Virus record (IMG/VR): IMGVR_UViG_3300030329_003997
Location: 1 to 47,592 of that record
Direction: 5' to 3' (one strand)
From: a virus
Length of the DNA stretch: 47,592 nucleotides
The position numbers and the translations under genes are program-made. This document shows, piece by piece, positions 1 through 47,592 of the stretch. The notes beneath the pieces were generated by a model, which saw only the letters and a list, made by a program, of their open reading frames with translations, was not told the DNA's origin and searched no databases. Each line of letters starts with the position of its first letter. Position 1 is the first letter of the stretch.

Positions 1-98
1 CGGCGTCGGAGTTGGCGTAGGCGGAGCCGAGTTCGTCGCCCCTCCGGTCGCCCCGGTGAAGAACACGTCCCCGGTGTTCACGTCGATCTTGAAATTGT
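1..98. repeat. Left copy of 98-bp terminal direct repeat
   Basis: Bases 1-98 are identical to 47494-47591. The two copies differ at the next base (position 99 is c, 47592 is a). The repeat lies inside the coding sequence of nozzle part A, and the reading frame continues correctly only when the ends are joined. This is the usual trace of a circular or circularly permuted genome assembled with a k-mer overlap near 99. A true short terminal repeat is possible but less likely, because it would interrupt a structural gene. Confidence 0.9.
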
Positions 99-564
99 CG
101 GCGTCGACCACCGACACCACGCGCCAGAACTGGCCGTTGAGGACATCCCCCATTTCACCGTCGACACCTTCGATGTAGACGAGGTTGCCCGCCTCGTAGC
201 CGTGGTAGGCCACCGTAACGACCGCCTGCGAAGCGCTGGTGATGTTGGTGATAGCCAGTTCGTCCTCAAGCACTCGGCCACCGAAGGCCGACATCGCGAA
301 GTAGGCCTGCCCCATCTCGATAGCATAGGCCTGCTCGCTGGAGAACTGGAAAGGGATCAGGCGCACGTTGTTGCTGGCGTCATCCTCCAGCACTTCCGAG
401 ACGATCTCGAAGCCGGGGCGCTTCTCCAGCCCGCCGAACTTCATCACCACGACATTGCGCGCGCGCTTGACTGCCGACCTCCACGCATCGACATCGTAGC
501 GGCCATAGAGTTGCGGCCCGATCTCGCCCTTCGAGAAGTTGGATTGCGGGCTGCGGAAGGCCAT
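1..564 (-). CDS. Tail nozzle (tubular protein B-like), N-terminal part; continues across contig ends
   Basis: The ATG is at 564-562, overlapping the adaptor stop (TGATG). The frame is open to base 1 and continues on the other end of the contig from 47493 to a TAA at 47397-47395, giving 220 residues when circularised. The product starts MAFRSPQSNFSKGEIGPQL and carries the family pattern GRYD...NVVVMKFGGLEKRPG...RLIPFQFS, seen at the N terminus of podovirus tail nozzle proteins. A beta-rich segment with E1-FCCH-like character follows (about residues 100-170). It ends in a Pro/Thr tract, nine glycines and YPGFDYDLE. In relatives this segment is fused to the rest of the nozzle; here the remainder is the next gene (45577-47391). 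Role: lower tail tube below the adaptor. The split is a real feature of the sequence as given. Confidence 0.85.
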   Translation of the reverse strand, partial: MAFRSPQSNFSKGEIGPQLYGRYDVDAWRSAVKRARNVVVMKFGGLEKRPGFEIVSEVLEDDASNNVRLIPFQFSSEQAYAIEMGQAYFAMSAFGGRVLEDELAITNITSASQAVVTVAYHGYEAGNLVYIEGVDGEMGDVLNGQFWRVVSVVDADNFKIDVNTGDVFFTGATGGATNSAPPTPTPTP

Positions 565-1199
565 CAGAGCAGGCCCTCACGAGCGAGTTCCGCTTCGGAG
601 ACGTAGCGGTCTTGGAAGTCGGGCGAGCGATTGCGTGCGTCGGCGATAGCGCGCCCTCGCGACATCTCTGCGGCGCGAGCCATCTGGTCGGCCAACTTGG
701 CATCCCGCTTGACCGAGAGAGCGAGGCGCGCGGCCAGTTCATCGACGGCGGCGCGGCGCATCAGCGGGCGAAGGTCTTGCGCGGTCAGGTTCTCGCGCGT
801 GTAGACGAGGATCGCGTTCTCGGTGTTGGTGTAGATTTTCCCGCTCTCGGCAAGAAAGCGGATGGGATAGGCGTCCTGCACCGGAAGCGTGTAGGGGCCG
901 CGCTCCGGCAGGCTGGTTGCTGCCTCTTCGGCTCCGCGAACCGCAATAGGGTCCGACATATCGCTCGGCGCGGCGTAAGCGTATTCCCACTCAGCAGGGC
1001 GGTCGTTGGCCGCCTGAGCCAGCGTCACGCGCTTCACCAGTTCCGGCCACTCGGTCCACTCGGCCATCTCTTCGAGCACGAGCGGAAGGTGGAAGGCCGC
1101 CTCGCTGGCCTCCGTCGAGGTCTCTTCGAGGCTTGCGATAGTCCCCTTGCCAATGCGCGAGACCGCTTCCTGCGCAATGGAGATGTCGGTGGTGCTCAT
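564..1199 (-). CDS. Head-to-tail adaptor (tail tubular protein A-like, T7 gp11 type)
   Basis: This 211-residue protein has the T7 gp11 family signature: an N-terminal helix reading ISIAQEAVSRIGKGTIASL followed by SLEETSTEASEA, then a long helical body. It has the expected length (T7 gp11 is about 196). Family proteins form the dodecameric ring between portal and nozzle. A good Shine-Dalgarno (AAGGAGG) lies 5 bases before the ATG. The gene is the first after a GATTCAAT motif (1229-1237) and is coupled to nozzle part A by TGATG at its end. Order adaptor-nozzle-gp13-gp14-gp15-gp16 matches T7. Family assignment is by motif and gene order; no structure was computed. Confidence 0.85.
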   Translation of the reverse strand: MSTTDISIAQEAVSRIGKGTIASLEETSTEASEAAFHLPLVLEEMAEWTEWPELVKRVTLAQAANDRPAEWEYAYAAPSDMSDPIAVRGAEEAATSLPERGPYTLPVQDAYPIRFLAESGKIYTNTENAILVYTRENLTAQDLRPLMRRAAVDELAARLALSVKRDAKLADQMARAAEMSRGRAIADARNRSPDFQDRYVSEAELAREGLL

Positions 1200-1228
1200 G
1201 CTGCCTCCTTGCCGCCACTGGGGCGCGG

Positions 1229-1237
1229 ATTGAATCG
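1229..1237 (-). promoter_or_regulatory. Late-unit motif A (CGATTCAAT) before adaptor gene
   Basis: On the minus strand the stop codon of the 286-aa protein (TGA) is followed directly by CGATTCAAT, about 30 bases before the adaptor ATG. It is one of four same-orientation copies (also 7104, 31717, 42447) in gaps that open late transcription units. The downstream half seen at the other sites is weak here (GGCAAG after 15 bases). Promoter, processing site or activator site are all possible; function is inferred only from placement. Confidence 0.5.
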
Positions 1238-2098
1238 TCAGGCTGGCTGGATGATGACGCTCGACAGCACGAGACCGTCCGTATTGGAGGTGAAGCGGAT
1301 GCCGAGGCCCGTTGTCCCCATCGTGAAGGTCTGGTCTATGGGTGAGGCCGGGGTGTTGACTAGCGTTGCGCCCGCGCCGCCCGAGCGGATGCTGACGAGG
1401 GTGCCGCCAGTCACGGTGGCCCTAACGCGGTAGTCGCTGCCCTCGACAAGCTGGCCGACACCGAACCGCGCCTCCGTTTGGGAGATGCCCTCGTGCGTGT
1501 AGGTGCCGTCGCCGTTGTCGACCCACGAACTGCCGGAGAAGGTCGGGGTGTCAGCGAGGTTGTCGGTGATTGTGATCGAGAGCGCCGTGTCGCGCGTGAC
1601 CCCTTCGAGGCTTTCGCGCAGCGTGAAGTTCGCGGTTCCCGAAGTGGTTGGTCGCCCCGTGATGCTCCGCGCGCCGCTGTTGAGCGACATGCCTGCCGGG
1701 AGCGATCCAGATAGCACACTGATCGTCGACCCTGCGGTCGCGCCAGAGATGTTGCTGGTCGAGGAGATCGACTGGATGTGGCTGCTGTCGTCGAGCGCCA
1801 AGGCATTGAGTTCGATGCTGACAGCCGCCGTCACGGCAACGAAGTCGAGGTTCTGGCCGAAGTCTGCCTTCGGTGTGCCGCCCAGCGCGGCCACCAGTTC
1901 CTTGAGTAGCGCGCCTCGCGTGTGCTTGGTCGGGGTGCCCCCGACTGCGGTAATTGCCTCGCGCAACAGGTCGGTGGCGGAGTGTTTGGTCGGAGTGCCG
2001 CCATAGGCTGTCACCAGTTCACGCAACGCGGAGGTGAGCACGAAGGATTGCGGCGTCCCGCCGTTGGCGGTGATGGCATCTCGTATCTGGGTAATCAT
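1238..2098 (-). CDS. Virion decoration or fibre-like protein with 20-residue GGTP repeats
   Basis: This is a 286-residue protein of unrecognised exact function. The ATG at 2098 (MITQIRDAITANGG) is chosen because it follows GGAG by seven bases; a longer reading from 2128 would start inside a terminator hairpin. Residues 1-80 hold about 3.5 copies of a 20-residue unit beginning GGTP and ending in a helix of the type LLREAITAV. Next comes an immunoglobulin-like or putative-Ig segment (about 110-185: SGSLPAGMSLNS..., GRPTTSGTANFTL, typical of He_PIG folds), then a beta-rich C-terminal domain with GTYTHEGISQTEARFGVGQL. It sits between capsid cement and tail adaptor, which suggests an exposed head decoration or neck fibre. 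It is downstream of an intrinsic terminator, so it may be made in smaller amounts than capsid. Confidence 0.75.
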   Translation of the reverse strand: MITQIRDAITANGGTPQSFVLTSALRELVTAYGGTPTKHSATDLLREAITAVGGTPTKHTRGALLKELVAALGGTPKADFGQNLDFVAVTAAVSIELNALALDDSSHIQSISSTSNISGATAGSTISVLSGSLPAGMSLNSGARSITGRPTTSGTANFTLRESLEGVTRDTALSITITDNLADTPTFSGSSWVDNGDGTYTHEGISQTEARFGVGQLVEGSDYRVRATVTGGTLVSIRSGGAGATLVNTPASPIDQTFTMGTTGLGIRFTSNTDGLVLSSVIIQPA

Positions 2099-2110
2099 CG
2101 GCCTCTCCTG

Positions 2111-2149
2111 AAAAAAAGGGCGGCGCATGGTTTCCCGCGCGCCGCCCTT
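2111..2149 (-). terminator. Intrinsic terminator inside the head operon
   Basis: Perfect 11-bp inverted repeat (AAGGGCGGCGC at 2116-2126 and its complement at 2139-2149) with a 12-base loop. On the minus strand it is followed by a run of seven T (2117-2111). It lies just after the stop of the 141-aa gene and before the 286-aa gene, so it should separate highly expressed head genes from the decoration protein, with partial read-through. Confidence 0.85.
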
Positions 2150-2167
2150 CCCCCGTGACGAACTGGG

Positions 2168-2593
2168 TTACTCGTCGTCGGCCTTGCGGGGCCGCTTGTT
2201 CTGCTCGGCCTTGGTGCCGCCCTCCAGCCGGTCGATGCGGGTGTGGAGGTCGGGTCCGACCGCGAACTGGTTGCCGTGGGCCTCGTCGAGACCTTCGGCT
2301 TCCTTGCCGCCGACTTCTTCCATCCACTCGCCCTGCGGCATGTCGGTGGTGAAGACCTTCCCGGCAGGGATGAAGCCCTGCCGGTAATCGGTCCCGGCAG
2401 TCAGGGCGCGATAGGTCTTCGGCTCCTTGCTGCGACGGCTCAGGATCGTTTCGCGCGCTTCGCCTTTCGGCTGGGCGCGCTTCACGCTGAAACCCTTCTT
2501 GCCGGTCTCACTGGCCTGAGCCAGACGGCCTTCGAGTTCGGCGACCTTCTTTTCGAGGGCGTCGATCTCCTGCTGGTTCTGCTTGACGGTCAT
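2168..2593 (-). CDS. Hypothetical late protein with N-terminal coiled coil
   Basis: This 141-residue protein is not recognised. Residues 5-30 form a clear coiled coil (QQEIDALEKKVAELEGRLAQ). The remainder is charged and ends in a Lys/Arg/Asp-rich tail. It lies between the cement protein (24-bp gap) and the terminator at 2111-2149, in the head operon, so a minor virion or head-completion role is plausible but not shown. A phage capsid-associated trimeric coiled-coil protein is one possibility. Confidence 0.7.
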   Translation of the reverse strand: MTVKQNQQEIDALEKKVAELEGRLAQASETGKKGFSVKRAQPKGEARETILSRRSKEPKTYRALTAGTDYRQGFIPAGKVFTTDMPQGEWMEEVGGKEAEGLDEAHGNQFAVGPDLHTRIDRLEGGTKAEQNKRPRKADDE

Positions 2594-2617
2594 GTCAGTT
2601 ACTCCTGTCTTCTGGCC

Positions 2618-3064
2618 TTAGAGGTAGTGGCGACCGAGGTTGTTCTGGCGAGCGGCAACGACACCTGCGGTGATCGCGCCCGTGGTCGGCGCGGTGCCGG
2701 TCACGTCGTAGAACAGGCGCAGGTAGCGCTGATTGGCCCCTTCGGGAATGAAGTCGGGGAACTCCAGCTTCTCACCGGCAGCAAGGTCGGCGAGGGCGTA
2801 GGTCCGCGAGGCGACTTCCTTCGGGGAGGCGAAGTTCTCGACCGTATCAACCTGCACCGAAATGGTGAGGCTGGTGAGGTTGTTGAACGTCTCCGTCAGG
2901 TAGGCGTAGATCGGAACGGGGGTGCCGATGCCGATGTCGCGCGTGAGCGGGTTCGCATGGCCGAACGGGGTGCCGGTGGCACCGAGGTCGACGATGTTGT
3001 CGCTCGCTTCGTCCCCAGTGACAGCCTGCGCGTCGCTGAAGATCAGGGTGTTGTCGTAGATCAT
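2618..3064 (-). CDS. Bbp16-like capsid cement protein
   Basis: This 148-residue protein directly follows the major capsid gene. The start MIYDNTLIFSDAQAV, the central LTSLTISVQVDTVENFASPKEVASRTY and the RYLRLFYDVTGTAPTTGAITAG stretch match the Bbp16 family known from Bordetella phage BPP-1, whose members form external cement dimers or trimers on the head. Length and position also fit. It is beta-rich with no membrane segment. The ATG is preceded by AAGAAGGGAC. Confidence 0.8.
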   Translation of the reverse strand: MIYDNTLIFSDAQAVTGDEASDNIVDLGATGTPFGHANPLTRDIGIGTPVPIYAYLTETFNNLTSLTISVQVDTVENFASPKEVASRTYALADLAAGEKLEFPDFIPEGANQRYLRLFYDVTGTAPTTGAITAGVVAARQNNLGRHYL

Positions 3065-3090
3065 GGTTTTGTCCCTTCTTCCTTGGGCGC

Positions 3091-4104
3091 TTACGAGAGC
3101 GCAGCTTCGGTGGAGAGGATGCTGTCATCCTCGCGGATCGGGATGCCGCGCCACGACATCACTTCCTGACCCATGAGTTCCATCGGGCGGAGACGGACGA
3201 AGCTGTCCGATGCGCCGCCGTTGGTGCCCAGCATGTCGAGGACTTCGAGCATCTGCCGGTTCATGTAGAGGACCGTGCGGCCATCTGCGGGCTTACCTTC
3301 GCCGTTGAACTTGTAGTGGCGGCGACCGTTCAGCGAGTAGTAGAGGTTGCGGAGCAGCGCGTAGACATCGACGTTGCCAGCCAGAGCCTCGCTCACGTCG
3401 ATGTTCGCGATGCGCCCGGTCGAGCGCCAGTCCTTGACCGTCAGGCCGACGTGCTGCTCGAACTTCTCTTCGCGGACGTAGTAGGCGTTGCCATCGGCGT
3501 CGAGAACGCGCTGGCGGCCCATGTCTTCCTGCGTGACGCCTGCGGTGATGCCCTCGGGCGTAATCATCGAAGCGTGGCCATCGCCGTGCGTGACCATCCA
3601 GATCGAGGTGTTGTCCGAGCCGCTCCCGCCACCAGCAACGACGCACGGGTTGGCCAGCGTATTGTAACGCGGGCCGAGGCCGTGGAACTTCTTGCCGTTC
3701 ACGTTCACGTCGGAATACCAGATCGACTGGCTGACTTCCTGCGCGATGGCTTCGAGGAAGCCGACGCCTTCGCTGCGGCGCATGGCAGCAGCCTTCTCGC
3801 CATACAGCTTGAGCAGGCGCTCATCGACGGTCGACAGACCCTCGACGAAGCCGGTCGTGTCTTCGACCTGCGTGTAGTTGCCCTTGCTCTGCGGGATGCC
3901 CTGATAGAGCGCGCCCCACGTCACCGAGGGCAGGCCGGTGCGAACGCCGACGACGTGCTTGGTGCCCTTGTTGGCGGTCATCACGTTCGCGTCCTGCATG
4001 AACGGCGTGAGGATGTGCAGTGCCTCAACGATCTCCCACATGCCGTCCCCACCGGACTTCATCTGGTCGATCAGGTTGAGATAGGTCGTGCCGAGAGTGG
4101 CCAT
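3091..4104 (-). CDS. Major capsid protein (BPP-1-type)
   Basis: At 337 residues it is the expected size for the HK97-fold capsid protein of BPP-1-type podoviruses. The start MATLGTTYLNLIDQM and the phrases ALHILTPFMQDA, VGVRTGLPSVTWGALYQG and FLEAIAQEVSQSIWYSDVN are characteristic of this capsid family. No N-terminal delta domain is visible, consistent with use of a separate scaffold, which is the gene immediately upstream. The cement protein follows. AAGGAAGGGAATAAGC before the ATG supplies a ribosome site. No protease gene was seen nearby. Confidence 0.85.
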   Translation of the reverse strand: MATLGTTYLNLIDQMKSGGDGMWEIVEALHILTPFMQDANVMTANKGTKHVVGVRTGLPSVTWGALYQGIPQSKGNYTQVEDTTGFVEGLSTVDERLLKLYGEKAAAMRRSEGVGFLEAIAQEVSQSIWYSDVNVNGKKFHGLGPRYNTLANPCVVAGGGSGSDNTSIWMVTHGDGHASMITPEGITAGVTQEDMGRQRVLDADGNAYYVREEKFEQHVGLTVKDWRSTGRIANIDVSEALAGNVDVYALLRNLYYSLNGRRHYKFNGEGKPADGRTVLYMNRQMLEVLDMLGTNGGASDSFVRLRPMELMGQEVMSWRGIPIREDDSILSTEAALS

Positions 4105-4123
4105 TGCTTATTCCCTTCCTTGA

Positions 4124-4888
4124 TTAATCCGTTTTGTAGCGGTCTTCCCAGCCGCTAACCTTTTCTTCGCTGGCCGAGTTCGACCGTGCGAAAGTTCCAT
4201 CCTCACCCGCCAGTTCGCCTAGCTGCCGGAAGGTGCGGATAACGTCGGGGTGATTGCCGAAGCCGCTCTCATCGAGAGCCTTGCGGAAGGGATGCCCCTT
4301 CGTGAAACCCATCGCATCGAGACCAACGGCAGCCTTCGCCACGCTTTCCTTCTGGTTCGAGCCGCCGATGTCGGGATCGGCCTTGAAGCTATCGAGCCAT
4401 TCCTTGCGCTGCGCAGCGCCCGCGTCGATGACCTGCTGGATCGCCGACTGCTGGCCGTTGGCAAGCATCTTCTGTGCGAGCGGCATCAGCTTGTTGGCCT
4501 GCTCGTTCGAGAGGTTCATCTCGCGCAGAACCGGATCAGCCTCGGCCACCAGTTCCTCGTCGAGCGAGATGTCGTTGCCCTCGGCGTCCTTCAGCGAGAA
4601 CTCGTATTTCTCGGGCGCGCCTTCCGCTTCTTCAGCGTCATCGCCGCCCTCGTCACCTTCGCCTTCGCCTTCGCCTTCGCCAGCATCGTCGCCGCCATCA
4701 CCAAGGAGTGTGCCCTCGGTGTCGTCACCGCCCTTGTCGGCGGCGGCGTCGTTGGTGTCGGGCGACTTGCCTGCGTCGCTTTCAGCGGTCGCGTCCGTAG
4801 TGGTCGCGGCATCGGTTTCAGCGCTCGGCGTCGTCGTCGAGGTCGTCGTATCGGTCGTAGTCGTCGTGTCGAGGGGTTCGTCTGCCAC
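4124..4888 (-). CDS. Putative capsid scaffold protein
   Basis: This 254-residue acidic protein precedes the capsid gene, the standard scaffold position. Residues 1-95 are low complexity: a Thr/Asp-rich stretch, then Asp/Gly/Glu repeats (GEGEGEGDEGGDDAEE). Residues 95-254 are helical and more conserved in style (EKYEFSLKDAEGNDISLDEEL, ALAQKMLANGQ-like, KEWLDSFKADPDIGG, ALGAMGFTKGHPFRKAL-like), as in other phage scaffolds. The C-terminal basic segment probably contacts capsid. Its start overlaps the upstream gene by 71 bp. Confidence 0.7.
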   Translation of the reverse strand: MADEPLDTTTTTDTTTSTTTPSAETDAATTTDATAESDAGKSPDTNDAAADKGGDDTEGTLLGDGGDDAGEGEGEGEGDEGGDDAEEAEGAPEKYEFSLKDAEGNDISLDEELVAEADPVLREMNLSNEQANKLMPLAQKMLANGQQSAIQQVIDAGAAQRKEWLDSFKADPDIGGSNQKESVAKAAVGLDAMGFTKGHPFRKALDESGFGNHPDVIRTFRQLGELAGEDGTFARSNSASEEKVSGWEDRYKTD

Positions 4889-5183
4889 TGGGTTTCTCCT
4901 TGGGGTTCATGGCTTCACGGAGGACTGCATCAAGCGTGGCGATGGCGGTGCCATCGGGAGAGCGCAGCACATCGGGCTGCCCTTCTTCTGCCATCAGCAG
5001 TATTTCGTGCCCCAAGCTGCGGCGTCCCTCATGCCATTCGAGGCATTGGTCACGCACTGAGCGCCCATCGGCAGCAGTGTTATTGCTGACGATCCCGGCG
5101 CTTTGAATCGCGTCGTAGAGGAAGCGCAGGAACTCGGGTCGCGAAAGCAGGAACTCGGCGTCTTGAGCGGTGCAGGTTGTCAC
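4818..5183 (-). CDS. Bbp19-like head protein
   Basis: This 121-residue protein has the pattern LLSRPEFLRFLYDAIQSAG ... EWHEGRRSLGHEILLMAEE, which resembles the Bbp19 domain (BPP-1) with its FLxRLL...GRRxLGxxLL signature. It sits between portal and scaffold as in BPP-1. The C terminus is rich in Asp, Arg and Tyr and overlaps the scaffold start. The molecular role is not known for the family; position suggests head assembly. Confidence 0.7.
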   Translation of the reverse strand: MTTCTAQDAEFLLSRPEFLRFLYDAIQSAGIVSNNTAADGRSVRDQCLEWHEGRRSLGHEILLMAEEGQPDVLRSPDGTAIATLDAVLREAMNPKEKPSGRRTPRHDDYDRYDDLDDDAER

Positions 5184-5192
5184 ATCAGGCCC

Positions 5193-6872
5193 TTACTGCG
5201 GCATCAGGCGGTCGATGGCCGACTTGCCGGTTGCATCGGCCTCGGAGAGCAGGCGAGCCGCCTCCGCGCCGTCCTTGAGCGCGGGCATGGCCCCGGCTGC
5301 CTGCATCATCTGCTCTTGCTGGGCGCGCGCCTTGCGGTCGCTTTCCGCCTCCTTGCTCGAACGGATTATGCGGGGCGGCGAACCGGCGCGCTCGGCGTAT
5401 TCGTCGATCAGTTCGTCGACATCCAGCTTGTCGGCGGCATCCGGCTTCAGGCCTGCGACGTTGCCGATGAAGGCTGCGGTGCGCTCGATCTGGCCGATGC
5501 CGACCATGCGCTGCATCTGGGTGAGGATCGATACGAACTCCACGTCGATTGGCATGTTCGAGATGGCCTCGGGCACGGGTGGGAGCAGGCCGCCGCGCAG
5601 CATGATGCCGTAGGTGCGCTCGACCACGATCTCCAGCTTCTCGGTCGACACGCGCTCGATCACGGGGCCAAGCTGGGTCAGCTTCTCCTCGTTGCGTGCA
5701 GCGATCTCCTCGACCGTGCGAGGCTGGATGCCGCGCATGTTGGTGATGGCGTTGAACAGGTCGGCATAGGATAGGCCGTCGATCTGAGTGCGCTGGCCGT
5801 TGATCTTTTCTTCAATCGCCGCAACCGCCTGATAGGGCGGGGCGTAAGGGACGAACACGTTGTCCTTGGTCACTCCGCTGGCGGTGCGAACCGAGCGCGG
5901 CTGGCCGGTGAGGCGAATGCCGGGAGGGGCCACCTTTTCGGGGAAGGCTAGCTGGTCGATGACCTCGTTCTGGCGGCGCACCTGCATCTGGAGTTCGCGC
6001 AGGGCAGGCAGCGCATCCATGCCGGGGGACGAGCCATAAGTCTCGCCGCTGGCAACGTCCCAGCGCGAGGCCCAGAACGGCTGCTCGTGGTGGCCGCTCT
6101 CGCGGATCACCTGATTGGCCTCGTCGTCCTTGTCCCAGTAGACCGAGCGCCACGGCTTCGACCCGAAGCGCCCCGGCTCGAAGTCGCTGTTCGGCTCAAT
6201 CGCGTGGTAGATGTCGATGATGTCGGTGTAGCTGCTCTGATCGTAGAGCCGCTTGACGCGCTTGGGCGTGTCGCTCTTGAAGGTCTGAACGACTTCGCGA
6301 ACGGTCATCGGGGCGACGCGATAGAGCACGTCCGGTCGCATCGCGTCGCCGCAAGCGATCCAGTATTCCCCCGCCGTGAGGTTGTGACAGACAGCCCCCT
6401 CTTCAGGGTGGTCCAGCATGATGCAGGCCTCGGTGCCAAACAGGCCCATCTCGGCATACCCAGCCTTGGCTGCGCCGTAGAAGTTGGTGCCGGAGAGGAA
6501 GCTATACATGCGCTTTTCGACTTCCGAGAGCCAGTCGCGCACGCCGTCCTCTTCCATCATGTCGGAGTTCTTGAGCGTGAGAGTGAACCACGGGCGAGAT
6601 GCGGAGGTGAGGCCGCTGGTCATGCCGTTGGTCAGGGTGCGGAACGCTTCGATCCCGTGCGGGTCGAGAAGCTTGCTGTTCCAGTTACGCCGCGTCGTGC
6701 GGTCGGCTTTGCCCGTCCTGCTTCCGCTCCTGCCGTTCCTCGACCCCGTGAGAAAGCGCGAGCGGAAAGGCTGCGCGAGGCGCGCAATGTCGAACCACTC
6801 TTCCTCGTAGTCGGTGCGCAGCGACTTGAGGGCGTCGAGCCGGTTCTCGCACTTCTGGCGGAGTGAAGTCAT
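5193..6872 (-). CDS. Head-tail connector / portal protein
   Basis: This 559-residue protein belongs to the Bacteriophage head-to-tail connecting family (PF12236 type). Recognisable segments are LRTDYEEEWFDIARLAQPFRSRF near the N terminus, NWNSKLLDPHGIEAFRTLTNGMTSGLTSASRPWFTL (about 70-105), and AEMGLFGTEACIMLDHP. The protein is mostly helical. It forms the dodecameric DNA gateway at the head vertex and binds terminase during packaging. The start overlaps the stop of the small upstream gene (TGATG), implying coupled translation. The terminase genes are not adjacent but lie upstream behind a terminator, so packaging and head genes are separately transcribed. Confidence 0.9.
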   Translation of the reverse strand: MTSLRQKCENRLDALKSLRTDYEEEWFDIARLAQPFRSRFLTGSRNGRSGSRTGKADRTTRRNWNSKLLDPHGIEAFRTLTNGMTSGLTSASRPWFTLTLKNSDMMEEDGVRDWLSEVEKRMYSFLSGTNFYGAAKAGYAEMGLFGTEACIMLDHPEEGAVCHNLTAGEYWIACGDAMRPDVLYRVAPMTVREVVQTFKSDTPKRVKRLYDQSSYTDIIDIYHAIEPNSDFEPGRFGSKPWRSVYWDKDDEANQVIRESGHHEQPFWASRWDVASGETYGSSPGMDALPALRELQMQVRRQNEVIDQLAFPEKVAPPGIRLTGQPRSVRTASGVTKDNVFVPYAPPYQAVAAIEEKINGQRTQIDGLSYADLFNAITNMRGIQPRTVEEIAARNEEKLTQLGPVIERVSTEKLEIVVERTYGIMLRGGLLPPVPEAISNMPIDVEFVSILTQMQRMVGIGQIERTAAFIGNVAGLKPDAADKLDVDELIDEYAERAGSPPRIIRSSKEAESDRKARAQQEQMMQAAGAMPALKDGAEAARLLSEADATGKSAIDRLMPQ

Positions 6873-7054
6873 CAGCCGAGTTTGGGCTGTGCTACCGAAG
6901 GCGTGCCGAGCGCGCCCTGTGGCGTCGTGATAAGACCGGCCATGACTGCGCGGCGGGTCTTCTTGAAGTCCTCGGGCGATGTCGGGGCACCGCCATCAGG
7001 CTGGCTGGGCTGCTGCCGCTCGGGGATGGTCGGAATGTCGGGTGCAGAGCAGAT
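6872..7054 (-). CDS. Small pre-portal protein with apparent AUC start
   Basis: This 60-residue protein should read MCSAPDIPTIPERQQPSQ... to ...TPSVAQPKLG if initiation occurs at ATC (7054-7052). That codon follows a near-perfect Shine-Dalgarno AGGAGG by five bases. No ATG, GTG or TTG lies in frame upstream within the open stretch; the only in-frame ATG is far inside. The sequence resembles the short Pro/Ala-rich proteins that precede portals in BPP-1-like phages, which start MC and end in a KKTRR...GLxGTP region. The stop TGA overlaps the portal ATG. Either the phage uses a rare AUC start or the base is a sequencing or assembly error for ATG. Confidence 0.65.
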   Translation of the reverse strand: MCSAPDIPTIPERQQPSQPDGGAPTSPEDFKKTRRAVMAGLITTPQGALGTPSVAQPKLG

Positions 7055-7103
7055 GGTTGCCTCCTGTGTCTGGAGGCTCGGACCTACGCCGGGGGTGCTC
7101 TCG

Positions 7104-7112
7104 ATTGAATCG
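7104..7112 (-). promoter_or_regulatory. Late-unit motif B (CGATTCAAT) before pre-portal/portal unit
   Basis: The minus strand reads GCGATTCAAT beginning two bases after the CCA of the tRNA-like sequence and 50 bases before the predicted ATC start. After 15 bases comes CGTAGG, resembling the second half found at motifs C and D. It opens the head transcription unit. Function is inferred from position and recurrence. Confidence 0.55.
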
Positions 7113-7113
7113 C

Positions 7114-7187
7114 TGGCACGGGAGGAGGGACTTGAACCCTCACGGTGCGGTTTTGGAGACCGACCGGCTCAACCAGCGCTCACCCGC
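7114..7187 (-). tRNA. Divergent tRNA-Trp(CCA)-like sequence
   Basis: The 3' half is tRNA-like in every respect. It has a T arm GAGGG-TTCAAGT-CCCTC, an anticodon loop CTCCAAA with anticodon CCA (Trp), and an encoded CCA end. An acceptor GCGGGTG pairs with CTCCCGT except for one U-U. The D arm is poor: only a three-pair GCT/AGC stem with a five-base loop, and positions 8-9 are AG instead of TA. The anticodon stem continues past the fourth pair only with a bulge. It may be a functional but divergent phage tRNA, or a captured host tRNA 3' end such as an old attachment site. It lies between the early-unit terminator and motif B. Confidence 0.5.
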
Positions 7188-7261
7188 CTAGCTGCTGGGG
7201 GGGAACAGTTGGTTACACTGGCGCTCCCCGCCCCCAGCGGAGCGCGAGATCGCTATGGCAC

Positions 7262-7298
7262 AAAAAGGGGGCCGGTCCAATGGAGAAAGACCGGCCCC
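7262..7298 (-). terminator. Strong intrinsic terminator of the leftward early/packaging operon
   Basis: A perfect 10-bp stem GGGGCCGGTC (7268-7277) pairs with its complement at 7289-7298, with an 11-base loop. On the minus strand five T (7266-7262) follow. It is about 40 bases past the last small gene after TerL and before the tRNA-like sequence, so it should end the long leftward transcript. The stretch 7188-7261 holds no gene, only G/C tracts that could form a second, weaker hairpin. Confidence 0.9.
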
Positions 7299-7338
7299 AG
7301 TCTGGGAGGTGTCATGCGTCAGGAGAACGGGTATCTCC

Positions 7339-7560
7339 TCACAATTCGGAGTAGCGGTCGTAGGGCTTCTCCGGCTCTGGTTCTGGCGGGGGAAGGTCCT
7401 TCGTGCGGTCCCTCTCCCACCTCTGGCGCAGCCCCGACGCATTGCGCTGGAGCCAGAGGCGGTCATGCCCCAAAACCGCCTGCCGTGCAAGCCATGCCTC
7501 GAACGGATCAGAGGGCATCTGGGCCTGCACGCGCGGAGGGAGGGGGGGCTGGTAGGTCAC
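7339..7560 (-). CDS. Hypothetical small protein after TerL (GTG start)
   Basis: This 73-residue protein starts at GTG 7560 (MTYQPPLPPRVQAQM), overlapping by GTGA the stop of a 12-codon reading frame. An alternative ATG at residue 15 exists. It contains DPFEAWLARQAVLGHDRLWLQRNASGLRQRW and a Pro/Glu-rich tail. The sequence is not recognised. It is the last gene before the terminator at 7262-7298. Confidence 0.6.
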   Translation of the reverse strand: MTYQPPLPPRVQAQMPSDPFEAWLARQAVLGHDRLWLQRNASGLRQRWERDRTKDLPPPEPEPEKPYDRYSEL

Positions 7561-7595
7561 TGGCGCAGCACGTCCTCTTCGCTGGGCACGTCCAT
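7557..7595 (-). CDS. Possible 12-residue coupling peptide
   Basis: An ATG at 7595 overlaps the upstream stop (TGATG). It opens MDVPSEEDVLRQ and stops at TGA 7559-7557, which overlaps the GTG of the next gene. It fills exactly the gap between two coupled genes, so it may serve ribosome transfer instead of making a functional peptide. Evidence is only the precise stop-start fit. Confidence 0.25.
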   Translation of the reverse strand: MDVPSEEDVLRQ

Positions 7596-7843
7596 CAGTT
7601 CTGCGCCTTGATCGTCACGGTCGTCTTTCCGCGCTCGTTTTCGCAGTGGATCGTCGACCACTCGGCCTTCGGGCAACCAGCGCCTTCCAGCACCAGCACC
7701 ACCAGACCCTCACTCTGCTCCGAACCGACGATCTGCACCGGGCAGATGGTGGCCAGCATCGGCAGCATGGACGGCGAGACCTTGACCTTGGTGCGCGGGG
7801 GTTTCTTCTCGATGATGGGCAGGCTTCGGTCAGTCAAGTTCAT
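7595..7843 (-). CDS. Hypothetical protein downstream of TerL
   Basis: This 82-residue protein starts at ATG 7843 (MNLTDRSLPIIEKKPPRT), inside the last codons of TerL. Residues 20-82 form alternating beta strands and include LVVLVLEGAGCPKAEWSTIHC. No family recognised. Position suggests a packaging accessory or simply a small unknown gene. Confidence 0.6.
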   Translation of the reverse strand: MNLTDRSLPIIEKKPPRTKVKVSPSMLPMLATICPVQIVGSEQSEGLVVLVLEGAGCPKAEWSTIHCENERGKTTVTIKAQN

Positions 7844-9347
7844 TGTAGCGCTCCTCGTAGTTGTAGCTGCCATGACGCTGGTAGTGCTCAACGTCCTGAT
7901 AGCCGGGGACCGAGCGCGGCATCACCGGCTCGGAGAATGTGCAGGCCAGCGCGTCGCCCCAGTCAGGCGAGGGCAGGTCGCGCTTCTTCATGTCCTTCTT
8001 GCGCTCCAGCAGTATCGCATCGTCACCGTCAAAGCCATACTCGGGGCCGGTGAGGTCATCGAGCAGGCGTTGCTCTTCGGGGATCGAGCCGCGCGTGAGC
8101 CAGTGACGCATCTTCGTCCAGATCAGCGAGCGCTTGTTCGCGCACTTCACCGAGATGCCGGGGTCGAGTTCGGTCTCGCCGCCCTTGCCGCCGAACCACA
8201 CCTCCATGACCGGGATGTCTGGGCCGAGAAGCTGGCGGAGGCGGTCGATCACCGCGCCGCCGATATTGCCCGCGTCGACCATGATGGCGTCGGGATTGTC
8301 CCGGCGAGCCTCCAGCGCGATGTCGCTGGCGATGGTCATGCTGTCCATGTGATCCCACGTCTTCCACGGGCGAGACACCGCATCCCGGCCACACCGCTTC
8401 GCGAGCACGCTGGTATCGTCTCCGAAGCGCGCCATGTCGACGCCATAGATCAGCGGGTCGCTGGCCAGCCGGTCAGGGGCGGAGCGGGTCTGGGCGCTCT
8501 CTGCGAGGTCCATGCCGATGAACTGCATCGACGAGGCCGAGGGGAACATGCCGCGCACGCGGACGCGAGCGATGTCGCTGTCCTCGCCGTAAGTCGCCAC
8601 GAGTTCCTCCAGATATTTCTTGTTGGTGCCCTCCACCGTGCGGCTGTCGAGAGACTTCGCACTCCACAACGCTCTATCTGCCCCGAACGTGCGACGGAAT
8701 GCGCCAGTGTTCTTGGTGGGATTGCCGAAAGCGAGCCAGATGATCTCGGTGTTTTCGTCGGTCAGCGCGCCCAGCGACACCTCCCACACCTTGTCCGCGA
8801 TACCCGACGCCTCATCGAAGATCAGGACGATGCGCTTGCCCTGATTGTGCAGGCCCGCGAAGGCCTCGGTATTCTTCTCGCTCCACGTCACGAGGTCGGA
8901 GCGCCACGACTTGCTATGCCCCGGCTCGGTCGAGACCAGCGACATCGCGTTCTCCTTGAACCAGTCCTGCGTGATCGAGAGGCTGTTCCACTTCGCGATC
9001 TCGGGGCTGGTCTTCGTGAGAAGCTGGGTCTCGGTGTTGGCGGTGATGACGACGCGCGTGTCGACCAGAGTGTCGATGGCCCACTTGTTGAGCATGGAGA
9101 CCAGCGCCGACTTCCCGACGCCGTGCCCGGTGGCCTCCGACATCCTGAGCGGCTGGTGGCGGGTCAGCGGGTTCGCAAGGTGCTCGCCGATCTCGATCAT
9201 CCGCTCGCGCTGCCACGACCTCGGCCCCTGCGCGCCGGGTAGGCGCTCACTATCCCACGGGTAGCAGAACAGGGCGTGCTTCAGCGGCGAGTAGCGGAAC
9301 TCGCCAATTCGACGCGCCAGTTCGATTGAGGGGTCTTCAGTCGGCAT
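7830..9347 (-). CDS. terL: Terminase large subunit
   Basis: This 505-residue two-domain packaging motor has an ATPase part with Walker A GHGVGKSA (74-81), Walker B IVLIFDEA (173-180) and a coupling-type segment AFGNPTKNTG (206-215). The nuclease part has the acidic residues of the RNase-H-like fold: YGVDMARFGDD (D304), MVDAGNIGG (about 356) and DWGDAL (about 466). It cuts and pumps concatemeric DNA into heads. It lies in a packed run with RusA upstream (overlap 11 bp) and TerS further upstream. The GHGVGKS form is typical of terminases in P22-like and BPP-1-like phages; headful cutting would fit the circular assembly but is inferred. Confidence 0.95.
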   Translation of the reverse strand: MPTEDPSIELARRIGEFRYSPLKHALFCYPWDSERLPGAQGPRSWQRERMIEIGEHLANPLTRHQPLRMSEATGHGVGKSALVSMLNKWAIDTLVDTRVVITANTETQLLTKTSPEIAKWNSLSITQDWFKENAMSLVSTEPGHSKSWRSDLVTWSEKNTEAFAGLHNQGKRIVLIFDEASGIADKVWEVSLGALTDENTEIIWLAFGNPTKNTGAFRRTFGADRALWSAKSLDSRTVEGTNKKYLEELVATYGEDSDIARVRVRGMFPSASSMQFIGMDLAESAQTRSAPDRLASDPLIYGVDMARFGDDTSVLAKRCGRDAVSRPWKTWDHMDSMTIASDIALEARRDNPDAIMVDAGNIGGAVIDRLRQLLGPDIPVMEVWFGGKGGETELDPGISVKCANKRSLIWTKMRHWLTRGSIPEEQRLLDDLTGPEYGFDGDDAILLERKKDMKKRDLPSPDWGDALACTFSEPVMPRSVPGYQDVEHYQRHGSYNYEERYNELD

Positions 9348-9891
9348 CCGGCGAGACTAGCCTGAAAGCGCTAGGATGCACCACCTCGAACATATCGTCC
9401 TCACCCATCTGCGCGCCAGCGATACCGTAGAGCATCAGGTTGGCGGACATCTCGTTGATGGCTTTGCCGTGCTTCTGGAGTAGGTGTTCTGCGGTCTCGT
9501 CGAGCGTCTTCTGGCAGCGCCACTCAACAACGCCGATCCGCGCGACATCAACCTCGACGCGGGGGTTCTCCTTGTCGGGCGCGCAGAACTTGTAGTCGGG
9601 CAGGAAGCGCGCATCGTTAACGCCCAGCGCTTCGGCGATGCCGTCAATATAGGGCTTCATCCGGTTGGCGAAGTTCACGCGGTCGCTGCGGCGGTCGGGC
9701 GGGTAGAAGCGCATCTCGATCAGGATGTCGGCCTTATCCCCCGGCAGGCTAAAGCGCGTCTTGTGCTCCATCGTCGTGGCCCATGCCAGCGCGCGGGCGC
9801 GCTTCACGGTCGGCGCGTGCTTACGCCAACCGCCGCTGTTGTGCCCTGACAGTTTCGCGGTCGGGAAGGGGAGGATGATCGTCGGGTTCAT
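9337..9891 (-). CDS. rusA: RusA-like Holliday junction resolvase
   Basis: The 184-residue product starts at ATG 9891, overlapping the upstream stop as ATGA. The segment DRVNFANRMKPYIDGIAEALGVND (about 77-100) holds the RusA pattern of Asp residues in a DxxN..K..D..xG context, which bind metal and junction DNA. The C terminus is extended beyond the 120-residue E. coli RusA. In phages it resolves branched concatemers before packaging, consistent with its position next to TerL and with a RecE/RecT pathway elsewhere in the genome. Confidence 0.85.
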   Translation of the reverse strand: MNPTIILPFPTAKLSGHNSGGWRKHAPTVKRARALAWATTMEHKTRFSLPGDKADILIEMRFYPPDRRSDRVNFANRMKPYIDGIAEALGVNDARFLPDYKFCAPDKENPRVEVDVARIGVVEWRCQKTLDETAEHLLQKHGKAINEMSANLMLYGIAGAQMGEDDMFEVVHPSAFRLVSPDAD

Positions 9892-10109
9892 TGCCAAACC
9901 ACTCGCACCTCTTCCTTCTGGTCATGGTCAACCTCGAAGGGCAGGCCGGTGATGGTGTTGACGCCAGTGCGAGAGCGGCAATCTGCCTGTCCAAGCATCC
10001 GCTTGTAACCCGCGTTCGATAGGACCACGCGATCTGGGTATTTCCCCACCTCGCGCAGCCTCGCCTCCTGCCGGATCACCTCCTCGACTATGCGTGACAT
10101 GGCAGCCAT
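9888..10109 (-). CDS. Hypothetical small protein
   Basis: A product of 73 residues from ATG 10109, or 70 from the ATG at 10100. GGAG lies 1 base before the first and 10 before the second, so the start is uncertain. MSRIVEEVIRQEARLREVGKYPDRVVLSNAGYKRML is helical; the C-terminal half TITGLPFEVDHDQKEEVRVVW looks beta. It resembles small proteins sometimes found next to phage packaging genes; no function known. Confidence 0.6.
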   Translation of the reverse strand: MAAMSRIVEEVIRQEARLREVGKYPDRVVLSNAGYKRMLGQADCRSRTGVNTITGLPFEVDHDQKEEVRVVWQ

Positions 10110-10306
10110 TCTCCTCTGTCGTCTCGGCCCATCAGCACGAGGCCGAGGGCTTGGTTGTCGCCCTCCACCGACATGCGCGTGCGGAGCCGAAACTGCACGC
10201 CGTCGATCTGGAGGGCCTTGTGGTCGAGCATCCGGTCCATCCCAGATTGAATGCGGCGTGCGTTCTGGTGGACGTGCTCTTGCAGCTTACGGTCGGCGTC
10301 GAGCAT
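10088..10306 (-). CDS. Hypothetical small protein
   Basis: The 72-residue product starts MLDADRKLQEHVHQNARRIQSGMDRML. The N-terminal half is amphipathic helix; the rest contains DGVQFRLRTRMSVEGDNQALGLVLMGRDD. The start overlaps the stop of the 37-residue membrane peptide (TGATG). No family recognised. Confidence 0.6.
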   Translation of the reverse strand: MLDADRKLQEHVHQNARRIQSGMDRMLDHKALQIDGVQFRLRTRMSVEGDNQALGLVLMGRDDRGEWLPCHA

Positions 10307-10419
10307 CAGCGCTTCAGCCTGTCGCGTTCGATCTCATCGCGGGTGGCGAAATGAGTGAATGCCAGACCCAGCGCGAGCGCGAGCGCGGCGAGGCCGAGGT
10401 GGATCAGTGCCTCGATCAT
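10306..10419 (-). CDS. Small single-pass membrane peptide
   Basis: This 37-residue ORF (MIEALIHLGLAALALALGLA...) has one hydrophobic helix at residues 4-23 and a charged tail ATRDEIERDRLKR. It overlaps the upstream stop as ATGA and the downstream start as TGATG, so it is embedded in a coupled series and is probably real. Role unknown. Confidence 0.55.
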   Translation of the reverse strand: MIEALIHLGLAALALALGLAFTHFATRDEIERDRLKR

Positions 10420-10550
10420 TCGTAGTTCGCCCCAGAGCGCGACCGATCAGGCCAGCGCACGAAGCCCAGCACGTCGGCCACGGCGAACACCGAGACGATG
10501 ATCGCGGCGGCGGGCAGCACGGCCAGCCAGAACTTCAGACGCTCAACCAT
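10416..10550 (-). CDS. Small single-pass membrane protein
   Basis: This 44-residue product starts MVERLKFWLAVLPAAAII at 10550, just inside the TerS end. One membrane helix spans about residues 7-32; the tail PDRSRSGANYE is polar. The stop overlaps the next start. Two tandem tiny membrane proteins between TerS and RusA are unusual; function not recognised. Confidence 0.55.
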   Translation of the reverse strand: MVERLKFWLAVLPAAAIIVSVFAVADVLGFVRWPDRSRSGANYE

Positions 10551-11049
10551 CGGCTCCACCCTTTTCCAATTCAGCCAGCCGCTTGTTGCCCTCGGCAATC
10601 GCGGAGGCCACGCTGCTGATCTTCTCGCCGTCGCTGGTCAGGTCCAGCTTCGCGCCATACTTCCTCGGAGCGATCATCTGCGCATACTTCAGGTGCGTTT
10701 CGACGATCAAGCGGCGGTGCCCGAGCATCTCCTTGCGCGTCACGCGGCGCTTCGCCCCGTCAGAGCCGACCTCCTGCATGATCTCCTCGCCCATCATCGG
10801 CGTGTTCGCGACATCCAGCGCCATGTCGATCCGAGCCTCGACCCCGTTTTGCCTCGCGCGCGCGAGATTGTCGCGGATGTCTTCGTCTCGCATGTGCCAG
10901 CGCCAGAACGTCGAGGGATGCGGCATCCCATCATCATCCTTAAGCACGCGGACGAGCGCTCGGCCAGAGGCTACCTGAGCGTATATGTGCTCAAGCTGCT
11001 GCTCTCTGGTGAAGGCTGGTGCCTCGTAGGGGATGATCTCTGTGCTCAT
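10543..11049 (-). CDS. terS: Terminase small subunit-like protein
   Basis: The 168-residue product starts at ATG 11049, overlapping the previous stop (ATGA); the longer frame from 11169 is not preferred. The pattern YAQVASGRALVRVLKDDDGMPHPSTFWRWHMRDEDIRDNLARARQNGVEARIDMALDVA is the helix-turn-helix and helical region of the small-terminase family with the SLRAIC...MPSxSTFxRWL signature. The central helical part mediates oligomerisation; the C terminus probably binds TerL. It recognises the packaging start site. Unusually it is separated from terL by five small genes including rusA. Confidence 0.8.
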   Translation of the reverse strand: MSTEIIPYEAPAFTREQQLEHIYAQVASGRALVRVLKDDDGMPHPSTFWRWHMRDEDIRDNLARARQNGVEARIDMALDVANTPMMGEEIMQEVGSDGAKRRVTRKEMLGHRRLIVETHLKYAQMIAPRKYGAKLDLTSDGEKISSVASAIAEGNKRLAELEKGGADG

Positions 11050-11336
11050 AGCAGTGTCGGCTCTTGCGCCTCGTGCTCCTTGATCCAGTCCTGCACCTCG
11101 CGGGCCACCTCGACGTAACGCCGGGATGGGGTCTTCGAGACCTCCTGCCCTGCGCGGAACGAGGCCCAAACCTTGTTCCTCAAGCGCAGCGGCAGCTTAT
11201 ACCAGTGCTTGCGGCAACCCCAAACCGCTGGAGCGACGCGAGCCTTGCACCCCGGCCAATGGCAATGGTGCTTGCCGTCGTGACCCTTGGCGAGTTCGCC
11301 TCGAACGTAGTCGGCCTTTTGCGCGGTGCTGCTCAT
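11046..11336 (-). CDS. Zinc-binding hypothetical protein
   Basis: This 96-residue protein has CHWPGCKARVAPAVWGCRKHWYKLP, giving a Cys/His cluster (C-x4-C ... C-x2-H) that likely binds zinc, followed by LRNKVWASFRAGQE and a helical tail. The same arrangement appears in many phages of alphaproteobacteria beside small terminase genes, with no assigned function. Coupled to the flanking genes by 4-bp overlaps. Confidence 0.65.
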   Translation of the reverse strand: MSSTAQKADYVRGELAKGHDGKHHCHWPGCKARVAPAVWGCRKHWYKLPLRLRNKVWASFRAGQEVSKTPSRRYVEVAREVQDWIKEHEAQEPTLL

Positions 11337-11551
11337 AGGGTCCAGATGATACCGGCGAGGCCGATTGCGACGATGCCGCTGATCCCGTGGAAGAACGCGT
11401 TGCGGTCGAGAGCGGCGATTGATGCGTCACGGTCGGAGCCGGGAAAGGCATCTTTCAGGCGGCGCACATAGATGTTGGCGAAGACCCAGTTCACGGCGCA
11501 ATAAGCGGCGATGAAGCTGAGGGCCACGGGGATAATCTGGGAGAGGTTCAT
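11333..11551 (-). CDS. Two-helix membrane protein
   Basis: This 72-residue product has hydrophobic helices at about 5-24 (IIPVALSFIAAYCAVNWVF) and 55-71 (GISGIVAIGLAGIIW), joined by a charged loop. Topology suggests an inner-membrane hairpin. It could be a superinfection or early membrane protein, or a holin-like protein, but it lies in the early operon far from the lysis cassette. Function unknown. Confidence 0.6.
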   Translation of the reverse strand: MNLSQIIPVALSFIAAYCAVNWVFANIYVRRLKDAFPGSDRDASIAALDRNAFFHGISGIVAIGLAGIIWTL

Positions 11552-11880
11552 TTGACGCTCCTGTAGGGCTTGCGGTCGGTGTGACAGGTGCGCCCCTTCA
11601 TCCCTCGGGGGACGTGCTTGCGGTTGGTCTTGCGGTCTGGGTGCGGCGCGGTGCTCTGTCCGGTCTTAATGATCTCTACCTCTCTGGCGCGCTGGTAGCG
11701 GGTGACGCGGATCAGGCCCTTGGTTTCGAGCATCTTCACCACGGTCGGAGCGACGCTTGTTGAGTTGCATCCGAGTTCCATTTCGATGTCGAGGTTGGAG
11801 GGGCATGGCTTGTTGTCGCGGGCCGCCGCTTCGATCATCCGGTATGTGATGGTCTCGAACTCGTTCAACTCAGTCTGCAT
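11548..11880 (-). CDS. Winged-helix DNA-binding protein
   Basis: This 110-residue protein has a winged-helix pattern at about 10-75: MIEAAARDNKPCPSNLDIEMELGCNSTSVAPTVVKMLETKGLIRVTRYQ, with recognition helix around STSVAPTVVKML and a wing RYQRAREVEI. The tail is Lys/Arg/His-rich. LexA-type N-terminal DNA-binding domains look similar. A strong GGAGG lies before its ATG. It probably regulates phage or host transcription; a candidate late activator, given its basic tail and position before the packaging genes. Confidence 0.65.
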   Translation of the reverse strand: MQTELNEFETITYRMIEAAARDNKPCPSNLDIEMELGCNSTSVAPTVVKMLETKGLIRVTRYQRAREVEIIKTGQSTAPHPDRKTNRKHVPRGMKGRTCHTDRKPYRSVK

Positions 11881-11935
11881 ACCGCCTCCACGCTATGCTC
11901 TGGCGCTGTAACGCAAAGGGGTTCTTCGAGCAAGA

Positions 11936-12292
11936 TCATCGCGCAGGGCACCTCCCCTTAACGGTGTCCCACCTCGCGGTGGTCGTTTCGGGCAGGCCGA
12001 TGCGGCGATTGAGTGCGAACAGATATAGCACTTCACACCGGGTCGGCTCTCGATCTCCCTTGTCGCAGTTGCATTCGACGCAGGCGAAGGCGTGGTTTCC
12101 GAGGTTGTTCTTGTCGAAGCGGGCCTTTTGGCCTGTTCGCGTGGGGCTGACGTGATCGACGCTCGGAGCGTGCGGACCGTAGTTGAAGCGGGGGTTCATC
12201 TCACCTCCGCACAGGTAGCAGCGACTGCCTTGGTGGAAGAGCCAGAGCATCTTCGCCACGAAGCTGATCTCCTTGACTGCCGGGCTACCCAT
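11936..12292 (-). CDS. HNH endonuclease
   Basis: This 118-residue protein contains CYLCGG (residues 25-30), DHVSP (45-49) and a second zinc pair in FACVECNCDKGDR. This is the cysteine-knuckle HNH layout with His of DHV as catalytic base and Asn in the KGDR region. Free-standing HNH proteins near phage terminase genes can help packaging cleavage, or can be homing enzymes. No intron is visible here. The 55-bp gap below (11881-11935) holds only the ribosome site of the next gene. Confidence 0.8.
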   Translation of the reverse strand: MGSPAVKEISFVAKMLWLFHQGSRCYLCGGEMNPRFNYGPHAPSVDHVSPTRTGQKARFDKNNLGNHAFACVECNCDKGDREPTRCEVLYLFALNRRIGLPETTTARWDTVKGRCPAR

Positions 12293-12602
12293 TGGATGCC
12301 TCGGTCATGGCGCGGCGGGCGTTGAACTGATCCAAGCGCCAGAGGAAGTTGTCTGGCATTCGGGTGCGATAGTCGCCATCCACCTCGTCTAAGAACAGCG
12401 TGGCCTCAGTCAGTAATTGCGCTTCACTTTCACGCACCACAACGAACCCGGCTTGCTTGATCGCTGCTAGGGCGGCGTCGGCGTTGCGCGGGTAGCCTTC
12501 ACTGTTCGGGATGGCTTCTCGGCTCTTCACCTCAGGCCATCCTCCTGCCTTGCGGTCATCGTTCAGCAGCGCGAGCGCTATCACTTCTCTAAGATCATCC
12601 AT
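12285..12602 (-). CDS. Hypothetical protein
   Basis: The 105-residue product includes REVIALALLNDDRKAGGWPEVKSREAIPNSEGYPRNADAALAAIKQAGFVVV. The ALNADAALAAIKxAGFVVV style matches small phage proteins of unknown function that align with the phage ABA-type or DUF551-like families. Short overlaps with both neighbours indicate one operon. Confidence 0.55.
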   Translation of the reverse strand: MDDLREVIALALLNDDRKAGGWPEVKSREAIPNSEGYPRNADAALAAIKQAGFVVVRESEAQLLTEATLFLDEVDGDYRTRMPDNFLWRLDQFNARRAMTEASNG

Positions 12603-12837
12603 TGGATAGTTCCTTGTCGATGGCGGCGAGCCAGCCCCCCAGTGAAATTGTTAGTTCACCGCGTTCAAACGCAGTCTGGATGGCATCGTTCACCCGCTTG
12701 TTTTGCAACACGATGCCACGCTCTTTCTCTAGCCGTTCAATGCGGTCGGCTGCTTCGGTTAACGCCTTGTGAGGTTCGTTCTGCTTGGCTGCTTCGTATG
12801 CTTCCGCTCGCAGTCGATCCTTCAGTTTATCTGACAT
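12595..12837 (-). CDS. Hypothetical coiled-coil protein
   Basis: The 80-residue product MSDKLKDRLRAEAYEAAKQ... has a helical, heptad-like region ALTEAADRIERLEKERGIVLQNKRVNDAI. No family recognised. It overlaps the small membrane protein upstream and the next gene. Confidence 0.55.
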   Translation of the reverse strand: MSDKLKDRLRAEAYEAAKQNEPHKALTEAADRIERLEKERGIVLQNKRVNDAIQTAFERGELTISLGGWLAAIDKELSNG

Positions 12838-13000
12838 TGGTGTCTCCTGTGGCTAGGCGGCGAATGTCCCACGCGGCAAGTTCGCAGAGTGCGACAACGG
12901 CGAGCAACATTCCAACGCGCGTCCAGTCCCCGTCGAATGCAACCTTAATCGCTCCGCACAAGGCAAAGCCGCTTATCCAGTAAAGGCCTCTCGCCATCAT
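12827..13000 (-). CDS. Small membrane protein (57 aa)
   Basis: ATG at 13000, five bases after GGAG, opens MMARGLYWISGFALCGAIKV... and stops at TAA 12829-12827, overlapping the next start by 11 bp. Two hydrophobic helices (about 5-20 and 30-45: GMLLAVVALCELAAW) suggest a membrane hairpin. The frame is short but has a good ribosome site and fills the gap between genes exactly. Confidence 0.5.
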   Translation of the reverse strand: MMARGLYWISGFALCGAIKVAFDGDWTRVGMLLAVVALCELAAWDIRRLATGDTNVR

Positions 13001-13030
13001 CTATTCTCCTTCACTACTGGCGCGGTCACA

Positions 13031-13258
13031 TTACTCTCCGTTGAGGTAATTGCGGAGGGCTAGGCCGGTTTCGGTGAGTGCATAGGTGGTGAACTCGTAT
13101 GCGGGCGAGCAAGTTGAAATAAGCCCCAACTTCAACAAGGAATCCCTCACTCCAACCTCATTGGCGTAAGGCCGTCGGTGTTTGCGAGATAGGCTGCGAA
13201 CGGCGATGCGCTCCGCCTCGGTCAGCTTCCCGGCTATTTCAGCGATGCTCTTATCCAT
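13031..13258 (-). CDS. Winged-helix-like hypothetical protein
   Basis: The 75-residue product has KLTEAERIAVRSLSRKHRRPYANEVGVRDSLLKLGLIS...YALTETGLALRNYL, matching the general LTExGxxLRxxL pattern of small winged-helix proteins in phage early operons. A DNA-binding role is plausible; target unknown. Confidence 0.6.
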   Translation of the reverse strand: MDKSIAEIAGKLTEAERIAVRSLSRKHRRPYANEVGVRDSLLKLGLISTCSPAYEFTTYALTETGLALRNYLNGE

Positions 13259-13655
13259 TGTGGGCCTCCTGTGCGCGGAGGGCGGCGGCGCAGAGGGCGA
13301 GCGCGGGGGTGGCTGTGACTACCGACACAGCAACCCTTTGGAGCGTGTCGTTTGTAAGGTGTGCCTCAGGATACCCGTTCAAATTGTAGAGGTCGAAAAG
13401 CCACCCCTCCGGCACTAGCGTCATCGCGGCGTCGAGGGAGGCGGTGTAAGCGGGGCATTCGTAACGCACCTGCAATTCACCGACGGGCATGACGAAACCT
13501 GACGCACTGTTCGGGTCGGGCTGTAGTTCAATATCCATTCCGAAAGCAGCCTTCGGCAAGGGTGCGCCAACTGCTTTGAATATCTCCGCGTCCGTTTCCC
13601 TGCAAGGCCCCTCCAGCGCCTCGATCCGCTCGGCCAGCTTTGTTGTGTCGGTCAT
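13251..13655 (-). CDS. Phage ABA-sandwich domain protein
   Basis: The 134-residue product starts at ATG 13655 (MTDTTKLAERIEALEGP). The segment YTASLDAAMTLVPEGWLFDLYNLNGYPEAHL ... ATPALALCAAALRAQ matches the phage ABA sandwich domain, common in alphaproteobacterial phages, with no known biochemical activity. The stop overlaps the next start. Confidence 0.7.
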   Translation of the reverse strand: MTDTTKLAERIEALEGPCRETDAEIFKAVGAPLPKAAFGMDIELQPDPNSASGFVMPVGELQVRYECPAYTASLDAAMTLVPEGWLFDLYNLNGYPEAHLTNDTLQRVAVSVVTATPALALCAAALRAQEAHNG

Positions 13656-13659
13656 TGTG

Positions 13660-14172
13660 TTACTCCGGTTGGGGGTGGGCGAGCGCGGGGTAGTGAGCGA
13701 ACAGCGCGGCGAGCGAAGACTTGGCGTCATAGTGGCTGATGAAAACACCCCCGTGTTCTATCCAACGATGCCGGTGCTGCGGCCAATCGTCGATCAGCAC
13801 ATCTCCTGCGTTCGCGTGGTCGCGTTTGTCCGCACTGCGGCACGTGATAATTGGCACGCCGGGGAAGTGCCGCGCTGCCCACGCAACCTTTTGCCCCTGC
13901 GCCCAATTGCCGCGCGGGCACCCGGTCAGAATTGTGGGGCAAAGATGCGCCACCCCCTCATACAATTCCATTGCGTCGGACATGAGCGGAAGAGTGCCGT
14001 AGAAGTCCGTTTCGTTCTCAAGTTCATGCCAGAACTGCTTGGAGCCGACCTGCACTTCATATTGGCGCGGGGGCACACCCCACAGCAATTCACCAGCCCT
14101 GTCGAAGTCGGCAAGGACGCCATCGCAATCAAGAAAGATGCGCGGCCCACCCTCGGTCTGTCGGCTATTCAT
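13660..14172 (-). CDS. HAD-family 5'-nucleotidase-like protein
   Basis: The 170-residue product starts at ATG 14172, six bases after AGGAGG. Motif I IFLDCDGVLADFD (Asp nucleophile plus DGV), a later Thr segment ILTGCP (motif II) and the acidic motif GDVLIDDW (motif IV) define a HAD phosphatase close to the deoxyribonucleotidase 5'(3') group. It probably hydrolyses nucleoside monophosphates to shift pools during phage DNA synthesis. No thymidylate synthase or kinase lies nearby. Confidence 0.8.
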   Translation of the reverse strand: MNSRQTEGGPRIFLDCDGVLADFDRAGELLWGVPPRQYEVQVGSKQFWHELENETDFYGTLPLMSDAMELYEGVAHLCPTILTGCPRGNWAQGQKVAWAARHFPGVPIITCRSADKRDHANAGDVLIDDWPQHRHRWIEHGGVFISHYDAKSSLAALFAHYPALAHPQPE

Positions 14173-14635
14173 CAACGCCTCCTTTGAGTGACCTGATGGC
14201 ACGGGCGATGCCTTCGGCGTCTAGTTTCGAGTTGACGTAGTAATCAGCCCAATGATCCGCCACCTTCGCAGCCTCTTCCAGCGCTACATCCCTATCGGAG
14301 AGGGCGGCGAGGATGCGGTCGCGAAGGTCGGACGAAATGCGAACGTGGCTGTCGCCCTTCTCCCCGGTGTCCACGTTCAGGACCAGCGTGTATTCGGGGC
14401 TATCCCGCAACTCCCTCACCAGCGCGCTATCGGCCTTTGGGGCGGGACGGGCGTTCCATGCGGCGATTGCTTCATCTGCGCTGTCGTAGAACGGGGCTTC
14501 AATGTTACACCCGTAGCACTGCACACGCCGAGAAGGACCGGAGTTATCCGACCCCTCAGCAGGATCGCAAAGCAGCCCCAAGTTCTCGCCGCTGGCCCTG
14601 CAAAACGGGCACGGCTTCAATTCATCCGCCATCAT
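14165..14635 (-). CDS. Lar-like restriction-alleviation zinc-ribbon protein
   Basis: The 156-residue product starts at ATG 14635 (MMADELKPCPFC), overlapping the upstream stop. Residues 1-62 have the Lar family signature ELKPCPFC ... VQCYGCNIEAPFYDSADEAIAAWNAR, with two CxxC pairs binding zinc. The C-terminal part (65-156) is helical. In the Rac prophage, Lar lowers type I restriction; for most phage members activity is untested. The extra C-terminal region may add function. Confidence 0.7.
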   Translation of the reverse strand: MMADELKPCPFCRASGENLGLLCDPAEGSDNSGPSRRVQCYGCNIEAPFYDSADEAIAAWNARPAPKADSALVRELRDSPEYTLVLNVDTGEKGDSHVRISSDLRDRILAALSDRDVALEEAAKVADHWADYYVNSKLDAEGIARAIRSLKGGVDE

Positions 14636-14841
14636 CAATCTCCAAACTCTCTGCAAATATCCTCGAAGCGCGGGAGCATCTTGCGTCCGTCCGCTTCTGC
14701 TGCCTTGCGTCCTCGCGCTGTAATCGCTGCTCGCAATTGCGCCTGTTCGCGCTCGATGCGCTTGAAGGCGGCGATCTGCTCGGCAAGCGAGGGTTCTGCG
14801 CCTGCTTTGACCAAGCGGGGCTTGTGGGCGCGGGTGGTCAT
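14635..14841 (-). CDS. Hypothetical small helical protein
   Basis: The 68-residue product is MTTRAHKPRLVKAGAEPSLAEQ..., mostly one long helix IAAFKRIEREQAQLRAAITARGRKAA, ending FEDICREFGD. No family recognised. Start and stop overlap the neighbours. Confidence 0.55.
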   Translation of the reverse strand: MTTRAHKPRLVKAGAEPSLAEQIAAFKRIEREQAQLRAAITARGRKAAEADGRKMLPRFEDICREFGD

Positions 14842-15146
14842 GACAGGTTCTCCAACCTCCGCTCACGATATTGCTCGTATCTGTAGTCGGCTTCCTCGGC
14901 CTCGCGCTCGGCCCAATCCTCTAGCGCGCGTCCAGTGGCCTCCTCGAAAACCGCACCCTCTTCATCTTGCGAGAGAAAAACAGCCTTGCCGGTCTTGGCA
15001 TCGTCAATGCGGATAACCTCGACCTCTGCTCCCTCAGCGGGCTGCCAGTATGTCGCCGGAACTGGCGGGGTCATGGAATATGTCACCATGATCTCCGCCC
15101 CGCGCTTGCCGACAGTGGTGTAGAAAGTGAACTCGTCCACCATCAA
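14838..15146 (-). CDS. Hypothetical protein
   Basis: The 102-residue product has an N-terminal beta sheet (FTFYTTVGKRGAEIMVTYSM, EVEVIRIDDAKTGKAVFL) and a charged C-terminal helix rich in Glu, Arg and Tyr. It lies directly after the putative helicase loader and may belong to the replication group, but nothing specific is seen. Confidence 0.55.
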   Translation of the reverse strand: MMVDEFTFYTTVGKRGAEIMVTYSMTPPVPATYWQPAEGAEVEVIRIDDAKTGKAVFLSQDEEGAVFEEATGRALEDWAEREAEEADYRYEQYRERRLENLS

Positions 15147-15785
15147 TTCTCCTGTCCTGTGCAGTCTTCCAAGACCGTTTCGATCTGTTCGCCCTTCGCC
15201 ATCGCAACGTCGAACTGCTCCTGCGTGATGTAACCGGCGTTAAGGCCAGCCTCCAAGAGCGGCTTCGGCGTTGCGTTGATCTGCTCCTGCGTCATCTCGC
15301 GGGGTTCGGGCGGCGCGATCCTCGGCGGGCCATCTCCCGTGATCTCGCGCAGGAAGTTCTGGAGCCGCCGCGTTGCGACCGAGTGCCTGCGCCGCGCGTC
15401 CTCGGCGCGGTCGCGCACGATGCCTTCGACCTCGTTCAAGAACCGCATCGGCGTGTGGATCGCAGCCTCAGCGCCCTTCTGGGCGAACGCGAACGGCAGG
15501 TCCGAGAGTGCGCGGACCATCGCCGCCATCCACGCCTGCATCTGCTCCTCCGCCATTGTCGGAGCGATCTTCGCGCCGATTGCGGCCAGCGCGCGGATCA
15601 GCTTGTGCGTTCTCGGGCCGCGCTTGCCTTCCAACTGTCCGTTGGGTTCCACCTCACAGGCCGGGATGTTCATCACCGACAGCCGGTTGAGAGCAGCCTC
15701 GACAGCCGGGGCGCTTTCCGCCAGCGCCTTGGCGTCGTCATGTGTCCACCTCCCCATGTCGAGAGCCAGAGCCGCGAGATCGCGG

Positions 15786-16591
<806 letters not shown>

Positions 16592-16595
<4 letters not shown>

Positions 16596-17122
16596 CGCTC
16601 CTCAGAAGCGCTGGATAGGCCGGGTTGAGCGCGTTTGTTCGTCCTTTCGCGCTCCCCGGCTGCCTTATGCTTCAATTCACTCACTCTGGCAACTTCACGC
16701 AACCGAGTAACTCCGTCTGACCAGAACGGATGCTCTGGCGTCTCCCTGCGCTCCCACGCATCGGTGGCCCATTTCAGCAGGTCAACGCCATAGCGAGCCG
16801 TGAAGCCTGCGTGGGTCAATCCCTCGACGCTGATCGGGTCAGCATCTTTCGGGTCGAACACCTTCTGGTGGTGCTGGGGGCACAGGGGGGTAACGCGCTC
16901 GTGCGAACGCGCTATCCGCTTGTGTCCGTCGCTGGTGACGTGGTGGATGGTGGCCGGTCGACCGCACACAAGGCAGCCGACCGAACGCACCAGTTTGTGA
17001 AATGCCCGCTCTTCCGTATTCGGATCGCGAGACGCTTTCTCTTTCATTCGACCATGCGTCACCCGCCCCTCGTTGCGCCGAGGCTTTTCGCGCTTGGGCT
17101 TGAGGGGCGAGCGACGGAGCAC
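16592..17122 (-). CDS. HNH/DUF968-like nuclease
   Basis: The 176-residue basic protein has CLVCGRPATIHHVTSDGHKRIARSHERVTPLCPQHHQ. The CxxC, IHHV and CxxHH arrangement fits the Ref/DUF968 type of HNH nuclease found in phage recombination regions, where Ref acts with RecA filaments. The N-terminal 40 residues are Lys/Arg-rich. It lies beside the replication genes. Confidence 0.7.
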
Positions 17123-18091
17123 TTACGCGCCCTCGGGGTGGCCGTAGAAGGTCTGAGCCGGGGTGTCATTGCCGACACGCTCGACCGCTTCCTTCATGGC
17201 ATCGGTGAAGGCCCGGTCGTGGCCCCACAGTTCGTAGAAGAACGAGATCGAACCCCGGCCCTTGCGCCAGCGCAGGCGAACCGGCAGGCGGTAGATCACG
17301 CCATCGCGAAAGATCGGGATGTCGATGAAGAACATCGTCGGCACTTCGGCCTTGATCCCGCCGACTTCGGTTTCGTGCTCCTCGTTCAGCGACAGGCTGA
17401 GTGCGCCGCTGGCGAGATTGGTCGCCTCGGACACCACGGCGTTCTCGTAAACCTTCAGGCTCTTCGCGAGAGCCGTGAGGGTCGACCAGTCGGCGATGTT
17501 CTTCTCGCCGCCCATCATCGTGACGAAGCGCGCGGCGCTCTCGGGCACCTTGTCCACTTCGGCGACTTCGAGAACGCGCTCTTCGAGGAACTGAGCGAAC
17601 TCAGCCATCGTCAGCGCCTCACCGTCCTTCGCCATCCATGCGTTCCACTCGTCGGAGACCGGGAACTGGAAGACCGCCCGGTGCTCGCCGAAGCGATATT
17701 CGCCGTGGGCGGTCGAACCGCTAGCGTCGTCATCGGTCACGAGGCTGTCGGCCCGGTTGTAGTCGAGCACGGCGGTCATCGAAGGGTTGCTCTGCTCGTC
17801 GATCACGAACACCGCGCTGTCGCTGTCGCCGAAGCGGTTCACGAAGTCGATGAAGCTGTCGAGCGAGCGGAGGCGTGCCGTGCCCTTGCGGGCAGAGGGC
17901 TTGCCATTCACCCGGTCGAAGTCGGAGGGTTGCAGCGGCTGGTGCGAGCCGTTCGGGAACAGCAGGACCGGAAGCTGCTCGCGCGTCGCCGGATCGGTGA
18001 TCGTGTCGATTTTCGCGTAGCTGTGGTCCGCGATGAACTCTGCGGTCTCGTGCAGAGCCTCGCCGACGCGGGTTTCGGTAACTTCGGACAT
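17123..18091 (-). CDS. DUF2303 family protein
   Basis: The 322-residue product includes LRSLDSFIDFVNRFGDSDSAVFVID, TAVLDYNR, EYRFGEHRAVFQFPVSDEWNAWMAKDGEALTMAEFAQFLEERV and the C-terminal YRLPVRLRWRKGRGSISFFYELWGHD, all matching DUF2303, a phage protein common beside early DNA genes in phages of GC-rich bacteria. Activity unknown. The ATG follows GAAGGAAATCTGA and a GC hairpin (18116-18134). Confidence 0.8.
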   Translation of the reverse strand: MSEVTETRVGEALHETAEFIADHSYAKIDTITDPATREQLPVLLFPNGSHQPLQPSDFDRVNGKPSARKGTARLRSLDSFIDFVNRFGDSDSAVFVIDEQSNPSMTAVLDYNRADSLVTDDDASGSTAHGEYRFGEHRAVFQFPVSDEWNAWMAKDGEALTMAEFAQFLEERVLEVAEVDKVPESAARFVTMMGGEKNIADWSTLTALAKSLKVYENAVVSEATNLASGALSLSLNEEHETEVGGIKAEVPTMFFIDIPIFRDGVIYRLPVRLRWRKGRGSISFFYELWGHDRAFTDAMKEAVERVGNDTPAQTFYGHPEGA

Positions 18092-18115
18092 TCAGATTTC
18101 CTTCGTCTTGAGGTT

Positions 18116-18134
18116 GGGCCGGAACCCCCGGCCC
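18116..18134 (-). promoter_or_regulatory. GC hairpin between two early genes
   Basis: GGGCCGG (18116-18122) and CCGGCCC (18128-18134) form a 7-bp stem with a 5-base loop in the 53-bp gap before the DUF2303 start. No T-run follows on the minus strand, so a transcript stabiliser, processing or attenuation element is more likely than a terminator. Confidence 0.45.
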
Positions 18135-18144
18135 GAGGGGTTGG

Positions 18145-18612
18145 TTAGACCGTGCGCGGAGCGGAACCCGCCCCGGCGTAGTCATCCTTGGGGGCGCGGT
18201 CGCCGAACAGGGCGTTCTGTCCAGCCGGATTGCGCCCGAGCGAGCCGTCTTCGCCGAGGAACAGGGCGGTGCCATCGCGCTTCTGGACCGGGGCCTTCAC
18301 GGTGTATTGCGGCGTGAGCACGAAGATGCCGTTGGCGAGCGACAGGTCCAGCGAGATGGTCAGCTTGCCCTTCGCCGAACCCTTGTTGTTGTGGGCGTGT
18401 GCTTCCATTTTCTCGGCCAGCTTGCGCATCTCACTGGAGACATCAGCGTTGAACTGGCCCCCTTCGAGCATCCGCAGCACGTCGGAGACGTAGCCGCTGC
18501 GCTTGGCGACAGGCTTGTTATCGGCAGCCACTACGCTGCGGGCGTCAACACCGCGCTCGTCGTCGGCGTCAAGGATTTCCCCGGTGCTGGGGGCGGCACG
18601 TTCATTCATCAT
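18145..18612 (-). CDS. Hypothetical early protein paired with DUF2303
   Basis: The 155-residue product starts MMNERAAPSTGEILD after AACGAAAGGACGA, the leader motif shared with several rightward genes. The central HAHNNKGSAKGKLTISLDLSLANGIFVLTPQYTVKAPVQKRDGTALFL matches proteins usually encoded next to DUF2303. Beta-rich, soluble; role unknown. Confidence 0.65.
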   Translation of the reverse strand: MMNERAAPSTGEILDADDERGVDARSVVAADNKPVAKRSGYVSDVLRMLEGGQFNADVSSEMRKLAEKMEAHAHNNKGSAKGKLTISLDLSLANGIFVLTPQYTVKAPVQKRDGTALFLGEDGSLGRNPAGQNALFGDRAPKDDYAGAGSAPRTV

Positions 18613-18623
18613 TCGTCCTTTCG

Positions 18624-19127
18624 TTAGGAGGGAAGGTTGGCCGTCAGGATGTCGGCCATCTGAGCCGAGGTCGAGGAGAACCCGGCATCATTCTGGTGAA
18701 CAGCGATGGCTTCGCGCATGGCGCGTTCCATGCTGGCAACGCGCGTTTCGAGGCGCTTGATCTGTTCGGCGCTGCTGATCTTCTGCTCGCGCTCCACGAT
18801 GGGAGGCGGGTTGTGATGGAAGGCGCGGTCGATCCAGACCTTCGCCTCCTGCCCGTTGCCATTGGTCCGCACGCGCCCGGTGTCGAGTAGGCGGTTTTCT
18901 TCGACCAGTTCCGAGCGACGCTTCCGCAGGCTGCTCTCGGGGGTCTCGGGGCGCAGCGCCCAGAGATCGTGATCCGTAAAGCCATCGCGGCGGCGGGCAG
19001 CATAGTCGAGCACGATCTGGCGCAGCGAGGTGCGCTTCACCTGCACGGCAGCGGCGCGGCTGGTAGAGTGGTCGTCGCGGCGAACGGTGCCCTTCGGGGG
19101 GTGCGCCAGTTCAAAGAGGTCAGCCAT
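18624..19127 (-). CDS. Winged-helix DNA-binding protein
   Basis: The 167-residue product starts at ATG 19127 (MADLFELAHPPKGTV). Residues 28-95 look like a winged helix: LRQIVLDYAARRRDGFTDHDLWALRPETPESSLRKRRSELVEENRLLDTGRVRTNGNGQEAKVWI, with helix SSLRKRRSELV as reader and wing GRVRTNGNGQ. A C-terminal coiled coil (EQIKRLETRVASMERAMREA) suggests dimers. Phage winged-helix proteins of this kind are often replisome organisers or regulators. Confidence 0.7.
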   Translation of the reverse strand: MADLFELAHPPKGTVRRDDHSTSRAAAVQVKRTSLRQIVLDYAARRRDGFTDHDLWALRPETPESSLRKRRSELVEENRLLDTGRVRTNGNGQEAKVWIDRAFHHNPPPIVEREQKISSAEQIKRLETRVASMERAMREAIAVHQNDAGFSSTSAQMADILTANLPS

Positions 19128-19641
19128 GTTCGTTCTTCCTTCTGCGTTTAGCCTCTTCAAGCGCGGTGCGCAGTTCCGACAGAACCGCCATGCGCGCATC
19201 GTTTCCAGTGCGCTTCAGACGCGCATTGCGATAGCGACCCCCAGACACACCGGCTTCGACTAACAATTCACCTTCGGTGATGCGCAGCTTAGCGCATTGC
19301 CTCTGGATGGCGTCGAACCTCCGGTCTTTGTTCACCGGACAGTAGCGCGCCTTGCTGACCTTGCGCTTTGCAGGGGCAAAATTAAGGGCGAACTTGTTCC
19401 TGTTGAGTAGCGGGTGCCCAGCGGCACGACACTGCACGATCCAGAAGCGCTCACGCGCCGATGGGTCGTCGGGCGCGCTTTCAAGGATCAGAACATCGTG
19501 GTCATTGTCCTTCATCCATACGCCAGCCCGACTGCCAGACGACAGATGGACAGCGATGCGCGCCTCGACATTTGTGCTCATGCCGATGTAGTGGAAGCCG
19601 CCTTCCCCAAAGATGCCGTAGATGCTCGCGGCGTCAGCCAT
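19120..19641 (-). CDS. GIY-YIG endonuclease
   Basis: The 173-residue product has YGIFGEGGFHYIGMSTNVEARIAVH near the N terminus, giving the GIF...YIG variant with the catalytic Arg in the EARIAVH helix. The C-terminal half is Lys/Arg-rich with a possible HTH (ITEGELLVEAGVSGGRYRNARL). Could be a free-standing homing nuclease or a host-DNA-degrading enzyme. It overlaps the regulator by 8 bp. Confidence 0.8.
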   Translation of the reverse strand: MADAASIYGIFGEGGFHYIGMSTNVEARIAVHLSSGSRAGVWMKDNDHDVLILESAPDDPSARERFWIVQCRAAGHPLLNRNKFALNFAPAKRKVSKARYCPVNKDRRFDAIQRQCAKLRITEGELLVEAGVSGGRYRNARLKRTGNDARMAVLSELRTALEEAKRRRKNEHG

Positions 19642-19825
19642 CCCGCATCTCCGGCATATCGTGTCCTGCCGCTGCGCCTAAAAGCGCGAGGGTCTTGCGG
19701 TGCCTCACGGGCACGCCCTTCCTTTTCCAAGACCATACAGCCTGTCGGGAAATCCCGAAGTGAGCCATAATAGCCCTCATACCAACCCGCTCAACGGCGG
19801 CTGCGTCAGGGTGTTTGCTGTCCAT
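19634..19825 (-). CDS. Small HTH regulator (Cro/CI-like position)
   Basis: From ATG 19825 this is a 63-residue protein MDSKHPDAAAVERVG... with the HTH IMAHFGISRQAVWSWKRKGVPVRHRKTLALL. That is the Cro/YdaS-like pattern with helix 3 SRQAVWSWKRK. It is the first gene leftward from the divergent promoter region. No Shine-Dalgarno is seen, and a plausible promoter would place the 5' end at the ATG, so the message may be leaderless. A TTG start at 19861 would lengthen it by 12 residues. It probably binds the 19.83-19.95 kb control region. Confidence 0.7.
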   Translation of the reverse strand: MDSKHPDAAAVERVGMRAIMAHFGISRQAVWSWKRKGVPVRHRKTLALLGAAAGHDMPEMRDG

Positions 19826-19832
19826 GTCAGGG

Positions 19833-19861
19833 CATGTAGGCGGTAAACTTTTTTTACGCAA
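19833..19861 (-). promoter_or_regulatory. Candidate leftward promoter (pL-like)
   Basis: The minus strand reads TTGCGT (19861-19856), 17 bases, then TACATG (19838-19833). Predicted start is near 19826, one base before the ATG of the HTH gene. The spacer contains an A/T-rich run. The match to the sigma-70 consensus is partial. Confidence 0.4.
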
Positions 19862-19866
19862 GGGGG

Positions 19867-19895
19867 TTGCGCTAGATTATTTTCACCCCTATTGA
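19867..19895 (+). promoter_or_regulatory. Candidate rightward early promoter
   Basis: TTGCGC (19867-19872), a 17-base A/T-rich spacer, then TATTGA (19890-19895). It points at the rightward early genes starting at 19950. A direct repeat GGTCGA at 19896-19901 and 19905-19910 just downstream could be regulator half-sites. The 88-bp gap 19862-19949 holds no gene. Confidence 0.5.
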
Positions 19896-19949
19896 GGTCG
19901 AGACGGTCGAACAGATCGTTCCACTCAACAGGCGACAAAGGATGACGCC

Positions 19950-20150
19950 ATGACACGCAAAGACTACGAACTTATAGCAGCCGCCCTCAAGCGCGCCCGT
20001 GAGCCTATCGTGGGTCAGGAGCAGGAGTTCAACGATGGCTATAGCGAGGCCATGGACAGCGCCGCTGAAGAGTTGGCTAAGGCCTTTGCCGAAGAAAACC
20101 GGCGCTTCGACCGCGCCCGTTTCCTCAAGGCTTCGGGGGCGGCGGAATGA
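19950..20150 (+). CDS. Hypothetical early protein
   Basis: The 66-residue product MTRKDYELIAAALKRAREP... begins with the MTRKDYELIAAAL phrase frequent in small phage and plasmid proteins of Proteobacteria. Mostly helical, acidic; function unknown. AAAGGATGACGCC precedes the ATG. First gene of the rightward unit. Confidence 0.65.
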   Translation: MTRKDYELIAAALKRAREPIVGQEQEFNDGYSEAMDSAAEELAKAFAEENRRFDRARFLKASGAAE

Positions 20151-20275
20151 GCGTCGAGCAGACCTATCGCGTGAGCATCATGCTCGACGCAGCCCGCCGC
20201 GCCCTGCGCGAGCACCCCACCATCGAGGCCGTTCGCGAATGCCGCGACCTGCGTCGCCAGCTTCGGGAGGCTTGA
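20147..20275 (+). CDS. Small helical protein (42 aa)
   Basis: ATG at 20147 overlaps the previous stop (ATGA). The product MSVEQTYRVSIMLDAARRAL... is basic and helical. It ends two bases before the next GTG. Short but in a tight coupled series. Confidence 0.5.
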   Translation: MSVEQTYRVSIMLDAARRALREHPTIEAVRECRDLRRQLREA

Positions 20276-20276
20276 G

Positions 20277-20480
20277 GTGAAGCGCAGTTTCGAACTCGCC
20301 AAGCATCATATCCCCCAGCGAGGAACCCTGTGGTTCGTCGACGAGGTAAAGGCTGATCGGTTCGGCGTATTCGTCGACCCCTGTGGTTCATTCGGCAGCG
20401 AGATGGCTGCGCGCCAGTTCATCGCAGAACGGGGAGTAGTGGCGGCGCTGGGTGCTCGGTTCCACGAGGCCGCGAAGTGA
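20277..20480 (+). CDS. Hypothetical small protein (GTG start)
   Basis: The 67-residue product starts at GTG 20277 after GGGAGG. The centre GTLWFVDEVKADRFGVFVDPCGSFGSEMAARQFI looks beta-alpha. No family recognised. Confidence 0.5.
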   Translation: MKRSFELAKHHIPQRGTLWFVDEVKADRFGVFVDPCGSFGSEMAARQFIAERGVVAALGARFHEAAK

Positions 20481-20710
20481 GTGCGGCCATGATCGAGCAG
20501 GTCCGTCCGCACGTCGGCAACCTGCTGGAGAGGCGCGCTGTCGGCGACAGCCGCCCCTCCATCACCATCGCGATCCCCGGCGCGCGAATGAACGACGCCG
20601 ACATCCGCGAGGTCGATGATGAAGGCTTCACCCGCTACTTCATGGGGCGGCTGGAGCGCTACCTCTGGGTTGATGTCGCCGACATCACCACCACCACGAT
20701 CACTATTTGA
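20477..20710 (+). CDS. Hypothetical small protein
   Basis: The 77-residue product starts at GTG 20477 or ATG 20489 (MIEQVRPHVGNLLERR). It contains RPSITIAIPGARMNDADIREVDDEGFTRYFMGRLERYL. No family recognised; overlaps the upstream gene. Confidence 0.5.
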   Translation: MSAAMIEQVRPHVGNLLERRAVGDSRPSITIAIPGARMNDADIREVDDEGFTRYFMGRLERYLWVDVADITTTTITI

Positions 20711-20720
20711 AGGGCGAACA

Positions 20721-21029
20721 ATGAGCGAGATTGGCAAAGCACTGGGCCAGAACGGCCACACCGAAATCAGCGTGCTGGCAAAGCAGTATCGCGAGGCCGA
20801 GGAGGCCTATCAGGACTGGGCGAAGCAGGCGCGCATCAGGAGCGCACAGATCACGCTCGCCGAGGAGGCTGGGGACACCGAGATGGTCCAGCAGATCAAG
20901 GAGCAGAAGGAGCGGGATTACCCCTCCAGCAAGTTCGTCCAGACCCACGACGCGCGGCGCGACACGGCGAAGGCGCTTTGCGCGGCCCTCGGCATCGACC
21001 CGGCTGATTTCAGGAGTGCGCTGGCATGA
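20721..21029 (+). CDS. Hypothetical coiled-coil early protein
   Basis: The 102-residue product MSEIGKALGQNGHTEISVLAKQYREAEEAYQDWAKQARIR is largely one helix with an acidic/basic coiled-coil pattern. The leader GAAGGGCGAACA before the ATG belongs to the shared GGACGAA leader set. Function unknown. Confidence 0.6.
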   Translation: MSEIGKALGQNGHTEISVLAKQYREAEEAYQDWAKQARIRSAQITLAEEAGDTEMVQQIKEQKERDYPSSKFVQTHDARRDTAKALCAALGIDPADFRSALA

Positions 21030-21247
21030 CCGAGGAGATGAAGAGCAACGACGCGACGCGCTACGTCGTCGTCAACATCTCCGAGAGCGGCTCGATCTCG
21101 CAGGACTTCTTCCCCTCGGAAGGGGCTGCACGCGAACACGCCGAAGTCGAGGCGGCGGGCAACGAGGGGTCGACCTTCGCTGTCTTCCAGAAGGTCGGCA
21201 GCGCGCGGCTCGAACCCAAGGTGACGTGGAAAGGGGCGGCACGATGA
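21026..21247 (+). CDS. Hypothetical small protein
   Basis: The 73-residue product has TRYVVVNISESGSISQDFFPSEGAAREHAEVEAAGNEGSTFAVFQKVGSARLEPKVTW, a beta-alpha-beta-beta pattern of a small globular fold. Overlaps flanking genes by 4 bp. Not recognised. Confidence 0.55.
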   Translation: MTEEMKSNDATRYVVVNISESGSISQDFFPSEGAAREHAEVEAAGNEGSTFAVFQKVGSARLEPKVTWKGAAR

Positions 21248-21456
21248 TCTGGACGAAGCAACGCATCACGGCCCTGATCGAAGAGGTGGCCCAGAGGGGG
21301 GCTGAGGAGGGATGGCGGCCCAAGAAAACCGCAGAGACCGTTCTCGACCGGCTCGAATACTTCGGCCTGTCCGTCGAGCCGGTCTGGATGACCCTCTCGC
21401 CGTGGCTGGTTTTCGGCCTCTGGATCGCGACCGTAATCGTGTGGATTTTCTCGTGA
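21244..21456 (+). CDS. Small tail-anchored membrane protein
   Basis: This 70-residue protein has an N-terminal amphipathic part MIWTKQRITALIEEVAQRG and a C-terminal membrane helix WLVFGLWIATVIVWIF (about 54-69). It should insert by its C terminus with the bulk in the cytoplasm. A host-takeover or exclusion role is possible but not shown. Confidence 0.55.
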   Translation: MIWTKQRITALIEEVAQRGAEEGWRPKKTAETVLDRLEYFGLSVEPVWMTLSPWLVFGLWIATVIVWIFS

Positions 21457-21511
21457 CGCTTCGGGGCGAGCCTGATCGCTTTGTTACGCCGCGTGTGGCT
21501 GGGAGGTATTG

Positions 21512-21853
21512 ATGGGCGACGAAGTATTTTGGGCCGAGGACGAGCAAGAGTTGATCGACTTCCTTGCCGAAGCCGTGAGCGCCAGCCTCGATGTTGATTG
21601 GCAGCCGCGTGACGCCGCCTTGTCGATCATCGCCGCGATGCACCATGAGGGCATTCGCTTCGCTCGCACAGAGGATGCGGAAGCGGGGAGCGGTTGGCCC
21701 ATCGAAGAACTAACGCAGTGGGCCAATGGTTGGACCCGCGCGCCCGTCACCGTTTTGCAGGCTTTCATCGACGCGGGCCTGTGCAGCGATCAGCCACCGG
21801 AGCGCGAAGAAACGCGGCTGCCCGCCACCCCCAAGGAGACAGATCATGGATAA
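21512..21853 (+). CDS. Hypothetical acidic protein
   Basis: The 113-residue product from ATG 21512 (MGDEVFWAEDEQELIDFLAEAV) is acidic and helical, with WQPRDAALSIIAAMHHEGIRFAR. The stop overlaps the next start by 8 bp. No family recognised. The 55-bp gap before it holds no obvious signal besides GGGAGG. Confidence 0.55.
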   Translation: MGDEVFWAEDEQELIDFLAEAVSASLDVDWQPRDAALSIIAAMHHEGIRFARTEDAEAGSGWPIEELTQWANGWTRAPVTVLQAFIDAGLCSDQPPEREETRLPATPKETDHG

Positions 21854-22157
21854 TGAGAAGGTGCGCGAAACGAGCGCGTCACTGCTGGCGGAAGGCTGGC
21901 GTCATGTCGCTTATTACGACGAGGGCCAGTTCCATTGGGTTTCCGGCATCGCACCGCGCGACTGCGAACTTTATCAACGCGTCGATCAGCCCGCGACAGC
22001 CCACCGCCTCGCCTCCACAGCACAGCCAGAAGTCAAGGCGCTGGTCGAGGCGTTGGAGACTGCAATAGGTCTGCTCTGGGAGCATTGCGAGGGCATCGCG
22101 CCGCGCATTGAACCGCTTGAGCAAGCCCTCGCAGCCTACCACGAGACCCAGCCATGA
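21846..22157 (+). CDS. Hypothetical protein
   Basis: The 103-residue product includes EGWRHVAYYDEGQFHWVSGIAPRDCELYQRV and a helical C terminus (ALVEALETAIGLLWEHCEGIAP), resembling small phage proteins built of one beta sheet plus a helix pair. The ATG follows AAGGAGACAGATC. Unknown function. Confidence 0.55.
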   Translation: MDNEKVRETSASLLAEGWRHVAYYDEGQFHWVSGIAPRDCELYQRVDQPATAHRLASTAQPEVKALVEALETAIGLLWEHCEGIAPRIEPLEQALAAYHETQP

Positions 22158-22465
22158 ACGGGGGCAGGGCACAGCAGCAGCGCTGCGACGAACGGGCCGC
22201 GCGCTCCCAGAACGAAGGGTTTGTCAGGCATGAGGGGCACCTCTGCGCGGTCGATCCCGCTCCTTTCCGCGAGGCGGCTGCGGCGCTTGAAGCGGGCGGC
22301 TCGCTCGAAGAGGCTATGAACTTCCTCTCGGAGCAGCACAGAACAACCCTGTTCTATGTCGAGAAGAGGCCACCTCTTCCGATGCTCGCCAGCAGGGGTG
22401 ACGAAGCCCCGGCGATACTTCGCCAATGTGCGGATCAACTCGAAGGCCAGAAGGACGAACAATGA
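22154..22465 (+). CDS. Hypothetical protein upstream of RecE-like gene
   Basis: The 103-residue product MNGGRAQQQRCDERAARSQNEG is basic at the N terminus and helical later (FREAAAALEAGGSLEEAMNFLSEQ). Its last codons contain the GGACGAACA leader of the exonuclease gene. Not recognised. Confidence 0.5.
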   Translation: MNGGRAQQQRCDERAARSQNEGFVRHEGHLCAVDPAPFREAAAALEAGGSLEEAMNFLSEQHRTTLFYVEKRPPLPMLASRGDEAPAILRQCADQLEGQKDEQ

Positions 22466-23880
22466 GCGAGAAGAAAAACCGACCGACCGGAGCCGAGATG
22501 GAACAGTTCGGCACTGTGGGGCAGATCATGGACAGCGAATGGGTGCCGGAAGAGGTGAAGCCGGTTGAGCCGATCCTACCACCCAAGCATCCCGACCAAC
22601 CAGACTTCCCGCAGCCGGGTATCTACTTCGGGATGCCGGAGGAGGAATACCACGCTATCCCTGCACTGTCGGCCTCCGGCCTGAAGAAACTCTCGGCGTC
22701 GTCGATGGACTTCTGGGCGAATAGCTGGCTCAACCTCGACCGCGAAGAGAGCGAAAGCGCCTACCTCGACTACGGCAAGGCGGTTCACGCCTTCGTGCTG
22801 GAGGGCGAGGAAGCCTACCTGTCGCGCTACGCGCTCGAACTCGACGCCGACGACTTCGATAACGTCATAACGAGCAGCGACGAGATCAAGGCGGCGATCC
22901 GCAAGTTCTCGACAATGGCCTCGGTCAAGCCCTCCGGCACCACCAAGCAAGCCCTGATCGACCAGCTTGACGATCTTGGTCGCAAATATGGCGAGCCGGT
23001 CGACCTCGAAGGGACGGTCGCCCAGTTGCGCGAGCGGATTGCCGTGTTCAAGGAAAGCCAGCCCGTCGCCCCGGTGACACGCGTGACCGAGGAAGACCCC
23101 GATGGCGAGCAGGTGACGCGCCCAGCGCAGAAGTCGGACCTGATCGCGCAGCTTCTCGACCTCAATCCCGACGCGAAAATCTGGGATCACATGATCGAAC
23201 AGCACCTCGCAAACAACGAGGGGAAGAACCTGATTTCGGTGAAAGCGGATTACCGCATCCGCCTCGCCGCGCGCATGATCGAGGCCAACCCGCACATTGG
23301 CCCCGCATTCAAAGGCGGCCACTCCGAGGTCACGATTATCTATTTCTGCCCCACCACAGGCATCCCCATGAAGGCGCGCTCCGACTACCTGAAGATGCGC
23401 GCGGTCGTAGACCTGAAGACATTCTCGAACACAACGATGTCGCCGGTTGACCGGGCAATCGAACGCGCAATCGCAAACTACCGCTACAACATCCAACACT
23501 GCATCTACGACGAAGCTGTCGAGGCGGCGAAGGCGATGATCCGCGAGCGAGGTGTGCGGGCGGTCTTCGATTGCGATGGTCCGGTCGCGGCGGTGGCGGC
23601 GGGGCGGCAGGAGTTTTGCTTCAAGTGGGCCACCCAGACCGAGCCTTCCAGTTTCATCTTCGTTTTCCAGCAGAGCGGCGTCGCGCCGGTCACGCGCGGG
23701 AAGATCATGCCTCGCGGCACAGTCTTCTCCACCACCAACATGATCCTGAAAGAACTCAAACTGCTCTGGCGCAACTGCGCCGAGACCTACGGCACCGACC
23801 CGTGGGTCGACCTTGCCCCCCTCGAAGAAATCGAGGACGAACGCATCCCTCTCTACGCCACCGATCTTGGAAAGGACTGA
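22462..23880 (+). CDS. RecE-like 5'-3' exonuclease (PDDEXK, DUF3799 type)
   Basis: The 472-residue product starts at ATG 22462 after AAGGACGAACA. An N-terminal GIYFGMPEEEYHAIPALSASGLKKL leads into the exonuclease fold. YLDYGKAVHAFVLEG (101-115) carries the early motif; KARSDYLKMRAVVDLKTF (304-321) holds the metal residues Asp308, Asp317 and Lys319; a Gln helix YNIQHCIYDEAV follows. Residues 150-245 include two SAP-like inserts (TTKQALIDQLDDLG, KSDLIAQLLDLNPDAKIWD) known in this subfamily. It resects double-strand ends so that the RecT protein encoded next can anneal them. Together they support recombination and concatemer formation. Confidence 0.85.
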   Translation: MSEKKNRPTGAEMEQFGTVGQIMDSEWVPEEVKPVEPILPPKHPDQPDFPQPGIYFGMPEEEYHAIPALSASGLKKLSASSMDFWANSWLNLDREESESAYLDYGKAVHAFVLEGEEAYLSRYALELDADDFDNVITSSDEIKAAIRKFSTMASVKPSGTTKQALIDQLDDLGRKYGEPVDLEGTVAQLRERIAVFKESQPVAPVTRVTEEDPDGEQVTRPAQKSDLIAQLLDLNPDAKIWDHMIEQHLANNEGKNLISVKADYRIRLAARMIEANPHIGPAFKGGHSEVTIIYFCPTTGIPMKARSDYLKMRAVVDLKTFSNTTMSPVDRAIERAIANYRYNIQHCIYDEAVEAAKAMIRERGVRAVFDCDGPVAAVAAGRQEFCFKWATQTEPSSFIFVFQQSGVAPVTRGKIMPRGTVFSTTNMILKELKLLWRNCAETYGTDPWVDLAPLEEIEDERIPLYATDLGKD

Positions 23881-23881
23881 C

Positions 23882-24670
23882 ATGACCGACACCACGCAAC
23901 AGCCTGAGCGCAGCCTACTACCCGCCACCATCGGCAGGGTCGCGGCCAGCGAAAGCAAGGGCTACATCGTCCCCACCAACGCGGAAGAGGCCTACGAACT
24001 GGCACGCCTGCTCGAAACCAGCGCGGGCAGCAGCTTCAAAGACCTCAACCAGATCGCCACTGCGATCTTGGCGGGGCAGGAGGCTGGCCTCGGCCCGGTG
24101 TATTCCGTCCAGAACATCGCGATCATCAACGGTCGCCCGTCCATGTGGGGGAACGCAATCCTTGCTTTGATCCAGTCGAGCGGCAAGCTGGAGGACTACA
24201 AGGTCCAGCGCATCGGCCCCTCGTTCGACATCGACAGCGCCGAGATCAAAGACTGGCCAGCAGACTTCGGCGTGACGGTCACGATGAAGCGCAGGGGGCA
24301 GGAGACCCCGTATGTCGGCAAGTTCACCGTGGGCGATGCCAAGCGCGCAGGCCTCTGGATGAACACGCGCAAAAGCCCGTGGATCAACCACCCACTCGAC
24401 ATGCTTGAGCGCCGCGCGCTCGGCAAGGCGGCGAACAAGGGTTTTGCCGATGTCCTCGCCGGTCTCGGGGTGCGCGAAGAGCAGGAGGATTATCACTCCC
24501 CGAAAAATGAAGTTGACCACAGCAACCTCCTGTCGGACGAACCCGACATCCTCTCGGACGAGCCGGTCGAAGAGATCGAGGACGCCGAGATCGAGGAGGT
24601 CCAAGACCCAGACCGCCTCCGCGAAGACCGCGATGAAATGCGCGAATTGTTCGAGGGGGACGATCAGTGA
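23882..24670 (+). CDS. recT: RecT family single-strand annealing protein
   Basis: This 262-residue protein has YELARLLETSAGSSFKDLNQIATAILAGQEAGLGPVYSVQNIAIINGRPSMWGNAILALIQ (35-95), then VTVTMKRRGQETPYVGKFTVGDAKRAGLW...NHPLDMLERRALGKAANKGFADVLAGL, the RecT-family signature. The last 70 residues are very acidic (about EEIEDAEIEEVQDPDRL), which may bind a host SSB partner or tune DNA binding. It lies 1 base after the exonuclease stop. Confidence 0.88.
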   Translation: MTDTTQQPERSLLPATIGRVAASESKGYIVPTNAEEAYELARLLETSAGSSFKDLNQIATAILAGQEAGLGPVYSVQNIAIINGRPSMWGNAILALIQSSGKLEDYKVQRIGPSFDIDSAEIKDWPADFGVTVTMKRRGQETPYVGKFTVGDAKRAGLWMNTRKSPWINHPLDMLERRALGKAANKGFADVLAGLGVREEQEDYHSPKNEVDHSNLLSDEPDILSDEPVEEIEDAEIEEVQDPDRLREDRDEMRELFEGDDQ

Positions 24671-24834
24671 GCAAGGCCAAGATCATCCCGAGCCACCAGC
24701 AGGCACAGGACATCGGCAATCGTGCATTCGGACCCGGCACATTCGTCGTCTTCGAGTATGTGCAGGCTCGCTCGAACCTGACGCTTTTCGGTGCCGAACG
24801 CATCTCCGACCAGCGCCGCATCTGGTCGCAGTAA
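24667..24834 (+). CDS. Small protein after RecT (GTG start)
   Basis: From GTG 24667, overlapping the RecT stop (GTGA), 55 residues: MSKAKIIPSHQQAQDIG...RISDQRRIWSQ. Not recognised. A 42-bp gap follows with a GC hairpin (24840-24845/24852-24857) and the AAAGGACGAATA leader of the next gene. Confidence 0.55.
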   Translation: MSKAKIIPSHQQAQDIGNRAFGPGTFVVFEYVQARSNLTLFGAERISDQRRIWSQ

Positions 24835-24876
24835 TCCGCGCGCGGCGGTTCCCGCGCAAACGAAAGGACGAATACC

Positions 24877-25338
24877 ATGAATGACATCGCCACAATCCAA
24901 GAGTTCGCCGTGGGCGCAGTGACTATCGCCGCTGACCGTGAACGTGCCGTTCGCGCTGAAATCCTGAAAGTCGGCGACCCGGTGCGCGTCTTGCTGAAGC
25001 CCGACTATGGGGACATCGCCGTTCATACCGGGGTGATCGTCGGGTTCGAGCCGTTCACCGAGCGTCCGACGATCATCGTCGCTTACGTCGAGGTGTCCTA
25101 CAGCAAGGCCGAGATGAAGATGCTCTACTTTACCGGCGACGAGAAGCAAAAGGCTGAGATCATCGCTGCGCCCCAAGACATCAACATCGAAATCGAGCGC
25201 GGGCGAGTGATCGACTGGTTCAACTCGGAGGAGCAGTCGAAACTCGCCGAGATCGAGGAAATCCGCTCGAAGCGCCAGTATTTCCAGCGCTACTTCGGGA
25301 GCGTCATGGCTGACGTTCCCCAGCAGATCGAAGCCTGA
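24877..25338 (+). CDS. Hypothetical early protein
   Basis: The 153-residue product has EILKVGDPVRVLLKPDYGDIAVHTGVIVGFEPFTERPTIIVAYVEVSYSKAEMKMLYF, like a KOW/SH3-type small barrel that handles nucleic acids or protein tails, and a helical C terminus EEQSKLAEIEEIRSKRQYFQRYF. Assignment of the barrel is a guess from the pattern. It follows a hairpin plus GGACGAATA leader. Confidence 0.55.
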   Translation: MNDIATIQEFAVGAVTIAADRERAVRAEILKVGDPVRVLLKPDYGDIAVHTGVIVGFEPFTERPTIIVAYVEVSYSKAEMKMLYFTGDEKQKAEIIAAPQDINIEIERGRVIDWFNSEEQSKLAEIEEIRSKRQYFQRYFGSVMADVPQQIEA

Positions 25339-25349
25339 CTTCATCGCAC

Positions 25350-25374
25350 GGCGGCATGGTCAGAGCGTGCCGCC
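25350..25374 (+). promoter_or_regulatory. Hairpin in gene leader
   Basis: GGCGGCA (25350-25356) and TGCCGCC (25368-25374) form a 7-bp stem in the 78-bp gap before the gene at 25417; GAGGAAACGAAC follows before the ATG. It is the second of three such hairpin-plus-leader units. Confidence 0.5.
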
Positions 25375-25416
25375 CACGATGCAGCCGCATCTCAACAGAC
25401 GAAAGAGGAAACGAAC

Positions 25417-25641
25417 ATGGCAGTCTATCTCGTGACGAACAAGAAAGCGCCCGAGGGCACACTCCCCCGCATGGTCGAGGCGCGCACCGCAGCCTCGGCG
25501 ATCTCGCATGTCGCTCGCGACGAATACGGGACCACTCCGATCAGCACTGCGCAGGCGGTTAGCTGGTCGAAGAAGGGCGTCGAACTCGAAGACCCGAAGG
25601 CGACCGAGCGCCCCGCCAGCGAGAAGGGCGGTGAAGAATAA
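25417..25641 (+). CDS. Hypothetical small protein
   Basis: The 74-residue product MAVYLVTNKKAPEGTLPRMVEARTAASAISHVARDEYGTTPI has the fold style of small phage proteins with a MYLVTxxx...RLVEAxTxxQAxxHVA pattern. Function unknown. It ends with a polar, Glu/Lys-rich tail. Confidence 0.65.
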   Translation: MAVYLVTNKKAPEGTLPRMVEARTAASAISHVARDEYGTTPISTAQAVSWSKKGVELEDPKATERPASEKGGEE

Positions 25642-25642
25642 G

Positions 25643-25708
25643 CCTGCGCACCGCATCGCGCAGGACAGGGGCGGCGGTAACTGGCTTCCCGGCAGATTGC
25701 GCCGCCCC
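25643..25708 (+). promoter_or_regulatory. Double hairpin in gene leader
   Basis: Stem 1 CCTGCGC/GCGCAGG (25643-25649, 25658-25664) and stem 2 GGGGCGGCG/CGCCGCCCC (25668-25676, 25700-25708) occupy the 87-bp gap, followed by CGAAAGGACGAAC before the ATG at 25729. No T-run follows. Likely RNA processing or stability elements. Confidence 0.5.
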
Positions 25709-25728
25709 GCACTACCGAAAGGACGAAC

Positions 25729-26394
25729 ATGACTTGGGAAACTTACACAGCGGCTTTTCAGCGAACCTTTCCCAAAGGGAGCAGGATCGAGCAAGTGCGG
25801 GGCGGGGTCGATCTCGTCTTGACCTGTGCCGAGGGGCACGAAGAAGTCGAGCACTTCAATAAGCGGATGCCGCCCGACAAGGCGAAGGTCCATCTACAGA
25901 ACAAGGGCTGGCGCTTCTGGGGAAAGAAAACCCGGTGCCCGACCCACAACGAAAAACAGCAGAGCGAGGAGAAACAGGTAGTGGAAGTTCCCAGCGAGGT
26001 CGCCGCCGTAGTGACCCAGAGCAGCACCGATGCCAAGGCAGCAAAGCGTCAAGCCTTCCTGTGGCTCGACGAGGTGTTCGACGAGGATCATGGTCGATAC
26101 AAGCCGGGTCACTCCGACGAAACGGTCGCGAAGGAAACCGGCCTGTCCGAACGGGCGGTTGCCGAATTGCGCGAGGAGTTCGGCTTCGAGATCAAGGAGC
26201 CGCCCGAGTTCCGAGAATGGCATCAGCGCGTCAACCAGATCGAGACCAACATCAAGGCCGTCGAGGTCGGGATGAACGAGCGGATCGAGCAGATCAGGGT
26301 CGACGGAGCAGACACTATCAAGGCCCTGCTCCAGCAGACAGCAGACCTGCGCACGAAGGTCGAGCAAACGATCAAGAAGGCTGGGTGGGAATGA
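25729..26394 (+). CDS. Hypothetical HTH/coiled-coil protein
   Basis: This 221-residue protein has three visible parts. Residues 1-75 contain Cys/His pairs (LTCAEGHEEVEHF, TRCPTHNE), possibly a zinc site. Residues 100-150 contain an HTH-like DETVAKETGLSERAVAELREEFGFE. Residues 160-221 form a coiled coil (RVNQIETNIKAVEVGMNERIEQI...). It may act as a nucleoid-like or regulatory protein; related proteins occur in phages of rhizobia and sphingomonads with no known role. Confidence 0.6.
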   Translation: MTWETYTAAFQRTFPKGSRIEQVRGGVDLVLTCAEGHEEVEHFNKRMPPDKAKVHLQNKGWRFWGKKTRCPTHNEKQQSEEKQVVEVPSEVAAVVTQSSTDAKAAKRQAFLWLDEVFDEDHGRYKPGHSDETVAKETGLSERAVAELREEFGFEIKEPPEFREWHQRVNQIETNIKAVEVGMNERIEQIRVDGADTIKALLQQTADLRTKVEQTIKKAGWE

Positions 26395-26552
26395 AGGTCT
26401 GCGCGCACAGGAAGACGGTCTATGCTGGAGCAAGGAAGACGCGCTGCCTCGCCTGCGGCGCGCGCTTCGCCTTCGTCAGCATCGACCCGGCCAACTCACC
26501 CCTGTCTTACAACAGCCGGTGGTCCTCTCAGTTGCCGAGGCCCGCCCAGTAA
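26391..26552 (+). CDS. Small zinc-ribbon-like protein
   Basis: ATG at 26391 overlaps the previous stop (ATGA). It encodes 53 residues MKVCAHRKTVYAGARKTRCLACGARFAFVS... with CxH and CxxC, a probable zinc knuckle. Its last 25 bases overlap the 3' end of the o-spanin gene on the other strand. It ends the rightward unit. Confidence 0.55.
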   Translation: MKVCAHRKTVYAGARKTRCLACGARFAFVSIDPANSPLSYNSRWSSQLPRPAQ

Positions 26553-26878
26553 TCGCGCCACCACTGCGCGTTGTTGGAGCAGACGAAGAGCCGCCCCTCA
26601 ATCGTGAGCAGGTAGGCCGTGACCAAGCCGTTGCGCTCGTAGATCGAGGCAACGGCTTTTTCATGCTCGGCGCGCGCCTGCTCGACCGTCTCGACCTTGG
26701 CCCAGTCGATCACGTAGGCCGAGGGCAGCGCCGGTCTCTCGGGCACTCCCTCGCACACCATGCGACGAGGGTTGTCGAGGTCGGGCCGTAGCGGCTCGCT
26801 CTGGGGCGTCGTTGTGGCGCAGCTAGCCAGCAGGAAACAGGGCGTCGAAAGGATCGCCGCCAGCGTCGAGCACTTCAT
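26528..26878 (-). CDS. o-spanin (outer-membrane lipoprotein)
   Basis: The 116-residue product starts at ATG 26878 inside the i-spanin gene in another frame. A signal peptide KCSTLAAILSTPCFLLASC ends in a lipobox with Cys near residue 19, followed by ATTTPQSEP. The mature part contains helices (VETVEQARAEHEKAVASIY). It should sit in the outer membrane and join the i-spanin to disrupt it. The 56-bp overlap is typical of embedded spanin pairs. Confidence 0.8.
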   Translation of the reverse strand: MKCSTLAAILSTPCFLLASCATTTPQSEPLRPDLDNPRRMVCEGVPERPALPSAYVIDWAKVETVEQARAEHEKAVASIYERNGLVTAYLLTIEGRLFVCSNNAQWWRDYWAGLGN

Positions 26879-27149
26879 CAACCTTCTCCTTCTCGCGCTT
26901 CAACTCTTCCAAATAGGTGGCCTCGCGCTCCAGCGCGCCCTCCTCCGCGCCTTCGGCAGCGGCGCGGCTCTTCCGGTCCAACTCCGCAGCCGCAGCCTCC
27001 CAGCGCGCATTGACCTTGACCTCGCGGCCATCGGCGCGGCTCTCGCCATACGCGAGCACCGCGTAAATGATCGCAATGGCCAGAGCGCCCGCTCCGATCA
27101 ATTTCCAAGGCAGACCGCTCAGGACAGCCGGGATTGCAGGAAGCGCCAT
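26823..27149 (-). CDS. i-spanin (inner-membrane, coiled coil)
   Basis: The 108-residue product has one N-terminal membrane helix (WKLIGAGALAIAIIYAVLAYG, about 15-35) and a periplasmic coiled coil rich in Ala, Glu and Arg (RWEAAAAELDRKSRAAAEGAEEGALEREATYLEELKREKEKV). It pairs with the lipoprotein encoded in the overlapping frame. A rightward gene separates it from the rest of the lysis cassette. Confidence 0.8.
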   Translation of the reverse strand: MALPAIPAVLSGLPWKLIGAGALAIAIIYAVLAYGESRADGREVKVNARWEAAAAELDRKSRAAAEGAEEGALEREATYLEELKREKEKVDEVLDAGGDPFDALFPAG

Positions 27150-27166
27150 AGAGCCTCACTCTCCTC

Positions 27167-27195
27167 TTGACCGAGTTACTCGGTATGTGCATTAC
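27167..27195 (+). promoter_or_regulatory. Candidate promoter with palindromic operator
   Basis: TTGACC (27167-27172), 17 bases, CATTAC (27190-27195). The 15-base palindrome ACCGAGTTACTCGGT (27170-27184) overlaps the -35 and spacer, as a repressor operator would. It faces the single rightward gene at 27227 and lies between leftward lysis genes. Confidence 0.5.
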
Positions 27196-27226
27196 CCATT
27201 TCAGGACGAACACAAGGACGAATACC

Positions 27227-27598
27227 ATGACGAACACAGCGGTCGAATCGCCTGCGCCTGAGCAGCCCTGCCAGTTCTGCGGCGCACCCTTCATATCGAA
27301 GGCCCGCAACGGGTCGGGTCTCTATTGCTCGACCAAGTGCAAGGACGACATGGGCAACTTCATGGCGAAGGTCGGCAAGCGCATCGCCGCCGACGCTCTG
27401 CTTTGGCGCAGGACGCGCGGGGCGGCGGGCGTTGGCGCAGCCGCCTTCAAGCGACTGTGCGCCCTCCTTGATGAAGGGAACGAAGAGTTCCGTCAGCGCG
27501 ACGCTGCCGAGGGGGTGAAGCGCCCGCCAACCATCGACAGCTATGTGGCGGCAGTGAACGCGGGCAAGGGTATCAGGCGGGGCCTTGATCGTCATTGA
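27227..27598 (+). CDS. Zinc-finger protein, moron candidate
   Basis: This 123-residue protein has a treble-clef-like zinc site CQFCGAPFISKARNGSGLYCSTKC (about 14-37). A helical part FMAKVGKRIAADALLWRRTRGAAGVGAAAFKRLCALLDEGNEEFR follows, resembling small DNA-binding proteins of phages. It is the only rightward gene between the spanins and the rest of the lysis genes. It has its own promoter-like sequence and a doubled GGACGAA leader (27204-27222). Its end overlaps the leftward 122-aa gene by 26 bp. This is the pattern of a moron; function unknown. Confidence 0.7.
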   Translation: MTNTAVESPAPEQPCQFCGAPFISKARNGSGLYCSTKCKDDMGNFMAKVGKRIAADALLWRRTRGAAGVGAAAFKRLCALLDEGNEEFRQRDAAEGVKRPPTIDSYVAAVNAGKGIRRGLDRH

Positions 27599-27941
27599 CG
27601 TGGCGGGAGACATCCATCTCCACGCCATCGCGAGACCCCTTGAACGAAAGCCGCCCGCCCGCGAGCACGATCACCACCAGCACCGCGAGGGATAGCGCCT
27701 GCACACCGATCTCGATCAGGAGCGCAGTGCCGAGCGTGTCGACCTGCTGCTCCATCAGGTTGAAGCACGACTGGATCGCGACCTCCGGCCTGCCGGTGGC
27801 ATACTTCGCAGCGCCCAGCGCGCGAGCACACCAGTCCTGCTCGGACAGGATCGAGATGAGCCAGATCGAGGTGCCGATGATGAACGCGCTGGTAATGCCA
27901 ACGGCTACCAGCGCCCACGTCCTGATCGCATTACGGATCAC
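27573..27941 (-). CDS. Two-helix membrane protein in lysis cassette
   Basis: This 122-residue protein has hydrophobic helices at about 10-30 (ALVAVGITSAFIIGTSIWLISIL) and 73-95 (ALLIEIGVQALSLAVLVVIVL), with three Cys in the loop between. It follows the endolysin with an ATGA overlap. It could be an antiholin, a second holin or a lysis timer; no family recognised. Confidence 0.6.
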   Translation of the reverse strand: MIRNAIRTWALVAVGITSAFIIGTSIWLISILSEQDWCARALGAAKYATGRPEVAIQSCFNLMEQQVDTLGTALLIEIGVQALSLAVLVVIVLAGGRLSFKGSRDGVEMDVSRHVNDDQGPA

Positions 27942-28492
27942 TGGACGTTCCCGATGCGGTGATCGAACCAGCCGAACGCGAAGTCCTCGAACCGGCTGTC
28001 GTCATCGGCGAGGGAGAGGTAGTGCGCGCCCTGTAGCGTGTCGAGCGCGCGCAGCAGGACGGTCGAGCCGCGCGCGCCGCGCTTGGCCAGAAAAGCCTTG
28101 AGCGCCCTGATCGTGGCGGGACCGACTGCACCGTCCTCGGCGATGTTGGCGTAGTGCCGACCGCGAGAGTTGAAGGCGTTGAGTGACTGCTGGAGCCAGA
28201 GGCCCGCCCGACCGACACCAGCGTTGACGCCCGTGTCGATCAGTTCCTCCGCTACCTTGATGTCGAGCGCGGCTACGTCATCGAAGTTCGGTGCGACGAC
28301 GTAGCGGGTCCAGTAGATCGAGAAGGCAGTCGAGCGCGGCAGGTCGCGCATGTGCCCGAGATAGCCGTTCGCCCGCGCGACGCGCTCGGTGATGCCATAC
28401 TTGGTTGCGCCACCGGGGTCGCTCGGATGGTCGACGAAGCCGCCCTCCACTTCGATCACACCGTCGATGATCTTCTTCAGGCGAGGGTTCAT
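27938..28492 (-). CDS. Endolysin, GH108 N-acetylmuramidase
   Basis: This 184-residue protein has VIEVEGGFVDHPSDPGGATKYGIT (about 12-35), the GH108 catalytic signature in which the Glu of EGG is the catalytic acid. The C-terminal half has VGRAGLWLQQSLNAFN...DGAVGPATIRAL, the peptidoglycan-binding PG_binding_3 pattern. No signal peptide, so it needs the holin. It lies between holin and the two-helix protein in coupled ATGA overlaps. Confidence 0.92.
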   Translation of the reverse strand: MNPRLKKIIDGVIEVEGGFVDHPSDPGGATKYGITERVARANGYLGHMRDLPRSTAFSIYWTRYVVAPNFDDVAALDIKVAEELIDTGVNAGVGRAGLWLQQSLNAFNSRGRHYANIAEDGAVGPATIRALKAFLAKRGARGSTVLLRALDTLQGAHYLSLADDDSRFEDFAFGWFDHRIGNVQ

Positions 28493-28857
28493 TGTTCATC
28501 CTTTCCGAACATGGCGTTGAGCATCGCGAGCACGCGCTGCCCGAAGAACTCGACCGCGAGCAGGCCGGAGAAGCCGAGGCCGATGCCCCAGACCACCGCC
28601 ATGCCGGGGCCGAGTGGAGTGCCGCCGCCAATCTCTCCGGTGACAATCAGGAAGAGGATCACCAGAAGCAGGAGCGTGAGCGAGACCTCCTGCACCCGCG
28701 ACAGCTTGCGCAGAGGAGGGGGAGCAATCACACGTGCGAGGATCAGCCCAGCCACGGAAAGCCCCAGAGCCATGACTGGAACGTCGATCCCTGCGATGGT
28801 GACTAGCGCTGGTCCGATGCTGGGTGCAGCTACGGCCAGAAGGGTAGTCAATTTCAT
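28489..28857 (-). CDS. Putative holin
   Basis: The 122-residue product starts at ATG 28857 (MKLTTLLAVAAPSIGP). About three membrane helices are visible at 5-25, 28-45 and 55-75, with a further hydrophobic stretch near 85-110 (GMAVVWGIGLGFSGLLAVEFF). The charged C terminus AMFGKDEQ and the position directly before the endolysin fit a holin. No sequence family is recognised. Confidence 0.6.
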   Translation of the reverse strand: MKLTTLLAVAAPSIGPALVTIAGIDVPVMALGLSVAGLILARVIAPPPLRKLSRVQEVSLTLLLLVILFLIVTGEIGGGTPLGPGMAVVWGIGLGFSGLLAVEFFGQRVLAMLNAMFGKDEQ

Positions 28858-29396
28858 GCCCCCGCCTTTGCAATGGTCACTCCTATAGCAATGACCAGCA
28901 CCATCGCGGCAATCTTCACCTGCCCCTTGATGGTCTCCCATCGGGGGCGGCTCAACAGCACCCGCGTCTCGCGGACAAGCTGCTGCGGGAGGACTTGCAT
29001 CCCCCACGCAGAAAGCACGGCGGCACAGACGAAGGGCGCGACCGTAAGCCCATCACCGATGCGGTCGATTAGAACGAGGCCTTCCAGCGTCGCGCGCGAC
29101 ACTTCGCCATACGCGAACAGCACGATCACGTCGGGCAATGCGCCGAGCAAGATCGTGAAGAGAAAGCATGAAATGATGATCCGATGAATACTCAAGGGCG
29201 AGGCAAACGGAACCGGATCGCAGACGCGGTTGAGTGCGACCTTCTGAACTTCCCGACGCGCGTGCCAGTCAAAGAGGAACTGGAGCAACATGGCCACCGA
29301 CAGCGCACACACCAGCGTAAGGCTGAATAGCGCGAAGCCGTAGGACCACGGGTTGCCCTCGAACGCGGGCGGGAAGTCTGCCAAGAAGGGCTTCAT
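28854..29396 (-). CDS. Four-helix membrane protein
   Basis: The 180-residue product starts at ATG 29396, overlapping the tailspike stop (ATGA). Hydrophobic helices lie near 20-42, 68-92, 112-135 and 160-180; polar loops lie between. Its place before the holin suggests a lysis or membrane-modifying role such as antiholin. Not recognised. Confidence 0.6.
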   Translation of the reverse strand: MKPFLADFPPAFEGNPWSYGFALFSLTLVCALSVAMLLQFLFDWHARREVQKVALNRVCDPVPFASPLSIHRIIISCFLFTILLGALPDVIVLFAYGEVSRATLEGLVLIDRIGDGLTVAPFVCAAVLSAWGMQVLPQQLVRETRVLLSRPRWETIKGQVKIAAMVLVIAIGVTIAKAGA

Positions 29397-31666
29397 CACG
29401 GCTCTCGAATGATGATCGAGAAGGCCTTGTCGGTGAGCGTGCCATCGCTTGCGCGCGTGCGGACCTCGACGGTGGTGTTGTCGGTCATCTGGGCGCTGAT
29501 CTGGCCATCGGTAGTGATGGCTGTCACGTCGATAAGGACCTTGAGGTAGTCGTCGACCGCGCTGTCGAGCGTGATGGTGTATTGGCCATTGCCGCCCTTG
29601 ACTGCATCGCTGGTAATGTTGGTGCCGGTGTTGCCGCTGAGAACCCCGGTCGACCCGAAGCGACCAGCAGCAGACACGGCACCGCCGCCAGCAAACGCGG
29701 TCCACGCCCATGCGCCAGCAGGAGAGGCCCGCGAGTAGAGGCCTTCGCCAGCCTGCGCACCATTCCAATAATTCTGGCCAACACCAAGGAGGCTGTTCGA
29801 GTTGGCGACCAGCGCGGTGGCCTTGCCGATCCCGGCTTGGTCGAAATACTTGTTGTCGACGACGGTGTTGTCGCCGCGCGTGCGGATGAAGTTGAGCACG
29901 CCATAGATGCCCGAGTATTGCGGGTCGCCGGGATCGCCGTTCTTGATGCCGGTATCACGCAGCGTGTTGCCGATCAGGTCGATATTCTGGGCAGAATAGA
30001 TCACGTCGACAATGGTTCTCGTGGCCAGCGCGCCCTGCGCAATGGTCTCACCCACGGTGAACAGACCGCCGCTCGGCGACGCAATGCCAAGCCAGCCGGG
30101 GCCGGTCGCCCCAGTCTCGCCAAGCCTGTTGAGGATCGGCCCGGTGTTCGGTCGGATCGAGGTCAGCCAGCCCTGCGACACCTGTTCGGCGCTGGAGGCG
30201 CTGGAGGTGGAACTCACCTTGCGCGCGGTGGTGCCGCCGTTGGTTCCGTTCTGGTCCCCGTTCTGACCGACGACGAAGCCGGAGAGATCGTTGACATAGA
30301 CGAACTCGATGCCGGAGCCGATGTTGAAACTCTCGTGCGTCAGGGCGACGAAGTTGCCCATCACGAGGCCGTTCTTGCACCCACGCGAAAGCGATACGCC
30401 TGCTGCGCCGGAATACATCGAGCGGTTGTGCGAGAACTCGAAGTCATGGACGCCTTGCAACACGATCTGGTCGGCGGTGCCGCCGCTCAGATAGGCAGGC
30501 GGCTCGCTTGGGCGATTTTCAGGATCGACGCCGATTGCGAGGTTCCGCAAAACCTTGGCCCCCTCGACGAACGGGCCGCCATTCACCGAGCGCAGGACGA
30601 TAGCGAAGGCCACGGCGGCATCGGGAGTGTGCGAGTAGCAACGCTCGACACGCACATTCTTTGCCGCGCGCTTATTGGCTACATCGGAGTAAACGTCGAT
30701 GGCGTAGTCGACAAAACGCTTCACCTCCACGCCTTCAGCGATGAAGCCGTGGACGCCTTCGGCGCTCAGACCGGCGCTGTCATTGTTGCCCTTACAGTCG
30801 ATCACGAGGTCGAAGAACGAGATGTCGTTGCCCCCGCTCTGCGCCCTGACGGGGCGGTCGATAGTCGCGTCCACGTCGATCAACATGCGATTGCCGTGAA
30901 CCTCGACCTTCGAGGGAGCCTCGATATATTGGCCGCTGCCGAGCGATACCTGCTGCGTGTCGTCGCCGAACACGTCGGCCCCGTTCGCCGCGCCACCCGC
31001 CGCTTCGAGCGCATACTGCAAGCGGTCATAGGCCGTAGACCCCGGCTGATCGGTGACGTAGGCGCGCGGGCGCACGCCGTCGAGGAGGTCGCTCACCAAC
31101 ACACCCTTGTGATTGATAAGCGCAGAGCCTTTCGTCGGATCGGGAGACGCGAGATCGGGGCGGATCGTTCCGTCATCGCCAGTGCCTTCCACCGCCACGG
31201 GATCGCCCTCAGCATTGAACCCGAGGAAGTAGCCAGCGCGGCTGGCCTGCGTCGGCAGCGTCAAGCCAGTCTCCCCGAGCGGGGCCGAGATGGCGCGGCC
31301 AATGTCGCGGCGCAGGGCGCGGTCGCGGAAGGCCGAGCGGTCCAGCGCGGAGTTGATGACCGAAGCGATCCAGTCGCCGCCTTGCGAGAAGTTGGTGCTC
31401 TGCGTGAACAGCGGGTCGAGCAGGACATAGAGCGTGGTGCCGTCCGCTGGTGCCACGCCGAAGGTGACTGTGCCGCCAGTGCTAGCGGGCGTGTTCAGCG
31501 TGACAGAGTAGAGAGTGGGATCGACTGTCGAATAAGACCCATCGGCCTCCACGAGAATGACACTGACCTCGCTGCGGGAGGGTGCATCGAACTCGAAAGG
31601 GAACGACGTGGTTACGCCGTTCGGGAAGAGGGGGTCGGAGATTGCTTCGGGAGTGCTGGTTGCCAT
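29396..31666 (-). CDS. Tailspike with right-handed beta-helix
   Basis: This 756-residue protein has an N-terminal virion-binding domain (1-180) resembling the T7 gp17 N terminus: FPNGVTTSFPFEFDAPSRSEVSVILV and SQGGDWIASVINSALDRSAFRDRALRRDIGRAI. A parallel beta-helix follows from about 210 to 560 (SKVEVHGNRMLIDVDATIDRPVRAQ, NISFFDLVIDCKGNNDS, RAAKNVRVERCYSH, IVLQGVHDFEFSHNRSM...). The C-terminal beta domain probably trimerises. It likely binds and may degrade host polysaccharide; catalytic acids cannot be fixed by eye. SD AGGAAAGG precedes the ATG. Confidence 0.8.
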   Translation of the reverse strand: MATSTPEAISDPLFPNGVTTSFPFEFDAPSRSEVSVILVEADGSYSTVDPTLYSVTLNTPASTGGTVTFGVAPADGTTLYVLLDPLFTQSTNFSQGGDWIASVINSALDRSAFRDRALRRDIGRAISAPLGETGLTLPTQASRAGYFLGFNAEGDPVAVEGTGDDGTIRPDLASPDPTKGSALINHKGVLVSDLLDGVRPRAYVTDQPGSTAYDRLQYALEAAGGAANGADVFGDDTQQVSLGSGQYIEAPSKVEVHGNRMLIDVDATIDRPVRAQSGGNDISFFDLVIDCKGNNDSAGLSAEGVHGFIAEGVEVKRFVDYAIDVYSDVANKRAAKNVRVERCYSHTPDAAVAFAIVLRSVNGGPFVEGAKVLRNLAIGVDPENRPSEPPAYLSGGTADQIVLQGVHDFEFSHNRSMYSGAAGVSLSRGCKNGLVMGNFVALTHESFNIGSGIEFVYVNDLSGFVVGQNGDQNGTNGGTTARKVSSTSSASSAEQVSQGWLTSIRPNTGPILNRLGETGATGPGWLGIASPSGGLFTVGETIAQGALATRTIVDVIYSAQNIDLIGNTLRDTGIKNGDPGDPQYSGIYGVLNFIRTRGDNTVVDNKYFDQAGIGKATALVANSNSLLGVGQNYWNGAQAGEGLYSRASPAGAWAWTAFAGGGAVSAAGRFGSTGVLSGNTGTNITSDAVKGGNGQYTITLDSAVDDYLKVLIDVTAITTDGQISAQMTDNTTVEVRTRASDGTLTDKAFSIIIREP

Positions 31667-31716
31667 CAGAAATGCGCCTTTCCTGTTCGCGCCTTCTAGG
31701 CGGCCCCCGTGCAGCT

Positions 31717-31725
31717 ATTGAATCG
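31717..31725 (-). promoter_or_regulatory. Late-unit motif C (CGATTCAAT) before tailspike/lysis unit
   Basis: The minus strand has CGATTCAAT 6 bases after the giant gene stop and about 50 bases before the tailspike ATG. After 17 bases comes CTAGAA. Same orientation and placement as motifs A, B and D. The 65-bp gap holds no other feature. Confidence 0.55.
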
Positions 31726-31731
31726 CCCGCC

Positions 31732-34700
31732 TCAGTCCTCCGACACCCTACCTTTCGTTAGGCCCTCGAACCATTCGCTCATGTCGTCAGGGTCTTGGTC
31801 CCCTTCCGAGACATCGACGATGAACTGAGCGGCGCTCGCGAACTGACCGGGGACGAGGCCGGTTGAATATCCGACGAACTCCAGCGTGTTCCGCGTCGCG
31901 CGCTTGGTCTCCTCGCCCTCGACGATGTTGCCTGCGTCGCCGACGACATTGATCGCGCTCTCGACCGCGCCCTGCGCCGGGGTGAAACGATAGCCAAAAC
32001 TGGGCGCATCTGTCGCGCGTGCCCACGCCGGTTCCCAGATGTCACGGACAACCGGGATCGGGCCGAGCATCTGGCTGACCATCTTGCGGAAGGCCCACCA
32101 CGCGGCGTCCTCGTCTTCCTCGGGGCCGCGCCCAGACAGGAACTCGGCGAGCAAGGGCGGAACAATGAAGAGGAAGAACGCCCGCGACAAGAGGCCGGGG
32201 AAGGCGGCAAGGTCACGGTCGCGCAGGGCGCGATTGCTATCCCACATGAAGCGGCGCTGGCGCTGATAGAAGGCGCTCATGTAGCTGTAGAACATCGTCA
32301 ACAGCTTCAGCGCGCCGCCCCACTGCCCGGTGCCCCGAGAGACAGCAGCCAAGTCCTTCGCTTCGGCGTTGCCTTGCGACAGGCGAACAGCCTTGTCGCC
32401 CTCGTAGATCGCCTGCTCTTCGGTCGCCCCGCCTTCGATGGCGCGGTTGTAACCCCCCATCCACGTCGGGATGGAGACCATGCGGTCCATGTAGCCGATG
32501 CCGTGGAAGGCGAACCGCTTGGCGCTGGTCAGAGCGTCGGTGGCCTTACGCTGGGCACTAGGCCGAGCGAGGTTGCGCAGTTCTGCGTTGATGTCGCGAT
32601 CAAGCGTCTCGACGCGCGAGCGCATCTCCGCCGAACGGCCCATGACGAAGTTGAATGTGTCGATGGGGTTGGCGCTCGCCTTGGCGATCTCCGCAGTCAT
32701 GCGCGCAGCGCCGACATACTCCATGCTGTTCGAGAAGCCCGCAAGCTGCGTCATAATTGTCGTGAAACGGAAGCCCATACCCACGACAGTTGCGTTCGCC
32801 CGTGCCTTGGTGAAGAACCGGCCCCACCCCTCGTTGCCCGCGCGGTCGTGCGCCCACTGGTTCGCGATGAACTTCAGCCAAGGGCGGAACTGGGCGGAGT
32901 ATTCAGGGCCGAGAACCGCATCGGCTTCATCCATGACCTCGGGGTCCGACAGGATGCGGTTGGCGTTGATAATCACCTCGCGGTGGGTGATGTCGTGGAT
33001 GACCTCACCCATGTGCCGGTTGATGACGCCGAGGTCGAGCAGGATCGGGCGCTTGACCGTTTCCGAGCGCTCCTTCGTCGCCGAGGCGCGCGTCGTCGCC
33101 CTGACGGTCTTCGCGCTCATAAGGTCGTCGCCCAGTTCCTCGTAACCCTTCGCCTTGCGGTCCTTCGTCGTGTCGTAGATGGCCGGGTAATAGCCGCCGC
33201 GCAGCGCACCGAAGGGCGTCTGGATCGCGGTCGCCTCGATCTTCTCCGGCTCGACGCCGTTGACCCGGCGCTCCATCGCCGCGATCTCCGGCCAGAGTTC
33301 GTTGATGATGTCCCAAGTGCGCTGGACGAACTGCCACTCGCTTTCACTCAGCGTGTCCATCAGGAACTTCTCGACCTGACTTTCGCGCAGGCCGTAGCCG
33401 TCGACGAGGCGCTGCCGGTTGCCAAGGTTGCCCCAGTTGAGCGCCATCGCGATCACCTGCTGGCGGGTCAGCACATCGGGCTTGCCGGTGCGGATGTCGA
33501 ACCACCCCGGCGTGATCTTTTCGTTCCAGCGCTTCAGCGTCTCGTCGTCGATAGTCTCCATGTTCGCGCGCATCTTCGAGTAGAAGTCGCGGAGCATGTC
33601 GCGCTCACGGGAGGCCGCGTCCGAGATGGGGCGGAAGATGAGCCGGTTGAAGACGCCATCAGGCTTGCCGTTGTCGAGCCGGTCGAAGATTTCCTCCATC
33701 TTCATCAGCGCCGCATCGGCGTTCGCGACGCCCGACTTCACGCGCTCCCAGAACGAACGATCAGACCCGGTGGGATCGAAGCGCCCCTTCGGCTCCTTGC
33801 GGCCAACCGCGTCGGCCTGCTCGCTAATCTCGCGCTTGATGGCTGCGAAGTCGCGCTGGTCCCGATTGTCGAGGAGGCGCTGCTTGAACCGGCCAATGTG
33901 GACGACCTGCTTGACCGCCTCGTCGAGACCGAGAAGCTGCTCGATGGGCAGGCGGGTCCAATGCGTCGTGCCGATGCGTGCCTCGAACTCGGGAGGAACC
34001 ACGATCTCGAAGCCCTCGGCTTCCTGCGCGGCAACCCACGCCGACCACTGGCCCTGCCGGTCAATGCTGGCTTGCGAGCGCGCCTTGAGGTCGACGGCCT
34101 CCATCAGCGCATGTGCCTGCTCCAGATAGTCCTGATCGACCGACGCCATCGTGCGTTTATCGGCGACCTTCTTCATGCGAGCACGAGCCGCCTCGATCTC
34201 CTCGTTGGCAGCCTTGGCTTCAGCGTAGAGTGCGCTGGAGAGCATTTGCTGCTGCTTCGCGCGCAGGGCGGCTTCGTGGTCTCCAGCGGCCAGAGCGAGT
34301 TCCGCCTCCTTGCCCGCGCGCGTGATAGCGCGCTGGTGGCGCTGGAGGGCAGCCGGTGACGCCTCGGACGAATAGTCGCCGGAGCGCACGCGGCCACGCG
34401 CCCACTCGCGGGCCATCTTGTATGGCGTCGGGCGCTGACCAGTCTTGCGCGAGAGCGCCTTGATCTCGGATGCCTGCACCTCGCCCTGCCGCTCGCCGTG
34501 GAGGGCGGCGCGAGCCTCCTCCTCGATCTGGCCATCGGTCATCGGATCACCGAACTCAGCCGCCATCTGCATGTCGACACGGTTCTGGATCGTGCGGGTC
34601 TTAAGGTTGCGCTTGTCACCGCCGTCGACCGCCGCCTGCTGCTCTGCGTGCGCGGCGATCAACGCCTCGACCATCGCGGTCGCGGTGCTGTAGCCTGAAG

Positions 34701-37700
34701 CTTCGGCGATCATCTCGGGGTCGGAGCCATTCTCCTGCCATACAGGCGGGACGCGCACCGGCAGGCGGTCGAACACGTCTTCGCCGAAGGTCTCGACCAG
34801 CCACACGCGGTCCATCCGGTCGCGGCGCAGCGTCGACAGCGCGCGGAACAGGGGTTCACCTTCCACCGTGTCGGTGACGCGCTCCTCCACCTCACGGCGG
34901 CGGTTCTGGTAGAGGCGCTTCTCGCGGTCGCGGATCGCCTTCATCGCCTTTTCCAGCACCTTTCCAGATGCCTCGGCGCGCGCGTTGGCGACCTGCTCCT
35001 GATAGCTGGCGAACTCGCCCTCGCTCATACCTGCGTCGGCGGCGCTGTCGAACAGGGCGTTGAGCGCCTGCTGCTCGCGAGCGATCTCGATCTCCTCGTC
35101 GGAGGCAATCAGGCGGTCGAAGACCTCTCTGATCTCGGGCGTGATCGGCGCGCGCAGCCCGGTGACGCTCTTGTAGATGTCGACCAGCCAGTTGCGGAAC
35201 GCCTCGAAGGCGCGCTGGAGGCCGATGGCCGGGGCCTTGCCCTCGCGGAAGTAGCGCTCGCCGCCTCGTGCGAACATCTCGTGAGCGCCGACCGGGATGA
35301 TGCCGTCACGCACCTCGTGGCCATTATCTTTGAACCACGCAAGCACGGTTTCGTAGTCGCGCTTCACCTGCTCGCTCGCGTTCGGATCGGCGGCGTCCTG
35401 CTTCAGTTCCTCCAGCCAGAGGTGCGAGACCTCGTGCAGCAAGGTCGAGAGGTTACGGTTCTGGAACAGTTCGATCAGCGCGCCATCGGCGGTGTCACCA
35501 TCGAACAGGATGCGCCCGCGCGGCCCGTCGCGGTGGTCGGGCTGGAACAGCGGGAAGCCGTTGACCGCAGCCTCGCGCAATTCGGGCGTGATGTCGAAGC
35601 CGAGGTTGGTCGGAGCGGTGCGCTCCACTTCGCGCAGTTCTGTTTGCAGCGCGCGATATTCCTCGATCATCGGAACCATCGCATCCCAGTCTGCGGTCTT
35701 GTCGAGCATCGCCTTCTTCTGGTCGAGTTCGGCCTGCCACTCGGCAAGGCTGTCTTCGGCCCACGTCAAGCTGCCGATCTCCAGTTCGCTTTCGGGAACT
35801 CCAGCTTCCTTCTGCGCCAGCGCCGCCTCGTAGTCGGCGCGGCGCTCGGCGATCTGGCGCTCGCGATCCTCGATCCAGTTCTGCGTGCGGCGGCGAGCCT
35901 CCTCGGTCTGCTCCTTGATCTTTTCCAAAGCGCCAGCCGCATTGGCTACGCCAGCACTGTCGGCGCGAAGGGCAGCCATCCGTTCGACGATCTCGTCTCG
36001 CCTTGGCGACGCCCCTTCGGCCACCGTGCGCCCCTCCACGCGCAGCGGCTTCACCTTCACCTTGTAGGGTTTGAGGAACTTGTTCGTCATGTTCGGCAGG
36101 TTGCGACCGTAGAACCAGTCCACGTTGTCGTTCATGCCGCCGTTGTTCTCGCCCTGCTTGACCCACGCGACCTGATCGAAACCCTCGGCAGCCGCCCACG
36201 CGGTCACGCGCTTCATCACCAGCACGGGCCAAGTGTCCTTGAACGGCGCATCGGGGATCGAGCCGCCGCGACGGAGGTTGTCGAGTTCGTTCTGGCGAAG
36301 GCTGCGTTCGCTGGCGAGTTGTCGCCACTTGGCATACTGGAGGTCGGCTGCCTCGCGCTCTGCGCCAGCCTCGTAAGGGCCGAAATCATTGGCATCGAGC
36401 GCACGCCTAATCATTCCGGCTGCATGGAGAAGCTGCATGAAGCTGCCTCTCTCAATCACGTCGCTCTCGACATAATCCGCCCGCAACTCGTTGCGCTTCA
36501 CTCTGACGAAATTCTCGACGGCAGCGGCTCCGTCTTCATGGTCGCCATAAGTCTCGATGGCTTCTTCCCTGTATCCATCGAGCACGCGCTTCAGGGCAGG
36601 ACGCAAAGCCTTCTGGAGTTTTGCGAACACCACCTTGGTCTCTTCATCCACCACTTCGAGCGCCTTGTCGGCACCAGCGAGGGCCTTCTCCTGCTCGCGA
36701 TACTTCTGGGGGTCTGCTCCCCGCTCGACGGCGTTCTCGAACTCCCGCGCCCTGTCGTGCTCGTTGTCGGCCTGCTCGAAAGTAGCCAGCGCCTCGACAA
36801 TCTTAGGATCGGACTGGCCGCGCTGTCCCCGAGCCGCCGCGAGAATATCGGTATCGCCGTAGCCGCGATCCATCGGGATTTGCGCGTCCATGGTTTCGTT
36901 CGCGATCTCGCGCGCCTTGATCGCAACAGGCATCGTCAACTCGCGTAGCGCAGCCATCGCCTGATTGCGCTTCTCGCGAGCAGATTGCTCCAGCGCCTCC
37001 GCCTCTTCTAGATCGGCGTCGGATGGCCCCCGATTGTAGCCTTCGTCCCGGCCCATCTGGTGCCAGTCCGATTGGATTTCATCGAGAAACAGGATGCGCT
37101 CACGGTTAGGCCCCCGAGCCTCGAAGAAGCGCGCATGTGCGACGACGCCCTGATCCTCCTGCGCATCCCAGTGGGTTCCCGTGACATAATCGTTCGGGTT
37201 TCCGCCCTCGCCGGGGGGGAGGGTGATGAGGAGTTCGCGGTAGGACTGGTCGCCATTCCCCGACAGGGAGTAGTCCTGCCACTTTACGTCGCCATCGCCG
37301 CTCTCGCGCTCGCGCTCCAGCAGGTATTCGACTACCTCGGAGCGAACCTCGTTTTCCCATTCGGAATACGCCTCGCTCTGGGCGCTATTGTTCATCTCGT
37401 CGGCCTCGGCCTGCGCATCCTCCTCGCTGTCGTAATCGGTGCTGTCGGCACGATAGCCACCAGCCTCGTAGATAACCCACGTTGTCACAGGTTCGCCGTC
37501 CTCGCCCTCCTCGGCGCGCTCGGAGACGTAGAAGGGGCTTTCCCAGTAATCGTAGAACTCGTATTCGCGGTCCGCGATGGTCTCGTCGACCGACGCCGGG
37601 TCAAGATCGTCCTCGGTGATAGGCTGGAGCACCACCTCGCGCACGACGATCCCCCCGCGCTGGATGGTCTCGATGACCTGCGCCTTCTCGACCGGACCCT

Positions 37701-40700
37701 TCTGCACCTCCAGCCAGTCGAGCAGGCCGGTCCATTCCAGTTCCTCCTGCTTGACGCCGGGGGCCTTCTTCAGCGTGGCGATCCACTGCTGGGCGGGCGC
37801 GCGATTGGCAGAGACAGCCTCAGCCGCGCGTTCGAGCGCGGAGTAGAAGATCGTGGCTTGTTCGTAGGCGCGGATCGCGATGCGGTTGTCGTCGAACACG
37901 ACGTAGTTGAACGTGCCGTCTCCAGCGTCGCGCGAGCCGCCGTCGAGATACTTGATCCCGGCGATGCCTGCGTGAAGCATGTCGAGCGAGGCGAATTTCT
38001 GCGCCGTCGAGTGACTGCCAGTGGAGGGCATCATTTCGCGCACCATGCGGTTGTAGATATCTGCCCCGGTGTCTTCGAGTTCATATTCGCGCCGCTGGGA
38101 AAGGAAGTCGCTCGCCTGCTGCTTCACATATTCCCCGGCCCCGCCCATCGCGTCGAGGGCGTCATCGTCGATACCGTTCTTCTCTGCGTGCTTGCGGGCG
38201 CGGTCGTAGAGATCGCTCTCGTTGTCGATCATCATGCCGATGCCGCGCGTCTCGCCACCATTCAGGCGCAGCGCCTTGCGAACAATGGCGCGGATCGCGG
38301 TGTCCTCAATGCTCTCGATGTCGGGCTTCGTGACCGGATTGGCGAGGCCCATATCCTCAAGAGCCTTCCTTACAGGCTCCGGCTGTTCGCGCAGCGGGCG
38401 ATCCCACAGCAGGTATTCATCGTCCTCGGGTATCTCGACTTCGTAGAGGCGACCTCTCTGGGTTTCAGCACCGGCCTCGACAAGATCGTTGATGATGTCC
38501 TCTGCGGTGCTGTGCATATTCGCTTCATCGGGAGAGGCATTGTAGGGTGCCACCCCCGCCTGAAAAGCCGCATCCTGAAGATCAATCTTGCCGTCTATCC
38601 GGTCAGCGATCTCAAGCGCGTTGATAACAATGCGGGCCACCTCCCGCCCCCGATCACCATGACCATCCATACCGGCGAAGTCGGCAACCGCTTTCCGCGC
38701 TTCTTCAGACTGCCGCACAGGAAGCGTGTGGCCATCAGGAAGAACGAGCGCCTCGCCGCCCAACTCGTCCCGATAGAACTGAGCGATCTCCTTCTTTCCG
38801 GCGAAGTAAAGCCCCCATCCATACGCCTGCGCGCCCTCGCCCGTGCCGATGGCGTCGAGCGAGAAGCGGTCGAAGATGTGCGGGCTGCCGTGGTAGGCGG
38901 GCTGGAATAGTTCGCGCCCCGTGCCGAACGCCTCGCGCAGCCGCGCCTCATTGGCATAGCTGATCGGCTCCAGACCTTCGAGGTCGGCGGGCTGGTCCCC
39001 GGTAGAGACGCGCTCCATCGCCGAACGCTGCGGGCGGGCGGTGGTGCTGTCGCTGGTGGGAGCCACCTTGCTCTGGAGCATGATGACGACAGGCACGCTG
39101 GTGATGCCTGCGCGCTTCAGCATCGTCATGCGGTGGCGGCCCTCGTGGCCGACGACGCGCATCTCCTCGGGCAGCGTGATCGTCGCATTGTCGTCGCTGT
39201 CGATGTCGAGCACCTGCCGCTCAGGTTCCACCTGCGCGATCAGGAAGATCGGCTGGCTATTGGCTCGCATACGGTCGAAGTCGACTTCGCCGCCGCTGTA
39301 TTCCTCGCCCTGCGTGACGCGCTCTTCGATCAGCGCGCGGCCCTGCTCGGATGCGGTTAGGCCGAGGAACTCGTCGGGCGACATGCGGACTGCATACGCC
39401 TTGGTTCGCTCGGGTTCGCTCGGGTAGGCAAAGGCGCGCAAGAGGTCGTCGACGCGCTGCTCGGTCCAGCCGATGCTGGTGCCTTCTGCGGCAGAAGTCG
39501 CAACTTCACCGGGGGCGAGGACTTGCTCGGGCTGCTCATAGATCGGGGCCATATCCGCGACCTTGCCCTCTGTCGAGGTCCACGCGGGCATCAGGCCGGT
39601 CTTCTGGTCGGCGAAGACGGTCTCCTCGACCGGCGCGAAGCGGTTGGTCTCGCCATGCGGGCCGAAGTTGAGCCAGCTATTCTGGCCGCGCGTCTCGGTG
39701 GTCATCGCGCCCAGCGCCGCCCCGGTGTAGAGCCGCGCGTGCGCCTGCCATGCGTTCTCTTCGCCGTCGTAGCGGAAGCCCGCGCCCTCAAGCCCGTGGC
39801 CGAAGGCGTCATGCACCGCGCGGAACAGGTCGTTCGCGAGCACCGGGACATCTTCACCGGCAGCGTTCTTCCACGTCAGCCCGGTGTCGGTCAGGAGCGG
39901 GTTCTCAGCGGGGTCGAAGGTGTCGTCGGAGCCGAAGCCCTCGGAGGTCGAGAACACGCCCATGCGCTGCGCATCGCGCAGTTCGCGCAGCGCGTTGAAC
40001 GGCGACTGCGCGTATTCGCTGTCGGGGTCGAGGAAGTAGAACTCGTAACCCATCTCGACCAGCACGTCATACTGCGCGCGGGTCTGGGCCATCATGTCGG
40101 CGTAGGCTTCGGCCACAGCCGGATCGCTGGGCGAATGCTCCATCTCCTCGTAGGCCTGAGCGAGACGCGCCGCGCGCTCCTCGTCGAAGGTCTCCTTGGT
40201 GACGTATTCGGCCTGACGCCGGTAGTCTATTCCGGTTTGTTCGGCGTAGGCCTCTGCTGCTGCGACGATGCCTTCGATGGGGCCGTGGAAGCCTTTCGCG
40301 CGCGGTGCGCCATCGAGCGCCTCGCTCCTTCGCGGAGAGCCGCTTCCTCCTCGCTGATCTCCCGCCCGGTATTCACGTCGGCCATCGTTTACTCCTTGCT
40401 CTGCCAGCTTGGAGATGACCTCCCCAAGCTGCTCATCGGTGAGGTCGCTCGGGGTCCAGCCCCGGCGCTCCAGAATTGTGGTGAGTTCGCCCGCAGCGGC
40501 CCGCGCACGCGACGTGCTGCCCTGCTCGTTCCCACGCAGGATGGCAAGCACCATGTCCTGCTCCTGCGCTGCCAGCGACCGCTGGAGTTCGGGCGGCAGG
40601 ACCATGCGGACATTGAAGTCCTCGACAGCCTGCTCGGCGTCGCGGCCCGACCGGCTTTGCCTGTTGATGGCGCGAGCGGCGAACAATTCGGCCATCTGCT

Positions 40701-42414
40701 TGGCCTGATAAGGCGCATAGCCACCGTCGTTCTCCAGCTTTTCCTGCAACGACGACACGAGGCGTTCGCGCACCCCCTGCTGTTCGCCCTCAACGCTCTG
40801 CCGTGTGGACACCGCAGCATCCATCTGGGCCGCGATCTCCTCCTGCCCTTCCTCGAACGCCTGCGCCTCGCGCACGGTGTCTGCCCCCGGCGTCAGGCGC
40901 ATGTCGTCCTTCAGGGTTTCCCAAGCGCGCGTCCCCGGCATGGAGGTCAGGGCGATCTCGACCGGAACCGCGATGTCGCCGCCAGCCGCCGCCGCATCGA
41001 GCACGTCGTCGGCGAAGGGGGCGAGGGGGTCGCTTTCGGGATTGTAGTCGTCCGACTGCATGTATTCGCGGGCGGCCTTGCCGTCCACGAGCACGCTGGT
41101 CAGGCCGCGCTCCTCAGCCATGTCGCGCATCAAGCGCGCGAAGCCTTCGGGGTCGGTCTCGCGCATCGCGCTGCCGCCCGCACTATCCATAAGTTCACGC
41201 AGGGCCTTGCCCTCGGCCTTTGCTTGCCGCGCCATGATCGCCTTGTTCGCCATGCCGAGCGAGACCTCGGCGGTGCGCCCGATCCCGCGCGTCAGGGCCA
41301 CGTTGAGGCCGGTGCCCGAGACCGTGCCGACCAGCGTAGCAAGGGCCGCCTCCGGTCGTTCGGCCAGATAGTCGCCGAAGGTCTTGTCGCGGTTGTCGGG
41401 CAGGACGCCCCAGTCCACGAAGTCCTGCGTGATGGTCGCGATCTGCTCGCCGGGGATTTCCTGCCCCAGCGTTCGCATCAGCGTGCGCCCGAATGGCGAC
41501 TTATTGACGATGGCGTCGACCAGCGTGCTCGCGGGCATCTTCTCGGTCAGATACTCGATCCCGCCCTGCACCGCGCCGTAGGCCAGCGCGCTCGTGCCGG
41601 TGAGGCCCTGCGCGCGGGCGCGCTCCAGCGAGGAGCCAGCCACGGCGGCAGCCGGGATGCCAGCCGCCACGCGCGGGTTTCGTGTCAGGGCGGCAACGAC
41701 GGACACCGGGACGAACTCGGTGCCAGCCAGAGCGGCCTCGACCCAGAAGTTGTCCGAGCGGTTGGCCGCGCGCGTCGCGTCGGCGTATTCGATGAACTGG
41801 CGCGTAGTGTCGCGGCGCTCGCTCTGACGGCGCTCCAGCCATTCGTCGGGGTCTTCACGGAAGCGAACGCCAAGCTGCTCGCCGACGATCTGGATCGGGG
41901 CGCGCACAGCGTAGCCAGCATAATCGGCGGCTTGTTCGAGCGGGTCGGTGATCGAGGAGCGCAGGCCCCCGGCAGCCTCGCTCGTGCCTGCAACACCAAG
42001 ACGCGCGGGCAGCTTGCCGAAGAAGTCCGCGAACCAACCGACCTTCTCTTGTTCGTCGACCAGCGAGGCGGCGGTCGCGAGGTCGCCCTGCTCCAGAGCC
42101 TTGGCGACGGCAGGCGAATTGTCGGACAGTTCGAGCAGGCGCTTCGCGCGGACCATGCGCTGAGCGGCCTCGACATCCGAGATGACCTCGGACGGCTTGA
42201 CCGGCGTGCCTTGCGTCAGCTTCTTCGCCTTGGCGGCAGTCTGCGCATCGGGGGAGGCAGCGAGCGTCTGGGCCTGCTGCTCGCGCTCGATCTTGCGCTG
42301 GCGTCGCATCTCTTCGGCCAGCGGGTTGAACGTGGTTTCGGAGGGCAAAGGGCTGCCGCTGTTAGCGGCGTTCTGCCTCATTGCTTCGCGCAAGGGGTTG
42401 TTGGTCGGGGGCAT
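31732..42414 (-). CDS. Giant polyvalent DNA-ejection protein (gp16-like position)
   Basis: This 3560-residue protein occupies 22 percent of the genome, in the T7 gp16 position at the end of the ejection gene run. Visible parts: helical N terminus (1-440); an FGHGLEG segment LFRAVHDAFGHGLEG (863-877) with TTETRGQNSW; a ParB-like GHEGRHRMTMLKRAGITSVPV (1089-1108); an ADP-ribosyltransferase-like YHGSPHIFDRFSLD...AYGWGLYFA (1174-1205); a EIQSDWHQMGRDEG block (1779-1792) and PFKDTWPVLVMKR (2057-2069), both typical of large phage polyvalent proteins; a HExxH metalloprotease LLHEVSHLWLEE (2325-2336); and a C-terminal region (2900-3560) like ejection proteins, with GGYYPAIYD (3073-3081) and a hydrophobic helix at 3411-3427. 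The ATG has no clear Shine-Dalgarno. It is probably injected with DNA, forming part of the trans-envelope channel and delivering effector domains that act on host proteins. Domain calls are by motif only. Confidence 0.8.
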   Translation of the reverse strand: MPPTNNPLREAMRQNAANSGSPLPSETTFNPLAEEMRRQRKIEREQQAQTLAASPDAQTAAKAKKLTQGTPVKPSEVISDVEAAQRMVRAKRLLELSDNSPAVAKALEQGDLATAASLVDEQEKVGWFADFFGKLPARLGVAGTSEAAGGLRSSITDPLEQAADYAGYAVRAPIQIVGEQLGVRFREDPDEWLERRQSERRDTTRQFIEYADATRAANRSDNFWVEAALAGTEFVPVSVVAALTRNPRVAAGIPAAAVAGSSLERARAQGLTGTSALAYGAVQGGIEYLTEKMPASTLVDAIVNKSPFGRTLMRTLGQEIPGEQIATITQDFVDWGVLPDNRDKTFGDYLAERPEAALATLVGTVSGTGLNVALTRGIGRTAEVSLGMANKAIMARQAKAEGKALRELMDSAGGSAMRETDPEGFARLMRDMAEERGLTSVLVDGKAAREYMQSDDYNPESDPLAPFADDVLDAAAAGGDIAVPVEIALTSMPGTRAWETLKDDMRLTPGADTVREAQAFEEGQEEIAAQMDAAVSTRQSVEGEQQGVRERLVSSLQEKLENDGGYAPYQAKQMAELFAARAINRQSRSGRDAEQAVEDFNVRMVLPPELQRSLAAQEQDMVLAILRGNEQGSTSRARAAAGELTTILERRGWTPSDLTDEQLGEVISKLAEQGVNDGRREYRAGDQRGGSGSPRRSEALDGAPRAKGFHGPIEGIVAAAEAYAEQTGIDYRRQAEYVTKETFDEERAARLAQAYEEMEHSPSDPAVAEAYADMMAQTRAQYDVLVEMGYEFYFLDPDSEYAQSPFNALRELRDAQRMGVFSTSEGFGSDDTFDPAENPLLTDTGLTWKNAAGEDVPVLANDLFRAVHDAFGHGLEGAGFRYDGEENAWQAHARLYTGAALGAMTTETRGQNSWLNFGPHGETNRFAPVEETVFADQKTGLMPAWTSTEGKVADMAPIYEQPEQVLAPGEVATSAAEGTSIGWTEQRVDDLLRAFAYPSEPERTKAYAVRMSPDEFLGLTASEQGRALIEERVTQGEEYSGGEVDFDRMRANSQPIFLIAQVEPERQVLDIDSDDNATITLPEEMRVVGHEGRHRMTMLKRAGITSVPVVIMLQSKVAPTSDSTTARPQRSAMERVSTGDQPADLEGLEPISYANEARLREAFGTGRELFQPAYHGSPHIFDRFSLDAIGTGEGAQAYGWGLYFAGKKEIAQFYRDELGGEALVLPDGHTLPVRQSEEARKAVADFAGMDGHGDRGREVARIVINALEIADRIDGKIDLQDAAFQAGVAPYNASPDEANMHSTAEDIINDLVEAGAETQRGRLYEVEIPEDDEYLLWDRPLREQPEPVRKALEDMGLANPVTKPDIESIEDTAIRAIVRKALRLNGGETRGIGMMIDNESDLYDRARKHAEKNGIDDDALDAMGGAGEYVKQQASDFLSQRREYELEDTGADIYNRMVREMMPSTGSHSTAQKFASLDMLHAGIAGIKYLDGGSRDAGDGTFNYVVFDDNRIAIRAYEQATIFYSALERAAEAVSANRAPAQQWIATLKKAPGVKQEELEWTGLLDWLEVQKGPVEKAQVIETIQRGGIVVREVVLQPITEDDLDPASVDETIADREYEFYDYWESPFYVSERAEEGEDGEPVTTWVIYEAGGYRADSTDYDSEEDAQAEADEMNNSAQSEAYSEWENEVRSEVVEYLLERERESGDGDVKWQDYSLSGNGDQSYRELLITLPPGEGGNPNDYVTGTHWDAQEDQGVVAHARFFEARGPNRERILFLDEIQSDWHQMGRDEGYNRGPSDADLEEAEALEQSAREKRNQAMAALRELTMPVAIKAREIANETMDAQIPMDRGYGDTDILAAARGQRGQSDPKIVEALATFEQADNEHDRAREFENAVERGADPQKYREQEKALAGADKALEVVDEETKVVFAKLQKALRPALKRVLDGYREEAIETYGDHEDGAAAVENFVRVKRNELRADYVESDVIERGSFMQLLHAAGMIRRALDANDFGPYEAGAEREAADLQYAKWRQLASERSLRQNELDNLRRGGSIPDAPFKDTWPVLVMKRVTAWAAAEGFDQVAWVKQGENNGGMNDNVDWFYGRNLPNMTNKFLKPYKVKVKPLRVEGRTVAEGASPRRDEIVERMAALRADSAGVANAAGALEKIKEQTEEARRRTQNWIEDRERQIAERRADYEAALAQKEAGVPESELEIGSLTWAEDSLAEWQAELDQKKAMLDKTADWDAMVPMIEEYRALQTELREVERTAPTNLGFDITPELREAAVNGFPLFQPDHRDGPRGRILFDGDTADGALIELFQNRNLSTLLHEVSHLWLEELKQDAADPNASEQVKRDYETVLAWFKDNGHEVRDGIIPVGAHEMFARGGERYFREGKAPAIGLQRAFEAFRNWLVDIYKSVTGLRAPITPEIREVFDRLIASDEEIEIAREQQALNALFDSAADAGMSEGEFASYQEQVANARAEASGKVLEKAMKAIRDREKRLYQNRRREVEERVTDTVEGEPLFRALSTLRRDRMDRVWLVETFGEDVFDRLPVRVPPVWQENGSDPEMIAEASGYSTATAMVEALIAAHAEQQAAVDGGDKRNLKTRTIQNRVDMQMAAEFGDPMTDGQIEEEARAALHGERQGEVQASEIKALSRKTGQRPTPYKMAREWARGRVRSGDYSSEASPAALQRHQRAITRAGKEAELALAAGDHEAALRAKQQQMLSSALYAEAKAANEEIEAARARMKKVADKRTMASVDQDYLEQAHALMEAVDLKARSQASIDRQGQWSAWVAAQEAEGFEIVVPPEFEARIGTTHWTRLPIEQLLGLDEAVKQVVHIGRFKQRLLDNRDQRDFAAIKREISEQADAVGRKEPKGRFDPTGSDRSFWERVKSGVANADAALMKMEEIFDRLDNGKPDGVFNRLIFRPISDAASRERDMLRDFYSKMRANMETIDDETLKRWNEKITPGWFDIRTGKPDVLTRQQVIAMALNWGNLGNRQRLVDGYGLRESQVEKFLMDTLSESEWQFVQRTWDIINELWPEIAAMERRVNGVEPEKIEATAIQTPFGALRGGYYPAIYDTTKDRKAKGYEELGDDLMSAKTVRATTRASATKERSETVKRPILLDLGVINRHMGEVIHDITHREVIINANRILSDPEVMDEADAVLGPEYSAQFRPWLKFIANQWAHDRAGNEGWGRFFTKARANATVVGMGFRFTTIMTQLAGFSNSMEYVGAARMTAEIAKASANPIDTFNFVMGRSAEMRSRVETLDRDINAELRNLARPSAQRKATDALTSAKRFAFHGIGYMDRMVSIPTWMGGYNRAIEGGATEEQAIYEGDKAVRLSQGNAEAKDLAAVSRGTGQWGGALKLLTMFYSYMSAFYQRQRRFMWDSNRALRDRDLAAFPGLLSRAFFLFIVPPLLAEFLSGRGPEEDEDAAWWAFRKMVSQMLGPIPVVRDIWEPAWARATDAPSFGYRFTPAQGAVESAINVVGDAGNIVEGEETKRATRNTLEFVGYSTGLVPGQFASAAQFIVDVSEGDQDPDDMSEWFEGLTKGRVSED

Positions 42415-42446
42415 CGTGAAGCAGGTCTATGCCCCACACGCCCTCC

Positions 42447-42455
42447 ATTGAATCT
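42447..42455 (-). promoter_or_regulatory. Late-unit motif D (AGATTCAAT) before giant gene
   Basis: The minus strand reads TGA (stop of the gp15-like gene) followed directly by GATTCAAT, 33 bases before the giant gene ATG; CATAGA lies 15 bases after the motif and 11 bases before the ATG. If this were a promoter, the giant message would be leaderless or nearly so. Confidence 0.55.
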
Positions 42456-44617
42456 CAGGGCGTGAACTGGAGGTAGTGGACGATCTCGGCTTCGTTCGGC
42501 GCGCGACCGAACTCCTCGCGGAACGTCTTGACGACCTCCGCGCGGCGACGCTGGAGGTCTTGCGCGGCGCGCTTGCGCGACACCTCCTCGACACCTTCGA
42601 CGAACTCCCTCGAACGCTCGACCCGATCCGGCGCATCGTAGCGCGGCTGCTCGTAGGTGTTCGAGAACGGGCCGAACGAAGAGCGCGTCTGCACCTTGCC
42701 GAGCGCGAAGCGATAGGTCTCGTTGTAGTCCTTGTCGGTGAGTGGCTTGCCGCCATTCTCCTCGCGCGCTCGGTAGGCGGCTTCGATCATCAGCGTCTTG
42801 ATCGCCACCTTGTCCTTGTCTGAATACTTCTCTTCGTCGAGCATGGTCATACGGCTGAAGGCCGAGTTCACTTCATTATGCGGCGTCCACTCGTTCTGCT
42901 TCTGGCGGATCGACACTTGCCGCTTGGCGAGCGTGCGGTATTCTCCCGGCGTCATAGCACCGGCCACCTGCGTGATGTCGGTGTTCGCGAATGCGGCGGG
43001 GTTCTCGACCGACAACAGGTCCATTGAGGTGTAAACCTGACCATTGGCCTTGCCGCCTCCGCCCCGAAGCCTGTCCTCAACATTCTTCAGGGTGATGGCA
43101 TTGCCGGGAGCAAGGTTGTCCTTCACCGCGTCGGGCATATTGTCGAACCGGAAGTTGTCGCCCTGCTCCAGCAGCCACTCCTGCGCCGCCTCGTAGGCAT
43201 CGGCCTCGCGCTGGGCGATGAGGTTCCGGTCAAGGTTCATGCGCTTGGCAGCCTCGGACCACGCACGCTCGCCACGCTCGAACGACCATTCGCCGCTCGC
43301 GACCTTGGCGTCGATCCCGCTGCGAATGGCGCTCTCGTTCCACTGGCGCGGGGTGCTGGGCGGGGACATGGGGCTTGCACCGTTGAGCCATGCCAGCGGG
43401 TCGATCTGACGCCCACCCTTGTCCTTGACCTCCATGTGGAGGTGCGGCCCGCTGGAGTTGCCCGTCGAACCCACGGTGCCAATGACGGAGGCCCGCGTAA
43501 CACGGTCGCCTTTCTTCAGCGTCGAAGGATGCTGCATGTGCATGTAGGAGGTCATGGTGCCATCGGCGTGGCGGATGCGAACGAAATTGCCCCCAGTCTT
43601 GCCGGTGCCGACCTCCACGACCTCGCCTTCTGCGGGCGCTTGGATGGCTGTCCCGGCTGGTGCCGCGAAGTCGTTACCGGCAGAGCCGCGCTTGAGGTGC
43701 GCAGAGAAGTTGTCGGTCGTCTTGGCGTTCGCGACCGGGATGACGTTGGGGGAGGGTGCCGCGCCAGAAGCCCCCTCCCCCTCACTGGCGGCAGCCGAGG
43801 AGGTGCCGCCGCCAGCGACTTCCATGAAGTCCGAATAGGCCTGCCGTGTCTCCAGCGGCCCTTGGATGGCCGACTGGATCGAGGTGCGGTCAGCCGAGGT
43901 CATCTCGTCCATGTTGGCGTCGAAGTATGCCACGGCCAGATCGAGGTCGCTGTCAGGGCGCGTCAGCATGTCCTTGAGCACGCCCGAATGGATGCCCGAC
44001 TTCGCCTGCCGCACCATCGACTGCTTGATCTCGGGAGACCAGCCGTAGAAGTCGGCCTGCTCGGCGATGATGTCATCGACATCGCGCATGTAGCCACCGA
44101 ACGCATCGGGGTTGTTGATGCTGCCCATCGCGTTCTGCGACGCCTCGCCCAGTTCCGCCTGTAGCGTGGTCTCGTGCAGCTTCTTCTGCGAACCCATGAG
44201 GTGCCCGCTCATTTCGATGCCGGTCTGGGCCTCGAACGGGTCGATCTGCTCCGAGAGATACTGCCTCTGACGCTGGCTGCTAACGCTGGAGCGATACTTC
44301 TCGCCCAACTCCTGCAACCGCTTGTCGTATTCAGGGGCACCGTAGAGCGCGTCCTCTCCTTCAAGCTGGGAGAACTCCATCTTCAGCGCGGTCGCTTCGC
44401 TGCGGTATTCCAGCGCGCGCTTGCGCGTGGTGATCCGGTCGTAGTGCGCGTTGATCTGGTCCTGCGCCTCAACAGCCTGACTGCCCGCGCGGCCAAGCGT
44501 CTGGAGGCCAGCGGCGACCCCGCCAGCCACACCGCCGCCGTCATTGACGGCCCGCAGGCGCTCGCTCGACGGATTGATACGGTCGATCTGCGGCTGGTAT
44601 TGCGGCGCGCGAGGCAT
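42455..44617 (-). CDS. Internal virion/ejection protein with M23 domain (gp15-like)
   Basis: This 720-residue protein lies in the T7 gp15 position. Residues 1-290 are helical. Residues 292-412 are an M23 (LytM-like) peptidase: GNDFAAPAGTAIQAPAEGEV, VRIRHADGTMTSYMHMQH (His360), and GPHLHMEV (His392, His394). The usual first zinc ligand His, four residues before Asp316, is Ser312, so the site may be weakened. Residues 420-720 are helical and basic. The family role is tail-to-membrane channel assembly; the M23 part would open peptidoglycan during DNA entry, a task done by the gp16 transglycosylase in T7. Overlaps the gp14-like gene by 1 base. Confidence 0.8.
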   Translation of the reverse strand: MPRAPQYQPQIDRINPSSERLRAVNDGGGVAGGVAAGLQTLGRAGSQAVEAQDQINAHYDRITTRKRALEYRSEATALKMEFSQLEGEDALYGAPEYDKRLQELGEKYRSSVSSQRQRQYLSEQIDPFEAQTGIEMSGHLMGSQKKLHETTLQAELGEASQNAMGSINNPDAFGGYMRDVDDIIAEQADFYGWSPEIKQSMVRQAKSGIHSGVLKDMLTRPDSDLDLAVAYFDANMDEMTSADRTSIQSAIQGPLETRQAYSDFMEVAGGGTSSAAASEGEGASGAAPSPNVIPVANAKTTDNFSAHLKRGSAGNDFAAPAGTAIQAPAEGEVVEVGTGKTGGNFVRIRHADGTMTSYMHMQHPSTLKKGDRVTRASVIGTVGSTGNSSGPHLHMEVKDKGGRQIDPLAWLNGASPMSPPSTPRQWNESAIRSGIDAKVASGEWSFERGERAWSEAAKRMNLDRNLIAQREADAYEAAQEWLLEQGDNFRFDNMPDAVKDNLAPGNAITLKNVEDRLRGGGGKANGQVYTSMDLLSVENPAAFANTDITQVAGAMTPGEYRTLAKRQVSIRQKQNEWTPHNEVNSAFSRMTMLDEEKYSDKDKVAIKTLMIEAAYRAREENGGKPLTDKDYNETYRFALGKVQTRSSFGPFSNTYEQPRYDAPDRVERSREFVEGVEEVSRKRAAQDLQRRRAEVVKTFREEFGRAPNEAEIVHYLQFTP

Positions 44618-45123
44618 CAGATGCCAGCCTTCAGCTTGCTATACTGGGTCGCCCCGCCAAGCATCGTCGAACCGGCCTCGAAGAACGAACCGATCATCGC
44701 GCCCTTCCCGCGTGAACGAGCCGCGCGACCCTCGGCAATGTTGTTCGCGACCGAGCGATCCAGCCCTCGGATGTTCTGCGTCCCCTGCCGCGCAATCAAG
44801 TCTGCGTCTTCGCGAGCGAGCATGTCAGTGTCCTCGACGATCTCTGCCGCCGTGCCGAAGTCCGTCGACACGCCTCCTGCGGCTGCGGCGAGTTTCTGCT
44901 CGCCCTTCAACTGGGCCACCCTGCGCCAGTGGTTCGCCAGCGTGCGCTGCGTGTTTTCCTTCTCGACGGAGATGGCCTCGCGGTCGAGTGCGGCGTTCTG
45001 CTCGGCGACCTGCTGCTGGTATTTGCCCATCGCATTAGCTTGCAGGCCTGCCATGACCGCGCCTGCCGAAGAGATGGCGGCGGCACCGATGGCAATAGCG
45101 GGGAGGGCGGCTGGCGGGCACAT
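44617..45123 (-). CDS. Internal virion protein (gp14-like)
   Basis: The 168-residue product starts at ATG 45123 (MCPPAALPAIAIGAAAISSAGAVMAGLQA), two bases after the upstream stop. A hydrophobic Ala/Gly helix (5-28) is followed by a long helix rich in Gln, Glu and Arg (YQQQVAEQNAALDREAISVEKENTQRTLANHWRR...). It matches T7 gp14-type proteins, which insert in the outer membrane as the first ejected channel part. Position in the gene order supports this. Confidence 0.75.
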   Translation of the reverse strand: MCPPAALPAIAIGAAAISSAGAVMAGLQANAMGKYQQQVAEQNAALDREAISVEKENTQRTLANHWRRVAQLKGEQKLAAAAGGVSTDFGTAAEIVEDTDMLAREDADLIARQGTQNIRGLDRSVANNIAEGRAARSRGKGAMIGSFFEAGSTMLGGATQYSKLKAGI

Positions 45124-45125
45124 GG

Positions 45126-45587
45126 TCAGGCTGGTTCCTTCCTGAAGGTTTGAAACTTCACCGCGCCGAACTCCTGCTGCTGGTCCTCCACCTCGAAGCC
45201 CCACTTGCGCAAGAGCCGTATCGCGCGGCCATTCTCGCTGGACACTAGGTTCGACAGCGTGAGGTTTGAATTATGGAGCCGCGAGATCAATCCCGGCCCC
45301 CACATGAGCAGCGCGCGACCGTGGCGATACACCTCGTCGGTGCCGAGAAACCACGGCCTCCCGTCGCCGCCGAGCACGCTCTCCACTACGACGCCGAACA
45401 TGGCTTCTGGCCGTTCGTTCACCAGCGCGGTCCACGCGATGTCGGAGCGCATCAACCCGTCGCGCAGCGCCGCTTTCGGCGACTTGCCGAACGCCTCACA
45501 CTCGCGCCGGTCAATGGCGCGCATCCGGTTGGCGACGTGGTTGATGTGCCGCCAGCGGGCAGGCACGAGGCGGATGTCACTCTTCAA
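45126..45587 (-). CDS. gp13-like / GNAT-fold internal virion protein (TTG start)
   Basis: Chosen start is TTG 45587, just inside the nozzle end, giving 153 residues that begin MKSDIRLVPARWRHINHVANRMRA. A GGGGG tract lies six bases upstream. A longer ORF from 45704 would lie in the nozzle gene and is less likely. The pattern RECEAFGKSPKAALRDGL ... WTALVNERPEAMFGVVV...GWPWFLGTDE-like and WGFEVED fits the DUF2833/GNAT fold of T7 gp13. The acetyl-CoA site is not evident. In T7 it aids assembly of the internal core. Confidence 0.75.
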   Translation of the reverse strand: MKSDIRLVPARWRHINHVANRMRAIDRRECEAFGKSPKAALRDGLMRSDIAWTALVNERPEAMFGVVVESVLGGDGRPWFLGTDEVYRHGRALLMWGPGLISRLHNSNLTLSNLVSSENGRAIRLLRKWGFEVEDQQQEFGAVKFQTFRKEPA

Positions 45588-47391
45588 CGATGACCCCCGT
45601 GGCAATGTTGAGCAGCGTGAACGGTGCCGGGAGTTCCTGCTTGATGAAGACGCGCGCCTCCTTCCCGCTCTGCCCCTCCAACGTAATCTCGTCGCTGGGG
45701 CCATCGAGCAAGTTGAACGGACTGCCCCACTCGGAGAGTTGCTGCTTCACTTGCAGGAGGTGGTTTGCATCCGGGCCGACCTTCACGGGGCCGCTGTTCT
45801 GAAGCACGAGCACCACGTCGTCGGTCTGGTTATTGCGCCCCATGTTCGATCCCATGCCCTTGAGGTCAGCGCGGAACGGAAGGGTCTCGATCTCGACATC
45901 GTAGGGCAGCCCGATGGCCACCTTCGAGGCCGTCTGCTCGTTCGGCAGGGTGAGCGTTCCATTCGTGACCGACAGGCCGCGATAGAAGGCACCGTCAGCG
46001 ACCACGGCGACATCGGTGCGGCCCTCTAGGTGGGGCAGGCCGGTGAAGGCGTTCTGCGGCGTAGAGAACTCTCCTGCCACGAAGAAGTCGAGGAACGTCG
46101 TTTGCTCAATGTCATCCCAGAGGAAGGACGACATGCGCTCGATATAGCGCTTGCCCGTGCCGTCCACATCCCGCTCGATGATGGCGTAGAGACGGTCCTC
46201 GCCGCCTTCTGAGATGGTGCAGATCGAGAGAACCGTGCCGTCCGTCTCCATCCGGGTCCAGCCCCACACTCCTTGCTCCTGTTCCCATGTGAACGCCAGC
46301 AGCACGCCATCGTCGCGCAGCGCCCAGATGATCGAACGCGGCTCGCGCGAATAGGCCCAGTCGACGACGGTGTTCGAGAGGAAGAAGTGCGGTGAGAAGA
46401 TCGTTACGTCGTTGGTTTTCAGCCCGTCGATGTCGAAGCTGTAGCCGACCGTGCGAACGCTGCGCCGGTTGGCGGGGGAGTAGAACGCCACATTGTCGAC
46501 GAGGATCGGGCGCAGGGTCGAAGACCCTTGCCCCACCTCTGGCCGGGTCGATAGCGGCGAGGTGGCAGAGAGCGCCCCGCCGCTGCCGTCGCCGTCGATC
46601 AGGAACAGGCCGTTTTCGGTCAGGGCCGTCAGGCTGGTGCGCGAGAGCAGTTGGTTCACCGGGTTGGACTGCTTCGAGACAATGGCAGCCGAAAAGCTGT
46701 CGGTCGCGCGTGCAGGGCGCGAGCGGTCCATGTTCTCCAGTTCCGAAGGCCCCGTGCGCGACCCCCAGATGCCGTTCGGCGCGTTTTTGGTGTTGGCCCA
46801 GATGAGGCGCTGCTCAAACAGATCGACGACCGAAGGCCGGTTGTTCGCGCCAGAGAACGGGTTCTCCGCGCGCGGCGGAGCGCGATCAAGCTGAGGCGTG
46901 ATATTGCGGTCACGGAAAGTGGTGTCTTCGGTCGTCCCGATGTAGCCGTAGAACTGGTTGTTGTCGGCCCTGTAGACGTTGTAGCGCGTCGCGTCGGCGA
47001 CCGAGTTCCACGTCACCTCGTTGTAGTTCCGCTTCAGCGAGAGATCGTTCGTTCCGCTCCCGCTCGTGCTTGCGCGGCTCTCCTGCCCTGTGTCGTCGCT
47101 AACTGCGGTCACAACGTAAGCGGCGGGCTGCGGGTCATAGTTCGCGCCTGAATTGTCGGCGTCTTGGTTCGGGTTCGTGACCGCGACTGCCGTGCCAGTC
47201 GGCGCGTCTATGTCTGGCCCGAAGGTCAGCGACGAATAGGTCCAGTCGGTATGGCCCGCACGCAGCAGTTTCCCCGGTGCATGATTGCGGTGCGCCAGAT
47301 ACATGGTGTCCGTCGTCTGAGCATAGTTGATCTCATCGACCTCGCTGCTGTTGAACGGCGAGCCTGTGTAATATGCGCGAGAGACCCCCAT
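45577..47391 (-). CDS. Tail nozzle (tubular protein B-like), C-terminal part
   Basis: This 604-residue protein starts at ATG 47391, one codon after the in-frame TAA that ends nozzle part A, with GGAG as ribosome site. The start MGVSRAYYTGSPFNSSEVDEINYAQTTDTMYLAHRNHAPGKLLR matches the internal hallmark of the family (QSADVMYLxHPDxPPRKL). The rest is beta-rich (RDRNITPQLDRAPPRAENPFSGANNRPSVVDLFEQRLIWANT; RSIIWALRDDGVLLAFTWE). 220 plus 604 residues matches the fused family length of about 800. It forms the tail nozzle below the adaptor. Confidence 0.85.
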   Translation of the reverse strand: MGVSRAYYTGSPFNSSEVDEINYAQTTDTMYLAHRNHAPGKLLRAGHTDWTYSSLTFGPDIDAPTGTAVAVTNPNQDADNSGANYDPQPAAYVVTAVSDDTGQESRASTSGSGTNDLSLKRNYNEVTWNSVADATRYNVYRADNNQFYGYIGTTEDTTFRDRNITPQLDRAPPRAENPFSGANNRPSVVDLFEQRLIWANTKNAPNGIWGSRTGPSELENMDRSRPARATDSFSAAIVSKQSNPVNQLLSRTSLTALTENGLFLIDGDGSGGALSATSPLSTRPEVGQGSSTLRPILVDNVAFYSPANRRSVRTVGYSFDIDGLKTNDVTIFSPHFFLSNTVVDWAYSREPRSIIWALRDDGVLLAFTWEQEQGVWGWTRMETDGTVLSICTISEGGEDRLYAIIERDVDGTGKRYIERMSSFLWDDIEQTTFLDFFVAGEFSTPQNAFTGLPHLEGRTDVAVVADGAFYRGLSVTNGTLTLPNEQTASKVAIGLPYDVEIETLPFRADLKGMGSNMGRNNQTDDVVLVLQNSGPVKVGPDANHLLQVKQQLSEWGSPFNLLDGPSDEITLEGQSGKEARVFIKQELPAPFTLLNIATGVIVEE

Positions 47392-47394
47392 GCA

Positions 47395-47592
47395 TTACTC
47401 CAAATCGTAGTCGAAGCCGGGATAGCGACCGCCGCCACCGCCACCGCCGCCAGTGCGCGGCGGAGGAGAGGGCGGAGAGGGCGGAGGGACAACCGGCGTC
47501 GGAGTTGGCGTAGGCGGAGCCGAGTTCGTCGCCCCTCCGGTCGCCCCGGTGAAGAACACGTCCCCGGTGTTCACGTCGATCTTGAAATTGTA
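47395..47592 (-). CDS. Nozzle part A, C-terminal end (duplicate of left end)
   Basis: This is the distal end of the gene that starts at 564 and continues over the contig ends. Bases 47493-47395 add 32 residues: VVPPSPPSPPPRT, nine Gly, RYPGFDYDLE and stop TAA (47397-47395). The last base (47592) differs from position 99 and would change Asp to Tyr, so it is probably an assembly edge error. Confidence 0.8.
   Translation of the reverse strand, partial: YNFKIDVNTGDVFFTGATGGATNSAPPTPTPTPVVPPPSPPSPPPRTGGGGGGGGRYPGFDYDLE
47494..47591. repeat. Right copy of 98-bp terminal direct repeat
   Basis: Identical to bases 1-98; see the left copy. Removing one copy gives a circle of 47493-47494 bases. Confidence 0.9.

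Follow-up and report, generated by a model that had tools for sequence, protein, structure and literature searches.

In the middle promoters of bacteriophage T4, the phage protein MotA recognizes a short box that substitutes for the -35 element, and the host sigma-70 reads the -10 element. In alphaproteobacteria, GANTC is the target of the CcrM methyltransferase. Promoters of Caulobacterales under GcrA and CcrM carry a GANTC site within the promoter (PMC3667746, PMC7987155), and CtrA-controlled promoters have been described in phages of Alphaproteobacteria, with GcrA sites showing no positional asymmetry in that phage set (PMC9437464). Depletion of GANTC is known in pelagiphages; the part of that source drawn on here reports the depletion and makes no mention of a promoter on the remaining sites (PMC9516812).

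Here, we report a repeated element in a virus record of 47,592 bases and 63% G+C (the window, i.e., the whole stretch of DNA that was analysed). The portal, major capsid, and terminase of the window are of the epsilon15/BPP-1-like podovirus types, with relatives in Bordetella phage BPP-1 and Caulobacter phage Jess A; no close DNA relative of the window was found among GenBank phages. Four copies of the octamer GATTCAAT are, with strong support from comparison, very probably late promoters, belonging to a podovirus that infects sphingomonads. Taken as a whole, the data are best explained by virus-specific late promoters that would be served by host RNA polymerase together with a phage activator, a reading to which we give a probability of roughly three in four. 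It resembles the T4 system in that a phage DNA-binding protein is proposed for the box and host sigma-70 for the -10; it differs in having GATTCAA rather than a TTGCTTTA-like box, a short TA as -10, late and not middle genes, and a LexA-like winged-helix protein as the candidate reader. MotA is not among the families or folds reported as matches to this winged-helix protein, which speaks to those matches and not to direct kinship. The GcrA/CcrM promoters are alike in the GANTC site within the promoter and in the alphaproteobacterial setting; however, the element here is GATTCAA and not YGAKTCK, its box lies at -35 with fixed spacing, and it is confined to phages. The CtrA-controlled promoters share with it the class of phages and the repetition of regulator sites at promoters, but those rely on the host regulator CtrA. 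With the pelagiphages, also alphaproteobacterial podoviruses, the common feature is the strong GANTC loss, whereas here the sites that remain are mostly the late promoters. Jess A, despite its related portal, capsid, and terminase, lacks both the GATTCAA site and a homologue of the winged-helix protein. The literature searched contained no previous description of the motif as a promoter of phages, and the element would define a phage-specific late promoter class, with a probable activator, for the sphingomonad podovirus family.

Late-strand sites in the window

The octamer GATTCAAT occurs in the window at 1229-1236, 7104-7111, 31717-31724, and 42447-42454 with no further copy, always on the minus (late) strand; shuffled sequence gives a mean of 0.77 copies, and at least four were reached in none of 100 shuffles. 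Each of the four is contained entirely in a late gap; these gaps account for about 10% of the late region. TGA precedes the copies at 42447 and 1229 at 0 or 1 base and the copy at 31717 at 6 bases, and the copy at 7104 is preceded by a tRNA-like sequence with a CCA end. The original prediction of four same-strand copies in late gaps, right after a stop codon or a tRNA CCA and ahead of gene starts, was thus borne out by exact counting, with the reservations on the tRNA and on one start codon given below. Its nine-base form, CGATTCAAT, fits three copies; the copy at 42447 reads AGATTCAAT.

The complete element is laid out as GATTCA(A), 18 bases, [T/C]A, 10 bases, CA, with GATTCAAT as the -35-like half. 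Position 1 is the G of GATTC; on the promoter reading, GATTCAA spans -37 to -31, A27 falls at -11, and +1 corresponds to position 38. The second element that had been noticed in three copies turned out to be exactly spaced, with an A at position 27 in the copies at 42447, 7104, and 1229 and one base later in the copy at 31717. A repeated bipartite element of fixed spacing precedes the late units, in the orientation of the late strand. Read as a promoter, it would consist of a -35-like box GATTCAA(T/C/G) at -37 to -31 and a -10 with T and A at -12 and -11, and transcription would start 11 bases past the -11 A, usually at CA.

The putative promoter of the 3560-aa giant protein (42417..42454, minus strand) has the octamer at 42454-42447, TA at 42429-42428, and a predicted start site at A 42417, and the ATG that heads this unit follows 3 bases on, at 42414. 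The site at 31686..31724 (minus) heads the unit that begins with a 756-aa tail protein (phrog_1640), with the octamer at 31724-31717, TA at 31698-31697 (one base farther than usual), a likely start at ~31686, and ATG at 31666. Before a small ORF and the portal gene, the candidate promoter 7074..7111 (minus) combines the octamer at 7111-7104, TA at 7086-7085, and a predicted start at ~7074, and it is found in the same place in relatives; the start codon after it is apparently ATC 7054 and not ATG, following AGGAGG. At the site before the tail protein gene 564-1199 (phrog_394; 1199..1236, minus), the octamer lies at 1236-1229, CA takes the place of TA with the A at 1210, and the predicted start, 1199, is the A of the ATG, i.e., the mRNA would be leaderless; AAGGAGG lies just upstream, and the position of the ATG is the same in relatives. 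Because CA replaces TA and AAGGAGG is kept, this gene may also draw on longer transcripts. At the four sites, scans for consensus promoters and terminators did not rise clearly above shuffled sequence, and none of the four was listed with a TTGACA-like -35 and a TATAAT-like -10, i.e., they are not canonical sigma-70 promoters by these scans.

Ahead of the 7104 site, an intrinsic-terminator-like hairpin (7262..7298, minus; 11 pairs followed by TTTTT; -25.2 kcal/mol, z -4.0) appears to close the terminase unit; it was not picked up by the consensus scan owing to its 9-base loop. With such a strong terminator hairpin just before it, 7104 looks like a true transcription-unit border. The tRNA-like element in between (7117..7187, minus; anticodon CCA, Trp) is marginal, with an Rfam tRNA score of 29.9 bits against a cut-off of 29 (E 1.4e-4), and ARAGORN called no tRNA at this place.

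A fifth copy, GATTCAAA, lies at 5102-5109 (minus) inside ORF 4818-5183, which follows the portal gene. Here the motif (5109-5102 of an element at 5072..5109) is coding (I-Q-S) with A27 at 5083, and both its place and the A at position 27 are kept in relatives. Elsewhere in the window, GATTCGAC at 27249-27224 (minus), one of the two GANTC sites other than GATTCAA, has TA exactly at 26-27 within an opposite-strand ORF, perhaps by chance.

The bipartite element in relatives

A capsid-protein search provided 12 related records and 4 bacterial genomes (2 Sphingobium and 2 Novosphingobium), and 8 records obtained later via the winged-helix protein or the motif pattern served as a second set; the 20 records together, with one near-duplicate left out, belong to the same podovirus family of sphingomonad viruses and prophages. 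GATTCAA recurs in the relatives in the same late gaps and on the late strand; an absence from these gaps, which would have refuted the original prediction, was not observed. In the first 12 records it was found 72 times on the late strand versus 3 times on the opposite one, and the aligned late-strand copies have A27 in 68/71, TA in 47/72, C37 in 47/71, and A38 in 37/71. The second set is similar (42 late-strand versus 4 opposite copies; A27 in 38/42, C37 in 30/42), except that A38 is less clear (16/42, of which 8 belong to an ATG). In the 20 records combined, in which homologous sites of different records are non-independent observations, A27 is present in 106/113 late-strand copies and TA at 26-27 in 75/113 against a background of 1.7%, whereas the opposite-strand copies have neither (0/7).

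The link between the two halves depends on the box itself. TA at 26-27 is lost with the point variants GCTTCAA (0/63), GGTTCAA (0/51), GATGCAA (0/35), GATCCAA (0/27), and GATTGAA (0/24); GATTCGA retains a -10 in 1/18. Some tolerance exists at the last A (GATTCAT has TA in 7/18), and nearly all other single-base changes abolish the link. The -10 stands at sigma-70 spacing, with 17 bases between TTCAAN and TA and the A at -11 in 106/113 copies, and the usual final T is not conserved. We consider that the main sigma factor of the host, as part of the RNA polymerase, would probably read the -10, and that a phage protein bound to GATTCAA may replace or support the missing TTGACA contact. The bases preceding the box are nearly uniform within a genome and differ among clades (GTC, nGC, or T at -1), as would be expected if a single protein reads all sites.

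An ATG falls exactly at position 38 in 12/72 copies of the first 12 records and 8/42 of the second set, 20 in total, most of them before homologues of the tail gene at window 564-1199, and it holds this position although the intervening bases have diverged. Since the predicted start coincides with the ATG in these 20 copies, leaderless mRNAs are implied; some mRNAs would begin at the start codon or no more than 3 bases from it.

One more coding copy, GATTCAAG...CCTAGTGTCC (G001 28449 and G010 24369, late-strand coordinates), is shared by many relatives, and the window does not have it; elsewhere in these genomes, CTNAG is depleted.

Confinement to phages and a candidate activator

The pattern belongs to the phages. 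In the four host genomes, 17 of 20 bipartite matches are inside the prophage, and among 200 genomes of the host family the strict pattern exceeds two copies only in the known prophage genome. A host sigma regulon was rejected as a source, the bipartite pattern being near chance in the host chromosomes outside the prophage. In a blind test on 94 Sphingobium genomes, clusters of the pattern appeared in five only (G013, G014, G255, G275, and G307), three of which (G255, G275, and G307) are further prophages located by motif clusters alone; two contigs with sparse sites (G221, G222) were treated as chance. All five clustered genomes encode the family portal, and in a panel of 20 of the Sphingobium genomes the winged-helix protein was found in exactly these five. 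In G245, which has a related but more distant portal (43%), the winged-helix protein was not found, and the 39.8 kb surrounding the portal gene contain no bipartite site. The temperate relatives reside in Sphingobium xenophagum, Sphingobium sp. Leaf26, and Novosphingobium rosa, i.e., in named bacteria, so that tests could be attempted.

The winged-helix protein of the window is a 110-aa predicted DNA-binding protein encoded at 11548..11880 (minus), just upstream of the terminase genes. In nine near-complete records it is the sole non-structural, non-packaging protein found in 9/9, with a size across records of 110-156 aa, and we regard it as the candidate activator because it is the only universal protein outside the head, tail, and packaging genes. 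Its AlphaFold model has a winged-helix core whose best PDB matches, albeit weak (E 3.7e-3), are LexA DNA-binding domains, and the weak matches in Pfam and NCBIfam point in the same LexA-type direction. LexA-type domains repress more often. The protein co-occurs with the sites, but in most records it accompanies the portal and tail genes, and the co-occurrence is partly plain kinship. The motif types agree with the trees of the winged-helix protein, the portal, and the tail, as simple linkage may also produce, and not with the capsid tree; the grouping of winged-helix proteins by motif type is indistinguishable from that of the portal tree, and tree discordance was set aside as proof of the link, with only the capsid tree disagreeing. 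On balance, the protein is a reasonably probable late activator. As the most likely binder of GATTCAA, this LexA-type protein would jointly activate the units for head, tail, giant protein, and tailspike.

Two side observations concern these trees and records. The tree of the capsid (window 3091-4104, minus) disagrees with those of portal, tail, and winged-helix protein on account of the G218 and G233 capsids, a conflict that we take as a sign of capsid gene exchange. The G008 and G009 records (L072, L075) each have two winged-helix copies.

Alternative readings and the GANTC overlap

The first five bases of the motif, GATTC, are a GANTC site. The window contains 7 GANTC sites versus 258 expected, a 37-fold depletion in which 97% of the expected sites are gone; every one of them reads GATTC on the late strand, 5/7 as part of GATTCAA. 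As a share of expectation, GANTC amounts to 7-14% in the close relatives G001-G003, 18-31% in temperate relatives, 24-38% in the sampled host chromosomes, 0.6% in Jess A (1 of 162), and 92% in a Vibrio relative. That the promoter causes the depletion was rejected, since Jess A is more depleted without the motif. Unusually, the few sites left are for the most part those of the late promoters. The original prediction had covered neither the overlap with GANTC nor the exact -10, and it mentioned no leaderless starts and no candidate regulator.

Could host proteins, or a different phage protein, read these sites? GcrA, a cofactor of the host sigma-70, would bind the CcrM-methylated GATTC and recruit RNA polymerase, so that a phage activator would be unneeded; GATTC is indeed a GANTC site, the GcrA gene is present in 4/4 host genomes of relatives tested, and an operon of a Brevundimonas prophage is GcrA-dependent (PMC7987155). 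However, Caulobacter GcrA prefers YGAKTCK (PMC7987155), and here AA comes next; GATTCGA, as stated, rarely carries the -10, and the other GANTC variants (GAATCAA, GACTCAA, and GAGTCAA) do so in 0/14. Outside the prophage, moreover, host chromosomes have the bipartite pattern no more often than chance predicts, and the GcrA gene was looked for in the phages and none was found. As the extended motif differs and the pattern is not enriched in hosts, host GcrA alone is quite unlikely. A phage-encoded sigma factor or RNA polymerase is an unlikely reader too, if a shade less so: the -35/-10 pair is unlike the host consensus, resembles extracytoplasmic-sigma spacing, and is confined to these phages, but the window ORFs tested against Pfam yielded neither a sigma nor a polymerase domain, the sole universal protein outside structural and packaging genes is the winged-helix protein of 110-156 aa, and the spacing and the A at -11 match sigma-70 geometry. 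Neither the giant protein nor the other ORFs scanned, some small ones being outside the scan, have a domain of a T7/N4-type single-subunit RNA polymerase.

The motif had also been proposed as an RNA processing site, alongside a late promoter or an activator site. That the sites lie between genes just past stop codons, one of them adjoining the tRNA-like element, fits processing or mRNA-stability sites at operon borders; against this, the distance to A27 and the CA at 37-38 are fixed, in the manner of -35/-10/+1 geometry, the ATGs exactly at position 38 in 20 copies fit initiation there, and the intrinsic terminator just ahead of the 7104 site also fits initiation. The promoter reading, with the activator site as part of it, is therefore retained, and processing is most improbable. 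Chance, or retention only through protein coding, hardly deserves credence. It draws on the fifth copy (5102-5109) and on the relatives' GATTCAAG...CCTAG copy in conserved coding stretches, but four intergenic copies stand against 0.77 expected, GANTC is otherwise depleted 37-fold, and the pattern replicates in further records. For the intergenic sites this reading is refuted by strand bias, by the A27/TA linkage, and by replication in the second set.

Returning to activator-dependent late promoters, it is conceivable, though doubtful, that they act as methylation-gated timers, i.e., that host CcrM would keep GATTC fully methylated while the activator would favour hemi- or unmethylated sites arising from rapid phage replication (or the reverse). 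Sequence-specific binding explains the data without methylation, because only GATTC, and not GAATC, GACTC, or GAGTC, carries the -10. If such a timer were true, late genes would fire only once genome copies outrun CcrM, and this would explain why a GANTC-purged genome keeps sites at its late promoters; the overlap with the CcrM site makes it a testable question whether phages use host cell-cycle methylation for late timing.

A few minor features of the window are recorded here. The giant protein (31732-42414, minus) has 3560 aa versus ~2000-2200 aa in relatives, with only a very weak match to an ADP-ribosyltransferase found in polyvalent proteins. Part of ORF 14165-14866 (minus) matches a Lar-type restriction alleviation protein at 28.0 bits, just below the cut-off of 28.6. 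The small 60-codon ORF between the 7104 site and the portal gene (7054-6872, minus) has its apparent ATC start after AGGAGG, and its homologues have ATC in six records (G001, G003, G225, G009, G226, and G218), ATT in three (G010, G006, and G233), and ATG only in G008; a rare start codon thus appears to be conserved in this ORF ahead of the portal.
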